Positions 1 to 64,000 of a DNA stretch of 64,000 bases are shown piece after piece. Origin of the DNA: Plasmodiophora brassicae (taxonomy: Eukaryota; Endomyxa; Phytomyxea; Plasmodiophorida; Plasmodiophoridae). Within the stretch, counting starts at the first letter, position 1; every line of letters begins with the position of its first letter. The stretch is from positions 124,001 through 188,000 of the forward strand of contig JASFAU010000010.1 in assembly GCA_039704465.1 (NCBI GenBank). The letters run 5' to 3'. The notes beneath the pieces were generated by a model that worked only from the letters and a program-made list of their open reading frames with translations, was not told where the DNA came from and made no database searches. A program made the translations under genes and the position numbers.

Positions 1-611
1 TGTGCGCGCATCGTGGACATCACGTTCTGACCGACCTGAAGCTCAATGCACCGCGTATTACCATGCCGATGACGTGGCGTTTACCCACGTCAGGTCTCGT
101 CTGTGCAGACTCGTCGAGCGTCATCGGTTCGACGACGGCGCCTACACTGTCGAGCGCGATCAGCGACGGTACCGTTTCAGCAGCACTTTGGCCGACACGT
201 CACGCACGATAACAACGAGGTGCACACGTCGAACAGGCGTCCGCGACCGATCGCCTAGACATTACGCCCCAATGACTACCGGGACCGGGCTAGCCTGGCC
301 GCGTCTGGCGCATCCAAACCTGAAACGTGCTGCGGAATCGGCGCTTGCCGCCACGTACACGCTCCCTGACGTCGGGTACGGACGTCCCTGCCGTACGATC
401 AGCGCTGTGGCGTCGCCCGTGTTCCGCCATGTCTTCGTCGGCGCTGGTGTCACTTGCGTCCTCACAGCTATCGTCCTGATCACAAACGCGTCAACGAGGG
501 CCCCTACAAACGACGCTGCAAGCAACGGAAAGGCACCGGGACGGTGTCGCTCAACTTGCACTCGTCGTCGTCGGTGATTCGTACGACCTGCCTGGACGAG
601 AACGACACGAC
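1..611 (-). other. Unresolved 3' part of the GNL1-like gene
   Basis: Going leftwards from 611 the GNL1 frame continues for about 35 codons and then hits a stop at about 500. A GNL1 protein still needs its G1 P-loop (a GFPNVGKSS-type motif) and its G3 motif. I looked for a codon pattern that would encode GKSS on the reverse strand of 1-500 and did not find one. Open frames exist on both strands but resemble nothing I know. The segment may hold further introns and run out of the window, or the gene may be degenerate here. Confidence 0.35.
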
Positions 612-1406
612 CTAAACCAGGGGCATCAGTCGCGAACGACGATGAATGCACCGACACTGGGTTACGCGCAGCATGGGAAAGTTGGCCTCGAAGAACGCCG
701 TCCATTGCCGAACGAACCGGTCGGGAACCAGATCGCTCTTGTTGAGGACGACGACGACAGGTTTGTGATGCCGATGGACGACGTACCGATACAGACCGAG
801 GTGGAAAAAGAACATCGGATGGCGAACGTCGCAGACGATACAGATGATGTGCGACGTCTCAATCGTTCGCCACAGCTGGCGCCACACTTCCAGGTTGTGC
901 TCGAAGAAGTTCAACGCATTGCGGTCGTACGTCGCATCCAGATCCGCCAGCCAACGCCGGAACGCGACCGTCTCGTTCTCGTCCAGTTGCTCCTTCGTCA
1001 TCGAATACGTCCACGGTGGCCGTTCCGGGATGCTGATCGGATGTCGCGCCGTCAGCTCGCGCCACGACAGCCGCGTCCCGTTGGGATCGCGATGCAACGG
1101 CTGCAACGAGGTCAGCTTACGCGCCTCGATCACTGCCCGAGGCTCCCGCTGCACCCAGGTGCGCCTGTTCGCCAAATGTCAGTCACCCGGCCGGGAATCA
1201 GTACAGAGGCACCTCGAGGCGCACCTATCGGCGGCGGCGGGCACGGGGGATTCGCGCCCCAGCGCCGTCGTTGCAGGCGGCGCCTGTTCGGCGTCGGCGT
1301 CGTCGTCGTCGTCATGACCGTGTGCGGCCTGCTGTCGCCTGGCCGCCCGTTTGGCCTTCAGGATCGATTTCTTGGCAGCGCCGCTGATGGGCCTGCGCCG
1401 CGGCAT
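500..1406 (-). CDS. GNL1-like circularly permuted GTPase (3' part unresolved)
   Basis: Predicted GTP-binding protein of the YlqF/GNL1 (HSR1) group, in which the G4 motif precedes G1. Exon 1 is 1406-1225 and begins MPRRRPIS followed by a Lys/Arg-rich stretch, as in animal GNL1. Exon 2 is 1164-666 and carries WRQLWRTIE, then VCDVRHPMFFF, then the G4 motif NKSDLV. Exon 3 starts at 611 (VVSFSSRQ). Introns 1224-1165 (60 nt) and 665-612 (54 nt) have GT/AG ends and keep the frame. Family members act in ribosome assembly or nucleolar signalling. The start is the first ATG that gives the basic GNL1 N-terminus. The G1 and G3 motifs were not found downstream, so the copy may be truncated or decayed. The gene is divergent from LRR-A, whose ATG lies 239 bp away. 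Confidence 0.7.
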
Positions 1407-1479
1407 CCGGCGGCGGACACTCGGCGGCGCTGCGATCTGCCGTGGCGGTGACAGCGGGCGGGCGTCAGGAGTCCAGAAA

Positions 1480-1644
1480 TAGCGGGCGACGACTGACGAG
1501 AGGCCTGATCCGGACTGGTTTGGGCCCCGGTTTTCGACCTGGCGGCCCGTTCCCGGTCCCGGTCGCTGGGCGGCCGTCGCCAACCGGGCCATTGCGATTG
1601 TCGAAGCGCAACGTGCATACCGCCGACCGGTACCGACCGCCGCC
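1480..1644 (+). promoter_or_regulatory. Conserved 5' flank of LRR gene A
   Basis: About 165 bp upstream of LRR-A resembles the 5' flanks of LRR-B (5060-5209), LRR-C (12500-12332, reverse) and LRR-D (29260-29407). Shared words are CCAGAAATAGCGGGCG, a GATCCGGACTGGTTTGGGCC block, and GGGCGGCCGTCG before the ATG. Because the flank is kept in all four copies it is a likely promoter or 5' UTR. It also lies between this gene and the divergent GNL1-like gene. No TATA box is evident. Confidence 0.45.
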
Positions 1645-3385
1645 ATGTCTGCCAGTGATGTTCTCTGCAAGGCCCTTGCCTTGTTTCGGATGTCGATCCT
1701 TCTGCTGGTTGTGCTCTGCCTGCTGTGGGTTCCGTCGGCGCCCGGTCCGCGGTTCGCAGCGGGCGCTCGCCACGAACTAGTGTTGCCGGAGCCATACTTT
1801 GATGTCGAATCAGAGCATTTGACTCTGTATGAGTGTGCTGGTACACGAAACGTGCCCCGCCTCAACGTAATAACCAAGTCCCCTGGTGACAGGGATTGGT
1901 CTCGCTGCCGTATCACCGACATTTCGGCAGGGATGTTCGACCAATGTCCTGATCTCACGAAACTGTACGTGTGCCGCGTCCCAGTACAATTCGCTAGTGG
2001 ACAACGGAAATGTGCGCAGGGACCTGCAAGGGAACAGGATAGCAACGATAGAGGCCGACGCGTTCCTTGGTCTGGATGACTTGGTCGATCTGTGTGTATC
2101 CGCAGGTGTCAAATTTTGTATGCGAACTGTCAGCTGAAGAAACGTGCACAGCGACCTGAAACAGAATTCGATATCAACGATAGCGGCAGATGCTTTCCGT
2201 GGCCTGAGCATGTTGGTCGATCTGTGCGTATTAGCGGGTGTACCATTTCGAGTGCACACTGTCAACTGAAAGGTGCACAGCGACCTGAAACGTAACATGA
2301 TATCAACGATACCGGACGGCGCTTTCGTTGACCTGCACCATTTGGATCAGCTGTGAGTATTCGCCCGTGTCCTATAATATCGAGGGCGAACTACTGAACG
2401 CTGTACGTCCAGTGACCTGTCGTATAACCGTCTTGTGTCCATCGGGCAACGAACTTTTCAAGGTCTATGCTCGCTGCGAACCGGCCTGTACGTTCAGCAT
2501 TGCCACGTATAGGGCGCCCTTTGGTCAAGCTCATTTCGTTCGGTACAGAGAATTGTACAACAACCGCATCGAGCACATTGCGGTATCGGCGTTCGAGAGT
2601 ATGCCGGATCTTATGCATCTGTATGTGTCAGGCGGTGCAACCGGGGACGAACAACCGAAACCTGTTTTAGGTGGCTGAGCAATAATGAAATCAAGTCAAT
2701 CAACAGGGGCATGTTTGCGGGCTTGACGTCGTTGGATGTGCTGTATGTCTAATTTATCGCCGTTGGTGACGTCCGGAATGGCCACTGAAGTCGCCAAAGG
2801 AGTCTGAGCAACAATCACATCACTGTCATTCAAGAGGGAGCTTTCGTCGACAATGGAAAGTTAAACGAATTGTACGTAGGGAATCACTTTCAGAACCGTC
2901 ATTGGTGGCTGAACATTGCACAGATATCTTAACAATAATGGCCTTGTATCGATTAAGAAGGGCATGTTCGATGGGATGCCCAAGCTGAAATTGCTGTATA
3001 TATGGATCCGGATCACAGCGCTGCTCCAAAGAGCCTAACTAGTTTATGCACAGAGATTTGAGTGGCAACCGTATCGAGGACATTGATGATGACGCATTCG
3101 CTGATCTGCCGTCCCTCTATGATCTGTATGCGTCGGCTTAATCAATTCATCATCGCATCATGCTCATATGCCGGCATTGCTAACGGCGTTTACAGTCGGC
3201 TGGACTACAATGTCAGTTGCAATTGGATTACCCCTGCTAACCCGGGAGGTTGGGGGATATTCCAGGCACAGCCAGCAACACACGCTTCAGTACTGGGCCG
3301 TAACGACCGCAGTTACCAGCATCATGACATGCACTCGCGACCGGGGTCTCCTGCTGGTTCGGACAATCTGCTTGCTGGAATATAA
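1645..3385 (+). CDS. LRR gene A: secreted leucine-rich-repeat protein, 10 LRRs
   Basis: Twelve exons. Exon 1 (1645-1826) encodes a signal peptide with the core MSILLLVVLCLLW. LRR exons are 1893-1964, 2020-2091, 2152-2223, 2281-2352, 2413-2487, 2549-2620, 2671-2742, 2800-2871, 2924-2995 and 3054-3125. All are 72 nt except the fifth (75 nt), and all introns are phase 2, splitting a Leu codon CT|N. A typical repeat reads DLQGNRIATIEADAFLGL. The last exon (3196-3385) starts with the C-cap RLDYN..CNWITP. Compared with LRR-B it then loses about 11-17 nt, so the conserved KRHWGIPDTATITC end is replaced by an unrelated 40-residue tail. The predicted protein is 364 aa, secreted and without a kinase. 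Its role is unknown; such LRR ectodomains usually bind proteins or glycans. Confidence 0.72.
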
Positions 3386-3859
3386 ACATTGTTTGCATTT
3401 TCGTTGTGCCTGCTTCCGTCATTATGTACCGTCATCGGTGGCGTCGACGTGTTGGCTGCCCGATACTGCAGCGCTGTACTCTGCGACGATCCGAAGCGCG
3501 CGCAGGCGTTGTCACCGAGAGAAACACGGACTTAAAAGTACAAGGGCAACCGGCATCACCGTTTGTGGTCGTTGAGAAAGGATCGGCTACATGGTTTATA
3601 ATTTGGGATTCAGCTGGGCGGTTCCATGACACTGCGGAAGGGCTTCTAGGAAGCCATTGTCCGATGTGGGAATCGGTACATCATCGGTCATCTTGTCCAG
3701 CTTCAGTTTGAGCATGGCGGTGAAGCCTGAACTCGGCAGCCATCTCGTCGACATCCGTCGGTCGGCATTCGGCGATCCCTGCGTTTTTCAACGACAGAAT
3801 GTCAGCCTGGAAGTTCTCCAGCGCCCTGTAGGTCCCTTATGCGATGCGGTGGGCCGCTG
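3386..3859. other. LRR-A 3' flank
   Basis: This stretch holds sequence related to the 3' flanks of LRR-B, -C and -D. One part could encode a short hydrophobic segment (NIVCIFVVPASVI), followed by a block like GATACAGCAGCGATGTACTATG seen in D. It may be 3' UTR, or it may hold an extra exon for a membrane anchor. No intact frame continues from the C-cap exon. Confidence 0.35.
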
Positions 3860-4605
3860 GCTCGGCAGGTCGAACCTGCTCTGCCCGGAACGAGAGCAAG
3901 CCCAAGGTGAAACACGTCAAAACAGAATCTGATCCTGGTGGCCAAAGCCGACCAGCCCGCCTCCAGCCCACGCGAATTCGGCGACAAGGGGGAGTTCATG
4001 CAGGCTGTAGAACGCTGAATGTCTGTAGGGTTGATCGTGCTGTGGGCTGACGGTGCCCCAGCGACAGTTGAACCCCCTGATCAGGACGGTGTTCCCGCAG
4101 CTGATGGCGTTCTACGACCTGTGCACGGACCCGAACCCGAAGCACACGAGAGCGCACAGCGACGTGGACCGAGTGTAAAAGGCGCTGCCGGTCGACTTGC
4201 GCTCGTACGTTGTGTCGAGAAGGGTCTCGTCGTTGTAGGGGATCGCCGAGCCGAGTATCTGGAGCTGTTCAACAATTTCCCTTCCTGCGCGCATGAAGAC
4301 AGGCGGGTCCCTGAAATCGGACAACGGCAAGTACGGAAGGCGGTCGTATCGCGCCATCCTGTCCATTCCGCCCCGAGCTTGAGTGTGCCGAGCGCCGAGA
4401 CCAGGGTCCAGGACATCGACTCCGTTGCCGGGTCGAGCGTGTTGCCCACGACCATCGACGTCATCAAGAGCGATACGAGCCTGTACCGCCTGCAAATTCG
4501 TTGATGACATGACCTGCCAGACGTGTGCGATCGTGCGCCGCCGGGATCACCCGGGCCGTCGTCAAAGATATGAAAGTCGTCTGGAAGCAAATGGATACCA
4601 CCTAG
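3860..4605 (+). pseudogene. RasGAP pseudogene (copy of the 3' half of the EF-hand/RasGAP gene)
   Basis: The sequence follows the intact gene at 17724-14726 from the stretch encoding GWVGMSNLL to the stop codon. About 35 nt that encode the FLRFVCP motif are deleted near 3878. The copy of the last intron is still present at about 4000-4070, so this is a DNA-level duplication and not a retrocopy. A stop codon lies at the place of RMSKA (GTG TAA AAG near 4176), and several small indels disrupt the rest. The terminal TAG is still recognisable at 4603. Loss of the Arg-finger-region partner motif FLR and the stops mean that no working GAP can be made. The 3' flank continues into the upstream region of LRR-B. 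Confidence 0.75.
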
Positions 4606-4650
4606 CCGATATTGACAGAGTTTACTCATCCGGTACACGTCGATCCTGTG

Positions 4651-4960
4651 TTATCTGCTTCCTAGGGCGGCTTGGGTAGCGCTGCCACCTGCCTGGGTAC
4701 ATGACGACGCTGCACATGATATATAGACATGCCATGCCGTCGGCACTCCACTGCCACTCGGCGCTCTCTGCATTCCTCGCAACAGCACGCGTACCCTGTA
4801 ATAGGCTTGTCTGTGCGAGTAATCAGTACTGACCTTCATGTCCGGCTTCGGTGGATCGAGCGTTTCACCCCGGCACGTCCGGAACCTGGGCTCGTGCTAT
4901 CCGCAGCGGAAGGGCTCATCTGCGTCGACATCGATGACGGTAAACGTCCTGGCTATACGA
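4651..4960 (-). other. Repeated upstream block with a conserved Cys-rich reading frame (copy 1)
   Basis: The segment is repeated at 14466-14650 and 28900-29150. On the reverse strand here, and in the matching strand of the other copies, one frame keeps a cysteine pattern: TGYACCCEEC then V.VECRR. In the other two copies it reads TGYACCPEGC and TGCACCCEEC. It lies upstream of LRR-B and on the opposite strand. Whether it is expressed is unknown; it could be one exon of a small gene or a chance open frame in a duplicated promoter block. Confidence 0.3.
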
Positions 4961-5059
4961 AAGGTGTGCGGATGCTGGGTAGGGTTACCGCATCAAGGCG
5001 GGCGGTCCGATCTGAATCCCCAGCCATGTCAAGCGGGCGAGTGCGCGCTCCTGGGCGCC

Positions 5060-5209
5060 TGTGTCCTGATTCGGACTCGTTTGGGCCCCGATTTCGACCT
5101 GGCCCGTGCCGCCGTGCCCTGCCCCGGTGGCTGGGCGGCCGTCGTCAATCGGGCCATAACGCCTTTTAAAGGACAGCGCTCGGACCCGCGACCGATTATA
5201 CCAGCCGTC
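5060..5209 (+). promoter_or_regulatory. Conserved 5' flank of LRR gene B
   Basis: Matches the flanks of LRR-A, -C and -D: a TGATTCGGACTCGTTTGGG block and GGCTGGGCGGCCGTCGTCAA before the ATG. It is a likely promoter or 5' UTR. No clear TATA element was seen. Confidence 0.4.
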
Positions 5210-6920
5210 ATGTCTGCCGATGATGTTCTCTGCAAGGGCCTTGCTGCGTTTCGGATGTCGATCGTTCCGCTGTTTGTGCTCTTCCTGCTGTGGATCCCGT
5301 CGCCGCCCGGGTCGCGGTTCGCAGCGGCCGATCGCGATGGCGCTCGCCGCGTACCACCTCGGCCGCAGCCTTACTTTGATGCCGAATCGGAGCATTTAAC
5401 TCTGTATGAGTGTGCTGGTGACGATACGTGCCCCGCCTCAACGTAATAACCAAGTCCCCTGGTGACAGGGATTGGTCTCGGTGCCGTATCACCGACATTT
5501 CGGCAGGGATGTTCGACCAATGGCCTGATCTCACGAAACTGTACGTGTGCCGCGTCCCAGTACAATTCGCTAGTGGACAACGGAAATGTGCGCAGGGACC
5601 TGCAAGGGAACAGGATAGAAACGATAGAGGCCGACGCGTTCCTTGGTCTGGATGACTTGGTCGATCTGTGTGTATCCGCAGGTGTCCAATTTTGTGTGCG
5701 AACTGTCAGCTGAAACGTGCACAGCGACCTGCAACAGAATTTCATATCAACGATAGAGGCGGGTGCTTTCCGTGGCCTGAGCGGGTTGGGCGATCTGTGC
5801 GTATTATAAGCAGGTGTACCATTTCGAGTGCGCACTGTCAACTGAAATGTGCACAGCGACCTGAAACGCAACAGGATATCAACGATACAGGACGGCGCTT
5901 TCGGTGACCTTGACCACTTGGATCAGCTGTGAGTATTCGCCCGTGTCCTATATCGAGGGCGAACTAATGAACGCTGTACGTCCAGTGACCTGTCGTATAA
6001 CCGTCTTGTGTCCATCGGGCAACGAACTTTTCAAGGTCTACAGTCGCTGTGTGACGCCCTGTATGTCCAGCACTGCCAAGTGCAGCGCGCCCTTTGGTCA
6101 AGCTCATTTCGTTCGGTACAGAGAATTGTACAACAACCGCATCGAGCACATTGCGGAATCGGCGTTCGAGAGTATGCCGGATCTTCTGCATCTGTATGTG
6201 TCAGGCGGTGCAACCGGGGACGAACAACCGAAATCTGTTTCAGGTGGCTGGCCAATAATGAAATCAAGTCAATCGACAGGGGCATGTTTGCGGGCTTGAC
6301 GTCGTTGGATGTGTTGTATGTCTAATTTATCGCCGTTGGTGACGTCCGGAATTGGCCACTGAATTCGCCAAAGGAGTCTGAGGAACAATCACATCACTGT
6401 CATTCAAGAGGGAGCTTTCGTCGACAATGGAAAGTTAATCGAGTTGTACGTATAGAATCACTTTCAGAACCGTCATTAATGACGGGCCAACGATATTGGT
6501 GGCTGAACATTGCACAGATATCTTGACAATAATGGCCTTGTATCGATTAAAAACGGCATGTTTAATGGAATGCCCGAGCTGACATTGCTGTATGGATCCG
6601 GATCACAGCGCCGCTCCATCGAGCCTAACTGGTTTATGTGCAGAGATTTGAGCAGCAACCGTATCGCGGCCATTGAATATGGCGCATTCGCTGATCTTGG
6701 ATCCCTCTCTGAACTGTATGCGTCGTCAGCTTCATCAATTCGTCATATCTCATTTCGCTCGTATGCCGGCATTGCTAACGACGTTTACAGGCGGCTCGAC
6801 TGCAATGACATTTGCAATTGGATTACCCCTACGGACCCGATAGGCCAACTTAAACGTCATTGGGGGATTCCAGACACAGCCACCATCACATGCTCCACTG
6901 GGCCGGCACGACTCCAATGA
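5210..6920 (+). CDS. LRR gene B: secreted leucine-rich-repeat protein, 10 LRRs, intact
   Basis: Best-preserved family member: 12 exons giving 348 aa with no stop or frameshift. Exon 1 is 5210-5403 (signal peptide, MSIVPLFVLFLLWIP core). LRR exons are 5469-5540, 5596-5667, 5725-5796, 5857-5928, 5986-6060, 6122-6193, 6244-6315, 6374-6445, 6518-6589 and 6644-6715. Nine are 72 nt and one is 75 nt, and all junctions are phase 2. The C-cap exon 6791-6920 encodes CNDICNWITPTDPIG then RHWGIPDTATITC and a stop. Introns are 50-75 nt. The protein is expected to be secreted, or anchored if a further 3' exon exists. It is closest to LRR-A, and the RasGAP pseudogene lies between them, so a block duplication is likely. 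Confidence 0.8.
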
Positions 6921-7279
6921 TTAGCATCGTAATTAACACATAACATGCACTCGGGGTCTCCTGCTGGTTCGGACAATCGGCTTGCTGGAATATAAACATT
7001 GTTTGCGTTTTCGTTATGCCTGCTTCCGCCATGACCGTCACTTGAAAGTACAAGGGCAACTGGCGTCCTACGACCTGTTCAACACGGCAACGCCACCGAT
7101 GTCCTCGACCCTGTGTGTAGTGTGCCGTCGCTGGCGATTTGAACGCTGACCAGTTGTTGGTCGGCAAAGGCGGAACCCCATGAGGATAGGTTCTGCCAGA
7201 ACAATGCTCACGAGTCGTGAGCCAATTTCAAATAGGCCAGGTCACACAGAGGACGGGCAACGTCGGTATGGCAGGTATA
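6921..7279. other. LRR-B 3' flank with a RasGAP-like scrap
   Basis: The first part matches the LRR-A 3' flank. Near 7073-7110 about 34 nt resemble the plus-strand sequence of the RasGAP gene at 14887-14920 (ACACGGCAACG...GATGTCCTCGACCCTG). This suggests another small RasGAP-derived fragment. No gene was seen. Confidence 0.3.
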
Positions 7280-9463
7280 TCACTGGGCTTCATTGCGTGG
7301 CGATTCTTCCAGCAACGATGGCTCACTGGCGTCTTCGGGCGTCCACTCGAGAGGTTCCCGCTTCATGACTTCACGAAGAAACACGGTAGCGTAGGACGAC
7401 GATGGCAGGGAGAACTCGAGGCGTATCGCAACGTGGGCCCCGTCGGGAACCGACTCTGGCACGCCGGCGCCGCGCATCCGGTCCATATCGGTCAGCAGCA
7501 GCGGGGCCGTCTTGTCATCGTAACGGACAACGTCCCAGTTCATGTCCGTTGGCTTGACGACGACATGGCGGTACGCGCCACATGCGCTGAAATCCTTTAC
7601 GCGATGCTTCCACTTCTCCACTACGTTCCAGGACGTTAGTCGTACAGCATTCACACGAATACGAACACTGACACGATAGGTTGTGCTCTGCGAGCAGATC
7701 CATGCAATGCTGACCGACAGCGTTCCCGGGCAGCTTGATGTCATACCCTGGCAGAGGAAGAACGACATCCTCAATCGTGTACCGCTCGACGGAATCGGCG
7801 TCAAGAACAATGACGCTGCGCTCGCGCCTGTACAAATCACGGCGTCAGGGACGCCGAACGAACCAGGTAGGGCAAGAGACGCACGGATCCGATCCGTCGA
7901 GGACGAGGTCGCCGACAACAGGTCGTGTGCTGTCGAGCTCCTTCAGGCGGAACGTAGCGAGACGGTTCCAGATGGCACTCTGGAAGGCATGGACGTACAG
8001 GAGGCGCATATTACGTGGCAGGCTACAGAGCGCGTTCACGAACGCGTTCGGCGACTGTTCGAGAGATCGCAGAATTATTCGTTCGATAAGGTCCCTCGGT
8101 TGCAGCCGTTCAAGCGTCCCTAACCAGTGACAATGTCGGCGCCTTCACCGATACGAAGCACGCAATCGTACGAACCTTTGTAGTCGAACGATTCGCCAAA
8201 GTATTGCAAGGCGCTGCGAAGATGCTCTTGTTGGGAATCCTGCGGAACGAGAATCAATGACACAGCAAGGTCGAACCTAGACCATACAACGAATGAGAAA
8301 CTGCACGAAGCGAATATCGCAGCAGCCCAGACGTACCGCTCCTGCATGATGGCCATGCCAATCATGTGCGTCGACGCCGATCCTGTGCCGAATCGCTGCA
8401 ATCCGAAATAGTTCACGAACCCGGCCTCGCGGACGGCATTCAATGACGCGTCAACGGCGGTCATTTCAGCACCATCCTCCAGCTGGACATCACGCAGGAC
8501 AATTCCGAACCGATTGCCCTTCAGGCTGCCGAGCCTCGTGCTATCCTGGACGTAGCAGAAATTGCCCACACGAACGTCGTCTCTCAGGCGCGGCAAGCAT
8601 CGGGCAATGGTTTGGGCGTCCGCTTTGAACATCGTGATCAGCTGTGTCGTTATCGCACGCCGGTCCTTGTTGCCTGCGTACTCAATCCTGCGTCCCCCTA
8701 TCAGCATGCCGCCTGCACCAACGGCACCCCTCTTCACATACCTCTTCTCGCTGATGCCCGTCACCTGCGACAATGCATGGATGGCCTTCATGGTATCGAT
8801 ATTCGCCTTGTGCAGCGTCATCTGCAGGTACTTGCAGTCACCACCAGGCCAGTCGGCGTCCCGATTCTTGAACGCGCTCGATGCCGATGGCCGCCCCAGC
8901 GAGACGCGGATCTCGCGATGCCCGTCTTCGGACGTCACCGTGTGGGAGAACACGCCACCTTCTGGGATGCGCTTGATCAACGCGTGGACAGCAGTCCGCT
9001 GCTCTTTGTCGTCAAAGACGCCCAGCGTCATCTCAGGAACATTCTTTCTATCAGCAGGCGGTTCCTGCGACACGAACGCTCGTAGCGCGTCGACATCGAC
9101 ATACTTGCGAAGGTCCTCCCATGCGTCGGGCGGTTCCTCGTCGGCTTCGGCAGCCGGCACCTCATGTTTCGGGACATCGAACGATGTCAAATGCACCACG
9201 TTGCCGTTTAGGTCAATCTCGTTGACGATGAAATCGGAATACCGTTGTTTCACGGCAGCAGCAAGCGCCGGCCCAGGGCATCGCAGCAGCTCAATGCCAA
9301 CATCGGCCCATTTGGCACGCAGCGACGTAATCATGCAGCGGCATTCCTCCAGCGCCTTGTCCAGCGATTTCGAGTCGCATGGTTCGTCGAGTCGTGGCCG
9401 GACGGATCTCGCGTGGCCCTGCTTGCGGGTTCGGGGCGGCCCCGCCCGCTTCCCACGAACCAT
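7280..9463 (-). CDS. PUS7: tRNA pseudouridine synthase, TruD/Pus7 family
   Basis: Converts uridine to pseudouridine in tRNAs, and in eukaryotes also in some mRNAs and U2 snRNA. The long first exon (9463-about 8140) carries the catalytic motif AGNKDRRAITTQ (Asp of KD) and the family motif NYFGLQRFG. Downstream exons encode LPRNMRLLYVHAFQSAIWN, RYTIEDVVLPLPGYDI and the C-terminal LEFSLPSSSYATVFLREVMK, ending at a stop at 7280. At least three introns are needed: around 8130, around 7850-7820, and 7693-7640, where the frame resumes in EKWKHRVKDF. The one near 8130 looks only about 30-35 nt long. The start at 9463 is the first true ATG (MVRGKRAG); an earlier in-frame GTG is not used. Confidence 0.92.
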
Positions 9464-9638
9464 TGGCCTGAACTGCAGCCGTGCCACGGACTGCGCGGAT
9501 GACCCTGCACGCAGCGAGGCCTGAGGCCCCCTTTCGGCATATATAGCACTGTTGCAACCGCCAGGCGATTGAGATACCTATGTAGAACGAATTGGATCGC
9601 GACCTGGTACCCAGGTTAGGCGCAGTGATAAGGCGGCC

Positions 9639-10407
9639 ATGGATGACGATACCGAGGTCGTCATGAAGATGGTGGCGGACGCGTTCGCTCGCGTCAAGGG
9701 CAATCGCCCGCACGTCACCAAAGCCGACCTCAGGAGGCAGATGAAAGACGTAGTGCAGCGCATTGGAGACACGCCCGTGGGATACTGATCGTAGAGCGAC
9801 ATGCAACAGTTGAATTCGATTGGGAGTGAGCTGGAAGGGCTGGCAGCGTCTCTGTACAACGACCTCAGTGTCGGCAAAGACGAAGACGAGTATATCGAAC
9901 TTTCGGACTGGATGGACTTCTTCAAGCGGTCGAACGCGCAGAGCAAGATCAAGGTCGAGGACATCAACCTGATGATGGTGGTGCTGGGCTTCTGGCCCAT
10001 CGACGAGCAAGTCAAGACCGAATGGGCCAAGGTCTACTACTCGGTCCAGGCGCTGGATGCGCCGACCTCCCACCACCTGGTCAAGGCCGCCGAGGTCGTC
10101 CTCGACACCGAGAACATGGAGGAAGCCGAGGAGATTGTCGAGGATATTCTCTACGCGTTCATCCCCGACTACACTGAGAACCGGGTCCTTACCATGGTAA
10201 CGCAATCGAGCGTGGGGACTCTGGTCTGGTCTTCTGATGGCAACGCTGGCGTAGTCGGAATGGCTGGGGTTCTGGGCACGGTTGGCCATCGAGGAGCCGC
10301 TGCCATCGCTGGCCCAGTTCCCGGCCATACGTCGGGCCATGCAGCGCGCCCGTCCAACCACACAGAAATCGCTGGATACAGTCCCCATAACGCACGACGA
10401 GATCTAG
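9639..10407 (+). CDS. Hypothetical protein with an EF-hand-like N-terminal half
   Basis: Three exons are proposed: 9639-9776, 9810 to about 10182, and about 10255-10407. The first intron (9777-9809, GTGGGATAC to CAACAG) is only 33 nt. The N-terminus reads MDDDTEVVMKMVADAF, and DEYIELSDWMDFFKR resembles the second half of an EF-hand. A Glu-rich helix follows (DTENMEEAEEIVEDIL), and the C-terminus probably contains FWARLAIEEPLPSLAQFP. I do not recognise the family. It is divergent from PUS7, with 175 bp between the start codons, which could be a shared promoter. The function is unknown. Confidence 0.5.
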
Positions 10408-11146
10408 CCGACATCCTTTATAAAGACCAACATTGGCCCGCTGGGGACGCTGGCTTATCTAGAGTAGGTGTCACTCCCGCGAGTACCGGAAGTCGCATCC
10501 TGAGCGATGACGTTGTACTGACGGAGCCCCAACCTTGGTGAGCTGCCTGAAAGGCATGCGTTGGATATGGGATTCTCGAGCGCGCGTCCCACAAGGCACG
10601 AAAGAAGTCGGCGACGAAGATGGCGGCCCGCGTCGACAGCGATGCCGATGCCCGTCGAGATGCAGAGCGTGTTTCCCCAAACGCCAGGTCAAAGCATTGA
10701 AGCTTCGCTCAAGAATGACTAGAAACTCGATGCCATGTTTCGTCCTTCAAGTAACGGCCTGATAGGTATGTCGGCGAATCTGGCGTCAGAGAATGCACCG
10801 GCTGGCGGACCTGGACAGGCACCGGGCAGGGACGTCAGGCGGGCTTGGGATGGGCCTAAAGCCAAATGGAACACTGGACGTTCACGATGGCGGAACAACG
10901 ACAGAATGATTTAGTAGTTCGTGGTGTCCTGTTGCTTCCAGTCGGCGTGCGTGTAGTTGCCAATGCCTGCGTGTGCTTCGGATTCGGGTTCCATCGGGCC
11001 CTAGTATAATACATCGCTGCTGCATCAGGCCAATACGTGACCACCAATGTGGGGACGAAAGCCGACACGGCGAAAACGGGAACAATTCTGTGTATTCCGG
11101 CAAACTGGCAACGGGAGACCCCCGGCCCGAGCGAGCCTTGAGATAC
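10408..11146. other. Gap holding the LRR-C 3' flank
   Basis: From about 10410 to 10850 I see no supported gene. From about 11146 down to 10900 the reverse strand resembles the 3' flanks of the other LRR copies, with a GATGTATTATAC-type block. It ends with GCCGACTGGAAGCAACAGGA, which is close to the last codons of the RasGAP gene (GCCGACTGGAAGCAACACGA at about 14740). This is either a shared relic of the duplication or chance similarity. Confidence 0.3.
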
Positions 11147-12331
11147 TCACTGGACGGGTGGAATGGCGCACGTGATGATGGTTGTGTCTGGAAGCCCCCA
11201 AGCACGTCTAAGTTCGCCACTGGGACCAGCAGGGTCAATCCAATTATTGCAAATGCCATTGTTGTCGAGCGACCTGTACACGCCGTTAGCCGCCCTGGCA
11301 GTCGAGCTGGTTGAAAAGCAGACTCATACAGTTCTTTGAGGGATACAAGATCATCGAATGCGCCATCGTCAATAGTCTCGATAAGGTTGTCACCCAAATC
11401 TCTGCATAAATAGCAAGGTAAGTGACCGTTCCGGACGTGCACGTTTCAGTTGACAGTCCGCATTAGAAATGGGACATTTGCGAATACACACAGCTCGTCC
11501 ACGCTGTCCAGGCCGAAGAAAGCACGGGACTGTATCGTTTGTATCCAATTCTGTTGCAGGTCGCTGTGCACATTACTTTCAGTTGACCGTTTCGCACCCC
11601 ATACTGGACACATGCGAATACCCACAGCTTGACCAAGTAGTCCAGTTCACGGAAAGTACCGAAGTGTATCGTTTGTATCAGATTCTGTTTCAGATCGCTG
11701 TGCACATTTCAACTGACAGTTAGCACTCGAATGAGGCACCTGCTGATACGCACAGATCGACCAAATTTTCCAGGCCAATGAAAGCATCCTCATGCACCGT
11801 TTGTATACGATTCTCCTTCAGGTCGCTGTGAGCATTTCAGTAGACATCTCCGTACGCGAAATGGTACACCTGCGAATACCCACAGATACTTCAAGTCTTT
11901 CAGGCAACGGAAAGCATAGGCTGGAATTGTTTCTATCTGATTGCTTTCCAGGATACTGTGCACGTTTCAGTCGGCGACGAGCGAAAACGCACTGTGGCGC
12001 GCGCGGCACACGTACAGTTGCGTCAGATCAGGCCATTGGGCGAACATCGTGCCCGAAATGGCAGTGATATCGCACTGCGACCAGTCGCTATTACCATGGC
12101 ACGGTCAGTACGACAATACGGGACACGTATCATCGCCTACAGAATGATATCGTCATCGCTATCCAAGTAAGGCTCTGGCAACACAAGTTCGTGGCGAGCA
12201 CGACGGCGATCGGCCGCTGCGATCCGCGGACCGGGTGCCGCCGGGACCCACAGCAGGCCGGGCAGAAACAGCAGAACGATCGACATTCGAAACGCAGCAA
12301 GGGCCTTGCAGAGAACACCCGCAGCAGACAT
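11147..12331 (-). CDS. LRR gene C: secreted leucine-rich-repeat protein, 6 LRRs, intact
   Basis: Eight exons giving 249 aa with an intact frame. Exon 1 is 12331-12141 (signal peptide core MSIVLLFLPGLLWVP). LRR exons are 12087-12016, 11955-11884, 11825-11754, 11697-11626, 11563-11492 and 11401-11330. Each is exactly 72 nt and all junctions are phase 2. The C-cap exon 11273-11147 encodes SLDNNGICNNWIDP and AWGLPDTTIITC, then a stop. It has four fewer LRR exons than A or B, and the losses are whole exons. Introns resemble each other (for example ...CTGAAACGTGCACAG), which shows that exon and intron were copied together. It lies on the same strand as the intact RasGAP gene, mirroring the RasGAP pseudogene/LRR-B order. 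Confidence 0.8.
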
Positions 12332-12500
12332 GACGGCTGTTGGTATCGGTCGCCGGTCTGAACGCTGATCCTTTGAAAGCGCAATGACTCGTTGACGACA
12401 GCCGCCCAGCCACCAGGGCAGGGCACGGACCAGGCCGAAAATCGGGGCCCAAACCAGTCCGGATCATGACTGAGGTCGGGAACGCCCGCTATTTCTGGCC
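12332..12500 (-). promoter_or_regulatory. Conserved 5' flank of LRR gene C
   Basis: Read on the reverse strand this has the same blocks as the A, B and D flanks: CCAGAAATAGCGGGCG, TGATCCGGACTGGTTTGGG and GGCTGGGCGGC before the ATG. Beyond about 12560 the similarity to the LRR-B flank stops, which marks the edge of an insertion. Confidence 0.4.
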
Positions 12501-12630
12501 CGGTGACACCCCAGGGTTTCCGGATTCCGCGCCTGAGTCCGCCTTGACGCAGAGTCCGGCAAGTCCCCCCCCCCCCTGTGGACAGGACGGACCCGGATTT
12601 ACCGGTTAACTGAGGGCCATGGTTATCCGG

Positions 12631-13673
12631 CTAACCCAGGCCTCATAAAAAGTGGTACGTACCACTTTTACCGTATTTAAGCTAAAAGTGGTACGACTCT
12701 GGCCTTAAAACTGGCTAAAGGTGGTAAGGTCCAAAAAGACGTGGGAGATGGCGAGCTTGAACCGCATGACGGTCTTGATCGTCACCGTGTAGCCGTCCTC
12801 GTCGTCGTTCACGGTGAACAGCCGCAGCGCGTGCGAACGCAGCTTCTCAATCTTACGATTGCGGTCGTCGATGCCGGCCACGTCGTCGCCGTCGGCGTCA
12901 AGTTCGTCTGCCGGTCGGAACAGCATTTGGCCGATGATGACATCGACGATCTCTGTCGACACGTCGACAATGATCTCGTCGCTCTCCATGTTGAGATAGT
13001 TGAATATAAGGTTTGCGCGCGGCTGCACGTTGTCGAAGAACGCGTCCTGGTCGACCGCCGACAGGAGCTGGTATTCGGCCCACTTGGTGGCGTGCTGGTT
13101 CTGCAGGTGCGCGGTCATGGTGTCGGCGCGGAACTTGCCCGAGTAGAACTGGTCCGTCGTGCGCGCACCGCGCTTCCGGCCGGCCGCCACGATCTCGCGG
13201 CCGAAGTACAGGCACATCTTGCATCGCGCCTCCTTGACGACGTGGCCTTCTTGGCACGTGACCTCGAGGGCGAACTTGCGCGCATATATACGTCCTCTGC
13301 CATTTGCCACGCGACGCCATTCGACCGAGACCGGGCGCAGTGTCGGCTTTGGCTTGGTTCGCAAGCAAGACGCAAACCTACCTCCACTACTCTCCACTCT
13401 CCAGAAATAGTTATTCGCAGTCTGGAAGGAGCACGACGGACCCCGATCCAGCTCAGTCCAGCTCGCCAGACTCTCACCAGGTCGAAACTTGTCCGGAAAG
13501 GTCCGACAGGACTCCCAAATGTCCCTGTTGGTGTCCCTGAGGCGCATAGCGTCTGCTGCAGTAGTATTGGATAGTTGTCAACACATTTCTTAAAAGTGGT
13601 ACAAACCGGCCGCTAAATGTGGTAAAAGTGGCATCTATTAATAGTTTACCACTTTTTATGAGGCCTGGGCTAA
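12631..13673. mobile_element. 1.0-kb inverted-repeat transposon carrying a BED-like zinc-finger ORF
   Basis: Perfect 23-bp terminal inverted repeats lie at 12635-12657 and 13647-13669 (starting CCCAGGCCTCAT and ending AAAGTGGTA on the left strand). Both ends are flanked by CTAA (12631-12634 and 13670-13673), a likely 4-bp target duplication. The end structure CTAA/CCC recalls piggyBac (TTAA/CCC), but that link is inference. The decamer AAAAGTGGTA and its complement recur near both ends (12650, 12660, 12682, 13591 and 13647), as transposase-binding sites often do. The only ORF inside is the BED-like gene; no DDE transposase domain was seen, so the element is probably non-autonomous. Confidence 0.75.
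12705..13547 (-). CDS. BED-like zinc-finger protein inside the transposon
   Basis: The 280-aa ORF starts at an ATG at 13547. It contains CKMC at about residue 134 and HLQNQHATKW about 40 residues later, a C2..H-type layout like a BED finger, which binds DNA in many transposases. The C-terminal half is acidic (ADELDADGDDVAG) and has no DDE or RNase-H motif that I can see. It ends just inside the left terminal repeat. It may be a DNA-binding accessory protein of the element or the N-terminal remnant of a transposase. The first 80 residues are less convincing, so the true start may be further in. Confidence 0.5.
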   Translation of the reverse strand: MRLRDTNRDIWESCRTFPDKFRPGESLASWTELDRGPSCSFQTANNYFWRVESSGGRFASCLRTKPKPTLRPVSVEWRRVANGRGRIYARKFALEVTCQEGHVVKEARCKMCLYFGREIVAAGRKRGARTTDQFYSGKFRADTMTAHLQNQHATKWAEYQLLSAVDQDAFFDNVQPRANLIFNYLNMESDEIIVDVSTEIVDVIIGQMLFRPADELDADGDDVAGIDDRNRKIEKLRSHALRLFTVNDDEDGYTVTIKTVMRFKLAISHVFLDLTTFSQF

Positions 13674-14465
13674 CCTCCAGAGCAGGACCGGTTAACCGGT
13701 TAACCGCGGTTAACCGGCCTCCGGAAACCTTTACCTTTGGGAGCCCCTCGCACTATGTATTAAATGCGCAAGTGGCGCATTTCTGTAAGATTGACTGCGT
13801 ATACAAGGTTTGCGAGAGTCAGCCTCACCCACCGCCCCAGTCCCCGAGTCCCCGAGTGCTGAGCCCCCTCTCCCTAACCAACGTCCCAGCAACCACGCCC
13901 CGACCCTGGGTCTCGCCATTCCCCAGTCGTCAAACACCGCCGCATCGATCGTGTTGCCAGTGGAGGGCGCGGCCGCAGGCAGCTCTCGGGTCGCTCGCCG
14001 GCTCGGACGCTGTCAGGTCCGGCGGCCTACATAGATTGACGAAGTTGACGACGTCTTCATCCTCACTGCGAAACCTGACTTGACATGTGATGATCCCATC
14101 GGATGGTGGAAACACTACCGAACTCGGTTTCCTACTCTATCGAAACTTGCCAGGGACACCTTAATGGTGATGAGATCGTCCGTCCCAACAGAGTCCGCGC
14201 TCTCAGTATCTGGAGGACACGTTCCTGCTAACAGAGGTCGCATGTCCAAGGAGAACCTGTCGATCATGATGATGCTGCGATCATGGAGGAACGTCTTATT
14301 CATCAAGACGCAATACATTTCAGCATGTGTCCCTTCGCCATTGTTAGGGCGAATATGCTATGAAATTTCGTCGGTTAACCGTTGGTCAACCGGTCTTTTA
14401 ACCGGTTAAGCCCCAGGCCCGGACCGGTTAACCGCGGACCGGATCGTGGTCGCCCCTAGACCCGG
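13674..14465. other. Insertion flank rich in GGTTAACC palindromes
   Basis: Clusters of CCGGTTAACCGG-type words occur at 13690-13720 and 14370-14450, and a weaker one on the other side of the transposon at 12598-12630. Together with the transposon they fill the 2-kb stretch that is missing between the RasGAP pseudogene and LRR-B, so this looks like an older insertion with the BED element nested in it. A reverse frame at 14318-13930 is open in pieces but is not recognised. Confidence 0.4.
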
Positions 14466-14650
14466 ATGAATGATGTGCAGGAGCCGGATTTGCAGGTCAG
14501 TACTCGCACAGGAAGGCCGGTTACAGGGTACGCGTGCTGTCCCGAGGGTTGCTGCGAGCACCCAGTGGCAGCAGAATGCCGACGAACACGACATGCCTAT
14601 CATATCAGGTGCAGCGCCGTCATGTACCCAGGCAGGTGGCAGCACTAGCC
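14466..14650 (+). other. Repeated upstream block with a conserved Cys-rich reading frame (copy 2)
   Basis: A 60-codon ORF starts at ATG 14466 and contains TGYACCPEGCCEHPVAAECR and RCSAVMYPGR. The matching strand at 4651-4960 and 28900-29150 encodes a similar Cys pattern. It lies just downstream of the RasGAP stop, on the opposite strand. The pattern is conserved although the DNA has diverged, but only three copies are available and expression is unknown. Confidence 0.35.
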
Positions 14651-14725
14651 GAGCCGCCCTGAGAAGCAGGTAACCCTGGTACCGACTATTACCAGACGAC
14701 TATACAATTGGGAGCGTAATATCGG

Positions 14726-17724
14726 CTAGATGTCGTGTTGCTTCCAGTCGGCCTTCATATCGTTGACGACGGCCTTGTGATCCCGGAGACGCGCGATCCA
14801 CGTCTGGCAGGTCACATCATCGGCGTATTGCAGGCGGTGCACGCTCGCATCGCTCATGACGATTTCGATGGTCGTGGGTGACGCGCTCGACACGGCAACG
14901 GCGTCGATGTCCTCGACCCTGATCTCGGCGCTCGGCACATTCAAGCTCGGGTTCGCGGCGGCCGCCTTGTATAAGAAGACGCTGTCGTGCAGAACGGACA
15001 GGATGGCGCGATACGACCGTCTGCCGTACTTGACGTTATCCGATTCCAGGCACCCGCCTGTCTTCGTGAGCGCATCCGGGAAGTGGCTCAACAGCTCCAG
15101 GTACTCGGCTATACGCGCCAGCGACGAGATCTTCCTTGTCACGACATACGATCGCACGTCGACCCGCAGCGCCTTTGACATTCGGTCCACGTCGCTGTGC
15201 GTCCTCGTATGTTTCGGGTTCGGGTCCTTGAACAGGTCGTAGAACGTCGTCAACTGCGGGATCACCTTCCTGATCAGCGGGTTCAACTGTCGCCGGGGCA
15301 CCGTCAGTCCACAGCACGATCGACCCAAACAGACACTCAGCGTCCTACCGCCTGCATGAATTCCTCCTTGTCGCCGAATTCGTGCAGGCTGGCGGCGGAC
15401 TGGACGACTTTGGCCACCAGGATCAGGTTCCGTTTGCACTGTTTCGTCATGGGCTTGCTCTCGTTCGGGAACGGGGCCACGATCGTTGGGCAGACGAACC
15501 TGAGGAACAGCAGGTTCGACATGCCGACCCAGCCGCTGCCTTCGAACTTTCTCTCGATGGCCGAATGCACGACCCGGCACATGACGGTGAACGTGGTCGG
15601 CACGTCGGCCACGACCGCTCTGAGCAGGTCGGCGCTGGCGTTGCACAGCGCCTTCAGGTTCGCGCGTCGCTGCTTGGCGCTCGTCTCGACCTGCGGGTCG
15701 ATCTCGAACGAGACCGCCTCGCTGGACGCGATGATCTTCCTGAGCACGGCCAGGACCTGCGCGTGGATGTTCTGCCCGAACGCCCGGGCGCATAACGTCA
15801 GCATTCGTGTGACCTGCGTGTTCTTCCTGAACAGGTCGGCCGACGCGTGGATGTCGGCCAGTTCGCGGTCCAGGGCGGGCCCCAGCACCTTCAACAGGAG
15901 CGACTCGTTGCGGAACAGGTTGACCGTCGAGAAGATGAGCGTGTTGGACGCGTCGGACGGGATGCCCGCGATGCTGTTGATCCGCCCGTCCATGATCGTC
16001 GTGACGAACAGGTTTGGGTCGCGTTCGATGCGCTGGAACAGGTCCGGTAGGTGACCGCTCCGGATGATCGTGTCGTTGATACAGCCGACCACCATCCTCG
16101 GGTCCATCGTTGCGTCACCATCCTGCTCGTCGTCGTCGCTGGCGTCCTCCGACGTAGCCGGCGCCGGGTCATCCCTGGTCTTGTCGTCATCCTCGGCCAG
16201 TTTCTTCGCCGTCATCGTGTTCTCAATGCTGAGGGACACGTGCCCGATGGAGGACAGCGTTGCCTCCTCCCAGACGACGTTCGGCTCCTCGAGGTAGACA
16301 TCGGGATCGTCGAGCACGCCGTTCTCGAGGATCGGGACCGGCAGGCGCCCTTGGTCCAGGGTCCGGTTCTGGATGCGTCGCATCTTGTACCGAAGGGCGA
16401 TCGCTGTTCGAGGCGACACGGGCGGCTGCGGTGACGACGACGATGCGTGCGCGTCGTCGAGCACGGGCATCGACCAGGGCACGATCGCCACCGTGAACGG
16501 CCCACACCCGCAGCGATCGACTGCTAGTACCCAGTACAGCAGTAGTACGAACGAGCCAGATGGATTGTGAATCTTCCACTCCCCCGGACAGGGGGTTGGT
16601 GCACCACTACAGCAACAATGTGTATCTACATGGGGCCGAGCTGGTACGAGCTGGCCGGTGCGTTCTTTGGCATGTACCTGCGAGGACCAGGGCGTGAGCA
16701 CCTCCGGGTACCGTCCGACGCGGACGACTGACATGGCCGTGTCGCAGTCTTCATTGTCGGTCAGCTCGTCCTCATCGCCGCTCGAAAACGCGTCCTCTTT
16801 CTCGACGACGACCTCGATCCCGTCGAATGCGATCTTCGCGTGCGCGTTATCCTGTCGCGCGTTCGTTAGCGATCCACATGCTGGGGGTCATTCGACCCAG
16901 GTAGAGCATCGGGTCACCTGGATCTTGAACTTCTCCTGGTCGTGCTTGCGCAGGTTGACGGCCGCAATGGACTTGTTCGTTCGCTGTTTGAGGAACGGCA
17001 GGCAGGTGATGACGAGGTCGTGGGCCGCATGGCTCAGCTCGACGATCTGCTGCCGGATGTCGTCGGCGATGCCGTCATAGTAGTGGTTCTCGAGCTCGGG
17101 GTGCACGCGCACGAACAGGTCCTCCCAGAACCGGATGCCCAGGACCGCCGTCTGGACCTTGATCTGCAATTCGAACATGGGCCAGACCAGGATCGGGTAG
17201 TAGTCCTTGGCCATGCGGAACTCGAGCAGGTCGAGCTTGCCGTCGTGCTTCTCGTCGTACAGGTCGATGGCCTTCTCGACCGCCAGCGGGAGCATCGAGT
17301 CGTGGCCGTGCGACGCCTGCATCAGCGCCACGAGGCTGTCGCCGGCCACGTACCCGGTCGAGTTCGTGTCGTACATGGAGAACATGAACTCGACGAGGCG
17401 GTCGTACGTGTACAGGTTGATCCTGGCCATGGCCGTCAGCCATTCGTAGAAGTTCCACAGCTGGTCCTTGTCGGTGTCCAGGTAGTCGAACACCAGGTCG
17501 AGGAACGGCGACCGGCGCAGGTTGATGTGGTTGAAGAGTTCGTCGCAGGAGACGGCGCCCTTGCCGGCCGTGTCCATCGAGCAGAACACCTGGAACAGGC
17601 GCTGTAGTTCGACATCGGTCAGCTGCATCTCCTCGGCGAGGTCGCGCAGCGCATCGGTCAGCTCGAACGTCGCCTTCGCCTGCGACAGGCAGCAGCAGCA
17701 GCAGCAGCACAGCCAGCGACACAT
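14726..17724 (-). CDS. EF-hand / RasGAP fusion protein
   Basis: Two open stretches usually read as separate genes join cleanly. The EF-hand exon (17724-16918) ends ..KFKIQ at CAG|GTGACC. A 66-nt intron with GCTAAC and a final ACAG follows (16917-16852). Exon 2 then continues in frame as DNAHAKIAFDGIEVVVEK. The N-terminus is MCRWLCCCCCCC, followed by four EF-hand-like units (MDTAGKGAVSCDEL, LDTDKDQLWNFYEW, YDTNSTGYVAGDSL, YDEKHDGKLDLLEF). The RasGAP domain in 16734-15350 has the signature FLRFVCPTIVAPFPNE. The last intron is 15349-15287, and the final exon 15286-14726 ends WKQHDI. RasGAPs switch Ras-type GTPases off; an attached EF-hand module suggests calcium control, which is inference. A further intron in 16676-16500 is possible, although the frame is open through it. 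Confidence 0.72.
17687..17712 (-). repeat. Short CTG/CAG repeat encoding a cysteine string
   Basis: About seven TGC triplets on the reverse strand encode seven consecutive cysteines right after MCRWL in the EF-hand/RasGAP protein. Cysteine strings near an N-terminus are often palmitoylated for membrane anchoring. It may also be a slipping repeat. Confidence 0.6.
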
Positions 17725-17802
17725 GCTAGGTCGGCATTGCCCGGTCCAGTACGGGTGCGACGATCATTCCGATATCTGCCTGCACCGCAGCAGTGTATTC
17801 CC

Positions 17803-18572
17803 CTACTGGATGTACCTGTGCAGGAACCGGACGTGGAAGTCGTTCCTGATCGTGTCGTTGATGAACCGCTTCTTCCGGGTCGGCTCATCCGCCGCCTGGT
17901 TCTTGAACACGACGTCGTCGCCCCAGCGGCGCTTGACAGTGAAGGCGTCGCCGCCGGCTAGGTTCGACGCCAACAGCGGGTTGCTGGTCAGGACGGCATC
18001 CTCGGCCTCCTTCCGTTCCAGGTCCCTGGCGTCCGCTTCCTTCCTCAAGCGTTCCGCTTCGCGCTCCGCCTTGATCCGTTCCAATTCACGCAGCAGCTCC
18101 GCCTCTTCGTCGTCGTCGCTCTCGTCGCTCGACGAATCGCTATTCGAGCTACTTGCCGTATCGTCAGCGTCGTCGAACGTCGCCGTTCCGCCGGCGTCCG
18201 TTATCGTCGTCGTCGGCTTGTACTCGATCAACGACACGGGTTCTGGGCCAGGAGCGCCGCCCAGCTGCTTCCGCAGCTCGGCCTGCCTCTGGTCAGCGAC
18301 GATCGACTCGCGCAGATCCAGTTCAGCCTTGAGGTCTCGCGACGCAACCTCCTCGGCGCTGTTCTGCCCCAGCTGCCTACCGGTTCCCACACACTCAGGA
18401 CGGCATCGTCCACACGGCGAGGACGCCGGATCGCCCCCTACCTGTACTTCAGCGTCGTCTGCCCGGGCATGTCCCGGGAGGAGAACTGCAGGCGCGGCGT
18501 ATGATAACGGTATCCGCCCTGGGTGGCGCTGCCCACCGCCGGGTGGTACGTCGGCTTATGGGCGGTCGTCAT
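17803..18572 (-). CDS. CWC15: Spliceosome-associated protein CWC15 (Cwf15/Cwc15)
   Basis: Component of the Prp19-associated/activated spliceosome. Exon 1 (18572-18442) encodes MTTAHKPTYHPAVGSATQGG, the conserved family start. A 65-nt intron (18441-18377) follows. Exon 2 (18376-17803) carries an acidic Ser/Asp middle (SDSSSDESDDDEEAELL), a charged coiled coil and the hallmark C-terminus WGDDVVFKNQA..KKRFINDTIRNDF. The protein is 234 aa, about the usual length. The stop lies only 79 bp from the start of the EF-hand/RasGAP gene on the same strand, typical of this compact sequence. Confidence 0.95.
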
Positions 18573-19103
18573 CGTGGCACGACACCTACGCTACGCGCCT
18601 CGACCCGAAAGTCCGTGACTGTCTCGGCAGCCGCGCCACCACGGCGCCTTGGTTCACCTCGTGGCTTGAACGTACCTAACGTACAGTCATAGTCGTCCGC
18701 CGCCTGTCTCGAGCACCGGCGGAAGCAAACCGCAGAAAACGACATGTTCGGGTGGAGGTAACTGGCTGCGTGTCTCCTGCCTGCCTGCCCAGGCACGCAC
18801 CTACGAACGAGGAGGCGACTGCACGGCGTGAGTAATTCCACACCCGGCGTTGCCGATTGCCTGACAGACATGCGCGTCGCTGGACGTACCGGGCCCTCGA
18901 CTGCAACGACCTGTTACTGAATCTGCCATGTATTTTATTACTTTTAAGTACAAAAAGGAGGCATAACTGGAACGATCGTCGTTTTCCGCGTCACGCGTCG
19001 CGTCGCGGACGGGGGACGGGGGGCGCTATTCTCAAACTCGGAGAGCGATCTGGCCGCATGGCGTTCGCGAACGTTTGACGAGCGTCGTGGTCGGTATGGT
19101 GGT
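18573..19103. other. 530-bp intergenic gap between divergent CWC15 and the PPR-like gene
   Basis: Several short frames exist but none is supported by similarity. The two flanking genes point away from each other, so both promoters must lie here. No TATA box stands out. Confidence 0.5.
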
Positions 19104-21202
19104 ATGCGCGCATGCCTGCGCTGGTTGTCGACGATGGTGACGGCGCGCAAGGAGTTCGACCTGGCGCTGCAGTCGGGCTGGAACATCGACCTGGCGGCGT
19201 CGGCGTTCACGCGCCTGGCCGCCTTCAGCGGCGCCACGCACGACGATTTCGACCGGCTCCTGAGCGCGTGCATCACCGTTGGCGGCTCCTATCACCATAT
19301 CCAGCACGCCTTCTCGGAGCACGCCAGCAAGGTCGTGCCGAGGCCCGCATCCGTCCACCTGGTCGCCGCGATATACGGGAAGCTGACCCGGGCGGCGATA
19401 CCAGACGTGCCGCATCCCGTCATCGTTGCCGTTGACCGCGGGTGCCGTCCGCATCGCGACACCGTCGACCTGGCGCTTCGACATTTACTTCAGTTGCGCG
19501 ATCAGCAACGGGTCCGTCGTCTCCTGTGCCAATGCCACGATTTGCAATTGTCGCCATCCACCGCTCTATGGAACATGTAGGACGGACGGTCCCGCCCCCC
19601 CGAGACACTGGACGCGTATGCTAACGTTTCCTCCTGTACTGCAGGGCCATTCTGGTCGTGTGCCAGGCACCCGACGCCGACCAAGACATCGTCGGCCTGT
19701 ACCGATGGATCCTGGGGCGCGGCGCCGTCCTGCGCGACTCGCTGACGAAGTGCATCCTGGCGCTGATCGCGGGCGGCCGTATCCATGCCGCCCATCAAGT
19801 GTTCCTGACCGTTTGCGAGCGCCTGAACGTTCAGGCGCGTGCTCGACGCGCGCTCTACGATGCGTTGCCCGACCCGTCGTCCGCCTGGGCGCTGTTCATT
19901 CGCGACCGCGCCAACGGGTCCAAGTCGATGGTACCGACGGGCATCCGCCTGTGCGTTCTGACCGGGCGCGACGCCCTGGCCAGGCGGGCGTACCGCCACC
20001 TGGATCAGCATTTCGGCGAGAACGAGGTCAAGGGTGCGCTGAACGCGCTCATCTCGAAGCTGTGCCCCGGATGGGAGGCCGGCCGATGGGCGCAGTGGGC
20101 CCTGGAGGCCCGGGTGCCACTCGCCAGAGCGTCCCTCGAGCACCTGTTTGCTATATGCCAAGACGACCTGAGACTGTCGCCGCTGCTCGCCTTTGAGTGC
20201 CTAAAGGAAGGCGCAACCGCCAGCGACGCGATCGTGCCATTGTTCCGGGCCGGCGGGATGTTCGGCAACCCTCGCGCTGCCCTGCGTGTCCTGGGCGTTA
20301 TGACGGCCACGTATCGTGCGCGCCTCACCGAGGTCTATGGGAACGCGTGCAATGGCCTGGCTGTGGAATACCTGCTCCGGACGGGCGCCAGTGCCGTTAT
20401 GTACGAGGTGGCTGCCCGGATGGCGTTGCGTCTGGAACCCCCCGCCGACTGGGCCGCAGCGACCCGAGCGTGCCTGGACCGCATGCGTCGCGCCCAGGTC
20501 CCCGCGTCCACCGATCTATGGCGGGCCATCGCTCGCGTCTGTATCAGACGGGGCGCTCTGGACGCCCTGTTCGAGTTGCGAACGGTCTACGCTGCTGGCC
20601 GTTGCGACCTGCCGTTCCTGTTCACGAAGCCGGTGCGAGTCCTGTTCCGATGCGGCAGATACCGGGACGTCATCGCACAGATCCAGGCCATGGTGTCGTC
20701 GGGTTACACGAACGCGCTTCGCAAGGCAATGGTTCGTCGCGCGGGCCTGGTGTCCGCGTTGAAAACGGGCCTCCTGCAACCGTGTGAACCGGGGCCGTTC
20801 ATGGGCGTCCACCTGAGGCGGACGCTGATGATGATGCTGCCGCCGCCGTCCGCCGAGCACGTGAGGATGCACGCGACGGCAGCGCTCAATGGCACCATGG
20901 GCGTTCGCTTCCTGAACGACCTGATTTGGCAGCTTGGGCGCCTGCACCTGCCCGAACGGGACCGTCTGCAGCGATCGCTCGACCTGCTGTTCGTATTCGT
21001 CTCGGGGTCGCCTCGACGACCGCACCCGTACACGCTGATGGCCGTGCTGTGGTGGTGCGTCAAGGCGCGCGATGTCGGCAATGCCGTGCGCGTCCTCGAG
21101 CTCGCCGTCGAACGCGACATCCGCATCCCTGACAAGAAACTGGGGCGTCTTCTCTGCAGAATGCCTGAGCTGGAACACGCTATAATACTGCCTCGCAGAT
21201 GA
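19104..21202 (+). CDS. Pentatricopeptide-repeat-like helical protein
   Basis: Two exons, 19104-19576 and 19645-21202, give 676 aa. The 68-nt intron has GTAGGAC at its start, TGCTAAC as branch site and CTGCAG at its end, and joins LWNM to AILVVCQAPDAD in frame. The protein is built almost wholly of amphipathic helix pairs of about 35 residues (for example ALFELRTVYAAGRCDLPFLF, VIAQIQAMVSSGYTNALRKA), as in PPR proteins that bind organelle RNA. The N-terminus (MRACLRWLSTMVTARKEF) is basic and could be a mitochondrial presequence. Motif scores cannot be computed here, so a related alpha-solenoid family is possible. Confidence 0.6.
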
Positions 21203-21500
21203 CGCCAACGCGCTCCCTAGCTAAACCCTTCCCATGAATCTATCTGTTACCAACCGACACGGCCTGCATGGGTACGTACAGGTAGCCATCCGAGACAAGT
21301 GTCCCAGCGTCGAATGCCTCGGCGTGGGTCTCATACGCGAACGGGCCAGGTGCTCCGAACCACTGGACGCCTCGCCCCGACGCCGATTGCGCGAAGACGA
21401 CCGAGACAGGCGTAAGTCTATCGGGGGTCACCCTTTCTATCTGCATGGCGAAGTGCGCGCACCTGGAAGTTCCTGTGCCTGGGTGGGCGGACCTTGATGT
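21192..21500. repeat. Duplicated segment, copy 1 (partner 28218-28530)
   Basis: About 300 bp starting at the last codons of the PPR-like gene (GCAGATGACGCCAACGCGCTCC) recur at 28218-28530 with substitutions and an indel. On the reverse strand both copies keep an ATG-started frame beginning MQIE, then DRLTPV.VVFAQSASGR. In copy 1 it runs on as FGAPGPFAYETHAEAFDAG. I do not know the product. Confidence 0.6.
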
Positions 21501-22433
21501 TCTCGCACCTGAGAGGGAAAGCAGCACGCTGACCGTCATTGTCGGCCATTGTCTGACGTTAGCGCCGTCTAAGGTTCCTAGTAGAATGGACGAGGTGCTC
21601 ATATTTGCCGTTCGCGTCGCGTTAATACTCGTTCCCGGATACGCAACGTATTGCACGCTGCCGAACGGGTGCATTTGTGATTGGTATCCGACCGCATGCC
21701 AGTCCAACAGCACATACATGTACGTCCTGCATCTTAATGTCACACCGACGTACGTCGTCGGCCAATTAGGATTGACGTCAGATCATTAAACGCCCAGTCA
21801 TCCGTGGGTGGTATGTTGACCAGCGCTTGGTTTGACATGTCGTCCCGGTCGTCTATCACCTATGTGTAACCGCCAGCCTGCGTCTCGTGTTGCTGGGATA
21901 GTGATCCCTGATGTCGTCAGGTCAATCACGTACTGTAAATTAACTGGCATCGATAACGGCACGTTTGCGGGCATGTCGGCGCTAACCACTCTGTACCAAA
22001 CCTGTCCAGTGCCATGTGCCCCATGCCGACCTCATGATGGGTACAGGTTGCTGAATGGTAACTGGATCACGTCGCTGCCAAGCTCACCAGTGGCGTTCGC
22101 GAGCCTGACCAATCTGCACGTGTTGGACCTGGAAACGAACTCGCTCACCTTCCTGCCCGAACGTCTGTTTGCCCCGTGTACATCGCTGACATATTTGTAA
22201 GTCTTCGCAGTCAGTGACGGTCATGCTTATTCGTGATCATCGCAGCAACTTCGGCGTTAATTATCTGACGTCGATACCCACGAACGCCTTGTCAACCCTG
22301 AGCCAGCTCACTTTTTTGTCCGTTGGGCATCTGTTCTCGCCAGCTTCCTGATGCGAAATTCTGGTCGCAGGAATTTCGGAACGAACTCGATCCAAGCCAT
22401 CGAACCAGGCACGCTCCAGGCCCAGTCTCTCCT

Positions 22434-24481
22434 GCAGACGCTCCGGGTTCCAGAAAATGCCGTTTTCGGCGACCCAGGTCGCCGTCCGAAGGCCCGGCTG
22501 ATTCCGAAGGAAGGCCAGGAGAAGGAATGTCCCTTGACGCAAGAATTGGGCATACCGGAGCGTACGAAGATGAACAGAGCATGAGCGAGAGATGGAAATC
22601 AGGCTGGCGTCGGTATCGATAGCTACATATCCCGACATGGCCACGGACTGCGATAACTGGAGGGACGATCACTCACACGGACTGCGCGGGTACTGCCAAA
22701 ACCAGGCCTCGGACTCCGGGACGGCGTTGCCCCTGAGCTGGTTGTTGACCATACCTCGCGCATCGTGTCGCATCTGCTGTCTGCGATACGCCAACCTCTA
22801 TTGGATTATGCAGACTAGTCAGTCTCATGAAGACTGCTTGACGGCACTGAAGGCGGAGTTGGACCGGCTTGGCTTCGATCGAAATGATTTCGCGGGCTCG
22901 CTGAATCGCATTATGCAGTCTGTTGAGGAAGTGTTTGCGATTATCGACCATTTCCTGTAGCGATGGCCGAAATGTGGGATTGTTGGAATGTACCGTACGG
23001 AACTGCTCCAACATCTATCCAACGTTGACGTTGTTGAGCTCCCGGTCGTACCCATGTCGAGATCATCGGCTCATGTCACTGATTCGACGGCTGAGACGAT
23101 GCAACCCGCTGCGGACGCTCTCCGACGTAAACATGCTGTTGTCGACATTGCGGACATACCCGCTTGCTCGATATCTTGTTCACGTACAAGGCCGCCTTCA
23201 CATTAACAGGTCTGTTGTCCAGTTGGACACTGTCGCAGCATGATGCGTCGCGACAGTCTGCAATACCATAGTGAGTCACAGCATTGCCATGTTCAAGTGG
23301 TGAACTCGAAAGGCAAACGGGCATCCAGTTCCACTTCCCAAACCTCGATCTTCAACTTCTTCAAGAAGCCACGTTTGGAGAACGAGCCCATCGCGATTGA
23401 AAGTGGAGGTATATATTCCTATGTAAGCATGCATGCACGATCTAGTTTCTGATATCATGTAATTTGTAGAAATTAATGCAGTGCTTGAGGAGAAATCATC
23501 TTGCCTGAATGTCCCTGTTGCTAATCCCTCTGCTCGCGTCGGCCGGACTGGATGTGTCTGCTCCAAATTTGCCGTTCGCCCAGGAATCTGCTGGCTTCTC
23601 TTCTGATCGTCATGATTCGTTCTCAAGTGCTAACCAACCCCCTCATCATCCAGCTACTTCCTCATGTGCTGGCAAATCTCCTAACTGTCGTGGCTCCTCA
23701 TCATGTGCTGACCCATCCTCTGATGGTTCTGCCACTCCTTCCGATCATCCGGCCCTCGGTCTTCCTCATGGTTCGATGCTGAAAGGGATTTCGCTACAGT
23801 ACGGCGGCAATCAAGGGCGGCGTTGCACTTCCCGTTTTACCAGTTATGATTGAGCAACTCGAGACACTGAGGCTTCGACTTGTTTCCAAATCGAGAAGTG
23901 CCGGGTGGTGCGGGAGCGTCATCCGCGGCCAACCAGGCACCAGTATTCTGAAACATGTCTTTACCGATGAGAATATCTACGATGGAATCCCGGATATATT
24001 GTACTTGCTCCAACACTCTGAAGATCGGGAACGAGGCTGTTGTCGAGGGAATGGGGTGCGTCATCAGTCGCCACGCAGCTGCCGGCCGCCATTTGTCGCC
24101 TGAGACTGTGGCAGACGAGGCCTTCCTTGATTACAATGGCCCGGCGCCCACAAATGCCGACAGCATTCTCAGTGACGTCCTCGACATGTACTTCAAGGAT
24201 AACAAGCACCACTTTTCGCAGACGTCGTACGGACGTCTCACTTCGCGGTAACAGGTAAAGTGGTTTCCCGCATGCTTGCCCGTCGGGATGCGAAGATCCT
24301 GAATTTGGAGACGTCCAATAAACTTTGCCGAGCATTGCCGGGGTAACGTATGCACTATGGCGCATAATACACTTACCCTATTCCGAAGGACCGGCTGGCA
24401 CCCATCCGACGGCCGACGATGGGGAATAGCCTTCGGACGGAGGCCGACTCGAAAAGCACTTTCTGGAAGCCGGCAGACGCT
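22434..24481. mobile_element. 2.03-kb inserted element with 9-bp target duplication in an LRR exon
   Basis: The element spans 22443-24472. The host sequence GCAGACGCT is present on both sides (22434-22442 and 24473-24481). The ends are imperfect inverted repeats: left CGGGTTCCAGAAAATGC, right complement CGGCTTCCAGAAAGTGC, with further matches to GTCCGAAGG about 45 bp in. A 9-bp target duplication fits Mutator-like elements; 8 bp (hAT) cannot be excluded because the outer base is ambiguous. Inside, the plus strand has ORF fragments with a PCNA-binding-type motif (QTSIFNFF at about 23345) and a transposon-type tail (NEAVVEGMGCVISRH at about 24030). No intact transposase was found. Confidence 0.75.
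23240..24251 (+). pseudogene. Fragmented transposon ORF with a PIP-box N-terminus
   Basis: Several frames within the inserted element look like pieces of one gene. The first encodes SKGKRASSSTSQTSIFNFFK, which has a perfect PCNA-interacting motif Q-x-x-I-x-x-F-F and a basic tail. The last encodes LKIGNEAVVEGMGCVISRHA and HLSPETVADEAFLDYNG, a type of sequence I associate with C-terminal parts of transposon-derived proteins. The pieces between are in different frames and are not resolved by obvious introns. No DDE or zinc-finger domain was identified, so the family is uncertain. Confidence 0.4.
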
Positions 24482-25989
24482 GTACTTGGACAGAAACCCG
24501 CCGCTTGCATCCCTCCCTGATGGACTCTTCGACCATTGTACATCGCTCGGACGCCTGTTCGTCTTCGGTCCCGTTACTTCTCTCTCAGGTCGACGTGTTG
24601 CTAATTGTATGCACACAGGGCGATTCACGCCTGCCCCTTGTTGATGCGCCTGCCCTTCAACATTTTCCGCAACGCGGTTATGCTGACCGATGTCACGTAT
24701 GGCCACTGTGCCTGCCGGTCTGCCTACCACTGACGCTTGTGTACCTGCAGGACATATAGGGCACCAGAGCAGATTGTGTGCTGGCCGAAACCACCTCCTT
24801 CAGCGATCACCGGATACAGTACGAACTTGTGTGCCCCTGGCAAGTTTCGCTCCGTACCTCAAAGCGATGTATCTGAACGACGGGTTGCATGGGCAGATGA
24901 CTCCAGTGCAATGTTCGGAACCGCTGTGCAAGACGAGTACTTATCGCTATTCTGTAAAGCGCCCGCCGTCATATCGAGCGTCGTCTTCGCGTCGTTCGGC
25001 ACCCCGTCGGGGCAATCAGGCGTCTACACTCTCGGATCGTGCAACTCCATCAAAAGCGTGCCTGTTGTCAGACAGACCTGCGTGAACAAGACGTTGTGCA
25101 TCATAACGGCGTCCACTTCGACATTCGGGTCGGATCCCTGTCCGGGTACCACCAAACAGCTTTCAGTTGCCGTCAACTGCACCGCTCTTCCCAAATTGCC
25201 CTCGACAAAGACCCGTCGCATGTCAACATCGACCAGGAAGGCGTCGACGACGAGGCGACTCGGCTCCAAGAAGACGTCGTCACTGAGGACACGCAGTTCC
25301 CGGAAGTCGAGAACGGTGAGAGCATCCACGTTGTGGTCCAAAGAACCGGCGCCGCCGTCCACATCTGATCGTGTGTCGACAGCCGGGCACAGTCATAGGG
25401 CGTCTCTGTCCAGGTCAACGTCAGAAGCACGTACGACGACCACCCGTCGCCACCTGCCTTCAGCAGACCCTCCGTCTCCGTCACAGCAGGATCTCAGCCA
25501 CTGGGTTACCGATCGCGCGACGCTCGTGGTGTTCATATTAGCCGCCGTTGGCGTCGGCATCCTATGCATTGCCGTCGTCGTTTCCATTTGTGCCTGGAGG
25601 CGCCCAGCTCCGATGCCAGGTTCCCCGTTGGCAACACCCGTTGCCCCATTTACTGCTTTAGCACCACACCCAATTTCGAATCAGCATGCACTGGCGCCTC
25701 CGGTCATGCACCAGCCTTTTCAGTACCCCCCTCCGACATTGTCAAGCACGGCCGGCATGGCACCGCGGACGGGCGCCAGCCAACGCTTGCGCCCACGTCG
25801 GGTGGAGGCTCGTGACAAGTTCAACCAGGGTGCCATGACGACGATGTCAACGACGTCGGAGAGTGAACCGGAAGCCTTGTAGTTGCCGCTGCACGTCCAC
25901 GACGCGTCATTAAAGATGTTGCTGGGCGACGATCTGCAATCTATATGTCGTGCCTGGACGTCAGATTCGCCGGCCCAGGTGGGGCGGTT

Positions 25990-26160
25990 CACATATATAC
26001 ATAATTCCTCCTATTAAGATTCCTTCTAATAAGCCCTGGATGCTAAATCAACCCCCTTAAGACCCAAAAGGCTGGATTTTTCATGCTCCAGGGTCTATTA
26101 GAAAGACTTAACGCATGTCAGGGTCTTATTAGAAAGACTGGTTGCATTTCAACTGAACAC
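25990..26160. repeat. Inverted and direct repeats at the left end of the pogo-like element
   Basis: CCTTCTAATAAGCCCTGG (about 26023) is complementary, with few mismatches, to CCAGGGTCTATTAGAAAG (about 26088). A second copy, CAGGGTCTTATTAGAAAG, follows about 27 bp later. They probably mark the left terminus and the transposase-binding repeats of the element whose gene starts at 26263. No matching right end was found. Confidence 0.5.
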
Positions 26161-26262
26161 GGTGACTGGACAGTGTTTTTGCCGGACGTCCAGGGACGAG
26201 GCCGTGATCGACTTGCAACGTGAGCTACCTTTAAAGTACACAGCGTGCCGTTGGTTGGGACG

Positions 26263-28210
26263 ATGTCGGCCGAGTGTATTGCGCGTATTCGAGAGCTGTC
26301 AGCACTCCTTAGCGAAGGTGTCCTTACCGATGACGAGTTTCGCTCGATGAAACAAGCGATCATCGGTGAACTCAGGCGAGGCGATCAGCCCACCGCCTCG
26401 TGGTTGTGTCCTGACAAAGGTGCAATGCATCAGTATCTCTCAAAAACCATACTCACATGTCGATAGACAATGCACTGCAGCTTGCGTCGCCAGACCCAGC
26501 TTCGAAGGCTGAAGCCAAAGCAGAGCCGCAACGAGCATCTCCCAGTACGTGTATGCCTGATAGCGTCATTGTTTTGTTATATTCATGGCATGGTCGAGTG
26601 ATAGGCATATCAAGTGGGGCATCGAACTCAAGCGCTACCAGAATATCGCAGTCGTCTCTGCACAAGTTCTTCGGCGCGGGGCTTCTGAAGTCAAAGACTT
26701 CAGGAAACATCTTCGTGTCACCCCGGTGTCCAGACTTCGTGGATGATGTGCTGACGTGCACGACATGCAAGAAGCGATGCAAAACAGGACAAGCTTACAT
26801 TCAGCATGTTAGGTTGCACCGACCCAAGAAGGACAAAGGTACACTTCATCCTGTCAGCTGTAGGCGCATCGTAAGTATTTCGTGCACAGATGCCGAAATG
26901 GACGACAACGGGCAAAAACCGCCCCGTCGTGGTAGTGACAAACGACGGCGGTTCGATTTCGCGTTCAAAGCAAGTATTCTGGACGAGCTCGCTGAGGTGG
27001 AGCAGCAGACCAAACGATCCGGGAAGAAGTTCCGCGTATCTGTGGCGGTTGACGATATCGCGACTTCCTCTGGTCTTTCTGCAAGTACTGTGATGCGCTG
27101 GGTCAAATCAGAAAAGCATATCCGGTCCAAGGCTGCCGACACTGAAGGCGCGACAAGAAAGACTGCATTTTCTCGGTTCTGGCTGCCTTCTCTTCGGCAA
27201 CTTGAGGAGCGAGTTGCTCGGGAGGTTCGTCAACGTCGACGAAAAGGTTGCAGTGCGCTTCCAACTATGTAGGAAGTTTGCGAACCTGGTGCTTATCTCT
27301 GTCCATAGGGTATAAAGTCAACAAGTGCTGGGTGATTCGCCAAGCCAGGATGATCCGCAACATGCCTGGTGTCGTTGACCCCTCGCATGCCTCCAGCATC
27401 AACCTTTCGAAATCCTGGTACTATTCAGGGTTTATCGAGCGGCATGGGTTCTCGATCAAGCGGTCGAACAACCGGAAGAAATGTGATGCGAGCGCGCACA
27501 AGCCGGTGATATTTCAGTTCCACCAACAACTGTGGGAACAGCACGAAACCAAACCAATCCCACCCTCATCGCTATTCAATTTTGACCAGGTATGTATCGA
27601 AGAGGATTCCTATGGTGTAATAGTTTGCTAACATCGTCTCACATTAAGGTCCCTCTCCCGTTTGTATGCGAAAGAGATAAACGGACGCTTGACGATAAGG
27701 GTTCAGAAAGGGTCTGGGTTCGACAACCGGGTCCTGGTTTGGAGAAGCGACAGGCCACCCTCCACCTAACAATGTGCGCTGATTCTAATGCGATGCAACC
27801 CAAGCCTGTTGTCATATTCCGAGGGCTGGGCAACAGGATTATGAATTCTGATGAAGTCAGTCGATGGGTACGTGCGTATTTGAGTTTCTCCGAGCAATGA
27901 ATAGCTAATGAACGTTGTGTACACATAGGATCCTCGCGTGACGGTCTTGTTCCAGAAGCACGCTTGGGTAGATGCAGATACCGCCATCAAGATAGTTCGT
28001 GGCTATGGGGAAGATCCAGCATTTGCTGCCGAGGATTCGGACCGAACGTTTCTGTGCGACAATTTGGACGCGCACAAGGATCCTCGGTTCCAGTCGGCGA
28101 TTTCGCCACTGGGGAGGTTGATGTATTTTCCACCGAACGTTACAGACCTCTTGCAACCAGGTATATCGCACTGTCGTTGTTTCTCTGCCTATAGGTACTG
28201 ACACCTGTAT
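26263..28210 (+). pseudogene. Pogo/Tigger-like DDE transposase gene, 3' truncated
   Basis: About eight exons can be joined. In order they encode a SHOCT-like helix pair (ARIRELSALLSEGVLTDDEF), a PIP-box (QSSLHKFF, about 26655), a C2H2 finger (CTTCKKRCKTGQAYIQHVRLH), a helix-turn-helix of CENP-B/psq type (VDDIATSSGLSASTVMRWVK), and a DDE_1 core with the first Asp in LFNFDQ and the second in FLCDNLDAH. The core ends FPPNVTDLLQP. In this family the third catalytic Asp follows directly (..LQPLDQ). Here the reading frame ends after a final intron at 28200 and the sequence changes to the duplicated segment at about 28216. The transposase therefore lacks its third catalytic residue. PCNA binding by a pogo transposase is known from Drosophila; its presence here is inferred from the motif. 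Confidence 0.78.
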
Positions 28211-28217
28211 CAGTTGA

Positions 28218-28530
28218 TCGCAGATGACGCCAACGCGCTCCCTAGCTAAATCCTTCCCATGAATCTATATTTTACCAACCGACACGGCCTGTATAGGTGC
28301 CTACAGGTAGCCATCCGAGGCCAGTGTCCCCCACGCTCGTCGAAAGACGTGCCGAGGCGTCGAATGCCTCGGGGCGTGGGTCTCATACGCGAACGGGCCA
28401 GGTGCTCCGAACACGCACCGGCTCGCCCCGACGCCGATTGGGCGAACACGACCAAGACAGGCGTAAGTCTATCGGCGGCCACGCTTTCTATCTGCATGGC
28501 TTAAGTCGTCGAGTACAGCTGTAAGGAGCT
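28218..28530. repeat. Duplicated segment, copy 2 (partner 21192-21500)
   Basis: Begins GCAGATGACGCCAACGCGC, the same as the end of the PPR-like gene, and abuts the broken transposase. Compared with copy 1 it carries an extra stretch near 28340-28370 and a 1-nt difference near 28410 that shifts the conserved reverse frame, so at least one copy is non-coding. Confidence 0.6.
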
Positions 28531-28729
28531 GATCCTCCACTGAGGCAGAATGATGAGAAACAGGCAGAAACGCCGAACGGACTCGCAAGATGGCCGACGA
28601 ACTCAACCTGCCAGCCCCAGGTCCCATCATCATATTCGACTTCACGGTGCTCGGTACGTCAATGCGTCAACCATGAAGCATATCGACGTCAAAGTCGACC
28701 ATTTCCTGCGCGAAGAAATCGCAAAGGGC

Positions 28730-28905
28730 TCAGTCAACCCACAACGCGTATTCGCCTAGGATAATGCCGCTGGTACCCAAGCCGAACATGCAAATGGTCA
28801 GAACACGGCTTAACGTCAAGCCAGTTTCGTTCCCAACCAAATAAGTCTCTGAATTGGTGTTCCGGTAGAACACGCCGGTCACACGAAAGTTGACAGGTTT
28901 GGTAC
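28730..28905 (-). CDS. Possible small membrane protein (exon)
   Basis: An open reverse frame encodes TGTKPVNFRVTGVFYRN and then a hydrophobic segment (LSRVLTICMFGLGTSGIIL) before ending EYALWVD. The layout of a short soluble part and one membrane span near the C-terminus faintly resembles mitochondrial cytochrome oxidase subunit 7a, but similarity is weak. The start is not resolved: the frame is joined upstream to the repeated Cys-rich block. It could be a single exon of a gene or fortuitous. Confidence 0.25.
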
Positions 28906-29150
28906 CAGTGTACGTATACCTTCCTGGGTACATCGCGGCGCTGCACCTGTTAGTCATGTCATGCCGTCGGCATTCTGCTGCCACGTGGCGCTCTCTGCAT
29001 TCTTCGCAACAGCACGCGCACCCTGTAACCTGCCTTCTGGCGCACGTACTGACCTGCATGGGTCCGGCTCCGAAAGATCGTTTTATTCGGGGACGTCCGG
29101 AACCTGGGCTCGTGCTATCCGCGGGCGGTCGTAGGGCTCGCTTGCGTTGA
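28906..29150 (-). other. Repeated upstream block with a conserved Cys-rich reading frame (copy 3)
   Basis: Third copy of the block found at 4651-4960 and 14466-14650. The reverse strand encodes TGCACCCEECRERHVAAECR and RCSAAMYPGR. It lies upstream of LRR-D on the opposite strand, the same placement as copy 1 has relative to LRR-B. Confidence 0.35.
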
Positions 29151-29259
29151 CTTTGATAAAGGTAAACCTCCTGGCTATGCGACACGAGTGCAGATGGCGC
29201 CTGGTACGGGATACCTCGTCAAGGCCCGGCCTGAAACCCAGCCACGTCAGCAGTCCAGA

Positions 29260-29407
29260 AATAGGGCACTCACCTGGATGGCCTGAATCCTGATCCGGAC
29301 TGGCTTGCCCCGGTTTTCGGCGTGGTCCGTGCCCTAGCCGTCGTCAGCGGGCCATTGCGATTCTCGAAGGAAAGCGTTCGTACCCGCGACCGATATCGAC
29401 AGCCGTC
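29260..29407 (+). promoter_or_regulatory. Conserved 5' flank of LRR gene D
   Basis: Contains CAGTCCAGAAATAGGGC and CTGATCCGGACTGGCTTG, matching the flanks of A, B and C, just before the ATG at 29408. Confidence 0.4.
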
Positions 29408-31517
29408 ATGTCTGCTGCTGCTGCTGCTGTTCTCTGCAAGGCTCTTGCTGCATGCCGAATGTCGATCGTTCTGCAGTTAGTGTCCTGCCTGTTGTGGATC
29501 CCGACGTCAGCGCCCGGAACGCGGTTCGCAGCGGCCTTCCGCCTTCCCGTTCGCTGCGGACCAGTGGCTGACGATGGCGTTCTGTATGCAACAATACGTG
29601 TCGCGTCTTGGCCTATACTAACCATGCCCTGGTGATAGGGATTGGAGTGATCGCGGTATCACTCACATTTGGCCAGGGATGTTCGCCCACTAACCGTGAT
29701 CTGCCCGACGGGCGCACTATCGAAAATTGCGACTGTGCCCCCCCGACATGTGCGACTTTTGGGCCCTCGCCACGCCGTATGTTATGGCACGGCCGCGACG
29801 GGGGTCGCGCAGCCGCGCAGTTTGAATAAACGTCCACGGCAACCGACGGCTTCGGCAGTCCAAATACACGATAGATTTGATGTCTTAAAATGCCTATTAC
29901 TCCCTAATTGTCACAGCGCACGTTCCCCTAATTGTCACAGCGCACGTTCCCCTAATTGTCACAGCGCACGTTCCCCTAATTGTCACAGCGCACGTTCCCT
30001 AATTGTCACAGCGCACGTCCCCTAATTGTCACAGCGCACGTTCCCTAATTGTCACAGCGCACGTTCCCCTAATTGTCACAGCGCACGTTCCCCTAATTGT
30101 CACAGCGCACGTTCCCTAATTGTCACAGCGCACGTTCCCCTAATTGTCACAGCGCACGTTCCCTAATTGTCACAGCGCACGTCCCCTAATTGTCACAGCG
30201 CACGTTCCCCTAATTGTCACAGCGCACGTTCCCCTAATTGTCACAGCGCACGTTCCCCTAATTGTCACAGCGCACGTTCCCCTAATTGTCACAGCGCACG
30301 TTCCCCTAATTGTCACAGCGCACGTTCCCCTAATTGTCACAGCGCCAGTGTCTGTTGGGCAGTTACGGACTGCGCCAGTCGGGCAGTTCTGGGGCAGCTG
30401 CGGGGCGGCTGATCGGTTATATACCAATATCATACTGTGACGGCAATGTACGTGTGCAGCGCCGCGGTACGTTTCGCCGTCGCCAAACTAAAATGTTCAC
30501 AGCAACCTGGCAAGCAATCAGATATCATGTCTAGAGGCCGGTGCCTTCGAAGGACCATACACGTTGATGAGGCTGTGTGTGCTATTTGGACTTCGATCGG
30601 TTGTGCATTGCTGAAGGCTGTACGTCCAGTGACCTGTCTCATAATTGTCTGGTGTCCATCGAGCGAGGAACGTTCCAAGGTTTACGTTCACTGCGCCACC
30701 TGTACGTTCAGCGTTGTCACGTACAACGTTGCATCCTTCGGTCAAGTTCGCCTGTTGCGGTACAGAGTGTTGAACCATAATGCCATCCAGCGCATTGCGG
30801 AATCGGCGTTCGAGGGTTTGTCCCAGCTTGAGATGCTGTATGTGTCAGGTGGCACGTACCACCCAGGCGAGCCACCTGATTCTGTTTCAGGAAGCTGATC
30901 GACAGTGAAATCGGATCAATCGCCAGGGGCATGTTTGCAGGCTTGACGTCGTTGCGTCATCTGTATGTTGAATTTACCGCCGTTTGTGATGTCCGCAATT
31001 GATCTCGCGCGCCAAAGAGTTCTGAGCAACAATCGTATTACGCTCATCATTCAACAGGGAGCGTTCACCGCGACTAACAATTTACGCAAGTTGTGGGTAC
31101 AGAATGATTTACAGAAACGTCATCAGTTGTTGAATATTGCACAGACGGCTTATCAATAATGGCCTCGTATCAATCGGAAACGGCATGTTCGATGGGATGC
31201 CCTATCTGGAGACCTTGTAGGGATCCGGATAACGGCGCCGTTCCCAAAGCTAACTGGTTTGTATGTACAGAGATTTGGATTTCAACCGTATCCAGACTAT
31301 TGAAGAGGGCGCGTTCGCTCAGCTTGTATCCCTAAAAGAGCTGTATGCCTCAGCTATCTCAGTCAGCTCAACTGATGGAATCCCTGACGACCTGAACAGG
31401 TTGCTCAACTACAATGACATTTGTTACGATGAGATGAACCCTGTTGAGCTCAGTGGCGTTCTTAAACGTTATTGGGGGCTTCCAGACACAGCCATCATCA
31501 AGTGCGACACCGATTGA
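29408..31517 (+). pseudogene. LRR gene D: first LRR broken by stop and minisatellite, seven downstream LRR exons intact
   Basis: Exon 1 (29408-29583) encodes the signal peptide (MSIVLQLVSCLLWIP) with a short poly-Ala run from a CTG repeat. The next LRR exon (from 29640) has an in-frame TAA and a 1-nt shift, and is followed by the minisatellite. Downstream LRR exons are 30503-30574, 30630-30701, 30766-30837, 30891-30962, 31018-31092 (75 nt), 31145-31216 and 31271-31342. The C-cap exon 31400-31517 ends RYWGLPDTAIIKCDTD. All are open and phase 2. Because exon 1 also ends in phase 2, splicing from 29583 directly to 30503 would give a 266-aa protein with seven LRRs. Whether that happens is unknown, so pseudogene is a cautious label. 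Confidence 0.6.
29902..30345. repeat. Minisatellite, 19 copies of a 24/25-bp unit
   Basis: The unit begins CCCCTAATTGTCACAG and ends CGCACGTT; some copies have three Cs instead of four, or one T fewer. I counted 19 copies of the core TAATTGTCACAGCGC. Copies are nearly identical, which points to recent expansion. The array lies in the damaged exon 2 to intron region of LRR-D. Confidence 0.95.
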
Positions 31518-32337
31518 ACGGTCTCAGAGTAATCAGTTATCTTGACGCGCACTCGGCGTCTGCTGTCCCGGTTTCCTGGAATATATACACTTGGCGTTTT
31601 TCGTTGTGCCTGCTTTCGTCATCCCGACCATCGGTAATCAATATGGGTTGGATGCCGGATACAGCAGCGATGTACTATGCCTGCAGGGCCCTAAAGGAAC
31701 CCGAATCAATCACGACAAGCCGTACATACGGAATAGCAGGGTGTTTGTATATTGTGTGAAGTAACAACGCTGGGGCACGACATGAGTGTGCGACGACTAC
31801 CGATCAGTTTAGTTTATTCGGGGTTTCGCGCTTTCCACGCAGCTGGCGCCTCGGTCTCGGTTCCGAGAACAGTAGGCTCACCTAGCAGAACGCCTGCTTC
31901 ACCCGGCCTGACTACCGTTCATAAACCGCGGTATATCGGATAGACGTGAGAATGTCGACTGAGGACCAGGGCGCGGCAGGTGAAGGCCTCGGTCTCGGCA
32001 CTTGGCTTGGTGCCGGAAAACGTGTGTGATCCGATGGCTCATGAGTCATGACAGTCCCGTACAGACGATGATATATAGTATCTGCATAGTGTACTGCGAG
32101 CCGATGTCGACGTCGCTGCCGATGGACGACGCAACAGCATGACGGCATCCACGCCGATGCGGCCAGGAATTATTATCATTGCCGCGGGTACCGGAAGGTG
32201 CCTCCTGGTGCTATCTGGGATAATACTGTCCGAGACCGCAACTGGACGCGCTGCTTGTAGGTCGTGCCGGAGTACCATACCCGAAATACCCGTCCGTGTG
32301 GACTGTGCGCGCTGTGCTGGCAGGCCTGCGCGCGTGG
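31518..32337. other. 820-bp gap downstream of LRR-D
   Basis: The first 250 bp match the 3' flanks of the other LRR genes (GGATACAGCAGCGATGTACTATG and a hydrophobic LAFFVVPAFVIPTIG in one frame). The remainder up to the ESS2 start shows no supported gene. A TATATA-type word lies at about 32068, 270 bp before the ESS2 ATG. Confidence 0.4.
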
Positions 32338-33381
32338 ATGGATGTCGTCCCGTCATCGTCGTCCAAGGCGGTCACGGTCGCCGTCCATGGCCGCGTCGAG
32401 CACGTGTCGCGCCCGGCGCCGCAGAAGGTCGTCCTAGAGGAAGACGCGTACGTGGGCGCCGTCGACGCGATCATCAAACGGGATTTCTTCCCGGACCTGC
32501 TGCCGGACAACGCGCCCGTTCCCGACGCCCGCCTCAACGAGTTCGTCGCGACGCACACGTCCGAGGACAATGCGTCGTTCAACGATATAATCGATCGGCA
32601 GAATGCGGCGCTGAGGGAAGGCACGCGATGGATGGATGCGAAATCGGACGGCGTGCGTCGCGCCGCCGATCTCCGCGATCGCCTTCAACTGCCGGCCGCG
32701 CACGACGACGACGACCCACGCCCAAAGTGTCTCGAGTTCGGCGCATACCAACCGCAGAACGCGCTGATGTTCAACGCCAGCACGGAACACCCGCACGTGA
32801 TCGTCGACAGAGGCGACCGGGTGGCGCCGGAGAACACGCGCCTTCGTGAGTCGTGTTCGTCGTCGATGAGCGATGCGACCAGCGCGACCATCGACTCTGG
32901 CGTTCAGGACGGCAGCGCGACACCCACGATCCGAGGGTACAAGCCTGTTCGTGCGCCCGTCTATGAACCGGACAAGGTCCCGATTACGACCTGGGGCCGC
33001 GTCGCAGGAACGCCGGTTCAGCTCGACGATGGGGACCAAGAGCAGGCCGCTGTTCGTGGGTTTCGGGTTCCTGACGCGCCTGATCGCGAGCGCATCGCCC
33101 GACGACTCGGGCAGGCGGCGGCGAAGAGCATTGCGAAGCGGCAACGGGATCGCTCGTGGACACCGTCGCCGCGTCTAACCAGGACGCCCAGCACGCCGCG
33201 TGCGGTCCAGATGAGCCCCGCCGCCAGGCGGTTGCTGTCGAAGCGCCAGAAATCGCGGGGCGCCGGCGATCCCGAGCTTCGCGCGAGTTATTCGGGCACA
33301 CCCGTGCGCGATCCGTATGACGAGTTCACGCCGGGACCTGCCGGACGTCGCTCACCTTCGGCACGGTCGTCGACGCGGTGA
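32338..33381 (+). CDS. ESS2: Splicing-associated protein ESS2 (DGCR14/Es2 family)
   Basis: Nuclear protein that associates with the late spliceosome. The ORF encodes 347 aa without introns. The N-terminal family signature is KVVLEEDAYVGAVDAIIKRD followed by FFPDLL. The middle has ARLNEFVATHTSEDNASF, where the family has TxTxDDNASF-type sequence. The hallmark ITTWGRVAGTPVQLD lies at about residue 217. The C-terminal part is basic with many SP/TP sites (SWTPSPRLTRTPSTP), typical of the family. The ATG at 32338 gives MDVVPSSSSKAV; an upstream in-frame GTG was not used. Confidence 0.88.
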   Translation: MDVVPSSSSKAVTVAVHGRVEHVSRPAPQKVVLEEDAYVGAVDAIIKRDFFPDLLPDNAPVPDARLNEFVATHTSEDNASFNDIIDRQNAALREGTRWMDAKSDGVRRAADLRDRLQLPAAHDDDDPRPKCLEFGAYQPQNALMFNASTEHPHVIVDRGDRVAPENTRLRESCSSSMSDATSATIDSGVQDGSATPTIRGYKPVRAPVYEPDKVPITTWGRVAGTPVQLDDGDQEQAAVRGFRVPDAPDRERIARRLGQAAAKSIAKRQRDRSWTPSPRLTRTPSTPRAVQMSPAARRLLSKRQKSRGAGDPELRASYSGTPVRDPYDEFTPGPAGRRSPSARSSTR

Positions 33382-33788
33382 CCAGGAGGCCCTGCATGCA
33401 CGTGTGCGACCCGGCATCGTTAATATATGTACCTATACAGTAGCACAAGCGCTGGCGTCGGACGTCGTCGGCGCTGTCGCACGGCCAGTGCCCTAGGGTT
33501 GGCTTCCTCGTAGCCCCCTATATGAAGTTCGGGAACAGGCCGGAGCGGCCCATGCACGCACTTCGGGTCAACGTACGATGATCGCCCGACGCCAAAGGCT
33601 CCGTTACTGCCTCTCCCATTTTCGCCGCCGGATGTGAACGACAGTGCCTGCAGGTCCGGCACCAGTCCGCCAAAGCAGGTCGCAAAACGCGGGGCAGTTC
33701 GTGGCCCGGTGCAGCGTCCCGCGGGCTGTCGACATTTTCGCCGCGTCGTCGTCGTCGTCGTCGTCGCTTGTTGGACGCGGTGACCGCG
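33382..33788. other. 400-bp gap with a GTC trinucleotide run
   Basis: No gene was seen on either strand. A (CGT)n run of about eight triplets lies at 33746-33769, just before the ATP synthase epsilon ATG. It could be 5' UTR or part of an upstream exon of that gene. Confidence 0.4.
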
Positions 33789-33989
33789 ATGGTGTACTGG
33801 CGGGAGGCTGGCCTGACGTACCTGAAGTATGTGTCGGTGGCATCGCAGGCCGTGCGGCAGGCGCTGAAGGAGCCGGCGCGCGCCGAGGCGCTCAAGCGCA
33901 CGGAGATCCTGTTCACCAAGCGCGAGTACAAGGACGGCAAGACCGGGTCGGATCGCAGTAGGTGGAGTTGTCCCGTCGGCCTCGTATGA
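33789..33989 (+). CDS. ATP5F1E: Mitochondrial ATP synthase F1 subunit epsilon
   Basis: Small subunit of the F1 central stalk of mitochondrial ATP synthase. The 66-aa frame starts MVYWREAGLTYLKYVSVASQ and continues AVRQALKEPARAEALKR, matching the family pattern WR.AG.sYi.Y....A..vR.aLK. The family is usually 50-75 aa with no cleaved presequence. The C-terminus after KDGKTGSD is not conserved and may be read-through into an intron. An upstream in-frame extension (MLDAVTA) comes from a non-ATG codon and was not used. Confidence 0.8.
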   Translation: MVYWREAGLTYLKYVSVASQAVRQALKEPARAEALKRTEILFTKREYKDGKTGSDRSRWSCPVGLV

Positions 33990-35022
33990 TAGTGACCGTG
34001 GTTGTGTCTCACTCAGCGAAAATCGAAAGCGTGCAGTAGACGTCCGTTCCAGCGTTCGTTCCGCAACAGTTACGAATGAAACCGTATCGTTCTTCCCCTG
34101 GAATGAGCTGCCGTAATGGCGTGCTCTTTGCCGTTTCGTCAAGGGGTTAGGATGGCACCTGGTCAGCGTGAAGCGTGTCCACGTGCGCCACGCTGGATGG
34201 CAGGGAACGCGGTAATGCGTTTCCCTAGCTGGGTGTGCACATCATGGCGGACATGCACAGAACGCATACCTGTGAGCATGTTCGTCATTGCTGCAGGCAG
34301 GCAACAGTGCAGGCGTGGGCGTCAGAGTCAGCAAACCGAAGCAACGTATGGACGTCCCGATCCTGATCATGACGTTCCCATGTGCTTCTGCGACGCGCTG
34401 TAGCGCGATATGAAGGACGTCCCCGTCCTCGTCGTGTTTGCGCTCGGCGTGCCGTTGACCGTGCTCTTCATGCCGAAGGATTAAGTTCGTGCCTGCCGCC
34501 GTGCCCGGTCGTGGCGTTACGCCCCTGCGTTACGAGCCGGCTTCGACCCCGCCAAGCAGATGGCATAGTCCATTTCCATTAGGTGGCGATGGCGGGCGCG
34601 CTCAGGCGGCCGTCGATGTGGTTGGAGGGCGCCTCGGGGATCTGGTGAAGGCGTGCTGAAGATCGTCCTGCTGCTGTGCGCTAAGACATTTCCCGTGTGG
34701 CGGTAGTGTTCCCTGCTCCTTGTGGTCAGTCTGGTCGGCGCTGGCACGTGCAGGGTGTGATCGCTTGGCAGAAGGTGTAACGCCCAGGCCAAGCAACCAC
34801 ATGTTAGGCCTCGGTATTACTGCAGAACAGAGGCGATTGCTTGCTTCCTGGTACTAGAGGTGGATACGCCGATAGCCTGTGACATGGTGTCCTGACTCGT
34901 TGAGCGGCCCAGCCAGCCCCAGCGCATCCAAACCCGACCGTCCCCACGGAGTGCCAGTTGTCGAGCCAGACACGACCACGTGGACCTCGAAGACGTCCTC
35001 GTGATTACCAGCGCCAGCGCCA
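33990..35022. other. 1-kb gap without a supported gene
   Basis: Both strands carry only short frames. One tiny ORF at 34411-34485 encodes 24 residues with a hydrophobic core (VLVVFALGVPLTVLFMP) and follows a duplicated stretch that starts GACGTCCC (34352 and 34419). It could be a very small membrane peptide but there is no independent support. A divergent or antisense gene cannot be excluded. Confidence 0.35.
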
Positions 35023-35313
35023 ATGACTGTCCACGTTATAAGCAAGTTACGAATCCAGTCAGACAAGGTCAACGACGCCAAGGCGCTGTTCAACTCGTTA
35101 CTGGTGCCCAGTCGTGCGCATGCCGGCTGCATCAAGTACAACGTGTACCAGGACAGGAACGACCCGCAGGAGTTCGCGTTCATTGAAGAATGGCAGACTG
35201 AGAAGGCGCTGGACGACCACCTAGCTACCGATCTCCTAAAGCAAGGGTTTGCTCGCGTCGGCAAGCTTGTTGAGACGGCGCCCGTTGTCCAGCGCCTCAA
35301 CTTCCTGGGCTAA
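35023..35313 (+). CDS. ABM-domain protein, putative quinol/antibiotic-type monooxygenase
   Basis: The complete 96-aa protein is a single ferredoxin-like ABM domain: MTVHVISKLRI, then SRAHAGCIKYNVYQDRNDP, then FAFIEEWQTEKALDDHLATD. This is the layout of small dimeric YgiN/LsrG-type proteins (beta-strand, helix, G-C/N-x-x-Y, E-x-W, DxH). These enzymes oxidise quinols or act on small signalling molecules without a cofactor. The substrate here cannot be inferred. The gene is intronless and short. A bacterial origin is possible but base composition gives no clear contrast. Confidence 0.85.
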   Translation: MTVHVISKLRIQSDKVNDAKALFNSLLVPSRAHAGCIKYNVYQDRNDPQEFAFIEEWQTEKALDDHLATDLLKQGFARVGKLVETAPVVQRLNFLG

Positions 35314-35430
35314 TCAGCCTTCCCACCGATTGCCAGTACAACCCGAGCCAGTCCAGAGTCTATGTAGCTCTAGTTGTGCACACCTGATTGGAAGCACGCG
35401 ATGACAAGGACAGGCAACGCAACCACACGT

Positions 35431-37026
35431 TTACTCTTGTCTGTAGATTGCAAGAAACTGCTGACGGTGATGGTCGTCCTCGAAGGTCGGGACGAAAGGG
35501 ATTGTTATGATCTCTGAGAAGCCTTCGTCCAACGAAGGTTCCTGGTAGTATTTCGCATAGGTGTGGTAACACACCGACTTCAGCGCCGGTTTCGACAGCG
35601 GCAGACCAAGTCGAAAACGGACGCCGCGCATGCAGTTGAGATGTTCGGCCAGATTGCGATCCACATCAAACCTGGCGACACGAACAGTTGAGCCGGGGTA
35701 CTTCTTCGCCAGCGCCACCCACTGAGCGCGGACGGCCCTGTTCGCGTTTGTCTAGGAGCGCAGGTCATCAGCGAAACCGCCAGTGTCGCGTTGAACAAAC
35801 AGGATTACGTTGTCAATGCAGACGGATTTCCCATCCGATAGAGCGGCCTCAGCTGCTTTCAGGCATTTCGCGAGTGAAGCCAGCGTGTCCTGGTTGACAA
35901 TCGTATGCGACGCGGACAGGTGGGCCGTGGCAAACGTAGTCTGCAAGGGACCAGTCAAACGCGTTCATGAAACAGCTATCACGCGCCTCGGAGGTGTACC
36001 TTGCCCGACCCGGGCCATGCTTGCAGCAAGAGTATTTCCAGTGAAGGGGAAGCTGGTCCAACAAGCTTGTCCAAAACCGGCTGTAATGAGGCCCTGTTCC
36101 CGAGGTACGTCACGGGGTCGTGCATGATAAACGGTTCAGCAGGTTCGCCCAGGAAAAACTCTTCAGGTGTCTGTCAATACGTAGACGACGGTTAAACCAA
36201 CGGACAGGCAGGCTGGCACATATCGTTGCCAACCATGAAGTCGATTTTGGCATTGTGTGCGAAGGCACGATCGGAACACGCGAAGTCAGCCTTGCCGTGC
36301 CGTTTGGCTGAGACCGCCGGTCGCCCCGCCGCATCACCTGTCAGCACATCGTTCATTCGGGAAATAGATAACGCCACTGAAATGATGTCGAAACCGACCG
36401 ACGTAGATAGATTTGGAGGCGTCGACCTGGATGTCGAAGTCTTTCCGCAGCCAGTCGACGAGCAGCGTCCACAGCCCGGTTTCTGGCTTGCGATAGACGC
36501 TGTCTTTGCGAATCGACGCCAACGTACAGACAGGAAGCGTCTTGGGGAGAGATTGCATAACCAGGCGGAACCGGTCACGAACCAGGTCAAAGGCCGGCTT
36601 CGACTTCGAAGCCCCCGACTGGTTAGACAGAATGGCCACGACGGCGCCACGCGCCTCACATTCCGATTTCAGCTTCTTCGACACGATCGGGAACGTCCAC
36701 GCCCAGTCCGAGGCAGACTTTGGAAAACGGGGTCCAGGGCGAGCGACCCCAGATCGTGCATTCGTGATCGGTTTCGTCGTGACCAGCGTGCCGTCGAAGT
36801 CGACAGCAATAACAGGGACGGACGCGCCGCGACGTGTCGACAGAAACTCGGGAAACGCCGGCGACACCAGTCGGAGGACGTCGCCGCCGGCCACCATGTC
36901 ATGGGAGATACGAACGGACCCGGGGAACAGCGTCGCCTGGACGAGCGCCGGGCGCTTCCTCGTCGCCCGCCATTCCTCATCGGACTCGGCGTCATCCCCG
37001 ATCGGGCGCTTCGCCTGCGCCGACAT
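35431..37026 (-). CDS. PNKP: Bifunctional polynucleotide phosphatase/kinase
   Basis: DNA-end repair enzyme that removes 3' phosphates and phosphorylates 5' ends. The first exon (37026 to about 36412) has the phosphatase motif VDFDGTLVTTK, then FPKSASDW, LSNQSG and YRKPETGLW. A splice near 36395-36346 joins SIYVG to DAAGRP..KRHGKADFACSDR, the next conserved block. Further on, WPGSGK|TTF is the kinase P-loop, split by an intron (about 36018-35946). The gene ends with GFSEIITIPFVPTF. CIDN|TN of the kinase domain also spans an intron near 35790-35750. No FHA domain precedes the phosphatase, as in plant and fungal relatives. The ATG at 37026 (MSAQAKRP) gives a short basic N-terminus. Confidence 0.87.
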
Positions 37027-37245
37027 GCCCTTGACGACGACCCAGCGCCCGGCGATACGGCGCCGCCCCGCCCGGATATGCAACAGCGGCTCCGCTCTGA
37101 TGAGAAGGCGGCGAATCGCCAAAACTGGGCGTCGCCAGACGGCGTCCGGCTACGGTTTTCGCGTACGGACGCGCGTGCCGTGCGGACGGAGCCGGTGGCG
37201 GTGAGGCCCTCGAAACCAAATCGGCAGTTGACGACGGGGTCGGGA

Positions 37246-38076
37246 ATGTTTTCGTGGTCGGGCCAGCCGGATCTGGTTCGGGCGTCGCAGAAGGATGCGT
37301 ACTACGCCGAGGCGCTGGCGGACGACCTGCAGGACGTGGTGTCGTTGACGGGCGGGGCGCGCATCGCGGCGAACACGCACCGGGAGGTGAAGGTCGCGGC
37401 GGCCGCGCTGTACTATGGCGTGCTGCTGTTCGGCAGGAAGACGCTGGGCGAGGAGTACTGCGACCTGGAGCGCGTCACGCCTGACTGGAGGGTTCCGTCG
37501 CGATGGCGGATGCTGTCGCTGCTGGGCCTGCAGATTGCGTTCCCGTATGCACTGACGCGTCTGCGTCCGCTGTCGGCGTCGACGCATCCCGTTGTTGGTG
37601 CCTATAACGCCATCGTCACGCTGGCATCGCATGCACCGAGCATTCATCGTCTGCATCTCGCCGTGTTCTACCTTTTCGGCACGTACTTGCGCCTGTCGAA
37701 TCGCCTGACCAGGGTTCGATACCTGTACACGAGGAGAGTGGATGGGCCCCGGCACGGCTATGGCCTTCTGGGTCTGCTGATCATCCTTCAGATGGGGATC
37801 GCCGCCGGCCTTGCCGCCACCGAACGACTGAAAAGGGCAAGCAAGAGACGCGACGGGGACGACGCCAGCGGCGAGGTCGTCCCTGTGGAGCCGTGTCGGA
37901 GCGGGTCGTCCTGCACGCTGTGCCTGGGGCCGAAAGCGGCCCCAACCGTCACCGATTGTGGACACGTCTTCTGCTGGAACTGCATTGCGAGCTGGTGCTC
38001 GAACAAGGCCGAGTGTCCTCTGTGCAGGCAGCCTGTTCTGCTCACCAACCTGGTTCACTTAGCCAATTACGCATGA
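37246..38076 (+). CDS. PEX10: Peroxisome biogenesis factor 10 (RING E3 ligase)
   Basis: Peroxisomal membrane E3 that with PEX2 and PEX12 ubiquitinates the import receptor PEX5. The intronless ORF encodes 276 aa. The N-terminal Pex2/Pex12-type helical region includes RASQKDAYYAEALADDLQ and YYGVLLFGRKTLGEEYCD, a classic PEX10 signature. Hydrophobic helices lie at about 95-115, 135-160 and 175-190. The C-terminal RING finger is CTLCLGPKAAPTVTDCGHVF..C..C..W.....CPLCR. The long open frame upstream to 36226 overlaps PNKP in antisense and is not part of the protein. The ATG at 37246 is 220 bp from the divergent PNKP start. Confidence 0.88.
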   Translation: MFSWSGQPDLVRASQKDAYYAEALADDLQDVVSLTGGARIAANTHREVKVAAAALYYGVLLFGRKTLGEEYCDLERVTPDWRVPSRWRMLSLLGLQIAFPYALTRLRPLSASTHPVVGAYNAIVTLASHAPSIHRLHLAVFYLFGTYLRLSNRLTRVRYLYTRRVDGPRHGYGLLGLLIILQMGIAAGLAATERLKRASKRRDGDDASGEVVPVEPCRSGSSCTLCLGPKAAPTVTDCGHVFCWNCIASWCSNKAECPLCRQPVLLTNLVHLANYA

Positions 38077-38123
38077 ATGCAAATCAATTCCATAAGCGTA
38101 CTAACGATGAGTGTAATTAGTGG

Positions 38124-40275
38124 CTACAGCTTCTCCTCGAGGGCTTTGGCAGCCAGCTCAGCGCGATGGTCGGCGTTGGCCAGGGCGACCAGTGCTATGT
38201 TGACCTCGGCGGCTGCATTAGAGGCGGCGTCGGTTTCCTGCGTGAACCTGTCTCGTGCCTGCAGCAGATCATGGAGGCGCTTGCTGTGCTCGGCGATGCT
38301 TCGCGCTATATTCTGCCGGATCTGGCTCTCGTCGAGCTCTTTCCGCGCAATCTGTTCGTCAGTGCTGCCCATGTCTTCCTCCAAACGTTTCCTCCGCAGT
38401 AGCGCTTCCGAATGCTCATGTTCAATCGCATCCAGCGCCTGCTGTTCCTTCGCCAGCAGCTTGGTCTCCTCATCCTTCTTCGATTCCTCGTCGCGCAATT
38501 CTTCCTCGACCTGCTTCAGCGCCCTGACGTCCTCCTGATGATGCGGCTCTGCATTAGCCTGCTCAGCCTGCAGTCTGTTGTTATCGACAGGCTGTTAGAA
38601 GCGACGCAGAACACCGATTGTAGATTTGACACCCTACCTGGCCTGGTCATCTTCAACAACGCGAAGGCGCAACTTCAGCTTGTCCAGATGGTCGGCTTCG
38701 GCCTGCCGTTGGCGTTCGGCTTCTTTCGTGCGGGACTCGTGCTGTGACAGGTGGGCGTCGACGCGCGACAGAACCGAGGGCGCATCGTCCTTGCCGACGA
38801 CGCGAACGTTAAGCGAGTCGCCTAGGAACCTGGGTGCGCAGAAGGTTAGTGTCCATCGGTTGCTGAACTGTGTCCGTCAACAGGACCTCAGCGTCGCCTG
38901 TGTCATTTCGTGGTCGATCTTTCGCCTCGAAAGAACGTGTCGCTGCAGTCCGGGTTCTTCGTCGGGGCCATCCTCAGCATCAGCCTCCGTACGCTCGTCC
39001 AGGGAACGAATCTCGGCTTCTAGGCGTTCAATTGCCTGTTCTTCGGCGACGATTGCACTAGAAACGGACCCGATCGGGAGCTGCACGACATGGTAAGCAT
39101 CAGGTAAACTCGAGACGCAAGGTTGCCTTACGTCTCGCGACAGCATGTCCCGGATTCTGTCCTGGTACCCTGCAATGGCATCTCGGTACTCGTGCATGCG
39201 GACAACGTTCTCGGTCTGGGCCGTTATCGTCTGTTGCGACTTGGCAATTGAGCTCCTCAGTTGCGCGATCTCCTTGTGCGTTGCAGCCAGCTGAGTCTCA
39301 ATGTCCCGTACTTTGGCACCGAAATCCGCAATCTGTTGCCGATACTCATTATCAACCACGACCATACCGATACGTCGATGGCTCATACGGATCGTTTTAA
39401 GGTGTCCAGCCGAGCGCGCCGCTCTGAAATTCCCTGTTCGATGTCGTCGACGGTCGCCTTGAGCGTGGACACTACCTCCTTGTGCTCACGCTTCCGTTTG
39501 GATGTCAGCGCAACGTCTGCATCAGCTGCTTTCTTGGCTTCCAGAAGCGATACTGCCTGAGGAAACCCTATCGTGAATCGATCGCGGGCATTGGCACAAT
39601 ATGATGCATAGAACCTTTGCCTGGAGCTTGGAGCATTCGTCTTTGAGGTTGCGTTCCGATTCGCGCAGCGACCTCAGTGCAGTAATAACGGTGGCAGCAT
39701 CTGCCCGAGCGCGGTCGAGCTGGTCCCGTGCCACTGACTGGCTACGAATGCGCATGTCGAGAACCGCATGAAGACTGTCCACCTAACGGAATGTTAGCAT
39801 TCAGGGTGGACCTCTGTGATCCCGGAACCTAACCTTGTCGCGCTGAGCCTCGGCTGCGCGCACCGCTTCGTGTGCCTTATTGGCTAAAAGGTTTATCTCT
39901 TGCCACCTGTCCAACACGGCCTTCGCGTGCTCATAGCCCTGCGTGTGACGTTCCTCAAATGACGGCTCCTCGGCTTCAATCGGCGCAGACAACGCTGATT
40001 CCAGGCGAGACACAAATTCGTCAGGATCCGCCTTTGGACACTGTACTGTCAGACAGGAATCAAACGAACTCGCTGACCAATACCGTGTCAAACGACGATG
40101 CGGGCTGTTGCCGAAGGACCCCTGCGGGAAACCTGTCCCCTAGGAACTGAAAAGAGACAACAGCCAGGACGGCGATTATGACGGTGAACGCGACCGACGG
40201 CGTCCACGCGTCGATGATCGGCTTCCATGGCGACACCGGCACACGCTTCTCCGCCTTAACCGCATCCACGTTCTG
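38124..40275 (-). CDS. Membrane-anchored coiled-coil protein (multi-exon)
   Basis: Exons read from right to left encode a short basic N-terminus and one membrane span (VAFTVIIAVLAVVSFQFLG, about 40190), then long coiled-coil segments: about 40020-39830 (HAKAVLDRWQEINLLANKAH), 39780-39600 (ARDQLDRARADAATVITALR), 39390-38880 (YRQQIADFGAKVRDIETQLA), 38820-38640 and 38530-38124 (EEELRDEESKKDEETKLLAK). The stop is at 38124. I estimate 550-600 residues of mostly heptad repeats. The start is uncertain: the first usable codon near 40278 is TTG, and CTTGCAG just before suggests an upstream exon. A tether or organelle-shaping role is possible but not shown. Confidence 0.55.
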
Positions 40276-40564
40276 CAAGTAGTAACTCTACGCGTGTGAC
40301 ATGTCATTGCCCCTGTTCACGAACGACCATAAACGTTCTCCACCTCCGGGTCCTGGAACCCAGCGACACCGGCGCCTTCGGGGCCGGCCTCGCTGACAAC
40401 GGCCATGACGACCACGGCCGGATGTGAACGGCGCACGAATCCTGTTGCGCGCGCGCGCGCAGATGAAAACGGCGGCAGCAGGCGCCGCCTGGTCATCCGA
40501 CGCCGCTCCGTGGCGCAGTCCGTGGCCGACCGAGGTCCGCGCCGCCAGGGGTCCGCCATCCATC

Positions 40565-41578
40565 ATGGACAGCAACAACACTGCTGCTGCTGATGATGAC
40601 GGTGAGGCGGGTAGCACGACGCCGTACCGGTGCCGGTATCCGAACTGTGGCATGGCGTTCAGGAATGCGTCGAAATGTGCACGGCATTTTCGGACGCATG
40701 ATGGCGAGAGACCGTAAGGACCGCGCGCTCGCGGCTGATTGCTTCTGCGACGTCTGACACGCGCATCGCTTGCCAGGTTCATCTGCCAGGTTGCCGGATG
40801 TGGGAAGTCGTATATGAGACCGGAGCATTTACGGCGGCACATGATGGCGCACACGGGCGAACGTCCGTTCCGGTGCGACCAGTGCCAGGCGACGTTCATG
40901 GCATCGCACCATTTGAAACGGCATGTGCAAACGCATGAGACGGCAACGCCGTTCCAGTGCGCTTCCTGTGGCGCGTCGTTCGAGAAGGCGTATCAGTTGC
41001 GTGAGCACTCGTATCGGCATACGAACGTGAAAGCGTTCGCGTGCGAGCACGACGGGTGTGACGAGGCATTTGTCCTGAAGGCGGAACTGGCGCGACATGC
41101 CAAGTCTCACCTGCCGTCAAGGACGCACCCCTGCGACATTTGTGACGGCGACGTCGTGTTCGACAAGTTCAGCGACAAGGTCGCCCACGTTAAAGAGTGC
41201 CACGGCGACCGTTTCGTGTGCCCCGTGTGCGGGCGGCCGTTCCAGACGCAATCAAAGCTGAACTGGCACACGAAATCGCACGACCCGTCGTCGAGGGTCC
41301 AGTGCCATGTCTGCCTGAAAACCTACAGCAACGAGGCGAACCTGGCCGTCCACACGCGGTCCGTCCACGACAAGATCCGCCCGTTCGTCTGCCCGTACGC
41401 CACCTGCAACGGGCGCGCCTTCGCCCTGAAGGGCACATTGCAGCGCCACGTCCAGAAATGCCACGAGCACGTCCAACCGCGACGGAGACGCTCCGCGCTG
41501 CCCTTCAAGAATGTCTTCTGCGGGCGACGGGATCGTCCGTCCGCTCTCGACGACCGTGACGACGCCATGCCGATCTAG
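40565..41578 (+). CDS. GTF3A: Transcription factor IIIA (nine C2H2 zinc fingers)
   Basis: TFIIIA binds the internal control region of 5S rRNA genes and 5S rRNA itself. Exon 1 is 40565-40713 and exon 2 is 40777-41578; the 63-nt intron interrupts the linker GERPF between fingers 1 and 2. The product has 316 aa. Nine C2H2 fingers follow one another: YRCRYPNCGMAF.., FICQVAGCGKSY.., FRCDQCQATF.., FQCASCGASF.., FACEHDGCDEAF.., HPCDICDGDVVF.., FVCPVCGRPF.., VQCHVCLKTY.. and FVCPYATCNGRAF... Finger 6 is irregular, as in known TFIIIAs, and the last ends in H..C-H. Nine fingers and a basic tail identify the family; another nine-finger protein is less likely. Confidence 0.82.
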
Positions 41579-41729
41579 CTCTACTGTATCGGGAATAATA
41601 ATATGGTTCTGTGCACTCTGGTGAATGTCGAACGGCGCCGCAGAGCCACGGCCGGCGACCAACGACTGCCGCCGCCCGCACAGTCGGACGAGCGCGGCGT
41701 GTGTGCGACCGCGACGCGGCACCGGTCCG

Positions 41730-43000
41730 ATGCAGCCGCGGAGCGACACGTGCAGGGCGGGTGGATCGCAGGCGCGCCTGACGTGGCCGCCGGGCCGGCC
41801 CAGGGCTGTGTTCCTGGTCAGGAAGCGCGATGACGATCGCGCGTGCCGGGCCCTCGTCGAGATCGGCACCTGGCTGCAGGTGAGGGCGAACTGGTTCGCG
41901 CACGGCTAACCGCTTACGTCGGGTGGCGTGCGCGCGCTAGGATGACCGCAAGCTGCTCGTCGTTGTCGAAGAGGCCGATGTGCACCGAGACGACAAGTTT
42001 GTCGGCGCAGCCGACCGGCTTGCCGACGTGGACCGTAGGCTGGGAATGAACGATTGTCCTTGGTTCGCTGTCGTGAAATAGCGTCCCAACAGTTGTCGTT
42101 TGCCTTGGCGGCGATGGGACCCTGCTACACGTTTCGTCCTTGTTTCAGGGACAGTGCTGTCCGCCGGTCGTCGCCTTCGCGATGGGCACGTTAGGTACGG
42201 TGGCGCCAGAAACGCATCCCACGGTAGGACACTGATCGCCGTCGTCAGGGTTCCTGACGCCGATGAACATTGCGGACGCGCGATGCCAGCTGACGCGCGT
42301 TCTGGGCGCCAACGCAGCAGAGGTCTTTACGACTCTGCGTATGAGGTCGGGCATTGAATCTGCACCCTCTGACCATTAACTAACGACGAGTCGTAGGCTC
42401 TGGTGTGACGTTTATCGCAAGGGTTCGTCAGAACCGGAGTTGCGGTACCAGGTCCTCAACGAGTGCCTGATCGATCGCGGTGGCAACGCCGTCCTCACCT
42501 GTCTCGACCTGTTTGTTGATGGTGAACTCGTCACCGTTGTTCAAGCCGACGGCATCATCGTGTATGGGAGCGCTCACGTTTAGTAGTCGTCGCCTGGCTC
42601 ACGAACCACGCCGCTGCGGTTTAGGTCGACCCCAACAGGAAGCACAGCGTATTCCATGAGCGCAGGCGGGAGCATCGTCGCGCCGACCGTTCATGGCATT
42701 TTGATCACGCCCGTCTGCCCACATACGTTGTCGTTCCGCCCGGCCGTCATCCCCGACTCCAGCGTCGTGCGGATCCGCGTCTCCGACCACACTCGGGCAC
42801 GCACCGCCTGCGCGTCCTTCGACGGCACACACCGAACGCCTCTGAACCCCGGCGACGAAATCTGCCTGTCCATGAGCGCCATGCCCATCCCCACCGTCAA
42901 CGACAGACAATTCAACACCGACTGGTTCGCCAGCATCGTCGAGAAACTCCACTGGAACGTCCGGGTCCCATGCGCGGGCGGCCCTTCCGCTGCGTTATAA
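41730..43000 (+). CDS. NAD kinase
   Basis: Phosphorylates NAD to NADP using ATP. Short introns break the gene. Exons encode RAVFLVRKRDDDRACRALVE (41795-41878), VVVEEADVHRD (about 41960), the catalytic glycine loop CLGGDGTLLHVSSLFQ (42093-42140), PVVAFAMGTLG, GFLTPMNI, then YQVLNECLIDRGG (about 42450), QADGIIV|STPTGSTAYSMSAGGSIV (joined over an intron at 42560-42620), and the C-terminal block ITPVCPHTLSFRPAVIPDS ending near LHWNVR. GGDGT and the STPTGSTAY loop are diagnostic for NAD kinases. The start at 41730 (MQPRSDTC) is the last in-frame ATG before the conserved region; an earlier non-ATG start was ignored. The exact intron borders between 41880 and 42400 are not settled. Confidence 0.88.
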
Positions 43001-43366
43001 AGCGACGTGACGTGCCCTGTGTGGTCTACCTACCGGACGTGAACATCAGGTCAGCGGGGATGCGCGTCGGGGATCGCCATGGTCGTCGTAGTGGTACGCC
43101 AATCCCGGCTCACGCTGGCTTGCCCGACAGTCTGGCCCGCCAACGACGGCAATTGACGATGGGCCGGTGGCCGCTTGCCAGGCCCGGCGCTGGTGGCCAC
43201 AGGGCGCGTGACCGTGGGGGCGCTATCAATAGACCGGTGCTGCACCATCGGGGTCCCCGTTGTCGACTGGCGGTTGCAGCCCTGCCTCTTTGGCTTCGTG
43301 TGCGGCGGGCGGGTACCGCATTTGGACCATTAGTTGGGAACCTTCCCGCGCGGACGGCCTCGGCGG

Positions 43367-44758
43367 ATGCTCTTGCTGGAGACGGTCGATGCGCTGGCCC
43401 CGTACACATGGCTGCTGGTGTTCGCCGGCGTGATCGCGTTCGCGCTGGCGATCGGCATCGGCGCGAACGACGTGTCGAACACGTTCGGCAGTGCCGTTGG
43501 CGCCGGCACGCTGTCGTTGCGCCAGGCGGTCGTCATCGCCTGCGTGTTCGAGCTGCTCGGGTCGGTCCTGCTCGGCGGCAAGGTGTCCGCCCTGATCAAG
43601 GAGAAGCTGATCGACCATGACGCGTTCAAAGACAGGCCCGATGTGCTTCTCCTCGTCCTGGTCGCCGCCCTGATCAGCTCGGCCGCCTGGCTGCTGCTCG
43701 CCACCTTCCTGCGCCTGCCGGTCTCCACAACGCACACCGTTGTCGGGAGCGTCCTGGGGGCCGGCGTCGTCGCCCATGGCCTCAGCGCCATTCGCTGGAA
43801 GGCCATCGGATGGATCGTCGCCGCCTGGTTCCTATCGCCCGTGCTGACCTGCCTGCTCGCCACCGTCGCCTTCCGCATCCTTCGCCAGGCCGTTCTCCGC
43901 CAGGACCCACGCCTGTCCCTGCAGCGCGCCAATCGGTTCATTCCCGCGCTCGCCTTCGTCATCGCGATCGCCAACGTCGCCTGCATCTCGGTCAACGCCG
44001 CCCTGCGCCCCGCCGTCGCCGTCCCTGTCGCCCTTGTCGTCGGCGTGGCCGCCGCCTGCACGCCATCGTTGTTCACGCGCGTCATCAGGGTTCTTTCGAG
44101 GCCGACCCCGGCCAAGATGGACATCGAGCTCGAGCAGCAGACGGCGGCGCCCGGTCGCCTGGTCCGATCGGTGTCGTTCGACGAGCACGTCGCGGCTCTG
44201 CATGAACGTGCCGAGCACTTCCCGGCCGACACCGAGCGCGCCCTGTCGACGGTCCAGTGCCTGACGGCCATGTTCAACGCGTTCACGCACGGGTCGAACG
44301 ATGTGTCGAACAGTGTCGGCCTGTTCAGCGCCGTCGTCACCCTGTTCCAGAAGGGGACAACGCGCGATCACGGCGGCATCCCGCCCTGGATCCTGTCGGT
44401 CGGCGGCGTCGGCATCTCCCTGGGCCTCGTCCTGTTCGGCCATCGCCTCATGTCGACCATGGGCAAGAGGTTGTCCAAGATTACGCCGTCCCGTGGCATC
44501 GTCATCGATGTCACGTCCGCGTTCATCGTCATGCTGGCGTCCCAGTTCGGCATGACGGTGTCGTCGACCCAGTGCGTTGTCGGGTCGACGATCGGCGTCG
44601 GCGCCGCCGAAGGCGTCAGGCAGGGCGTCAACTGGCGCCTTGTCCTGCGGACCGTCTTTGGCTGGATCGGAACACTCGTCGTCTCGTCGCTGACGTCCGC
44701 GGCCGTCTTCTCGTTCGCGGCCTTCACGCCAAGCGCTGTTTCGCCAACGCATGGTTAA
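43367..44758 (+). CDS. PiT-family (SLC20/PHO89) inorganic phosphate transporter
   Basis: Sodium- or proton-coupled phosphate symporter of the cell or an internal membrane. The single-exon ORF encodes 463 aa with about 10-11 membrane spans. The two inverted family signatures are present: IGIGANDVSNTFGSAVGAGT near residue 30 and HGSNDVSNSVGLFSAVV near 310. Other family marks are RLPVSTTHTVVGSVLGAGVV and the matching VSSTQCVVGSTIGVGAAEG in the second half. A large hydrophilic loop (about 215-300) separates the halves. The ATG at 43367 (MLLLETVDALAPY) was chosen because the upstream in-frame start is TTG. A long reverse ORF across this gene is a GC-driven shadow. Confidence 0.95.
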   Translation: MLLLETVDALAPYTWLLVFAGVIAFALAIGIGANDVSNTFGSAVGAGTLSLRQAVVIACVFELLGSVLLGGKVSALIKEKLIDHDAFKDRPDVLLLVLVAALISSAAWLLLATFLRLPVSTTHTVVGSVLGAGVVAHGLSAIRWKAIGWIVAAWFLSPVLTCLLATVAFRILRQAVLRQDPRLSLQRANRFIPALAFVIAIANVACISVNAALRPAVAVPVALVVGVAAACTPSLFTRVIRVLSRPTPAKMDIELEQQTAAPGRLVRSVSFDEHVAALHERAEHFPADTERALSTVQCLTAMFNAFTHGSNDVSNSVGLFSAVVTLFQKGTTRDHGGIPPWILSVGGVGISLGLVLFGHRLMSTMGKRLSKITPSRGIVIDVTSAFIVMLASQFGMTVSSTQCVVGSTIGVGAAEGVRQGVNWRLVLRTVFGWIGTLVVSSLTSAAVFSFAAFTPSAVSPTHG

Positions 44759-44799
44759 ACTTCCCATCGATGGTGCCTCTGTCGTCCTGCTCTCTGTAG

Positions 44800-45175
44800 G
44801 TAGGCATGGGAGGCGAGCGCTTCCTCGAACGTTCCAGATGATGGTCCGGGGCATGTCGTACCCGTGCCGGCGGTACTCGTCGAGTATCGCGTCGGAGTTC
44901 CTTGACGACCGGTGCTTACCGATCGCCTGATCGCACCTGATTGACGAACAGCATGCAGGGCATGTCCTGCCGGGGCGACCTGGTGCTTGACTGCCTGGTC
45001 CAGGATCAGCAGGATCGCCATGTTTCGGAAACGTCCGATGGGAACGCTGAAGACGCTCGCCTCGGGTCTCCTTCAGGTCTTGGACTTGTAGCTTCCATTG
45101 CTCCTCAACGACGTCATCTACGTGAGCCGCTTGGTAATCGTTCCTGGTCGTGCCGCCATCGCCTTGCGACACCAC
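44800..45175 (-). pseudogene. Degenerate fragment resembling a DUF2828-type protein
   Basis: Pieces in two or three reverse frames recall one conserved region of DUF2828 proteins: LLILDQAVKHQVAP, then DMPCMLFVNQ, then DAILDEYRRHGYDMPRTIIW followed by NVRG. The order is right but the frame changes between pieces without plausible introns, so the gene looks decayed. The right-hand limit is unknown. Identification is from memory of the family pattern and needs a profile search. Confidence 0.35.
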
Positions 45176-45284
45176 TTCATTTGTCCCGAAGGGACATGCA
45201 CCGTGTCAGATCTTGCTTGTCCCGTTCCTTGGCGCACGCGTACCGATCGACCATGGCGACTCGCTTGCGAAGAGGGCAACCAGG

Positions 45285-46965
45285 CGTCAACAGGTTGTCG
45301 GGGCCTGGTCAGGTGTGGGCCTGGATCCTGATGTAACGTCAGCGTGTGTATCCGCGAGGGTGCCGGTACTACCGGACTGTACGAGTCCATCCCTGTCCGG
45401 GTGGTGCCGTCACAGCGTGGTTCCCGCACTGCAACGACGAGAGCACCCGATCTCTTGCCGGCGCGTCGCCACGACTCGATCTGCGCTCTGCCCTGCACCA
45501 GACGCTGTCGCTCTATGGGGGCGGTAAGCGCACCGGGCGCGTGTGTTGTCCATGTCGGACGGGTTCTGACGCGCGCTTCGTCCGCCAGGCGAACTGCACG
45601 GGCAGGGCGGGAGAGCGTCGGCGCTTCGGCCTCGTTGACATCGAATGGACGCCGAACGCCTACTGCAAGAACTGTGAACTCTGTGGCCTGAGGCTACGAC
45701 GTGGGCGGCGACACCATTGTCGTAGCTGTGGGCGTCTCACCTGTCCGAGCTGTTCGCCGCGACGGCGGCCACTGCCTCAGTTGGGCCTGGGAAGCCACGC
45801 TGCCCATCGGGTATGCTTCAGATGCGATACAAAGGCGGTGGGAGCGGTATGCGCCGAGCCATGCGCGTTCGCTGAAAGATCTGTAGGTGAACCTGGTGGA
45901 TCTGGAGACGACGCTCCACAGCGAATGCGTTTCTCTGTCCCGTCATACGTCGCTGGATGCTGCCGTTGGCATCTGCCGGACGTTACAGCAGGCCAGCCTG
46001 CATGTGAAGTTCAACGAACGCCTCAGGGACTGGGTCGCGGCAAGGGTATCCACTATCGTCGTTCGCGACCTGGTACCAGTCCAACACGCCCTGCTCGTCC
46101 GACATGGTTCGTACTCGAAACGCGTTCACCGAGGCGACTCACTGAGGGCCGGTCAGCCTCGGGCAGACGAGTCGGTTCTATCGTCCTCGATACCATGGCA
46201 TTACTAGCCGCGTGCTCCATCCTCCAAATCGACCAGGAGCCGTCAGTTGCGACGCTCAAGGTGGGGATTCGGTCCACCTAATGGCAGCGTGCCCGTTGGA
46301 TTCTCAACTTGTGGTACAGGCCCAATGCCAGAACGCTCAGAGCTTAGCGATCGTGCAGGCAGGCGGGCTACGTGCGGCACTGCATGGCGATCCCCGGTGC
46401 CTGTCGTCGTTCATGGCCAAGCGAGGAATTCTGGCGCAATGCAGGACGTCGCGTGCGACGACCACGCGGCCGGCTGGCGTCGATTAGCATTCACGTAAAG
46501 CACGCTTGAATCCATGCGCACACGGCGCCAGAACGCTTCTCTATGTGCATGCGTTGGCTATGACTGGACGGCACTGTCACGTTGGAGATGCTTTGGTCCC
46601 GTTGACCGCCGAGATCCACTACGTTCTAGGCGAGGATGGTCTGGGGCATTTGTCTTCCAGAGCAGCCGGATCCGTACGGGGGCGACGGTGCGGTTGTACA
46701 CAGCACGGCCGATCTTGAGTGCCCGTTCCAGCACGACGTGGGACGCCACTCTCGGCAATCGTGCATGCGATGGATCGGTGGGTCACGCGAGCGAACGTAC
46801 GGAGGCGTAGACTCGGTCGATCGACAATGCCCTGACGCGGCGGGGCCGTGCCACCTACCGCCAGGCTGAGCACTCCAGCTAAAATAGGGGCGTCATCAAC
46901 CGGCGGCGTGTTGCTGATGGTGAACATCATCAACGGGAAGGCGATCGCCGAGTTATGTAGGTCCT
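45285..46965. repeat. Segmental duplication, copy 1 (partner 48960-50640)
   Basis: About 1.1-1.2 kb of copy 1 align with copy 2 in the same order, from the FYVE-gene second exon to the first exon of the C1-THF synthase gene. Copy 1 additionally holds the FYVE finger (45650-45850), absent from copy 2. At 46919-46955 copy 1 ends with MVNIINGKAIAE, a copy of the synthase first exon, and the similarity stops exactly at the exon/intron boundary. Confidence 0.8.
45500..46491 (+). CDS. FYVE zinc-finger protein (boundaries uncertain)
   Basis: An exon around 45630-45846 encodes a FYVE-type finger: CELCGLRLRRGRRHHCRSCG, then CPSC, then HRVCFRCD. The basic RRGRRHHCR core binds phosphatidylinositol 3-phosphate, placing the protein on endosomes. 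A 42-nt intron (45847-45888, GTATGCGCC to CTGTAG) is followed by VNLVDLETTLHSECVSLSRH and AAVGICRTLQQASLHVKFNE. Downstream pieces (46281-46487) encode MAACPLDSQLVVQAQCQNAQ and SFMAKRGILAQC and may be further exons. The 5' end is not found: no convincing ATG precedes the finger. Copy 2 lacks the finger. Confidence 0.5.
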
Positions 46966-48201
46966 GGCCAAACCGGTGACGTGATTAATTGATTTCCACC
47001 TTGCGTCGTACTTCATAAAGTTGACGTTGTACTCCGTATCGAAACCAACAGCACGGTCAGCGATGGGAAGGTTGCGAACGGCGCTACAGAAATCCGAAAC
47101 GGCCCGGGGACCGACTCGGGCGAGTCGGTTCACGCACCGCGCGCGACTGCCGGGCGGCCGCTGACGCGTTTTTTGGATTCTATAAATAGTTCTCGGAGTG
47201 CGAAGCCCAGACAAACCCGTGGCGGCCGGCGCATTGTTTTCGTGCAGCGCGTTCAGGTGGATTGTCGTCGCGAGGTCAACAGATGTCGTTCTACAATCGC
47301 ATTCGTCGCATGACCTATCGCTGCTTCTGATCCTGGTCGTTCTTCGTAACGGGTTGGTGGACGCGGCGTTCCGACTTTATAACAAGGGTGGCGTAACCTG
47401 TGACGTCGGGGAAGTTGCCGCCGCTGGGCATTCGGCGCTCTTCAACGACCTGATGCACGACCTGAATCAGTATTCCATTGAAATAGAGGGTGTCGACGAT
47501 GACGTCATGAACGAGATCGCCCGGTTCTTCTGGTTGGTCCCAAAACCAAATGATGTATGCTCCATCTTGTTGTTGACCGCGGCCGAATAGTACTGATGTG
47601 CCAGTTACCTCAGATGGAAAGTGCCACAGGTTGGGCGGCAAACATATACCCGGACATGCTGGCCAAAGAGTGCGCCCTGGTGGTCGCGGCCGAGCGATAT
47701 CAAATCCACATGATAACGAAGGCGATTGCATCCATGAAGCGCAAATGGGATGAGATCGTTCCCATGATGAACTTGTTGCACCCTGCCGCTTACTGGGACG
47801 TTGTAAAGAGGGTCCCCGGCCTTGACCACCTTCGCCAACTAGCCGACACGGATGTGGACAAGAATCATGTAGTCGACCAGATCGAAGGACTCTTCTTCCA
47901 GAACGGCGGTGATGCGGCGGTCATCAATGAGGCAAATTGGGGCGGGGACAAGCTTCTCCCATGGGCGTCTTACCATGCCCAGACGCGGGTTGTCCAACTT
48001 CTGGTGAGCATCCCCGGCATCAACGTCGATGTGCTTGGTCGTGGCAACGTCACGGCGTTGCGCCGTGCTTGGCTGCGGCATTTACGGCTGCGAGGTGTAT
48101 ACTACGTGCTGGATGCGTTGATTCAGGCGGGAGCAAACCGCACCCTCGCTGGCATGCCCCTTGAGGACGACTCGGATGATTATACGGACGAATGGGACTA
48201 G
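46966..48201 (+). CDS. Possible BTB- and ankyrin-like protein
   Basis: Two exons are likely: one ending near 47554 and one from about 47605 to the stop at 48199-48201. The first encodes NGLVDAAFRLYNKGG and LFNDLMHDLNQYSIEIEGVD followed by DVMNEIARFF, which suits a BTB/POZ-like fold. The second encodes LAKECALVVAAERYQIHMIT, then HPAAYWDVVKRVPGLDHLRQ, and an ankyrin-like end (TRVVQLLVSIPGINVDVLGRG, YYVLDALIQAGAN). The C-terminus is acidic (EDDSDDYTDEWD). No good ATG is seen in the first exon frame, so a small upstream exon is probable. Function is unknown. Confidence 0.45.
47181..47188 (+). promoter_or_regulatory. TATA-box-like element
   Basis: TATAAATA in an otherwise GC-rich stretch, about 100 bp upstream of the first ATG (47282) of the putative BTB/ankyrin-like gene. 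It is the clearest TATA box in the window. Confidence 0.45.
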
Positions 48202-48959
48202 TAGCCTGAACCGCCGGGACGTCGCGTCGGGCGCACACGTTTGTTCGCCGCTACCTCTTCGATAAAGGATGTAACCGGTTGAGCGGTATACTCGAACATA
48301 CGTCTCGACAATGGCAAAATCGGAGGCGTCCCCAGTTTCTGCCAGCGTGCATGCAGTATGCACGATCATTGGGAACGCGCGGTAAGCCAGGCCCACAATT
48401 AAGCCGCAAGCGCCTTTGACGACGATTGTGTGACGGTTACGGCTCCGAATGTCTCCATGTCGTCGCCCGATATACGCGCGCCCGCGGGTATATCTTAATC
48501 ATTGCTGCTGTTTGCGAAATTCTTGATGTCCGCGATGGCGCCGTCGCAGGCCCGATAGTACTGTCAGCTCATTCCCAGCGTTTCCTTGATTCACGCATGA
48601 ATGCAATGTGACCAGAGCCCAGCAAGCCGTTCGGCACTACGACCACAACACGCCCTGCTGGGCGCTTGCCAACACGCCCCATACGTCCGGGCGAACGCGC
48701 TGCACCTCCATAACAGGTACGATTCTTCGACTAACGCCAGGCGCTCTAATATTTACGTGCTGGGCAGGGCACGCCTGCCGTCGCCTGCCGTCTCGCGCCC
48801 AGCATGAGCACCTGAAAGACAGCAGTCGTCTTGCGCAGGCGAGGCGGGGTCAACGTCGTGCCGACCTGCTCCTCAGCTGTGCGTCGCGACGTTTGTTGCA
48901 ATCGGTCGCGCGTCGCCGAGGATCCCGTCCGCATGGCAATCGGCGCCTGCCTGCCCCCG
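48202..48959. other. 760-bp gap without a supported gene
   Basis: Short frames occur on both strands. A reverse frame at 48396-48082 overlaps the previous gene and is not convincing. The right end merges into copy 2 of the segmental duplication. Confidence 0.4.
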
Positions 48960-50598
48960 GTCGTCAACAGATTGTCGGGGGCTGATCAGGTGTGGGCCTG
49001 GGCCCTGATGTAACGTCAGCGTGTGTATCCGCCTGGGTGCTGCGCGTTCGCTGAAAGATCTGTAGGTGAACCTGGTGGATCGATCGGGAGACGAGGCTCC
49101 ACAGCGAATGCGTTTCCCTGTCCCGACATACGTCGCTGGATGCTGCCGTTGGCATCTGCCCGACGTTACAGCAGGCCAGCCTGCATGTGAAGTTCAACGA
49201 GCGCCTCAGGGACTGGGTCGCGGCAAGGGTATCCACTATCGTCGTTCGTGACCTGGTACCAGTCCAACACGCCCTGTTCGTCCGCCATGGTTCGTACTCG
49301 AAACGCGTCCACCGAGGCGGCTCACTGAGGGCCGGTCAGCCTCGGGCAGACGAGTCGGGTCTATCGTCCTGGATACCATGGCATTACTAGCCGCGTGCTC
49401 CATCCTCCAAATCGACCAGGAACCGTCAGTCGCGACGCTCAAGGTGGGGTTTCGGTCCACCTAAGGGCAGCGTGCCCGTTGGATTCTCAACTTGTGGCAC
49501 AGGCCCTATGCCAGAACGCTCAGAGCTTAGCCATCGTGCAGGCAGGCGGGCTATGTGCGGCACTGCATGGCGATTCCCGGTGCCTGTCGTCGTTCATGGC
49601 CAAGCGAGGAATACGGGCGCAATGCAGACCGCGTGCGGCGACGACCCGGCCGGCTGGCGTCGATTAGCATTCACATACAGCACGCGTGAATCCATCAACG
49701 CTTCTCTATGTGCATGCGATGGCTATGACTGGACGGCACTGCCACATTGGAGATGCTTTGGTCGCATTGGCCGCCGGGATCCGCTATGTTCTCAGCGCAG
49801 ATCATCTGAGGCGTTCGCCTTCCAGGGCAGCCGGATCCGTACGACGGTACCGTCCACAGCACGGCCGATGTCGAGTGCCCCTTCCAGCGCGGGACAAGTT
49901 CCTTCGGGTACCAGGTGGGGGTCGATCACGCCCAGCCGGAGCGGCGACGACCGGGGGCACGTATCACCCGACTGTGCCGGAACTCGTGAAGAGATCTGGG
50001 AGGTTTCTCATTCTGCTGTTGAGCTGAAGCTGCCGAAAGAAAGGCGAGATCTCGGCCCTGAAGATGAAGGCGGTGAAGGCGGTGAAATGCCAACCCGGCT
50101 GCATCGGCAGAGGGAGCAGATCGCCCGTCGACAGCCGATGGTGCTGGACGACCTGCTGCGAAGCACCCCTCCCGGAACCGTCCTAATGCAGCCGACCTGC
50201 TCCTCCCCTGCATTACGATCACCAACGGGTGCTGGAACAGCGGGACCCTCGCGATCACGCCGACCAGGCCTGCGAGCTGTCTGCACTGGCCAGCTCATGC
50301 GGCGGCGGCAGCGTTTTCGGAGGCGAACGTTCCTCGTGACGGCGAGGCAACGTACGCGGGGCGGGGGAGCGTGCCGCGCCAGTCATCCTGCAAGCCTGAC
50401 TGTGTACCCAACGGTCACGTGGGGCGCCACGCTCGGCAATCGTGCATGCGATGGCCCGGTGGGTCATGCGGGCGAACGTACGGGGCGTAGACTCGATCGA
50501 TCGACACAATGCATCTGACGCCGCGACCGCCAGGCTGCACGCCGGCTAAAATAGGGGCGTGAGCGTTGCGATAAGTCGCAAGCGGCGGCGTGTTGCTG

Positions 50599-54145
<3,547 letters not shown>

Positions 54146-54370
54146 GTGCTCGCGTGCTGTCCCTTGGGTTTTCCACCGCCCAGCGACATTGCTCGTCTTT
54201 CGCTCACGGTGTGCCAAGGAATTCAACAGGGCGACGCTTTTCAGGGACTCGAAGGGCGTGCGTGCAACCTGTCGTGGGAGACGTCGTTCGTGTCGTTGCC
54301 AGTAGTGGCCATACTACATAGTTCGGGCCTCGGGCATCGTGTGTAGCTCTTTAGTCCGCGGCGACGGTCG

Positions 54371-56219
54371 ATGACATCCGTCACGTTCTTTGTCGACGGC
54401 CTCGACGCGTCGCCTGCGCACTGCACGTCGCCCATTGACCTGAAGCGATTCCCGGACTACGACGGCAAGTACACGCGGACGCTGCTGTCGTTCTGCGTTG
54501 AAGGCATCGACGAGTACAGGAGGATCGTCTGCGATCTCGTCGGGTGCGAACGGCCGTCGTTCAACGCGGTCTGCACCGGCCCGACCTTGCATGTTGATCG
54601 CGAATGCCAATTCGAGGACTACGTAGCGCCGCTGTCCGACCCTCTTGATGGCCAGCGTTGGGCGGATGCCCTGCGCCTGACAGCAGAGACGGCAGGGCAC
54701 GACCCGTGCCGACCTCGTATCATCATGATCATCCGATACCAGGATGGCGTTGCACCCGACTGTCTTCGGCTCGACGATGGCGCTGTCGTGAACGTTGTCG
54801 ATGATCTGAGGTCCGCTCTGGCAACAAGTACGCCCATTGATCAGTGCGATGTGACGATCATTCGCGTCATGCTGGACCTGCCCGAGACGTACCGGCACCC
54901 GCTCCCGCCGTCCAGCATGAGCTCGACAGTTGCCGTCCCCGACCAGCTCGGCGACATCCAGTTCATGTTTACGTGTTCGCTCTTCCTCGTCGGCGTCGCC
55001 CAGGTGGGGACGATGTTAATCCTTGTGCACGCGAAGTCCTTATATATCGATACCTAGGTCCCATCAGCGTGCTGGGAACTGGCGCAGCGTCACCTGGACC
55101 TGCGGTCCGTTAACGTCAGCGGGATCCCGATGAAGAAATCGAGGAAAGCATCGAACCTGGGCCACCACTTCTCGGTGGCGTTCCTGTACCCCAACGACGT
55201 CGTCAGTGAATACGCGCGCGTTCACGACCGCAACGAGGTCCTATCAGGCGCAGTGCAGTTGGGCCAATCGCAATGGTCGGTACAGGGGCGCTGCCGGTTG
55301 TAGGCGATGCACTGAGCGGTTTCCCAGGATTCAGCGACGCCAGCGCAACGTCATCTGGTCGCATGCCCCTGCTCAGTTCAGCATCGACGACATCGTCTGC
55401 GTCTCGGTGCAGATGGTGACCCCGTCGGACCTGTCGTCCCCGTTGACGCTGCCGCTGATGAAGTGCGTCCTGTCGCCTGGCAACTATCTGTTCTTCTCCG
55501 ATTCCGAGACCGACCCGTACCCGTCGATGGTGGTGGCCCTGCGCGCGTCCCGTCTCTACATTCACTTCCTGGCGGCCAATTCGGCATCGTTGGGCCTGAC
55601 AGTGCCGCCCATTCCCGACCCCATCCGCCCCCTCGTCGACCAACTATCGGATGTCGTCACCGTTCTCACCGTCCGGTCGATGTCAACGGGGCCGTACGAA
55701 TCCCCAGCCATTGCATCAGCGCTGATGTCGATCGTCGAAGGGCGCGAATCGTGGAGCCGGACGCGCCTCTACACGATCATGCGATCGTGCTGTCAGGCCG
55801 TCCTGGGTGATGCCAGTGAACTCAGCGCCGACCGCCTGAACGACCTTCGCGTCACGCTGGACGCCCTGCGACAGTCGACAATCGCGTTTGACGCGTCCCT
55901 GTTTGCCCAATCGTCCGTCACGACGCCTGACGATGCCAAACCGATCTGGCAGTCCTTCTGGCAGAACCTATACCTCATCGCAGAGGCGGTTCGGCGCTGG
56001 TCGCCTGCACATGCGTCCGCGGCCGACCTGATCACAGCGGCCATCCCGCACGATCATTTAACGTCTGGCATTCGGACGCGTGGCATCGGCTACAGCAGAT
56101 CAGGGGAACCGACATCCCTGGCCGCGTCGTTCTGGGCCAACGAGGAGATGCGGCTGGATGCATGCCGAACGTCCAAGACGCTGGAAGGTTTCGGCCCATC
56201 ATTCAGGCCCGCTTGGTAA
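54371..56219 (+). CDS. INTS13: Integrator complex subunit 13 (Asunder) homologue
   Basis: Integrator processes snRNA 3' ends and attenuates RNA polymerase II transcription; INTS13 is in its arm module. Three exons, 54371-55003, 55058-55275 and 55304-56219, give 588 aa. The first begins MTSVTFFVDGLDA and has SFCVEGIDEYRRIVCDLVG, like the N-terminal VWA-like domain of Asunder. RPRIIMIIRYQDG matches a later strand. LAQRHLDLRSVNVSGIPMKK matches the conserved HFDLxS..I.xIPMKE block. VIWSHAPAQFSIDDIVCV..TPSDL.S..L and YLFFSDSE match the beta-barrel region. The second intron is only 28 nt. Animal proteins are about 700 aa; the C-terminal tail is shorter here. Identification rests on remembered family patterns. 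Confidence 0.75.
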
Positions 56220-56327
56220 TGGCGACCCGGTTGCTTCCGGCCGGCCGGGCCCCGCTGGAGAATCTGCATGGAATATCTGATAAAATCTCGGCTGCCGCCT
56301 ATTGCCAGCCGCGCGAGGCAACAAACC

Positions 56328-56922
56328 ATGGCGGCAGCAGCGTCGCCACCGAAAGGCCAAGCGGCGCTGGACGCGCTGGTGAGGAAGTCGCTGGCCGGCA
56401 TCCGGGTCACGAAATCGGGCGGCAAGCTGGAGTTCTCGGCGAACGCCGACGAGGTTGAGAGTTTGCCGACGCCCAAAGACATGGTGCGGTCCTTGAGTGC
56501 GGGCCCTGCGCTCCAGCGCGCGATTGAGTGCCCGCCCGCAAACGCAGATCATGCCTGCCCCGGTTGTCCTGATCGCGAACCTGTACGCGGAGAGCCTTCG
56601 CGAAATCGAGCGCGAGGAAGGCGGGATGGCCGTCCCCGTGTACGCCGGCGGGATGGCGCTGCTCGGCATGCTCCCCGCCATGCAGTGCGAGTTCAAGACG
56701 GCCGTCAAGGCCATGCAGCGCGTGTTCAACGTCGCCAAGCGCCGCGGCATCGACGTCGTCAACCAGGACGCGTTCGCCGTCTGGCAGTCGGCCTGCCTGC
56801 GCAAGTTCGACAAGCGATCCGTGGCGATGCTCATGGTCGACGCCAACGGGGCCACCGTCGAAACGCGCGACATGCTGCGACGCTTCGGCTACGAATGCCC
56901 CGCCGATGCGGACGCGCCATAA
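56328..56922 (+). CDS. Unknown 176-aa protein
   Basis: Exons 56328-56483 and 56548-56922 are joined over a 64-nt intron. The N-terminus is MAAAASPPKGQAALDALVRK. The second exon encodes a compact helical region: LIANLYAESLREIEREEGGM, AVKAMQRVFNVAKRRGIDVV and WQSACLRKFDKRSVAMLMVD. The alternation suggests a pentatricopeptide-like or other small helical fold, but I recognise no family. It starts 109 bp after the INTS13 stop on the same strand. No signal peptide or membrane span was seen. Confidence 0.55.
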
Positions 56923-57062
56923 AGTGGGCAATTCGGCACGGAACGGGCCGTCTCTCTCTGGGACGGCCAACGAGGCACATTCGTCAGTGCCACTGGCAGT
57001 GAGTGCCCCTCCCCTGTGACTGTGACGGGGGAGGGAGGCGGTTGGTCATTTGGCGAACCATA

Positions 57063-60000
57063 ATGCGGTGGTGGGTGCTCTGGTGGGCGGCGCTCGCCGC
57101 GCTCGGCACGGGTGCACCGGCACGCACGCTCCGCGTGCATATCGTGCCCCATTCGCATGACGACGCGGGCTGGTTGAAAACGGTCGATGAGTACTACGCC
57201 GGGACGCATGTACGCTAGGCTGGCGGACGTTGGCGGCACATGATGTGACGTGCCGGGCAGAACGATATCGACGACGGGGCCGTTGCGCTGACGTTGGACA
57301 CCGTGATCGAAGCGCTAACTGAGAATCCGGCCCGGAAGTTTGTCGAATGTGAGATCGCGTTCTTCCATCGCTGGTGGATTCAGCAGAGCGATAAGACGAA
57401 GGAGGGGGTCCGCGGGTTGGTCGCCAGCGGCCAGCTGGAATTTGTGGTTCGTCACCGCCCGATGCGCTCCCGTCTGTACGATCGGTAACGCACATGGCGT
57501 GGAAAGGGAGGTGGCTGGGTGCAAAGCGATGAGGCCAACGTGTACTTCCAAGAACTCATCGATGAGATGGCGCTTGGGCACCAGTTCATCGCCGACGAAT
57601 TTGGCGCGGATGCGCTGCCACAATGCGCATGGCAGGTACTGGTTGCTGTTCAACAGTCGTTCAGCACGGCCGCAGGCTCTAAACGACCATGCGAAGATCG
57701 ATCCGTTCGGGCACACAAGTGGGGCTGCACGCGTGTTCGCGGAAATGGACCTGAAATCAATGTTCTTCGCACGTATCAGCAGTAGGTCTCCAGTCGGCTT
57801 CCGGGTCCGAGGGTGGTCATGCAGATTGTTGCAGATGACGACAAGGACAGACGGCGGAAGGCCCATCAACTGGAGTTCATCTGGAAGCCCAGCACCAGCT
57901 TGCCATCCACTGCCATCTTTGCGAGTGCGTTCCCGAACCATTACAACTTCCGCGTCGGATTCGACGAACGGGACCATCAAGGTACACTCGTCGGGCTTGC
58001 GTATGCGACTAGCTGTAAGGTCATCCGGTCAACGTTGAATACCAGATAATGTCCAAGATGATACGAACCTTGACGGGTGGAACGTCCGGGCGATTGCTGA
58101 CCGCTTCGCGGAAGGGGTTCGCGACGAGGCCCTGTCCTTCGATGATGAAAACGTTATGATCAAAATGGGCGACGACTTTACTCACCGCAATGCCCATCGA
58201 AATTACAGGTACGTACGCCACTGGCTGCAGAATACTCGCTGCTGACATCAGGGGTGTTAGAAACACGGAGAAGGTCATGGATTACATCAACGCGAACAAG
58301 GACGTTTACGGAATGGAGCTTTTCTACTCGACACCACGGTTGTACTACGAGTCTAAAATGAAAGCCGTACCTCAGTCGTCAATGACGGTCGTGACGACCG
58401 ATTTCGTTCCATATGCTGATGGCGGCGATGCGTTCTGGTCAGGATACTTTACAAGCAGGTCCAGTGTCGTTCCCCCACATCCCCCGTTACAGGCTAATCG
58501 TCGGTATCTCAGGCCCGGCTTGAAGCGAGACGTTCGCTTCTCAAATAGCATTCTTCAAGCGTGCCAGCAAGTTTACGCTTTGCTTCCACAAGAGTTTGAA
58601 GTGTCACCGACAGCGCTGTCCCGGGCAGTGGCGCTAGGGCAGGTCTGCTCCACGTACAGCGTGTCGGTTTGGACCCTCCCTGAATGCAATACGGATTGCA
58701 GCACCACGATGCCATTGCTGGCACGTCGCGTCAACGGGTGGCTGACGATTACGCGCGTCGCCTGCGACTTGGCAGGCAAGACTGTATGAGGATCCTGAAT
58801 TACGGATCCGGAGGACCCGGTTCACACAGCGCCCTGATCGGGGATTATGCCGATACGAAGTACCCGAACATTCGAATGTTGCCATGTGCTGTATCTGAGC
58901 CGTCGTATGTAGGCATCAGTGTGACCTTGATTGTAATCCTGGATCGCCCAGGGGCGTCACTGTTTACAATCCTTTGGCACAAGAACAACGCTTCGGTTGC
59001 GCGATGGTTCGAGTTCCCATTTGCGCCAAATCCGTTTCAGCTGTGGGATCCGATGGGCGCACGCTAGACGTTCAGGTTCGTTGGCCCTATACTGAAGAGC
59101 GTTTGTCGTCTGACTGTACGCTTCCAGGTTGCACCTAACCCGTTCCGTAGCATCTCAGGAACGAACCGGGTTTCAGTCGCGCTGAATCGTTTGCAGCCGT
59201 TGGCGTTCGTAAACTTTGACATGATCCTCGACGAATCGTCGGGTCCCCGTGTTGTCATCGACGAGAGTGCCAGCGGGGTCGTCTCCGATGACGGGTCCCC
59301 ATTGCGCATCGAGAATCGCTTCGTCCGCGTGACCTTTGAATCCGGCCTGCTCTCATCGATCGAGAACGTCGCAGAGCTCATCGCTGTACCGGTTCGTCAA
59401 CGGTTTGGGTACTACCGATCCTATGAAGGAGAAGGCAGGCTTCCGTGACAGCACCAGCGTGCATCGCCAGTAACGGGTGCCACAGGTCAACGAAGTGGCG
59501 CGTACATATTTCGCACGGATGGGCCGCTGGTCGAAATTGCCGAACGTCCTGTGCTACGCGTGTTCAAGGGCGATCTGTTTCAGGAAGTCCACCAGGTTTG
59601 CTGCGTGTCCATACGACCAATGCGCAGCTCATGTCCGTTTTCACCCTACGGTAGGCCTTCGAGGATCACAACGTGACACAGGTCATCCGGCTATACCGGG
59701 ACCGAACTGCCATCGAGTTCGAGTACGAAATCGGGCCCATCAGCGCGGGACGTGAATACGTGACGCGGTTCTCGACCGGCCTGACGACCAACGGTTGGAG
59801 AGGCCGTCATGGCACGCCTCCAGGTTCCGGCTGTAACCGTTGCGCTTAGGGCGCTTCTATACCGATTCGAACGGGCTTGAAATGCAGACGCGCGTCAGGA
59901 ACGGCGCGTCGATCGCTGCGAACTACTACCCGGTCAATACGATTGCGTTCATCCGGGACGACGAGAATGCTGTCCAGTTGTCAGTGGTGACCGATCGATC

Positions 60001-60582
60001 GATGGGAGGGACGAGCCTGTTTGAAGGCGACCTGGAGCTGATGCTGCACCGACGATTGCGCTGCGTACACCGTCATGCCGTCTGCCAGTGCTACCGTGGT
60101 CTGACACGTGTGTGCCATAGGACGACGGACGAGGCGTTGGAGAGCCACTCGATGAGGATGGGCTCATCGTTCACGGGACGCTGGTGGTATCATTGTCTTC
60201 GGTTGCCACTAGCAGCATGTCGTATCGTCGCGAAGCGCTGGCGCTGGCGAACCCTCTCGTCGCGTGGACGCGCAAAGACACGACACCTGTCCAGCCAAGA
60301 GCACTGAGTCTTCGCGCTCCCGTACCGGATAATGTCCATGTGCTGACGCTTCAAAGGCGCCCAGACGGCAAGGTTGTTATGCGGTTCATGCACATGCATG
60401 AACGTGGCGAGGCGCCTACGCCGGCCGTCGTGAACGTCAACGACCTGCTTCCGTTCCACATTGCGCATTGTGCCGAGCTCAGCCTGTCGGCTGCCAAGAA
60501 GATCGAATCTGCACCGGACTGCTCCTCATTGACGCTCAAGCCGATGCAAATCCGTACGCTGCTGTTGACCATTGCCTACTAG
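57063..60582 (+). CDS. MAN2B1: Lysosomal alpha-mannosidase (GH38)
   Basis: Removes alpha-linked mannose from glycans during glycoprotein breakdown in lysosomes or vacuoles. The first exon has a signal peptide ([18 protein letters not shown]) and the zinc-binding motif [19 protein letters not shown]. Later exons, interrupted by about a dozen short introns, encode [13 protein letters not shown], the nucleophile motif [106 protein letters not shown] and [22 protein letters not shown]. The end [17 protein letters not shown] fits family C-termini. Domain order and spacing match the enzyme, so the gene seems intact, although not every splice site was resolved. Confidence 0.94.
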
Positions 60583-60660
60583 CCCTCAACGATGATTGCC
60601 GATAAAGCGACCGCTATTGTTCAAATAATATGGTCGAAGGGTTTACACAATAGCGGGTGA

Positions 60661-62109
60661 CTAGGAACGCAGTCGCCTAATTCGTTCCTGGACCGCGGCG
60701 ACATGGTTTCCGATTTGTGCAACGACAGGTGCACTGAGCGATCTGCAGCCCGTGACGTCAAATCGTGCGATCTGGGTGCACATCGTGGCGAACGTCAGCG
60801 CTTCGTCGTCTTGCAGTTGAACGCAGCCGCGCAGGTCGACGTCTTGCAGGGATTGGCGCGCCGCACTGAACAGCAATAGCAGACTCGCGGGTGCGATCGA
60901 TCTGCAATTGTACAGGTTGGCTTTCGTGAGGGACTCCACTTCGAACTGCCCATCAGTGAGCCCCTGGCAGCCGGACACGTTGAGGATACGTAGTCGAGGA
61001 GCTATGACTACCAGTCGTGCAAGCTGCTTCGATGACGACAGGTTCAGCAGCGCCAACGACGGGAGACGCAAGACGGCCTCCGTCATGTTCGGGTTTGATG
61101 ACAGGACAAGCGTCTGCAAGGCAGCGAAGTCGGCATCGAAGCGAACTCGTGATACGGTCTTGCACGAGGACATGTAGAGAACCGTCAACTGGGCGCCGTT
61201 CTCAACGGGGTCCAGGCAAGGCGATGGACGGATATGAGTGGACCGTAGGTCCAACTGTTCCAGCGCGGAACAACGAGCGTTGAGCAGACTGATTCCATAA
61301 TCGGTGATGCGCTTGCAACAGGACAGGACGAGCCGATTCAAATTGGCGGGTGCAATTGCAGCGACGTACTCGAGGGCGTCATCGGTGATGGGCGTCGACG
61401 ACAGATCCAAATGGGCCAGCGTCGGGAACCCGATGATGATCGTCCTGACATCGATATCCTCGATTCTGGTGCAGAACGCTAGATTGAGGCTGGCCACACG
61501 AGATCCCCTCAGTGCGACGGGCAGCAGTGCAAAGCTGGCAAAGTTCGTGCACTTGTAGAGCGAAACGGCAGTGAGACGGGGGAACCGGGTCAGCATCCTC
61601 ACGATGCGTTCGTCGCTGGCCGTCCGGAAGTGCTTGGCATTGTACAAGATCGTGACGCTGCATAGCTCATGCTCGGATAATCGTTTGAACTCGCGGTTGA
61701 CGCTGGCCAGGTTCGCCAAGTCGAACATGGTGAGGAATTTCGCAACGATCCGCATGACATCGACCGAGATAACGAGGAACGGGTCGTGATACACGGCCGA
61801 GCACGGCCCCGGTCCGCCTCCGTCTGCCCCCGGCGCTTGCGCGAAATCGCCATACACGCCATCGGGGCTGAAGTCTTCCAGCGACAGCAGCATTTCGGCG
61901 CAGACGCTCGGGTTGTTCCCACTCCGGCTGTACACGTCGGCGATGATCGACATGTCGGCCTGCGGGAACATATCCCGGAGCAGCAGCAGCGGCGAGCTGC
62001 CCGTAGCCGGACTGCCGACCGGCGGCGCCTGCGACACCGACGTCGACGACGTCACCAGCGGGCGGCTCCATGCGTTACGCGGGCCGAGCGGCGCACTGCC
62101 CGCATCCAT
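60661..62109 (-). CDS. CUE / F-box / LRR protein (FBXL-like)
   Basis: The intronless ORF from ATG 62109 encodes about 482 aa. Residues about 40-85 (LLLLRDMFPQADMSIIADVY..GNNPSVCAEMLLSL) have the MFP and LL signature of a CUE ubiquitin-binding domain. DPFLVISVDVMRIVAKFLTM followed by FDLANLASVNREFKRL is an F-box, which docks to SKP1 in SCF ubiquitin ligases. From about 175 on there are about ten AMN1/FBXL-type LRRs (LAHLDLSSTPITDDALEYVA, LNRLVLSCCKRITDYGISLL, LRILNVSGCQGLTDGQF). It is likely a substrate receptor that can also bind ubiquitin. A CUE domain joined to an F-box protein is unusual. The first ORF start at 62229 is TTG and was rejected. Confidence 0.8.
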   Translation of the reverse strand: MDAGSAPLGPRNAWSRPLVTSSTSVSQAPPVGSPATGSSPLLLLRDMFPQADMSIIADVYSRSGNNPSVCAEMLLSLEDFSPDGVYGDFAQAPGADGGGPGPCSAVYHDPFLVISVDVMRIVAKFLTMFDLANLASVNREFKRLSEHELCSVTILYNAKHFRTASDERIVRMLTRFPRLTAVSLYKCTNFASFALLPVALRGSRVASLNLAFCTRIEDIDVRTIIIGFPTLAHLDLSSTPITDDALEYVAAIAPANLNRLVLSCCKRITDYGISLLNARCSALEQLDLRSTHIRPSPCLDPVENGAQLTVLYMSSCKTVSRVRFDADFAALQTLVLSSNPNMTEAVLRLPSLALLNLSSSKQLARLVVIAPRLRILNVSGCQGLTDGQFEVESLTKANLYNCRSIAPASLLLLFSAARQSLQDVDLRGCVQLQDDEALTFATMCTQIARFDVTGCRSLSAPVVAQIGNHVAAVQERIRRLRS

Positions 62110-62423
62110 GGTTCGATCGGCCGCGGCCGCCGCCGGACTCCTCCCTGCGCCTGGCCCTGCCGTGCCCGGGATCGACGACCGACGGCAAACGCGGCGGCGA
62201 AACTTGACCCCCTCCCCAAAAAAACGCAATTAAAAAACAGTCGCCGGATCTCGAACCGTCTCGAATCCGTCCACACCATTTTGCGTCATGCGGTGCAAAT
62301 TCCGGTCGGGTCGGGCGCCCCAGTGGAGGTTGAGGGGGAATCGGCAGCAGGGGGCGGCGGCGGCCGTGTCGGCACCGGCGGGAGACGACGTGACGGGGGC
62401 CGGCGGCGCGTCCCGTGGGCGCC

Positions 62424-64000
62424 ATGTTTCAGAACCTGGTGGCCTCGCAGCTGTCGTCGTTCCTCGGCGCGTATATCGAGAACTGGCGGCCGTCGCAGCT
62501 CCAGGCGAGCCTGGGCGTGTGGAACGGCGTTGTGGATCTGCATGATGTCGCCATCCGCAAGGATGCGTTGACGTTTGCGGGCCTGCCGGTTCGACCGGTC
62601 TCTGCCCGCATTGGGCATCTGCAGCTGACGATCCCCTGGACGAACATGACCTCGGCCGCGGTTGACGTTCTAGTCGAAGACGTTGACGTCGTCCTCTGTA
62701 CTGATTACGACATATCCGTTGCCGAATCCGCGCTTCGCAAATCCGAATCCATGGCCCGTCGAGCTCTTCTCGACAAGAACAAGCTGGGTGCGAAGAGAAG
62801 GCGGCCCGGTTTCGATGCCGGGTTTGCAGATCGGTTCCTTATGTCGCTGTTGTATAATTTTCGCCTGGATGTTCGTGGTCTACGGCTGTGTCTTCAGGAC
62901 GATGTCACGTTCGGCGGACGATCTCTTGTCACCATGCAGGTCACCTGGGGCTCCGTTGTTATCGAACCCTCTGATGAGGCGGGTGCGCCCGCGTCCATCT
63001 CATCCGACGATGCCTTTGCGTACAAACGCGTCACGGTCGATGACCTGCAATTGCAGTGGAACCAGAGGACCGTGCTGGAATCCGCTGCGTTCACCGCCAA
63101 TGTTCGCCTTGTGAAACAGGCCGAATTGAGATCGGGGCCACGCCCACCTCGCGTTGTGGCAGCAGTTACCTGCCATAGCATGTGCGTCCATATGTCTAAG
63201 CAAATCGCGCAAGACGTATCTGCGATCTCGAGCGCCTTTGTGCACTTCCGGGAGTCGAAGACCGCCGTTTCGGTTCCTGCGATTCGTCCAATGTTTGGCG
63301 TTAGTGGGTTCGCCCGTGCCTGGTGGCATTATGCGTTCCGGGAGGTTCAGCGCCCATCCACGTTCACCTGGCGGTATATTCGCTCGTTTCGAAACGATTT
63401 CTCGCAGTACGTTGATCTTTATGCCAAAGAGCTACAAATCGAACTGCCGGATGACGCTGGGCGCGCTTCCACTTTGCGCGATATTGAGTCTCGACGAACC
63501 GTCGAGCAAATTCTCCTAATGCGGCGTGTCGCTGAAAACACGCTTGCGAGTCGGGAAGCTCAAATACTGGACAGTAAGCGCCGTCGCCGATCTTCTATGG
63601 TCTCGTGGGCGTCGTTGCTCAAGAGCTTCATTATGTCGAATAATGATGCCGTCGATGGAGACTCGGGCTCGCAATCTGACGAGGCTGAACCTTCACGGGG
63701 AGATCCGGGCGGCGAGGTCCGGTACAGCGTGCGTTTCGAACTGGATGACATTCGTCTACTGGGCATCCAGGACACAGCTACGTTTGCTGAACTTCGCTGC
63801 CTCGGCGTTGCTTGCTCGTTTCGGTCAGTTGACGATATGCTTCACTCTGAAGTCATCATTACGGATATAGGCGCCCACGACCACTCCGGCTGTGAGGGCC
63901 GTGTAGCCCTCATCCATGCTACAAAGTGGGTTTTCGACGAGAGACGAAGTGAAGAGTCGTTTGGGGCTGTCTCGCTGCTCGAACCTCGTGTTGCCGAAAT
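62424..64000 (+). CDS. VPS13-like bridge lipid-transfer protein, 5' part
   Basis: An open frame runs from ATG 62424 to the window end (525 codons) without a stop. The start MFQNLVASQLSSFLGAYIEN then SLGVWNGVVDLHDVAIRKDA is the Chorein_N domain that begins VPS13 and related bridge-type lipid transporters. Then come LTIPWTNMTSAAVDVLVEDV and, at about residue 300, ARAWWHYAFREVQRPSTFTW, the WW-Y-A block of VPS13 proteins. A Ser/Asp-rich linker precedes the last part. These very large proteins move phospholipids between organelles at contact sites. The rest of the gene lies outside the window. It is divergent from the CUE/F-box gene, with 314 bp between the starts. Confidence 0.87.
   Translation, partial: MFQNLVASQLSSFLGAYIENWRPSQLQASLGVWNGVVDLHDVAIRKDALTFAGLPVRPVSARIGHLQLTIPWTNMTSAAVDVLVEDVDVVLCTDYDISVAESALRKSESMARRALLDKNKLGAKRRRPGFDAGFADRFLMSLLYNFRLDVRGLRLCLQDDVTFGGRSLVTMQVTWGSVVIEPSDEAGAPASISSDDAFAYKRVTVDDLQLQWNQRTVLESAAFTANVRLVKQAELRSGPRPPRVVAAVTCHSMCVHMSKQIAQDVSAISSAFVHFRESKTAVSVPAIRPMFGVSGFARAWWHYAFREVQRPSTFTWRYIRSFRNDFSQYVDLYAKELQIELPDDAGRASTLRDIESRRTVEQILLMRRVAENTLASREAQILDSKRRRRSSMVSWASLLKSFIMSNNDAVDGDSGSQSDEAEPSRGDPGGEVRYSVRFELDDIRLLGIQDTATFAELRCLGVACSFRSVDDMLHSEVIITDIGAHDHSGCEGRVALIHATKWVFDERRSEESFGAVSLLEPRVAE

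What the first reader, a model, noticed from the sequence alone, without database searches (positions are those of the whole stretch)
1645..6920. LRR genes built as one 72-nt, phase-2 exon per repeat
In LRR-A and LRR-B every 24-residue leucine-rich repeat is exactly one exon. Each exon starts and ends in phase 2 (the Leu codon CT|N is split) and is followed by a 50-75 nt intron with GT/AG ends. The exons are symmetric, so any number of them can be added or lost without a frame change. ORF callers shatter these genes into meaningless pieces, so the family may be missed in annotations. LRR-B is fully intact with 12 exons and 348 aa.
Basis: seen in the sequence. Interest (0 to 1): 0.9.

Follow-up and report, generated by a model that had tools for sequence, protein, structure and literature searches.

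The report
One-repeat-per-exon LRR genes in clubroot parasite
The clubroot parasite builds secreted-looking leucine-rich-repeat proteins from short interchangeable exons, one per repeat, a design already described for plant receptor genes, and related copies have gained or lost whole repeats without breaking the protein frame.

Summary
LRR-B (5210-6920) reads as 12 exons, 348 aa: nine of ten repeat exons are 72 nt, one is 75; all 11 introns are 50-75 nt, GT-AG, phase 2. The genome is Plasmodiophora brassicae: a database protein of that species (P0001) equals seven spliced exons of another gene in the window. The design is wider: in 24 LRR-selected regions plus the window, 153 of 202 repeat-like stretches have AG exactly before and GT exactly 72 nt on; other offsets give 0-3. 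Arrays reach 14 exons. Five paralogues hold 3, 3, 4, 1 and 1 copies of one repeat slot, and one lost a block of exons, leaving a chimaeric intron. Structural residues of the spliced frame are constrained. The kind is known: rice LRR-kinases have 72-nt phase-2 exons splitting the same leucine (PMC3050792); brown algae have 72-bp LRR exons (PMC11378527). My searches listed no account of it in Plasmodiophora or Rhizaria. New member of a known kind; transcripts and function untested.

The parts
5210..5403 (+). LRR-B exon 1: start codon, hydrophobic N-terminus, ends in the split Leu codon
5469..5540 (+). LRR-B exon 2, 72 nt
5596..5667 (+). LRR-B exon 3, 72 nt (slot 3, copy 1)
5725..5796 (+). LRR-B exon 4, 72 nt (slot 3, copy 2)
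5857..5928 (+). LRR-B exon 5, 72 nt (slot 3, copy 3)
5986..6060 (+). LRR-B exon 6, 75 nt (the one exception)
6122..6193 (+). LRR-B exon 7, 72 nt
6244..6315 (+). LRR-B exon 8, 72 nt
6374..6445 (+). LRR-B exon 9, 72 nt
6518..6589 (+). LRR-B exon 10, 72 nt
6644..6715 (+). LRR-B exon 11, 72 nt
6791..6920 (+). LRR-B exon 12: Cys-containing C-terminal cap and stop
1645..3385 (+). LRR-A, 12 exons: 1645-1826, 1893-1964, 2020-2091, 2152-2223, 2281-2352, 2413-2487 (75 nt), 2549-2620, 2671-2742, 2800-2871, 2924-2995, 3054-3125, 3196-3385 (frame differs from LRR-B's cap)
11160..12331 (-). LRR-C (approximate span, ends read by eye): repeat exons 12087-12016, 11955-11884, 11825-11754, 11697-11626, 11563-11492, 11401-11330, all 72 nt; slots 6-10 absent
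11402..11491 (-). LRR-C chimaeric intron: 5' 55 nt like a slot-3 intron, then about 20 nt like intron 8; 3' end unassigned
29408..31517 (+). LRR-D (database protein P0001): exons starting 30503, 30630, 30766, 30891, 31018 (75 nt), 31145, 31271 give P0001 residues 84-251 letter for letter; exon 2 is interrupted by an insert here
21921..22317 (+). three repeat exons (72, 75, 72 nt) of another subfamily, resembling exons of locus L047 on contig C17

Best explanation
LRR-A and LRR-B belong to a Plasmodiophora brassicae family of extracellular-type LRR genes built from a 72-nt phase-2 exon that carries one solenoid turn, cut in the middle of one concave beta-strand and ending in the middle of the next. 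Splicing joins a signal-peptide-like N-terminus, n repeats and a C-terminal cap; no kinase or other domain was seen in LRR-B (shown from sequence; transcripts not seen). Because every junction is phase 2 at the same residue of the repeat, recombination between introns can add or remove whole turns in frame (gain and loss shown by comparing five paralogues; the recombination itself is inferred from copied introns and one chimaeric intron). The product is most likely a secreted binding protein whose concave face varies between the older copies; that it acts outside the parasite cell, possibly towards the plant, is inferred. Rough likelihoods: spliced as modelled 0.97; exon gain and loss 0.9; secreted recognition or binding protein 0.7; role towards the host plant 0.4.
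For: Gene models; LRR_8 E=6.6e-95; P0001, an independently deposited P. brassicae protein, agrees with the exon edges of LRR-D (168 of 168 residues over seven exons). Exact-edge test 153 of 202, against 0-3 at other offsets; donor consensus; 28 arrays of 3-14 exons with 176 exons: 72 nt 153, 75 nt 11, 144 nt 11, 78 nt 1; 69, 141 and 147 allowed and not found. Exon tree: exons 3, 4, 5 of A and B, four of C, D3 and E3 form one supported clade (97/93). Exon+intron units repeat at 129/132 nt. C's chimaeric intron: slot-3 score 35 (maximum of 200 shuffles 12), intron-8 score 15 (maximum 12). Structural positions, Fisher on rounded site counts: A-B 1 of 148 nonsynonymous sites changed against 34.5 of 340 elsewhere (p=7e-5), B-D p=5e-9, D-E p=4e-5. 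Concave positions change more than other exposed ones in D-E, B-D and B-E (p=0.001, 9e-7, 0.002). AlphaFold2 of P0001: nine strands, each centred on a split-codon residue.
Against: No transcript was seen. A-B gives no sign of diversifying selection (concave against other p=0.85; dN 0.081, dS 0.092), nor does B-C (p=0.19); exons of A and B are not more alike than their introns (92.1% against 94.6%, p=0.065), as relaxed constraint would also give. High concave rates in D-E and B-D come with high synonymous rates at few concave sites, so saturation or conversion may contribute. In the exon tree slots 7, 8 and 11 are not resolved as clades and E2 is a long branch. Intron likeness is not confined to slot 3: introns 6 and 9 of LRR-B reach 80% in gapped alignment. 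LRR-A's last exon and LRR-D's exon 2 are altered, so some copies may be dead. No signal-peptide predictor was available.
Confidence: 0.82

Rival explanations
1. LRR-A and LRR-B are recent relics: tandem copies of a formerly functional gene, no longer under selection, whose exon pattern is a fossil.
For: Exons are not more conserved than introns between A and B (92.1% vs 94.6%, p=0.065) and dN/dS is near 0.9; LRR-A's last exon has left the family frame; LRR-D carries an insert in exon 2.
Against: LRR-B has 12 intact exons and 11 GT-AG introns; structural residues are spared between A and B (1 of 148 vs 34.5 of 340 sites, p=7e-5).
Confidence: 0.15
2. The exon pattern was taken over from the plant host: an LRR receptor gene with the same 72-nt phase-2 exons moved into the parasite and expanded.
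For: Rice LRR-kinases have the same exon length, phase and split leucine (PMC3050792), and this parasite lives in plant roots.
Against: None of the 20 repeats of LRR-A and LRR-B has a G at position 9, where I recall the plant GxIP signature (listing); the named hits of LRR-B that I saw are animals and protists, no plant (120 of 352 hits listed, many unnamed, names cut). No kinase domain in LRR-B.
Confidence: 0.05
3. Tandem repeat artefact: the chain of AG and GT edges is chance in repeated DNA and the genes are not spliced this way.
For: Within A and B the repeat units are related by duplication, so their edges are not independent.
Against: 153 different exon sequences from 19 of the 25 sequences scanned share the edges; unselected donor positions carry a consensus; the database protein P0001 agrees.
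Confidence: 0.01

Closest known systems
Plant LRR receptor kinases (rice LRR-kinases, PMC3050792)
   Same: 72-nt phase-2 exons, one repeat each, usually splitting the first Leu of xxLxLxx; also 144, 78 and 75 nt exons; exon duplication and shuffling proposed (abstract and discussion passages; section 6)
   Different: Plant genes carry kinase domains and (recalled) the GxIP repeat class; LRR-B shows neither. Rice also has 69- and 66-nt exons; 69 was not found here and 66 was not scanned for
Brown algal LRR-ROCO genes (PMC11378527; Zambounis 2012 not held)
   Same: 72-bp exons called phase 2, one LRR each, shuffling, concave-face variation (section 11)
   Different: ROC-COR GTPase; their positively selected concave sites are 14, 16, 18 and 19 of the exon's 23 residues, while here the concave residues are 22, 23, 1, 3 and 4, so the cut lies elsewhere in the repeat (inference from their numbering)
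Tetrahymena 90-bp-exon LRR genes (PMC6564038)
   Same: arrays of equal exons with phase-2 introns (passages)
   Different: 90 bp, another repeat length
Vertebrate gonadotropin receptors / LGRs
   Same: phase-2 LRR exons, as told in a passage of PMC11378527; LGR4 is among the PDB matches of LRR-B by sequence and of the P0001 model by fold
   Different: no seven-helix membrane domain in LRR-B
P. brassicae secreted LRR proteins (PMC4471660, PMC12503489)
   Same: secretome enriched in LRR domains; 19 LRR proteins counted, five induced in planta (passages)
   Different: the passages I read do not describe exon structure; I could not tell whether LRR-B is among those proteins

Membership tests
one-LRR-per-exon genes as in rice LRR-kinases | 72-nt exons, one repeat each | tested here: met
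   9 of 10 in A and in B; 153 of 176 exons in 28 arrays
one-LRR-per-exon genes as in rice LRR-kinases | phase 2, splitting the first Leu of xxLxLxx | tested here: met
   exon ends CT 125, TT 21, AT 7 of 153
one-LRR-per-exon genes as in rice LRR-kinases | kinase domain | tested here: not met
   Pfam scan of LRR-B: LRR families only above cut-off; other arrays not tested
one-LRR-per-exon genes as in rice LRR-kinases | plant-specific repeat class (GxIP, recalled) | tested here: not met
   0 of 20 LRR-A/B repeats with G at position 9 (listing); among 153 exons S, T, A or V there in 112 (that set was chosen by a score that favours the other class)
brown algal LRR-ROCO | ROC-COR domains | tested here: not met
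brown algal LRR-ROCO | same cut in the repeat | tested here: not met
   comparison with site numbers in PMC11378527 section 11; inference, no algal sequence was aligned
typical extracellular LRR protein | LRR_8 solenoid | tested here: met
   for LRR-B; AlphaFold2 model of paralogue P0001, Foldseek hits to Nogo receptor and LGR4
LGR-type receptor | seven-helix domain | tested here: not met
   the LRR-B product ends at the cap
P. brassicae secreted LRR candidate | signal peptide, no membrane helix | tested here: inconclusive
   hydrophobic N-terminus seen by eye; no predictor at hand
P. brassicae secreted LRR candidate | expression during infection | not testable with these tools
   no transcript data held

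The most novel reading that the evidence does not exclude
P. brassicae holds a genome-wide store of exon-shuffled, secreted LRR binding proteins, diversified on the concave face by in-frame gain and loss of single-turn exons and perhaps by alternative splicing, using the very exon cut reported for plant receptor kinases. The shared cut in plants and a rhizarian would then be either a relic of an ancient one-turn exon or a striking convergence.
Probability: 0.25. Interest if true: 0.7.

Novelty: new member of a known kind. Interest (0 to 1): 0.42.

Why it matters
It extends one-repeat-per-exon LRR genes, reported from plants, brown algae, ciliates and vertebrates, to a rhizarian parasite, and shows at sequence level how turns were gained and lost between sister genes. 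The cut is the one reported for rice receptor kinases and not the one inferred for brown algae, so the age of the one-turn exon becomes testable. It also suggests that LRR counts for this pathogen may be too low where small exons are missed.

Tried and rejected
Plant-to-parasite transfer: considered, not supported by repeat class or by the named hits seen. Chance edges: rejected. Diversifying selection between A and B: tested, not seen. NCBIfam scan of P0001: four matches, all far under their cut-offs, uninformative. The P0001 model (16-row alignment) is of low confidence at both ends. The passages of PMC11863921 proved irrelevant; those of PMC8286064 say only that LRR repeats of LGRs are usually coded by single exons. 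A paper search on each-exon-encodes wording found nothing. Zambounis 2012 is not held. My notebook says 29 arrays; the listing has 28. In one search the scanner takes LRR-D exon 9 as 72 nt, P0001 shows 75.
Full report
What is there. rebuilt the two genes from the window. LRR-B has 12 exons between 5210 and 6920 and gives 348 aa with no internal stop. Nine of its ten repeat exons are 72 nt and exon 6 is 75 nt; the 11 introns are 50-75 nt, start GT, end AG and lie in phase 2. LRR-A (1645-3385) has the same layout; its last exon departs from the frame of LRR-B's cap. The spliced LRR-B product matches LRR_8 at E=6.6e-95, and only LRR families pass their cut-offs.

Whose genome. The window is part of a 25.34-Mb, 21-contig assembly. 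The best hit of LRR-B is P0001, a 305-aa protein that a source names 'unnamed protein product (mitochondrion) [Plasmodiophora brassicae]' (45% identity over 94%). P0001 belongs to LRR-D of this window: seven spliced exons give its residues 84-251 in 168 of 168 positions. Published figures fit: a 25.5-Mb draft genome and introns averaging 60 bp (PMC4471660, start of abstract and passages).

More than chance. I scored every 24-residue window in 24 fetched regions plus the window with a handmade LRR score; 202 passed. Of these, 153 have AG directly before and GT directly 72 nt after; with both edges moved together to 30 other offsets the number is 0 to 3. Of the remaining 49, 20 have only the AG, 20 only the GT and 9 neither; 9 of the 20 AG-only windows are followed at once by a second scoring repeat, as in two-repeat exons. 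Outside the window the figure is 124 of 170. So this is not a genome-wide rate. LRR hits inside long open frames also exist, for example 518 aa on contig C14. Donor positions +3 to +6 show GTAYGT though only GT was asked for; CTRAY branch-like motifs occur in 39 of 101 introns (10% after shuffling; 5 of 153 exon interiors); intron lengths are spread evenly modulo 3. The longest has 14 exons in a row (L054).

Gain and loss of turns. Five close paralogues were compared: A and B, C (minus strand, about 12331-11160), D (29408-31517) and E (locus L053, contig C10 about 198,430-199,850, minus strand, ends read by eye). In a tree of 40 exons, exons 3, 4 and 5 of A and B, four exons of C and one each of D and E form one clade (97/93). 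Slots 2, 6 and 9 are also supported clades, slot 10 weakly (83/87); slots 7, 8 and 11 are not resolved, with only 72 columns and 18 of 37 inner branches open. So one slot holds 3, 3, 4, 1 and 1 copies. Exon and intron were copied together: direct repeats are spaced 129 and 132 nt in A and in B, and introns 3 and 4 of LRR-B are 82% identical against a mean of 70% for its other intron pairs, though introns 6 and 9 reach 80%. LRR-C lacks slots 6-10; the intron at the join begins like a slot-3 intron (score 35, maximum of 200 shuffles 12) and goes on like intron 8 (15 against 12); its 3' end is unassigned.

Selection. Between A and B one of 148 nonsynonymous sites at structural positions changed, against 34.5 of 340 elsewhere (p=7e-5); B-D and D-E agree (p=5e-9, 4e-5; Fisher on rounded counts, 75-nt exons left out). 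The frame made by splicing is therefore the frame that selection saw. Concave positions exceed other exposed positions in D-E, B-D and B-E (p=0.001, 9e-7, 0.002) but not in A-B (0.85) or B-C (0.19; pairing of C's slot-3 exons nominal). Few synonymous sites fall in the concave class, and those are also much changed. A-B overall gives dN 0.081 and dS 0.092, and exons 2-11 (92.1%) are not more alike than introns (94.6%, p=0.065), so recent relaxation in A or B is not excluded.

Structure. AlphaFold2 of P0001 is confident through the repeats (197 of 305 residues at pLDDT 90 or more) and shows nine strands 24-25 residues apart. From the exon lengths the residues with split codons are 59, 83, 107, 131, 155, 179, 204, 228 and 252, the centre of each of the nine strands. 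One exon is thus one turn, cut strand to strand. Foldseek's first eight PDB matches are Nogo receptor chains, the ninth LGR4; by sequence the best PDB match of LRR-B is the IGF-binding complex acid labile subunit.

How it works, most likely. A signal-peptide-like exon, a run of one-turn exons and a cap exon are spliced into a secreted solenoid. Recombination in the short introns changes the number of turns with no frame penalty. Binding to some ligand by the concave face is inferred from the fold and from the variability in the older pairs. A role towards the plant is a guess backed only by published enrichment of LRR proteins in the secretome and by five of 19 of them being induced in planta (PMC4471660 and PMC12503489, passages).

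Known or new. Rice LRR-kinases have 72-nt phase-2 exons that usually split the first Leu of xxLxLxx, and also 144, 78 and 75 nt exons (PMC3050792, section 6): the same architecture, without the kinase here. Brown algal ROCO genes have 72-bp exons with one LRR each, but their concave sites (14, 16, 18, 19 of 23) imply another cut (PMC11378527, section 11). Tetrahymena has 90-bp phase-2 exons (PMC6564038, passages). Searches for the pattern in Plasmodiophora or Rhizaria listed no paper whose title or abstract start describes it, and the passages I read in four of the listed papers (PMC4471660, PMC12503489, PMC5772912, PMC11378527) do not; most subscription journals and all preprints are outside that library. 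The finding is a real, well-supported new member of a known kind.

Annotation. LRR-D is annotated. LRR-B was not found beyond the 202-aa frame of the window itself (120 of 352 hits listed), nor were the L046 arrays within the length limits. Proteins of other lengths would have been missed.

Noticed in passing
window about 29692-30427: LRR-D exon 2 is interrupted by an insert of about 0.7 kb (edges read by eye) holding a run of 23-24-nt tandem repeats (about 29901-30343); the database protein P0001 has this exon uninterrupted, so intact copies exist.
   Followed up: partly
P0001 residues 272-305; window 30340-30441 (-): The C-terminus of P0001 differs from LRR-D here and matches a repeated element at ten listed places in the genome, one of them inside the insert of LRR-D.
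   Followed up: partly
window 3920-4821 and 14501-15435: A second inverted duplication (81-88% complementary in pieces) has one arm between LRR-A and LRR-B and the other beyond LRR-C; the overlapping 15337-16734 frame has a RasGAP domain.
   Followed up: no
window 21193-21449 and 28218-28500: Direct repeats of 92% and 91% identity seven kb apart, not identified.
   Followed up: no
L046 (contig C8:1113500-1122500): Four arrays of 7, 10, 13 and 9 repeat exons in a row, apparently tandem LRR genes; after the third array a cap-like exon and a new signal-like start can be read by eye.
   Followed up: partly
window 60661-62229 (-), 24737-25882 (+), 43334-44758 (+), 36226-38076 (+), 8120-9487 (-): Other genes by Pfam: an uninterrupted LRR frame (LRR_4/LRR_6), a SUEL lectin, a PHO4 phosphate transporter, a Pex2/12-RING protein and a TruD pseudouridine synthase.
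   Followed up: no
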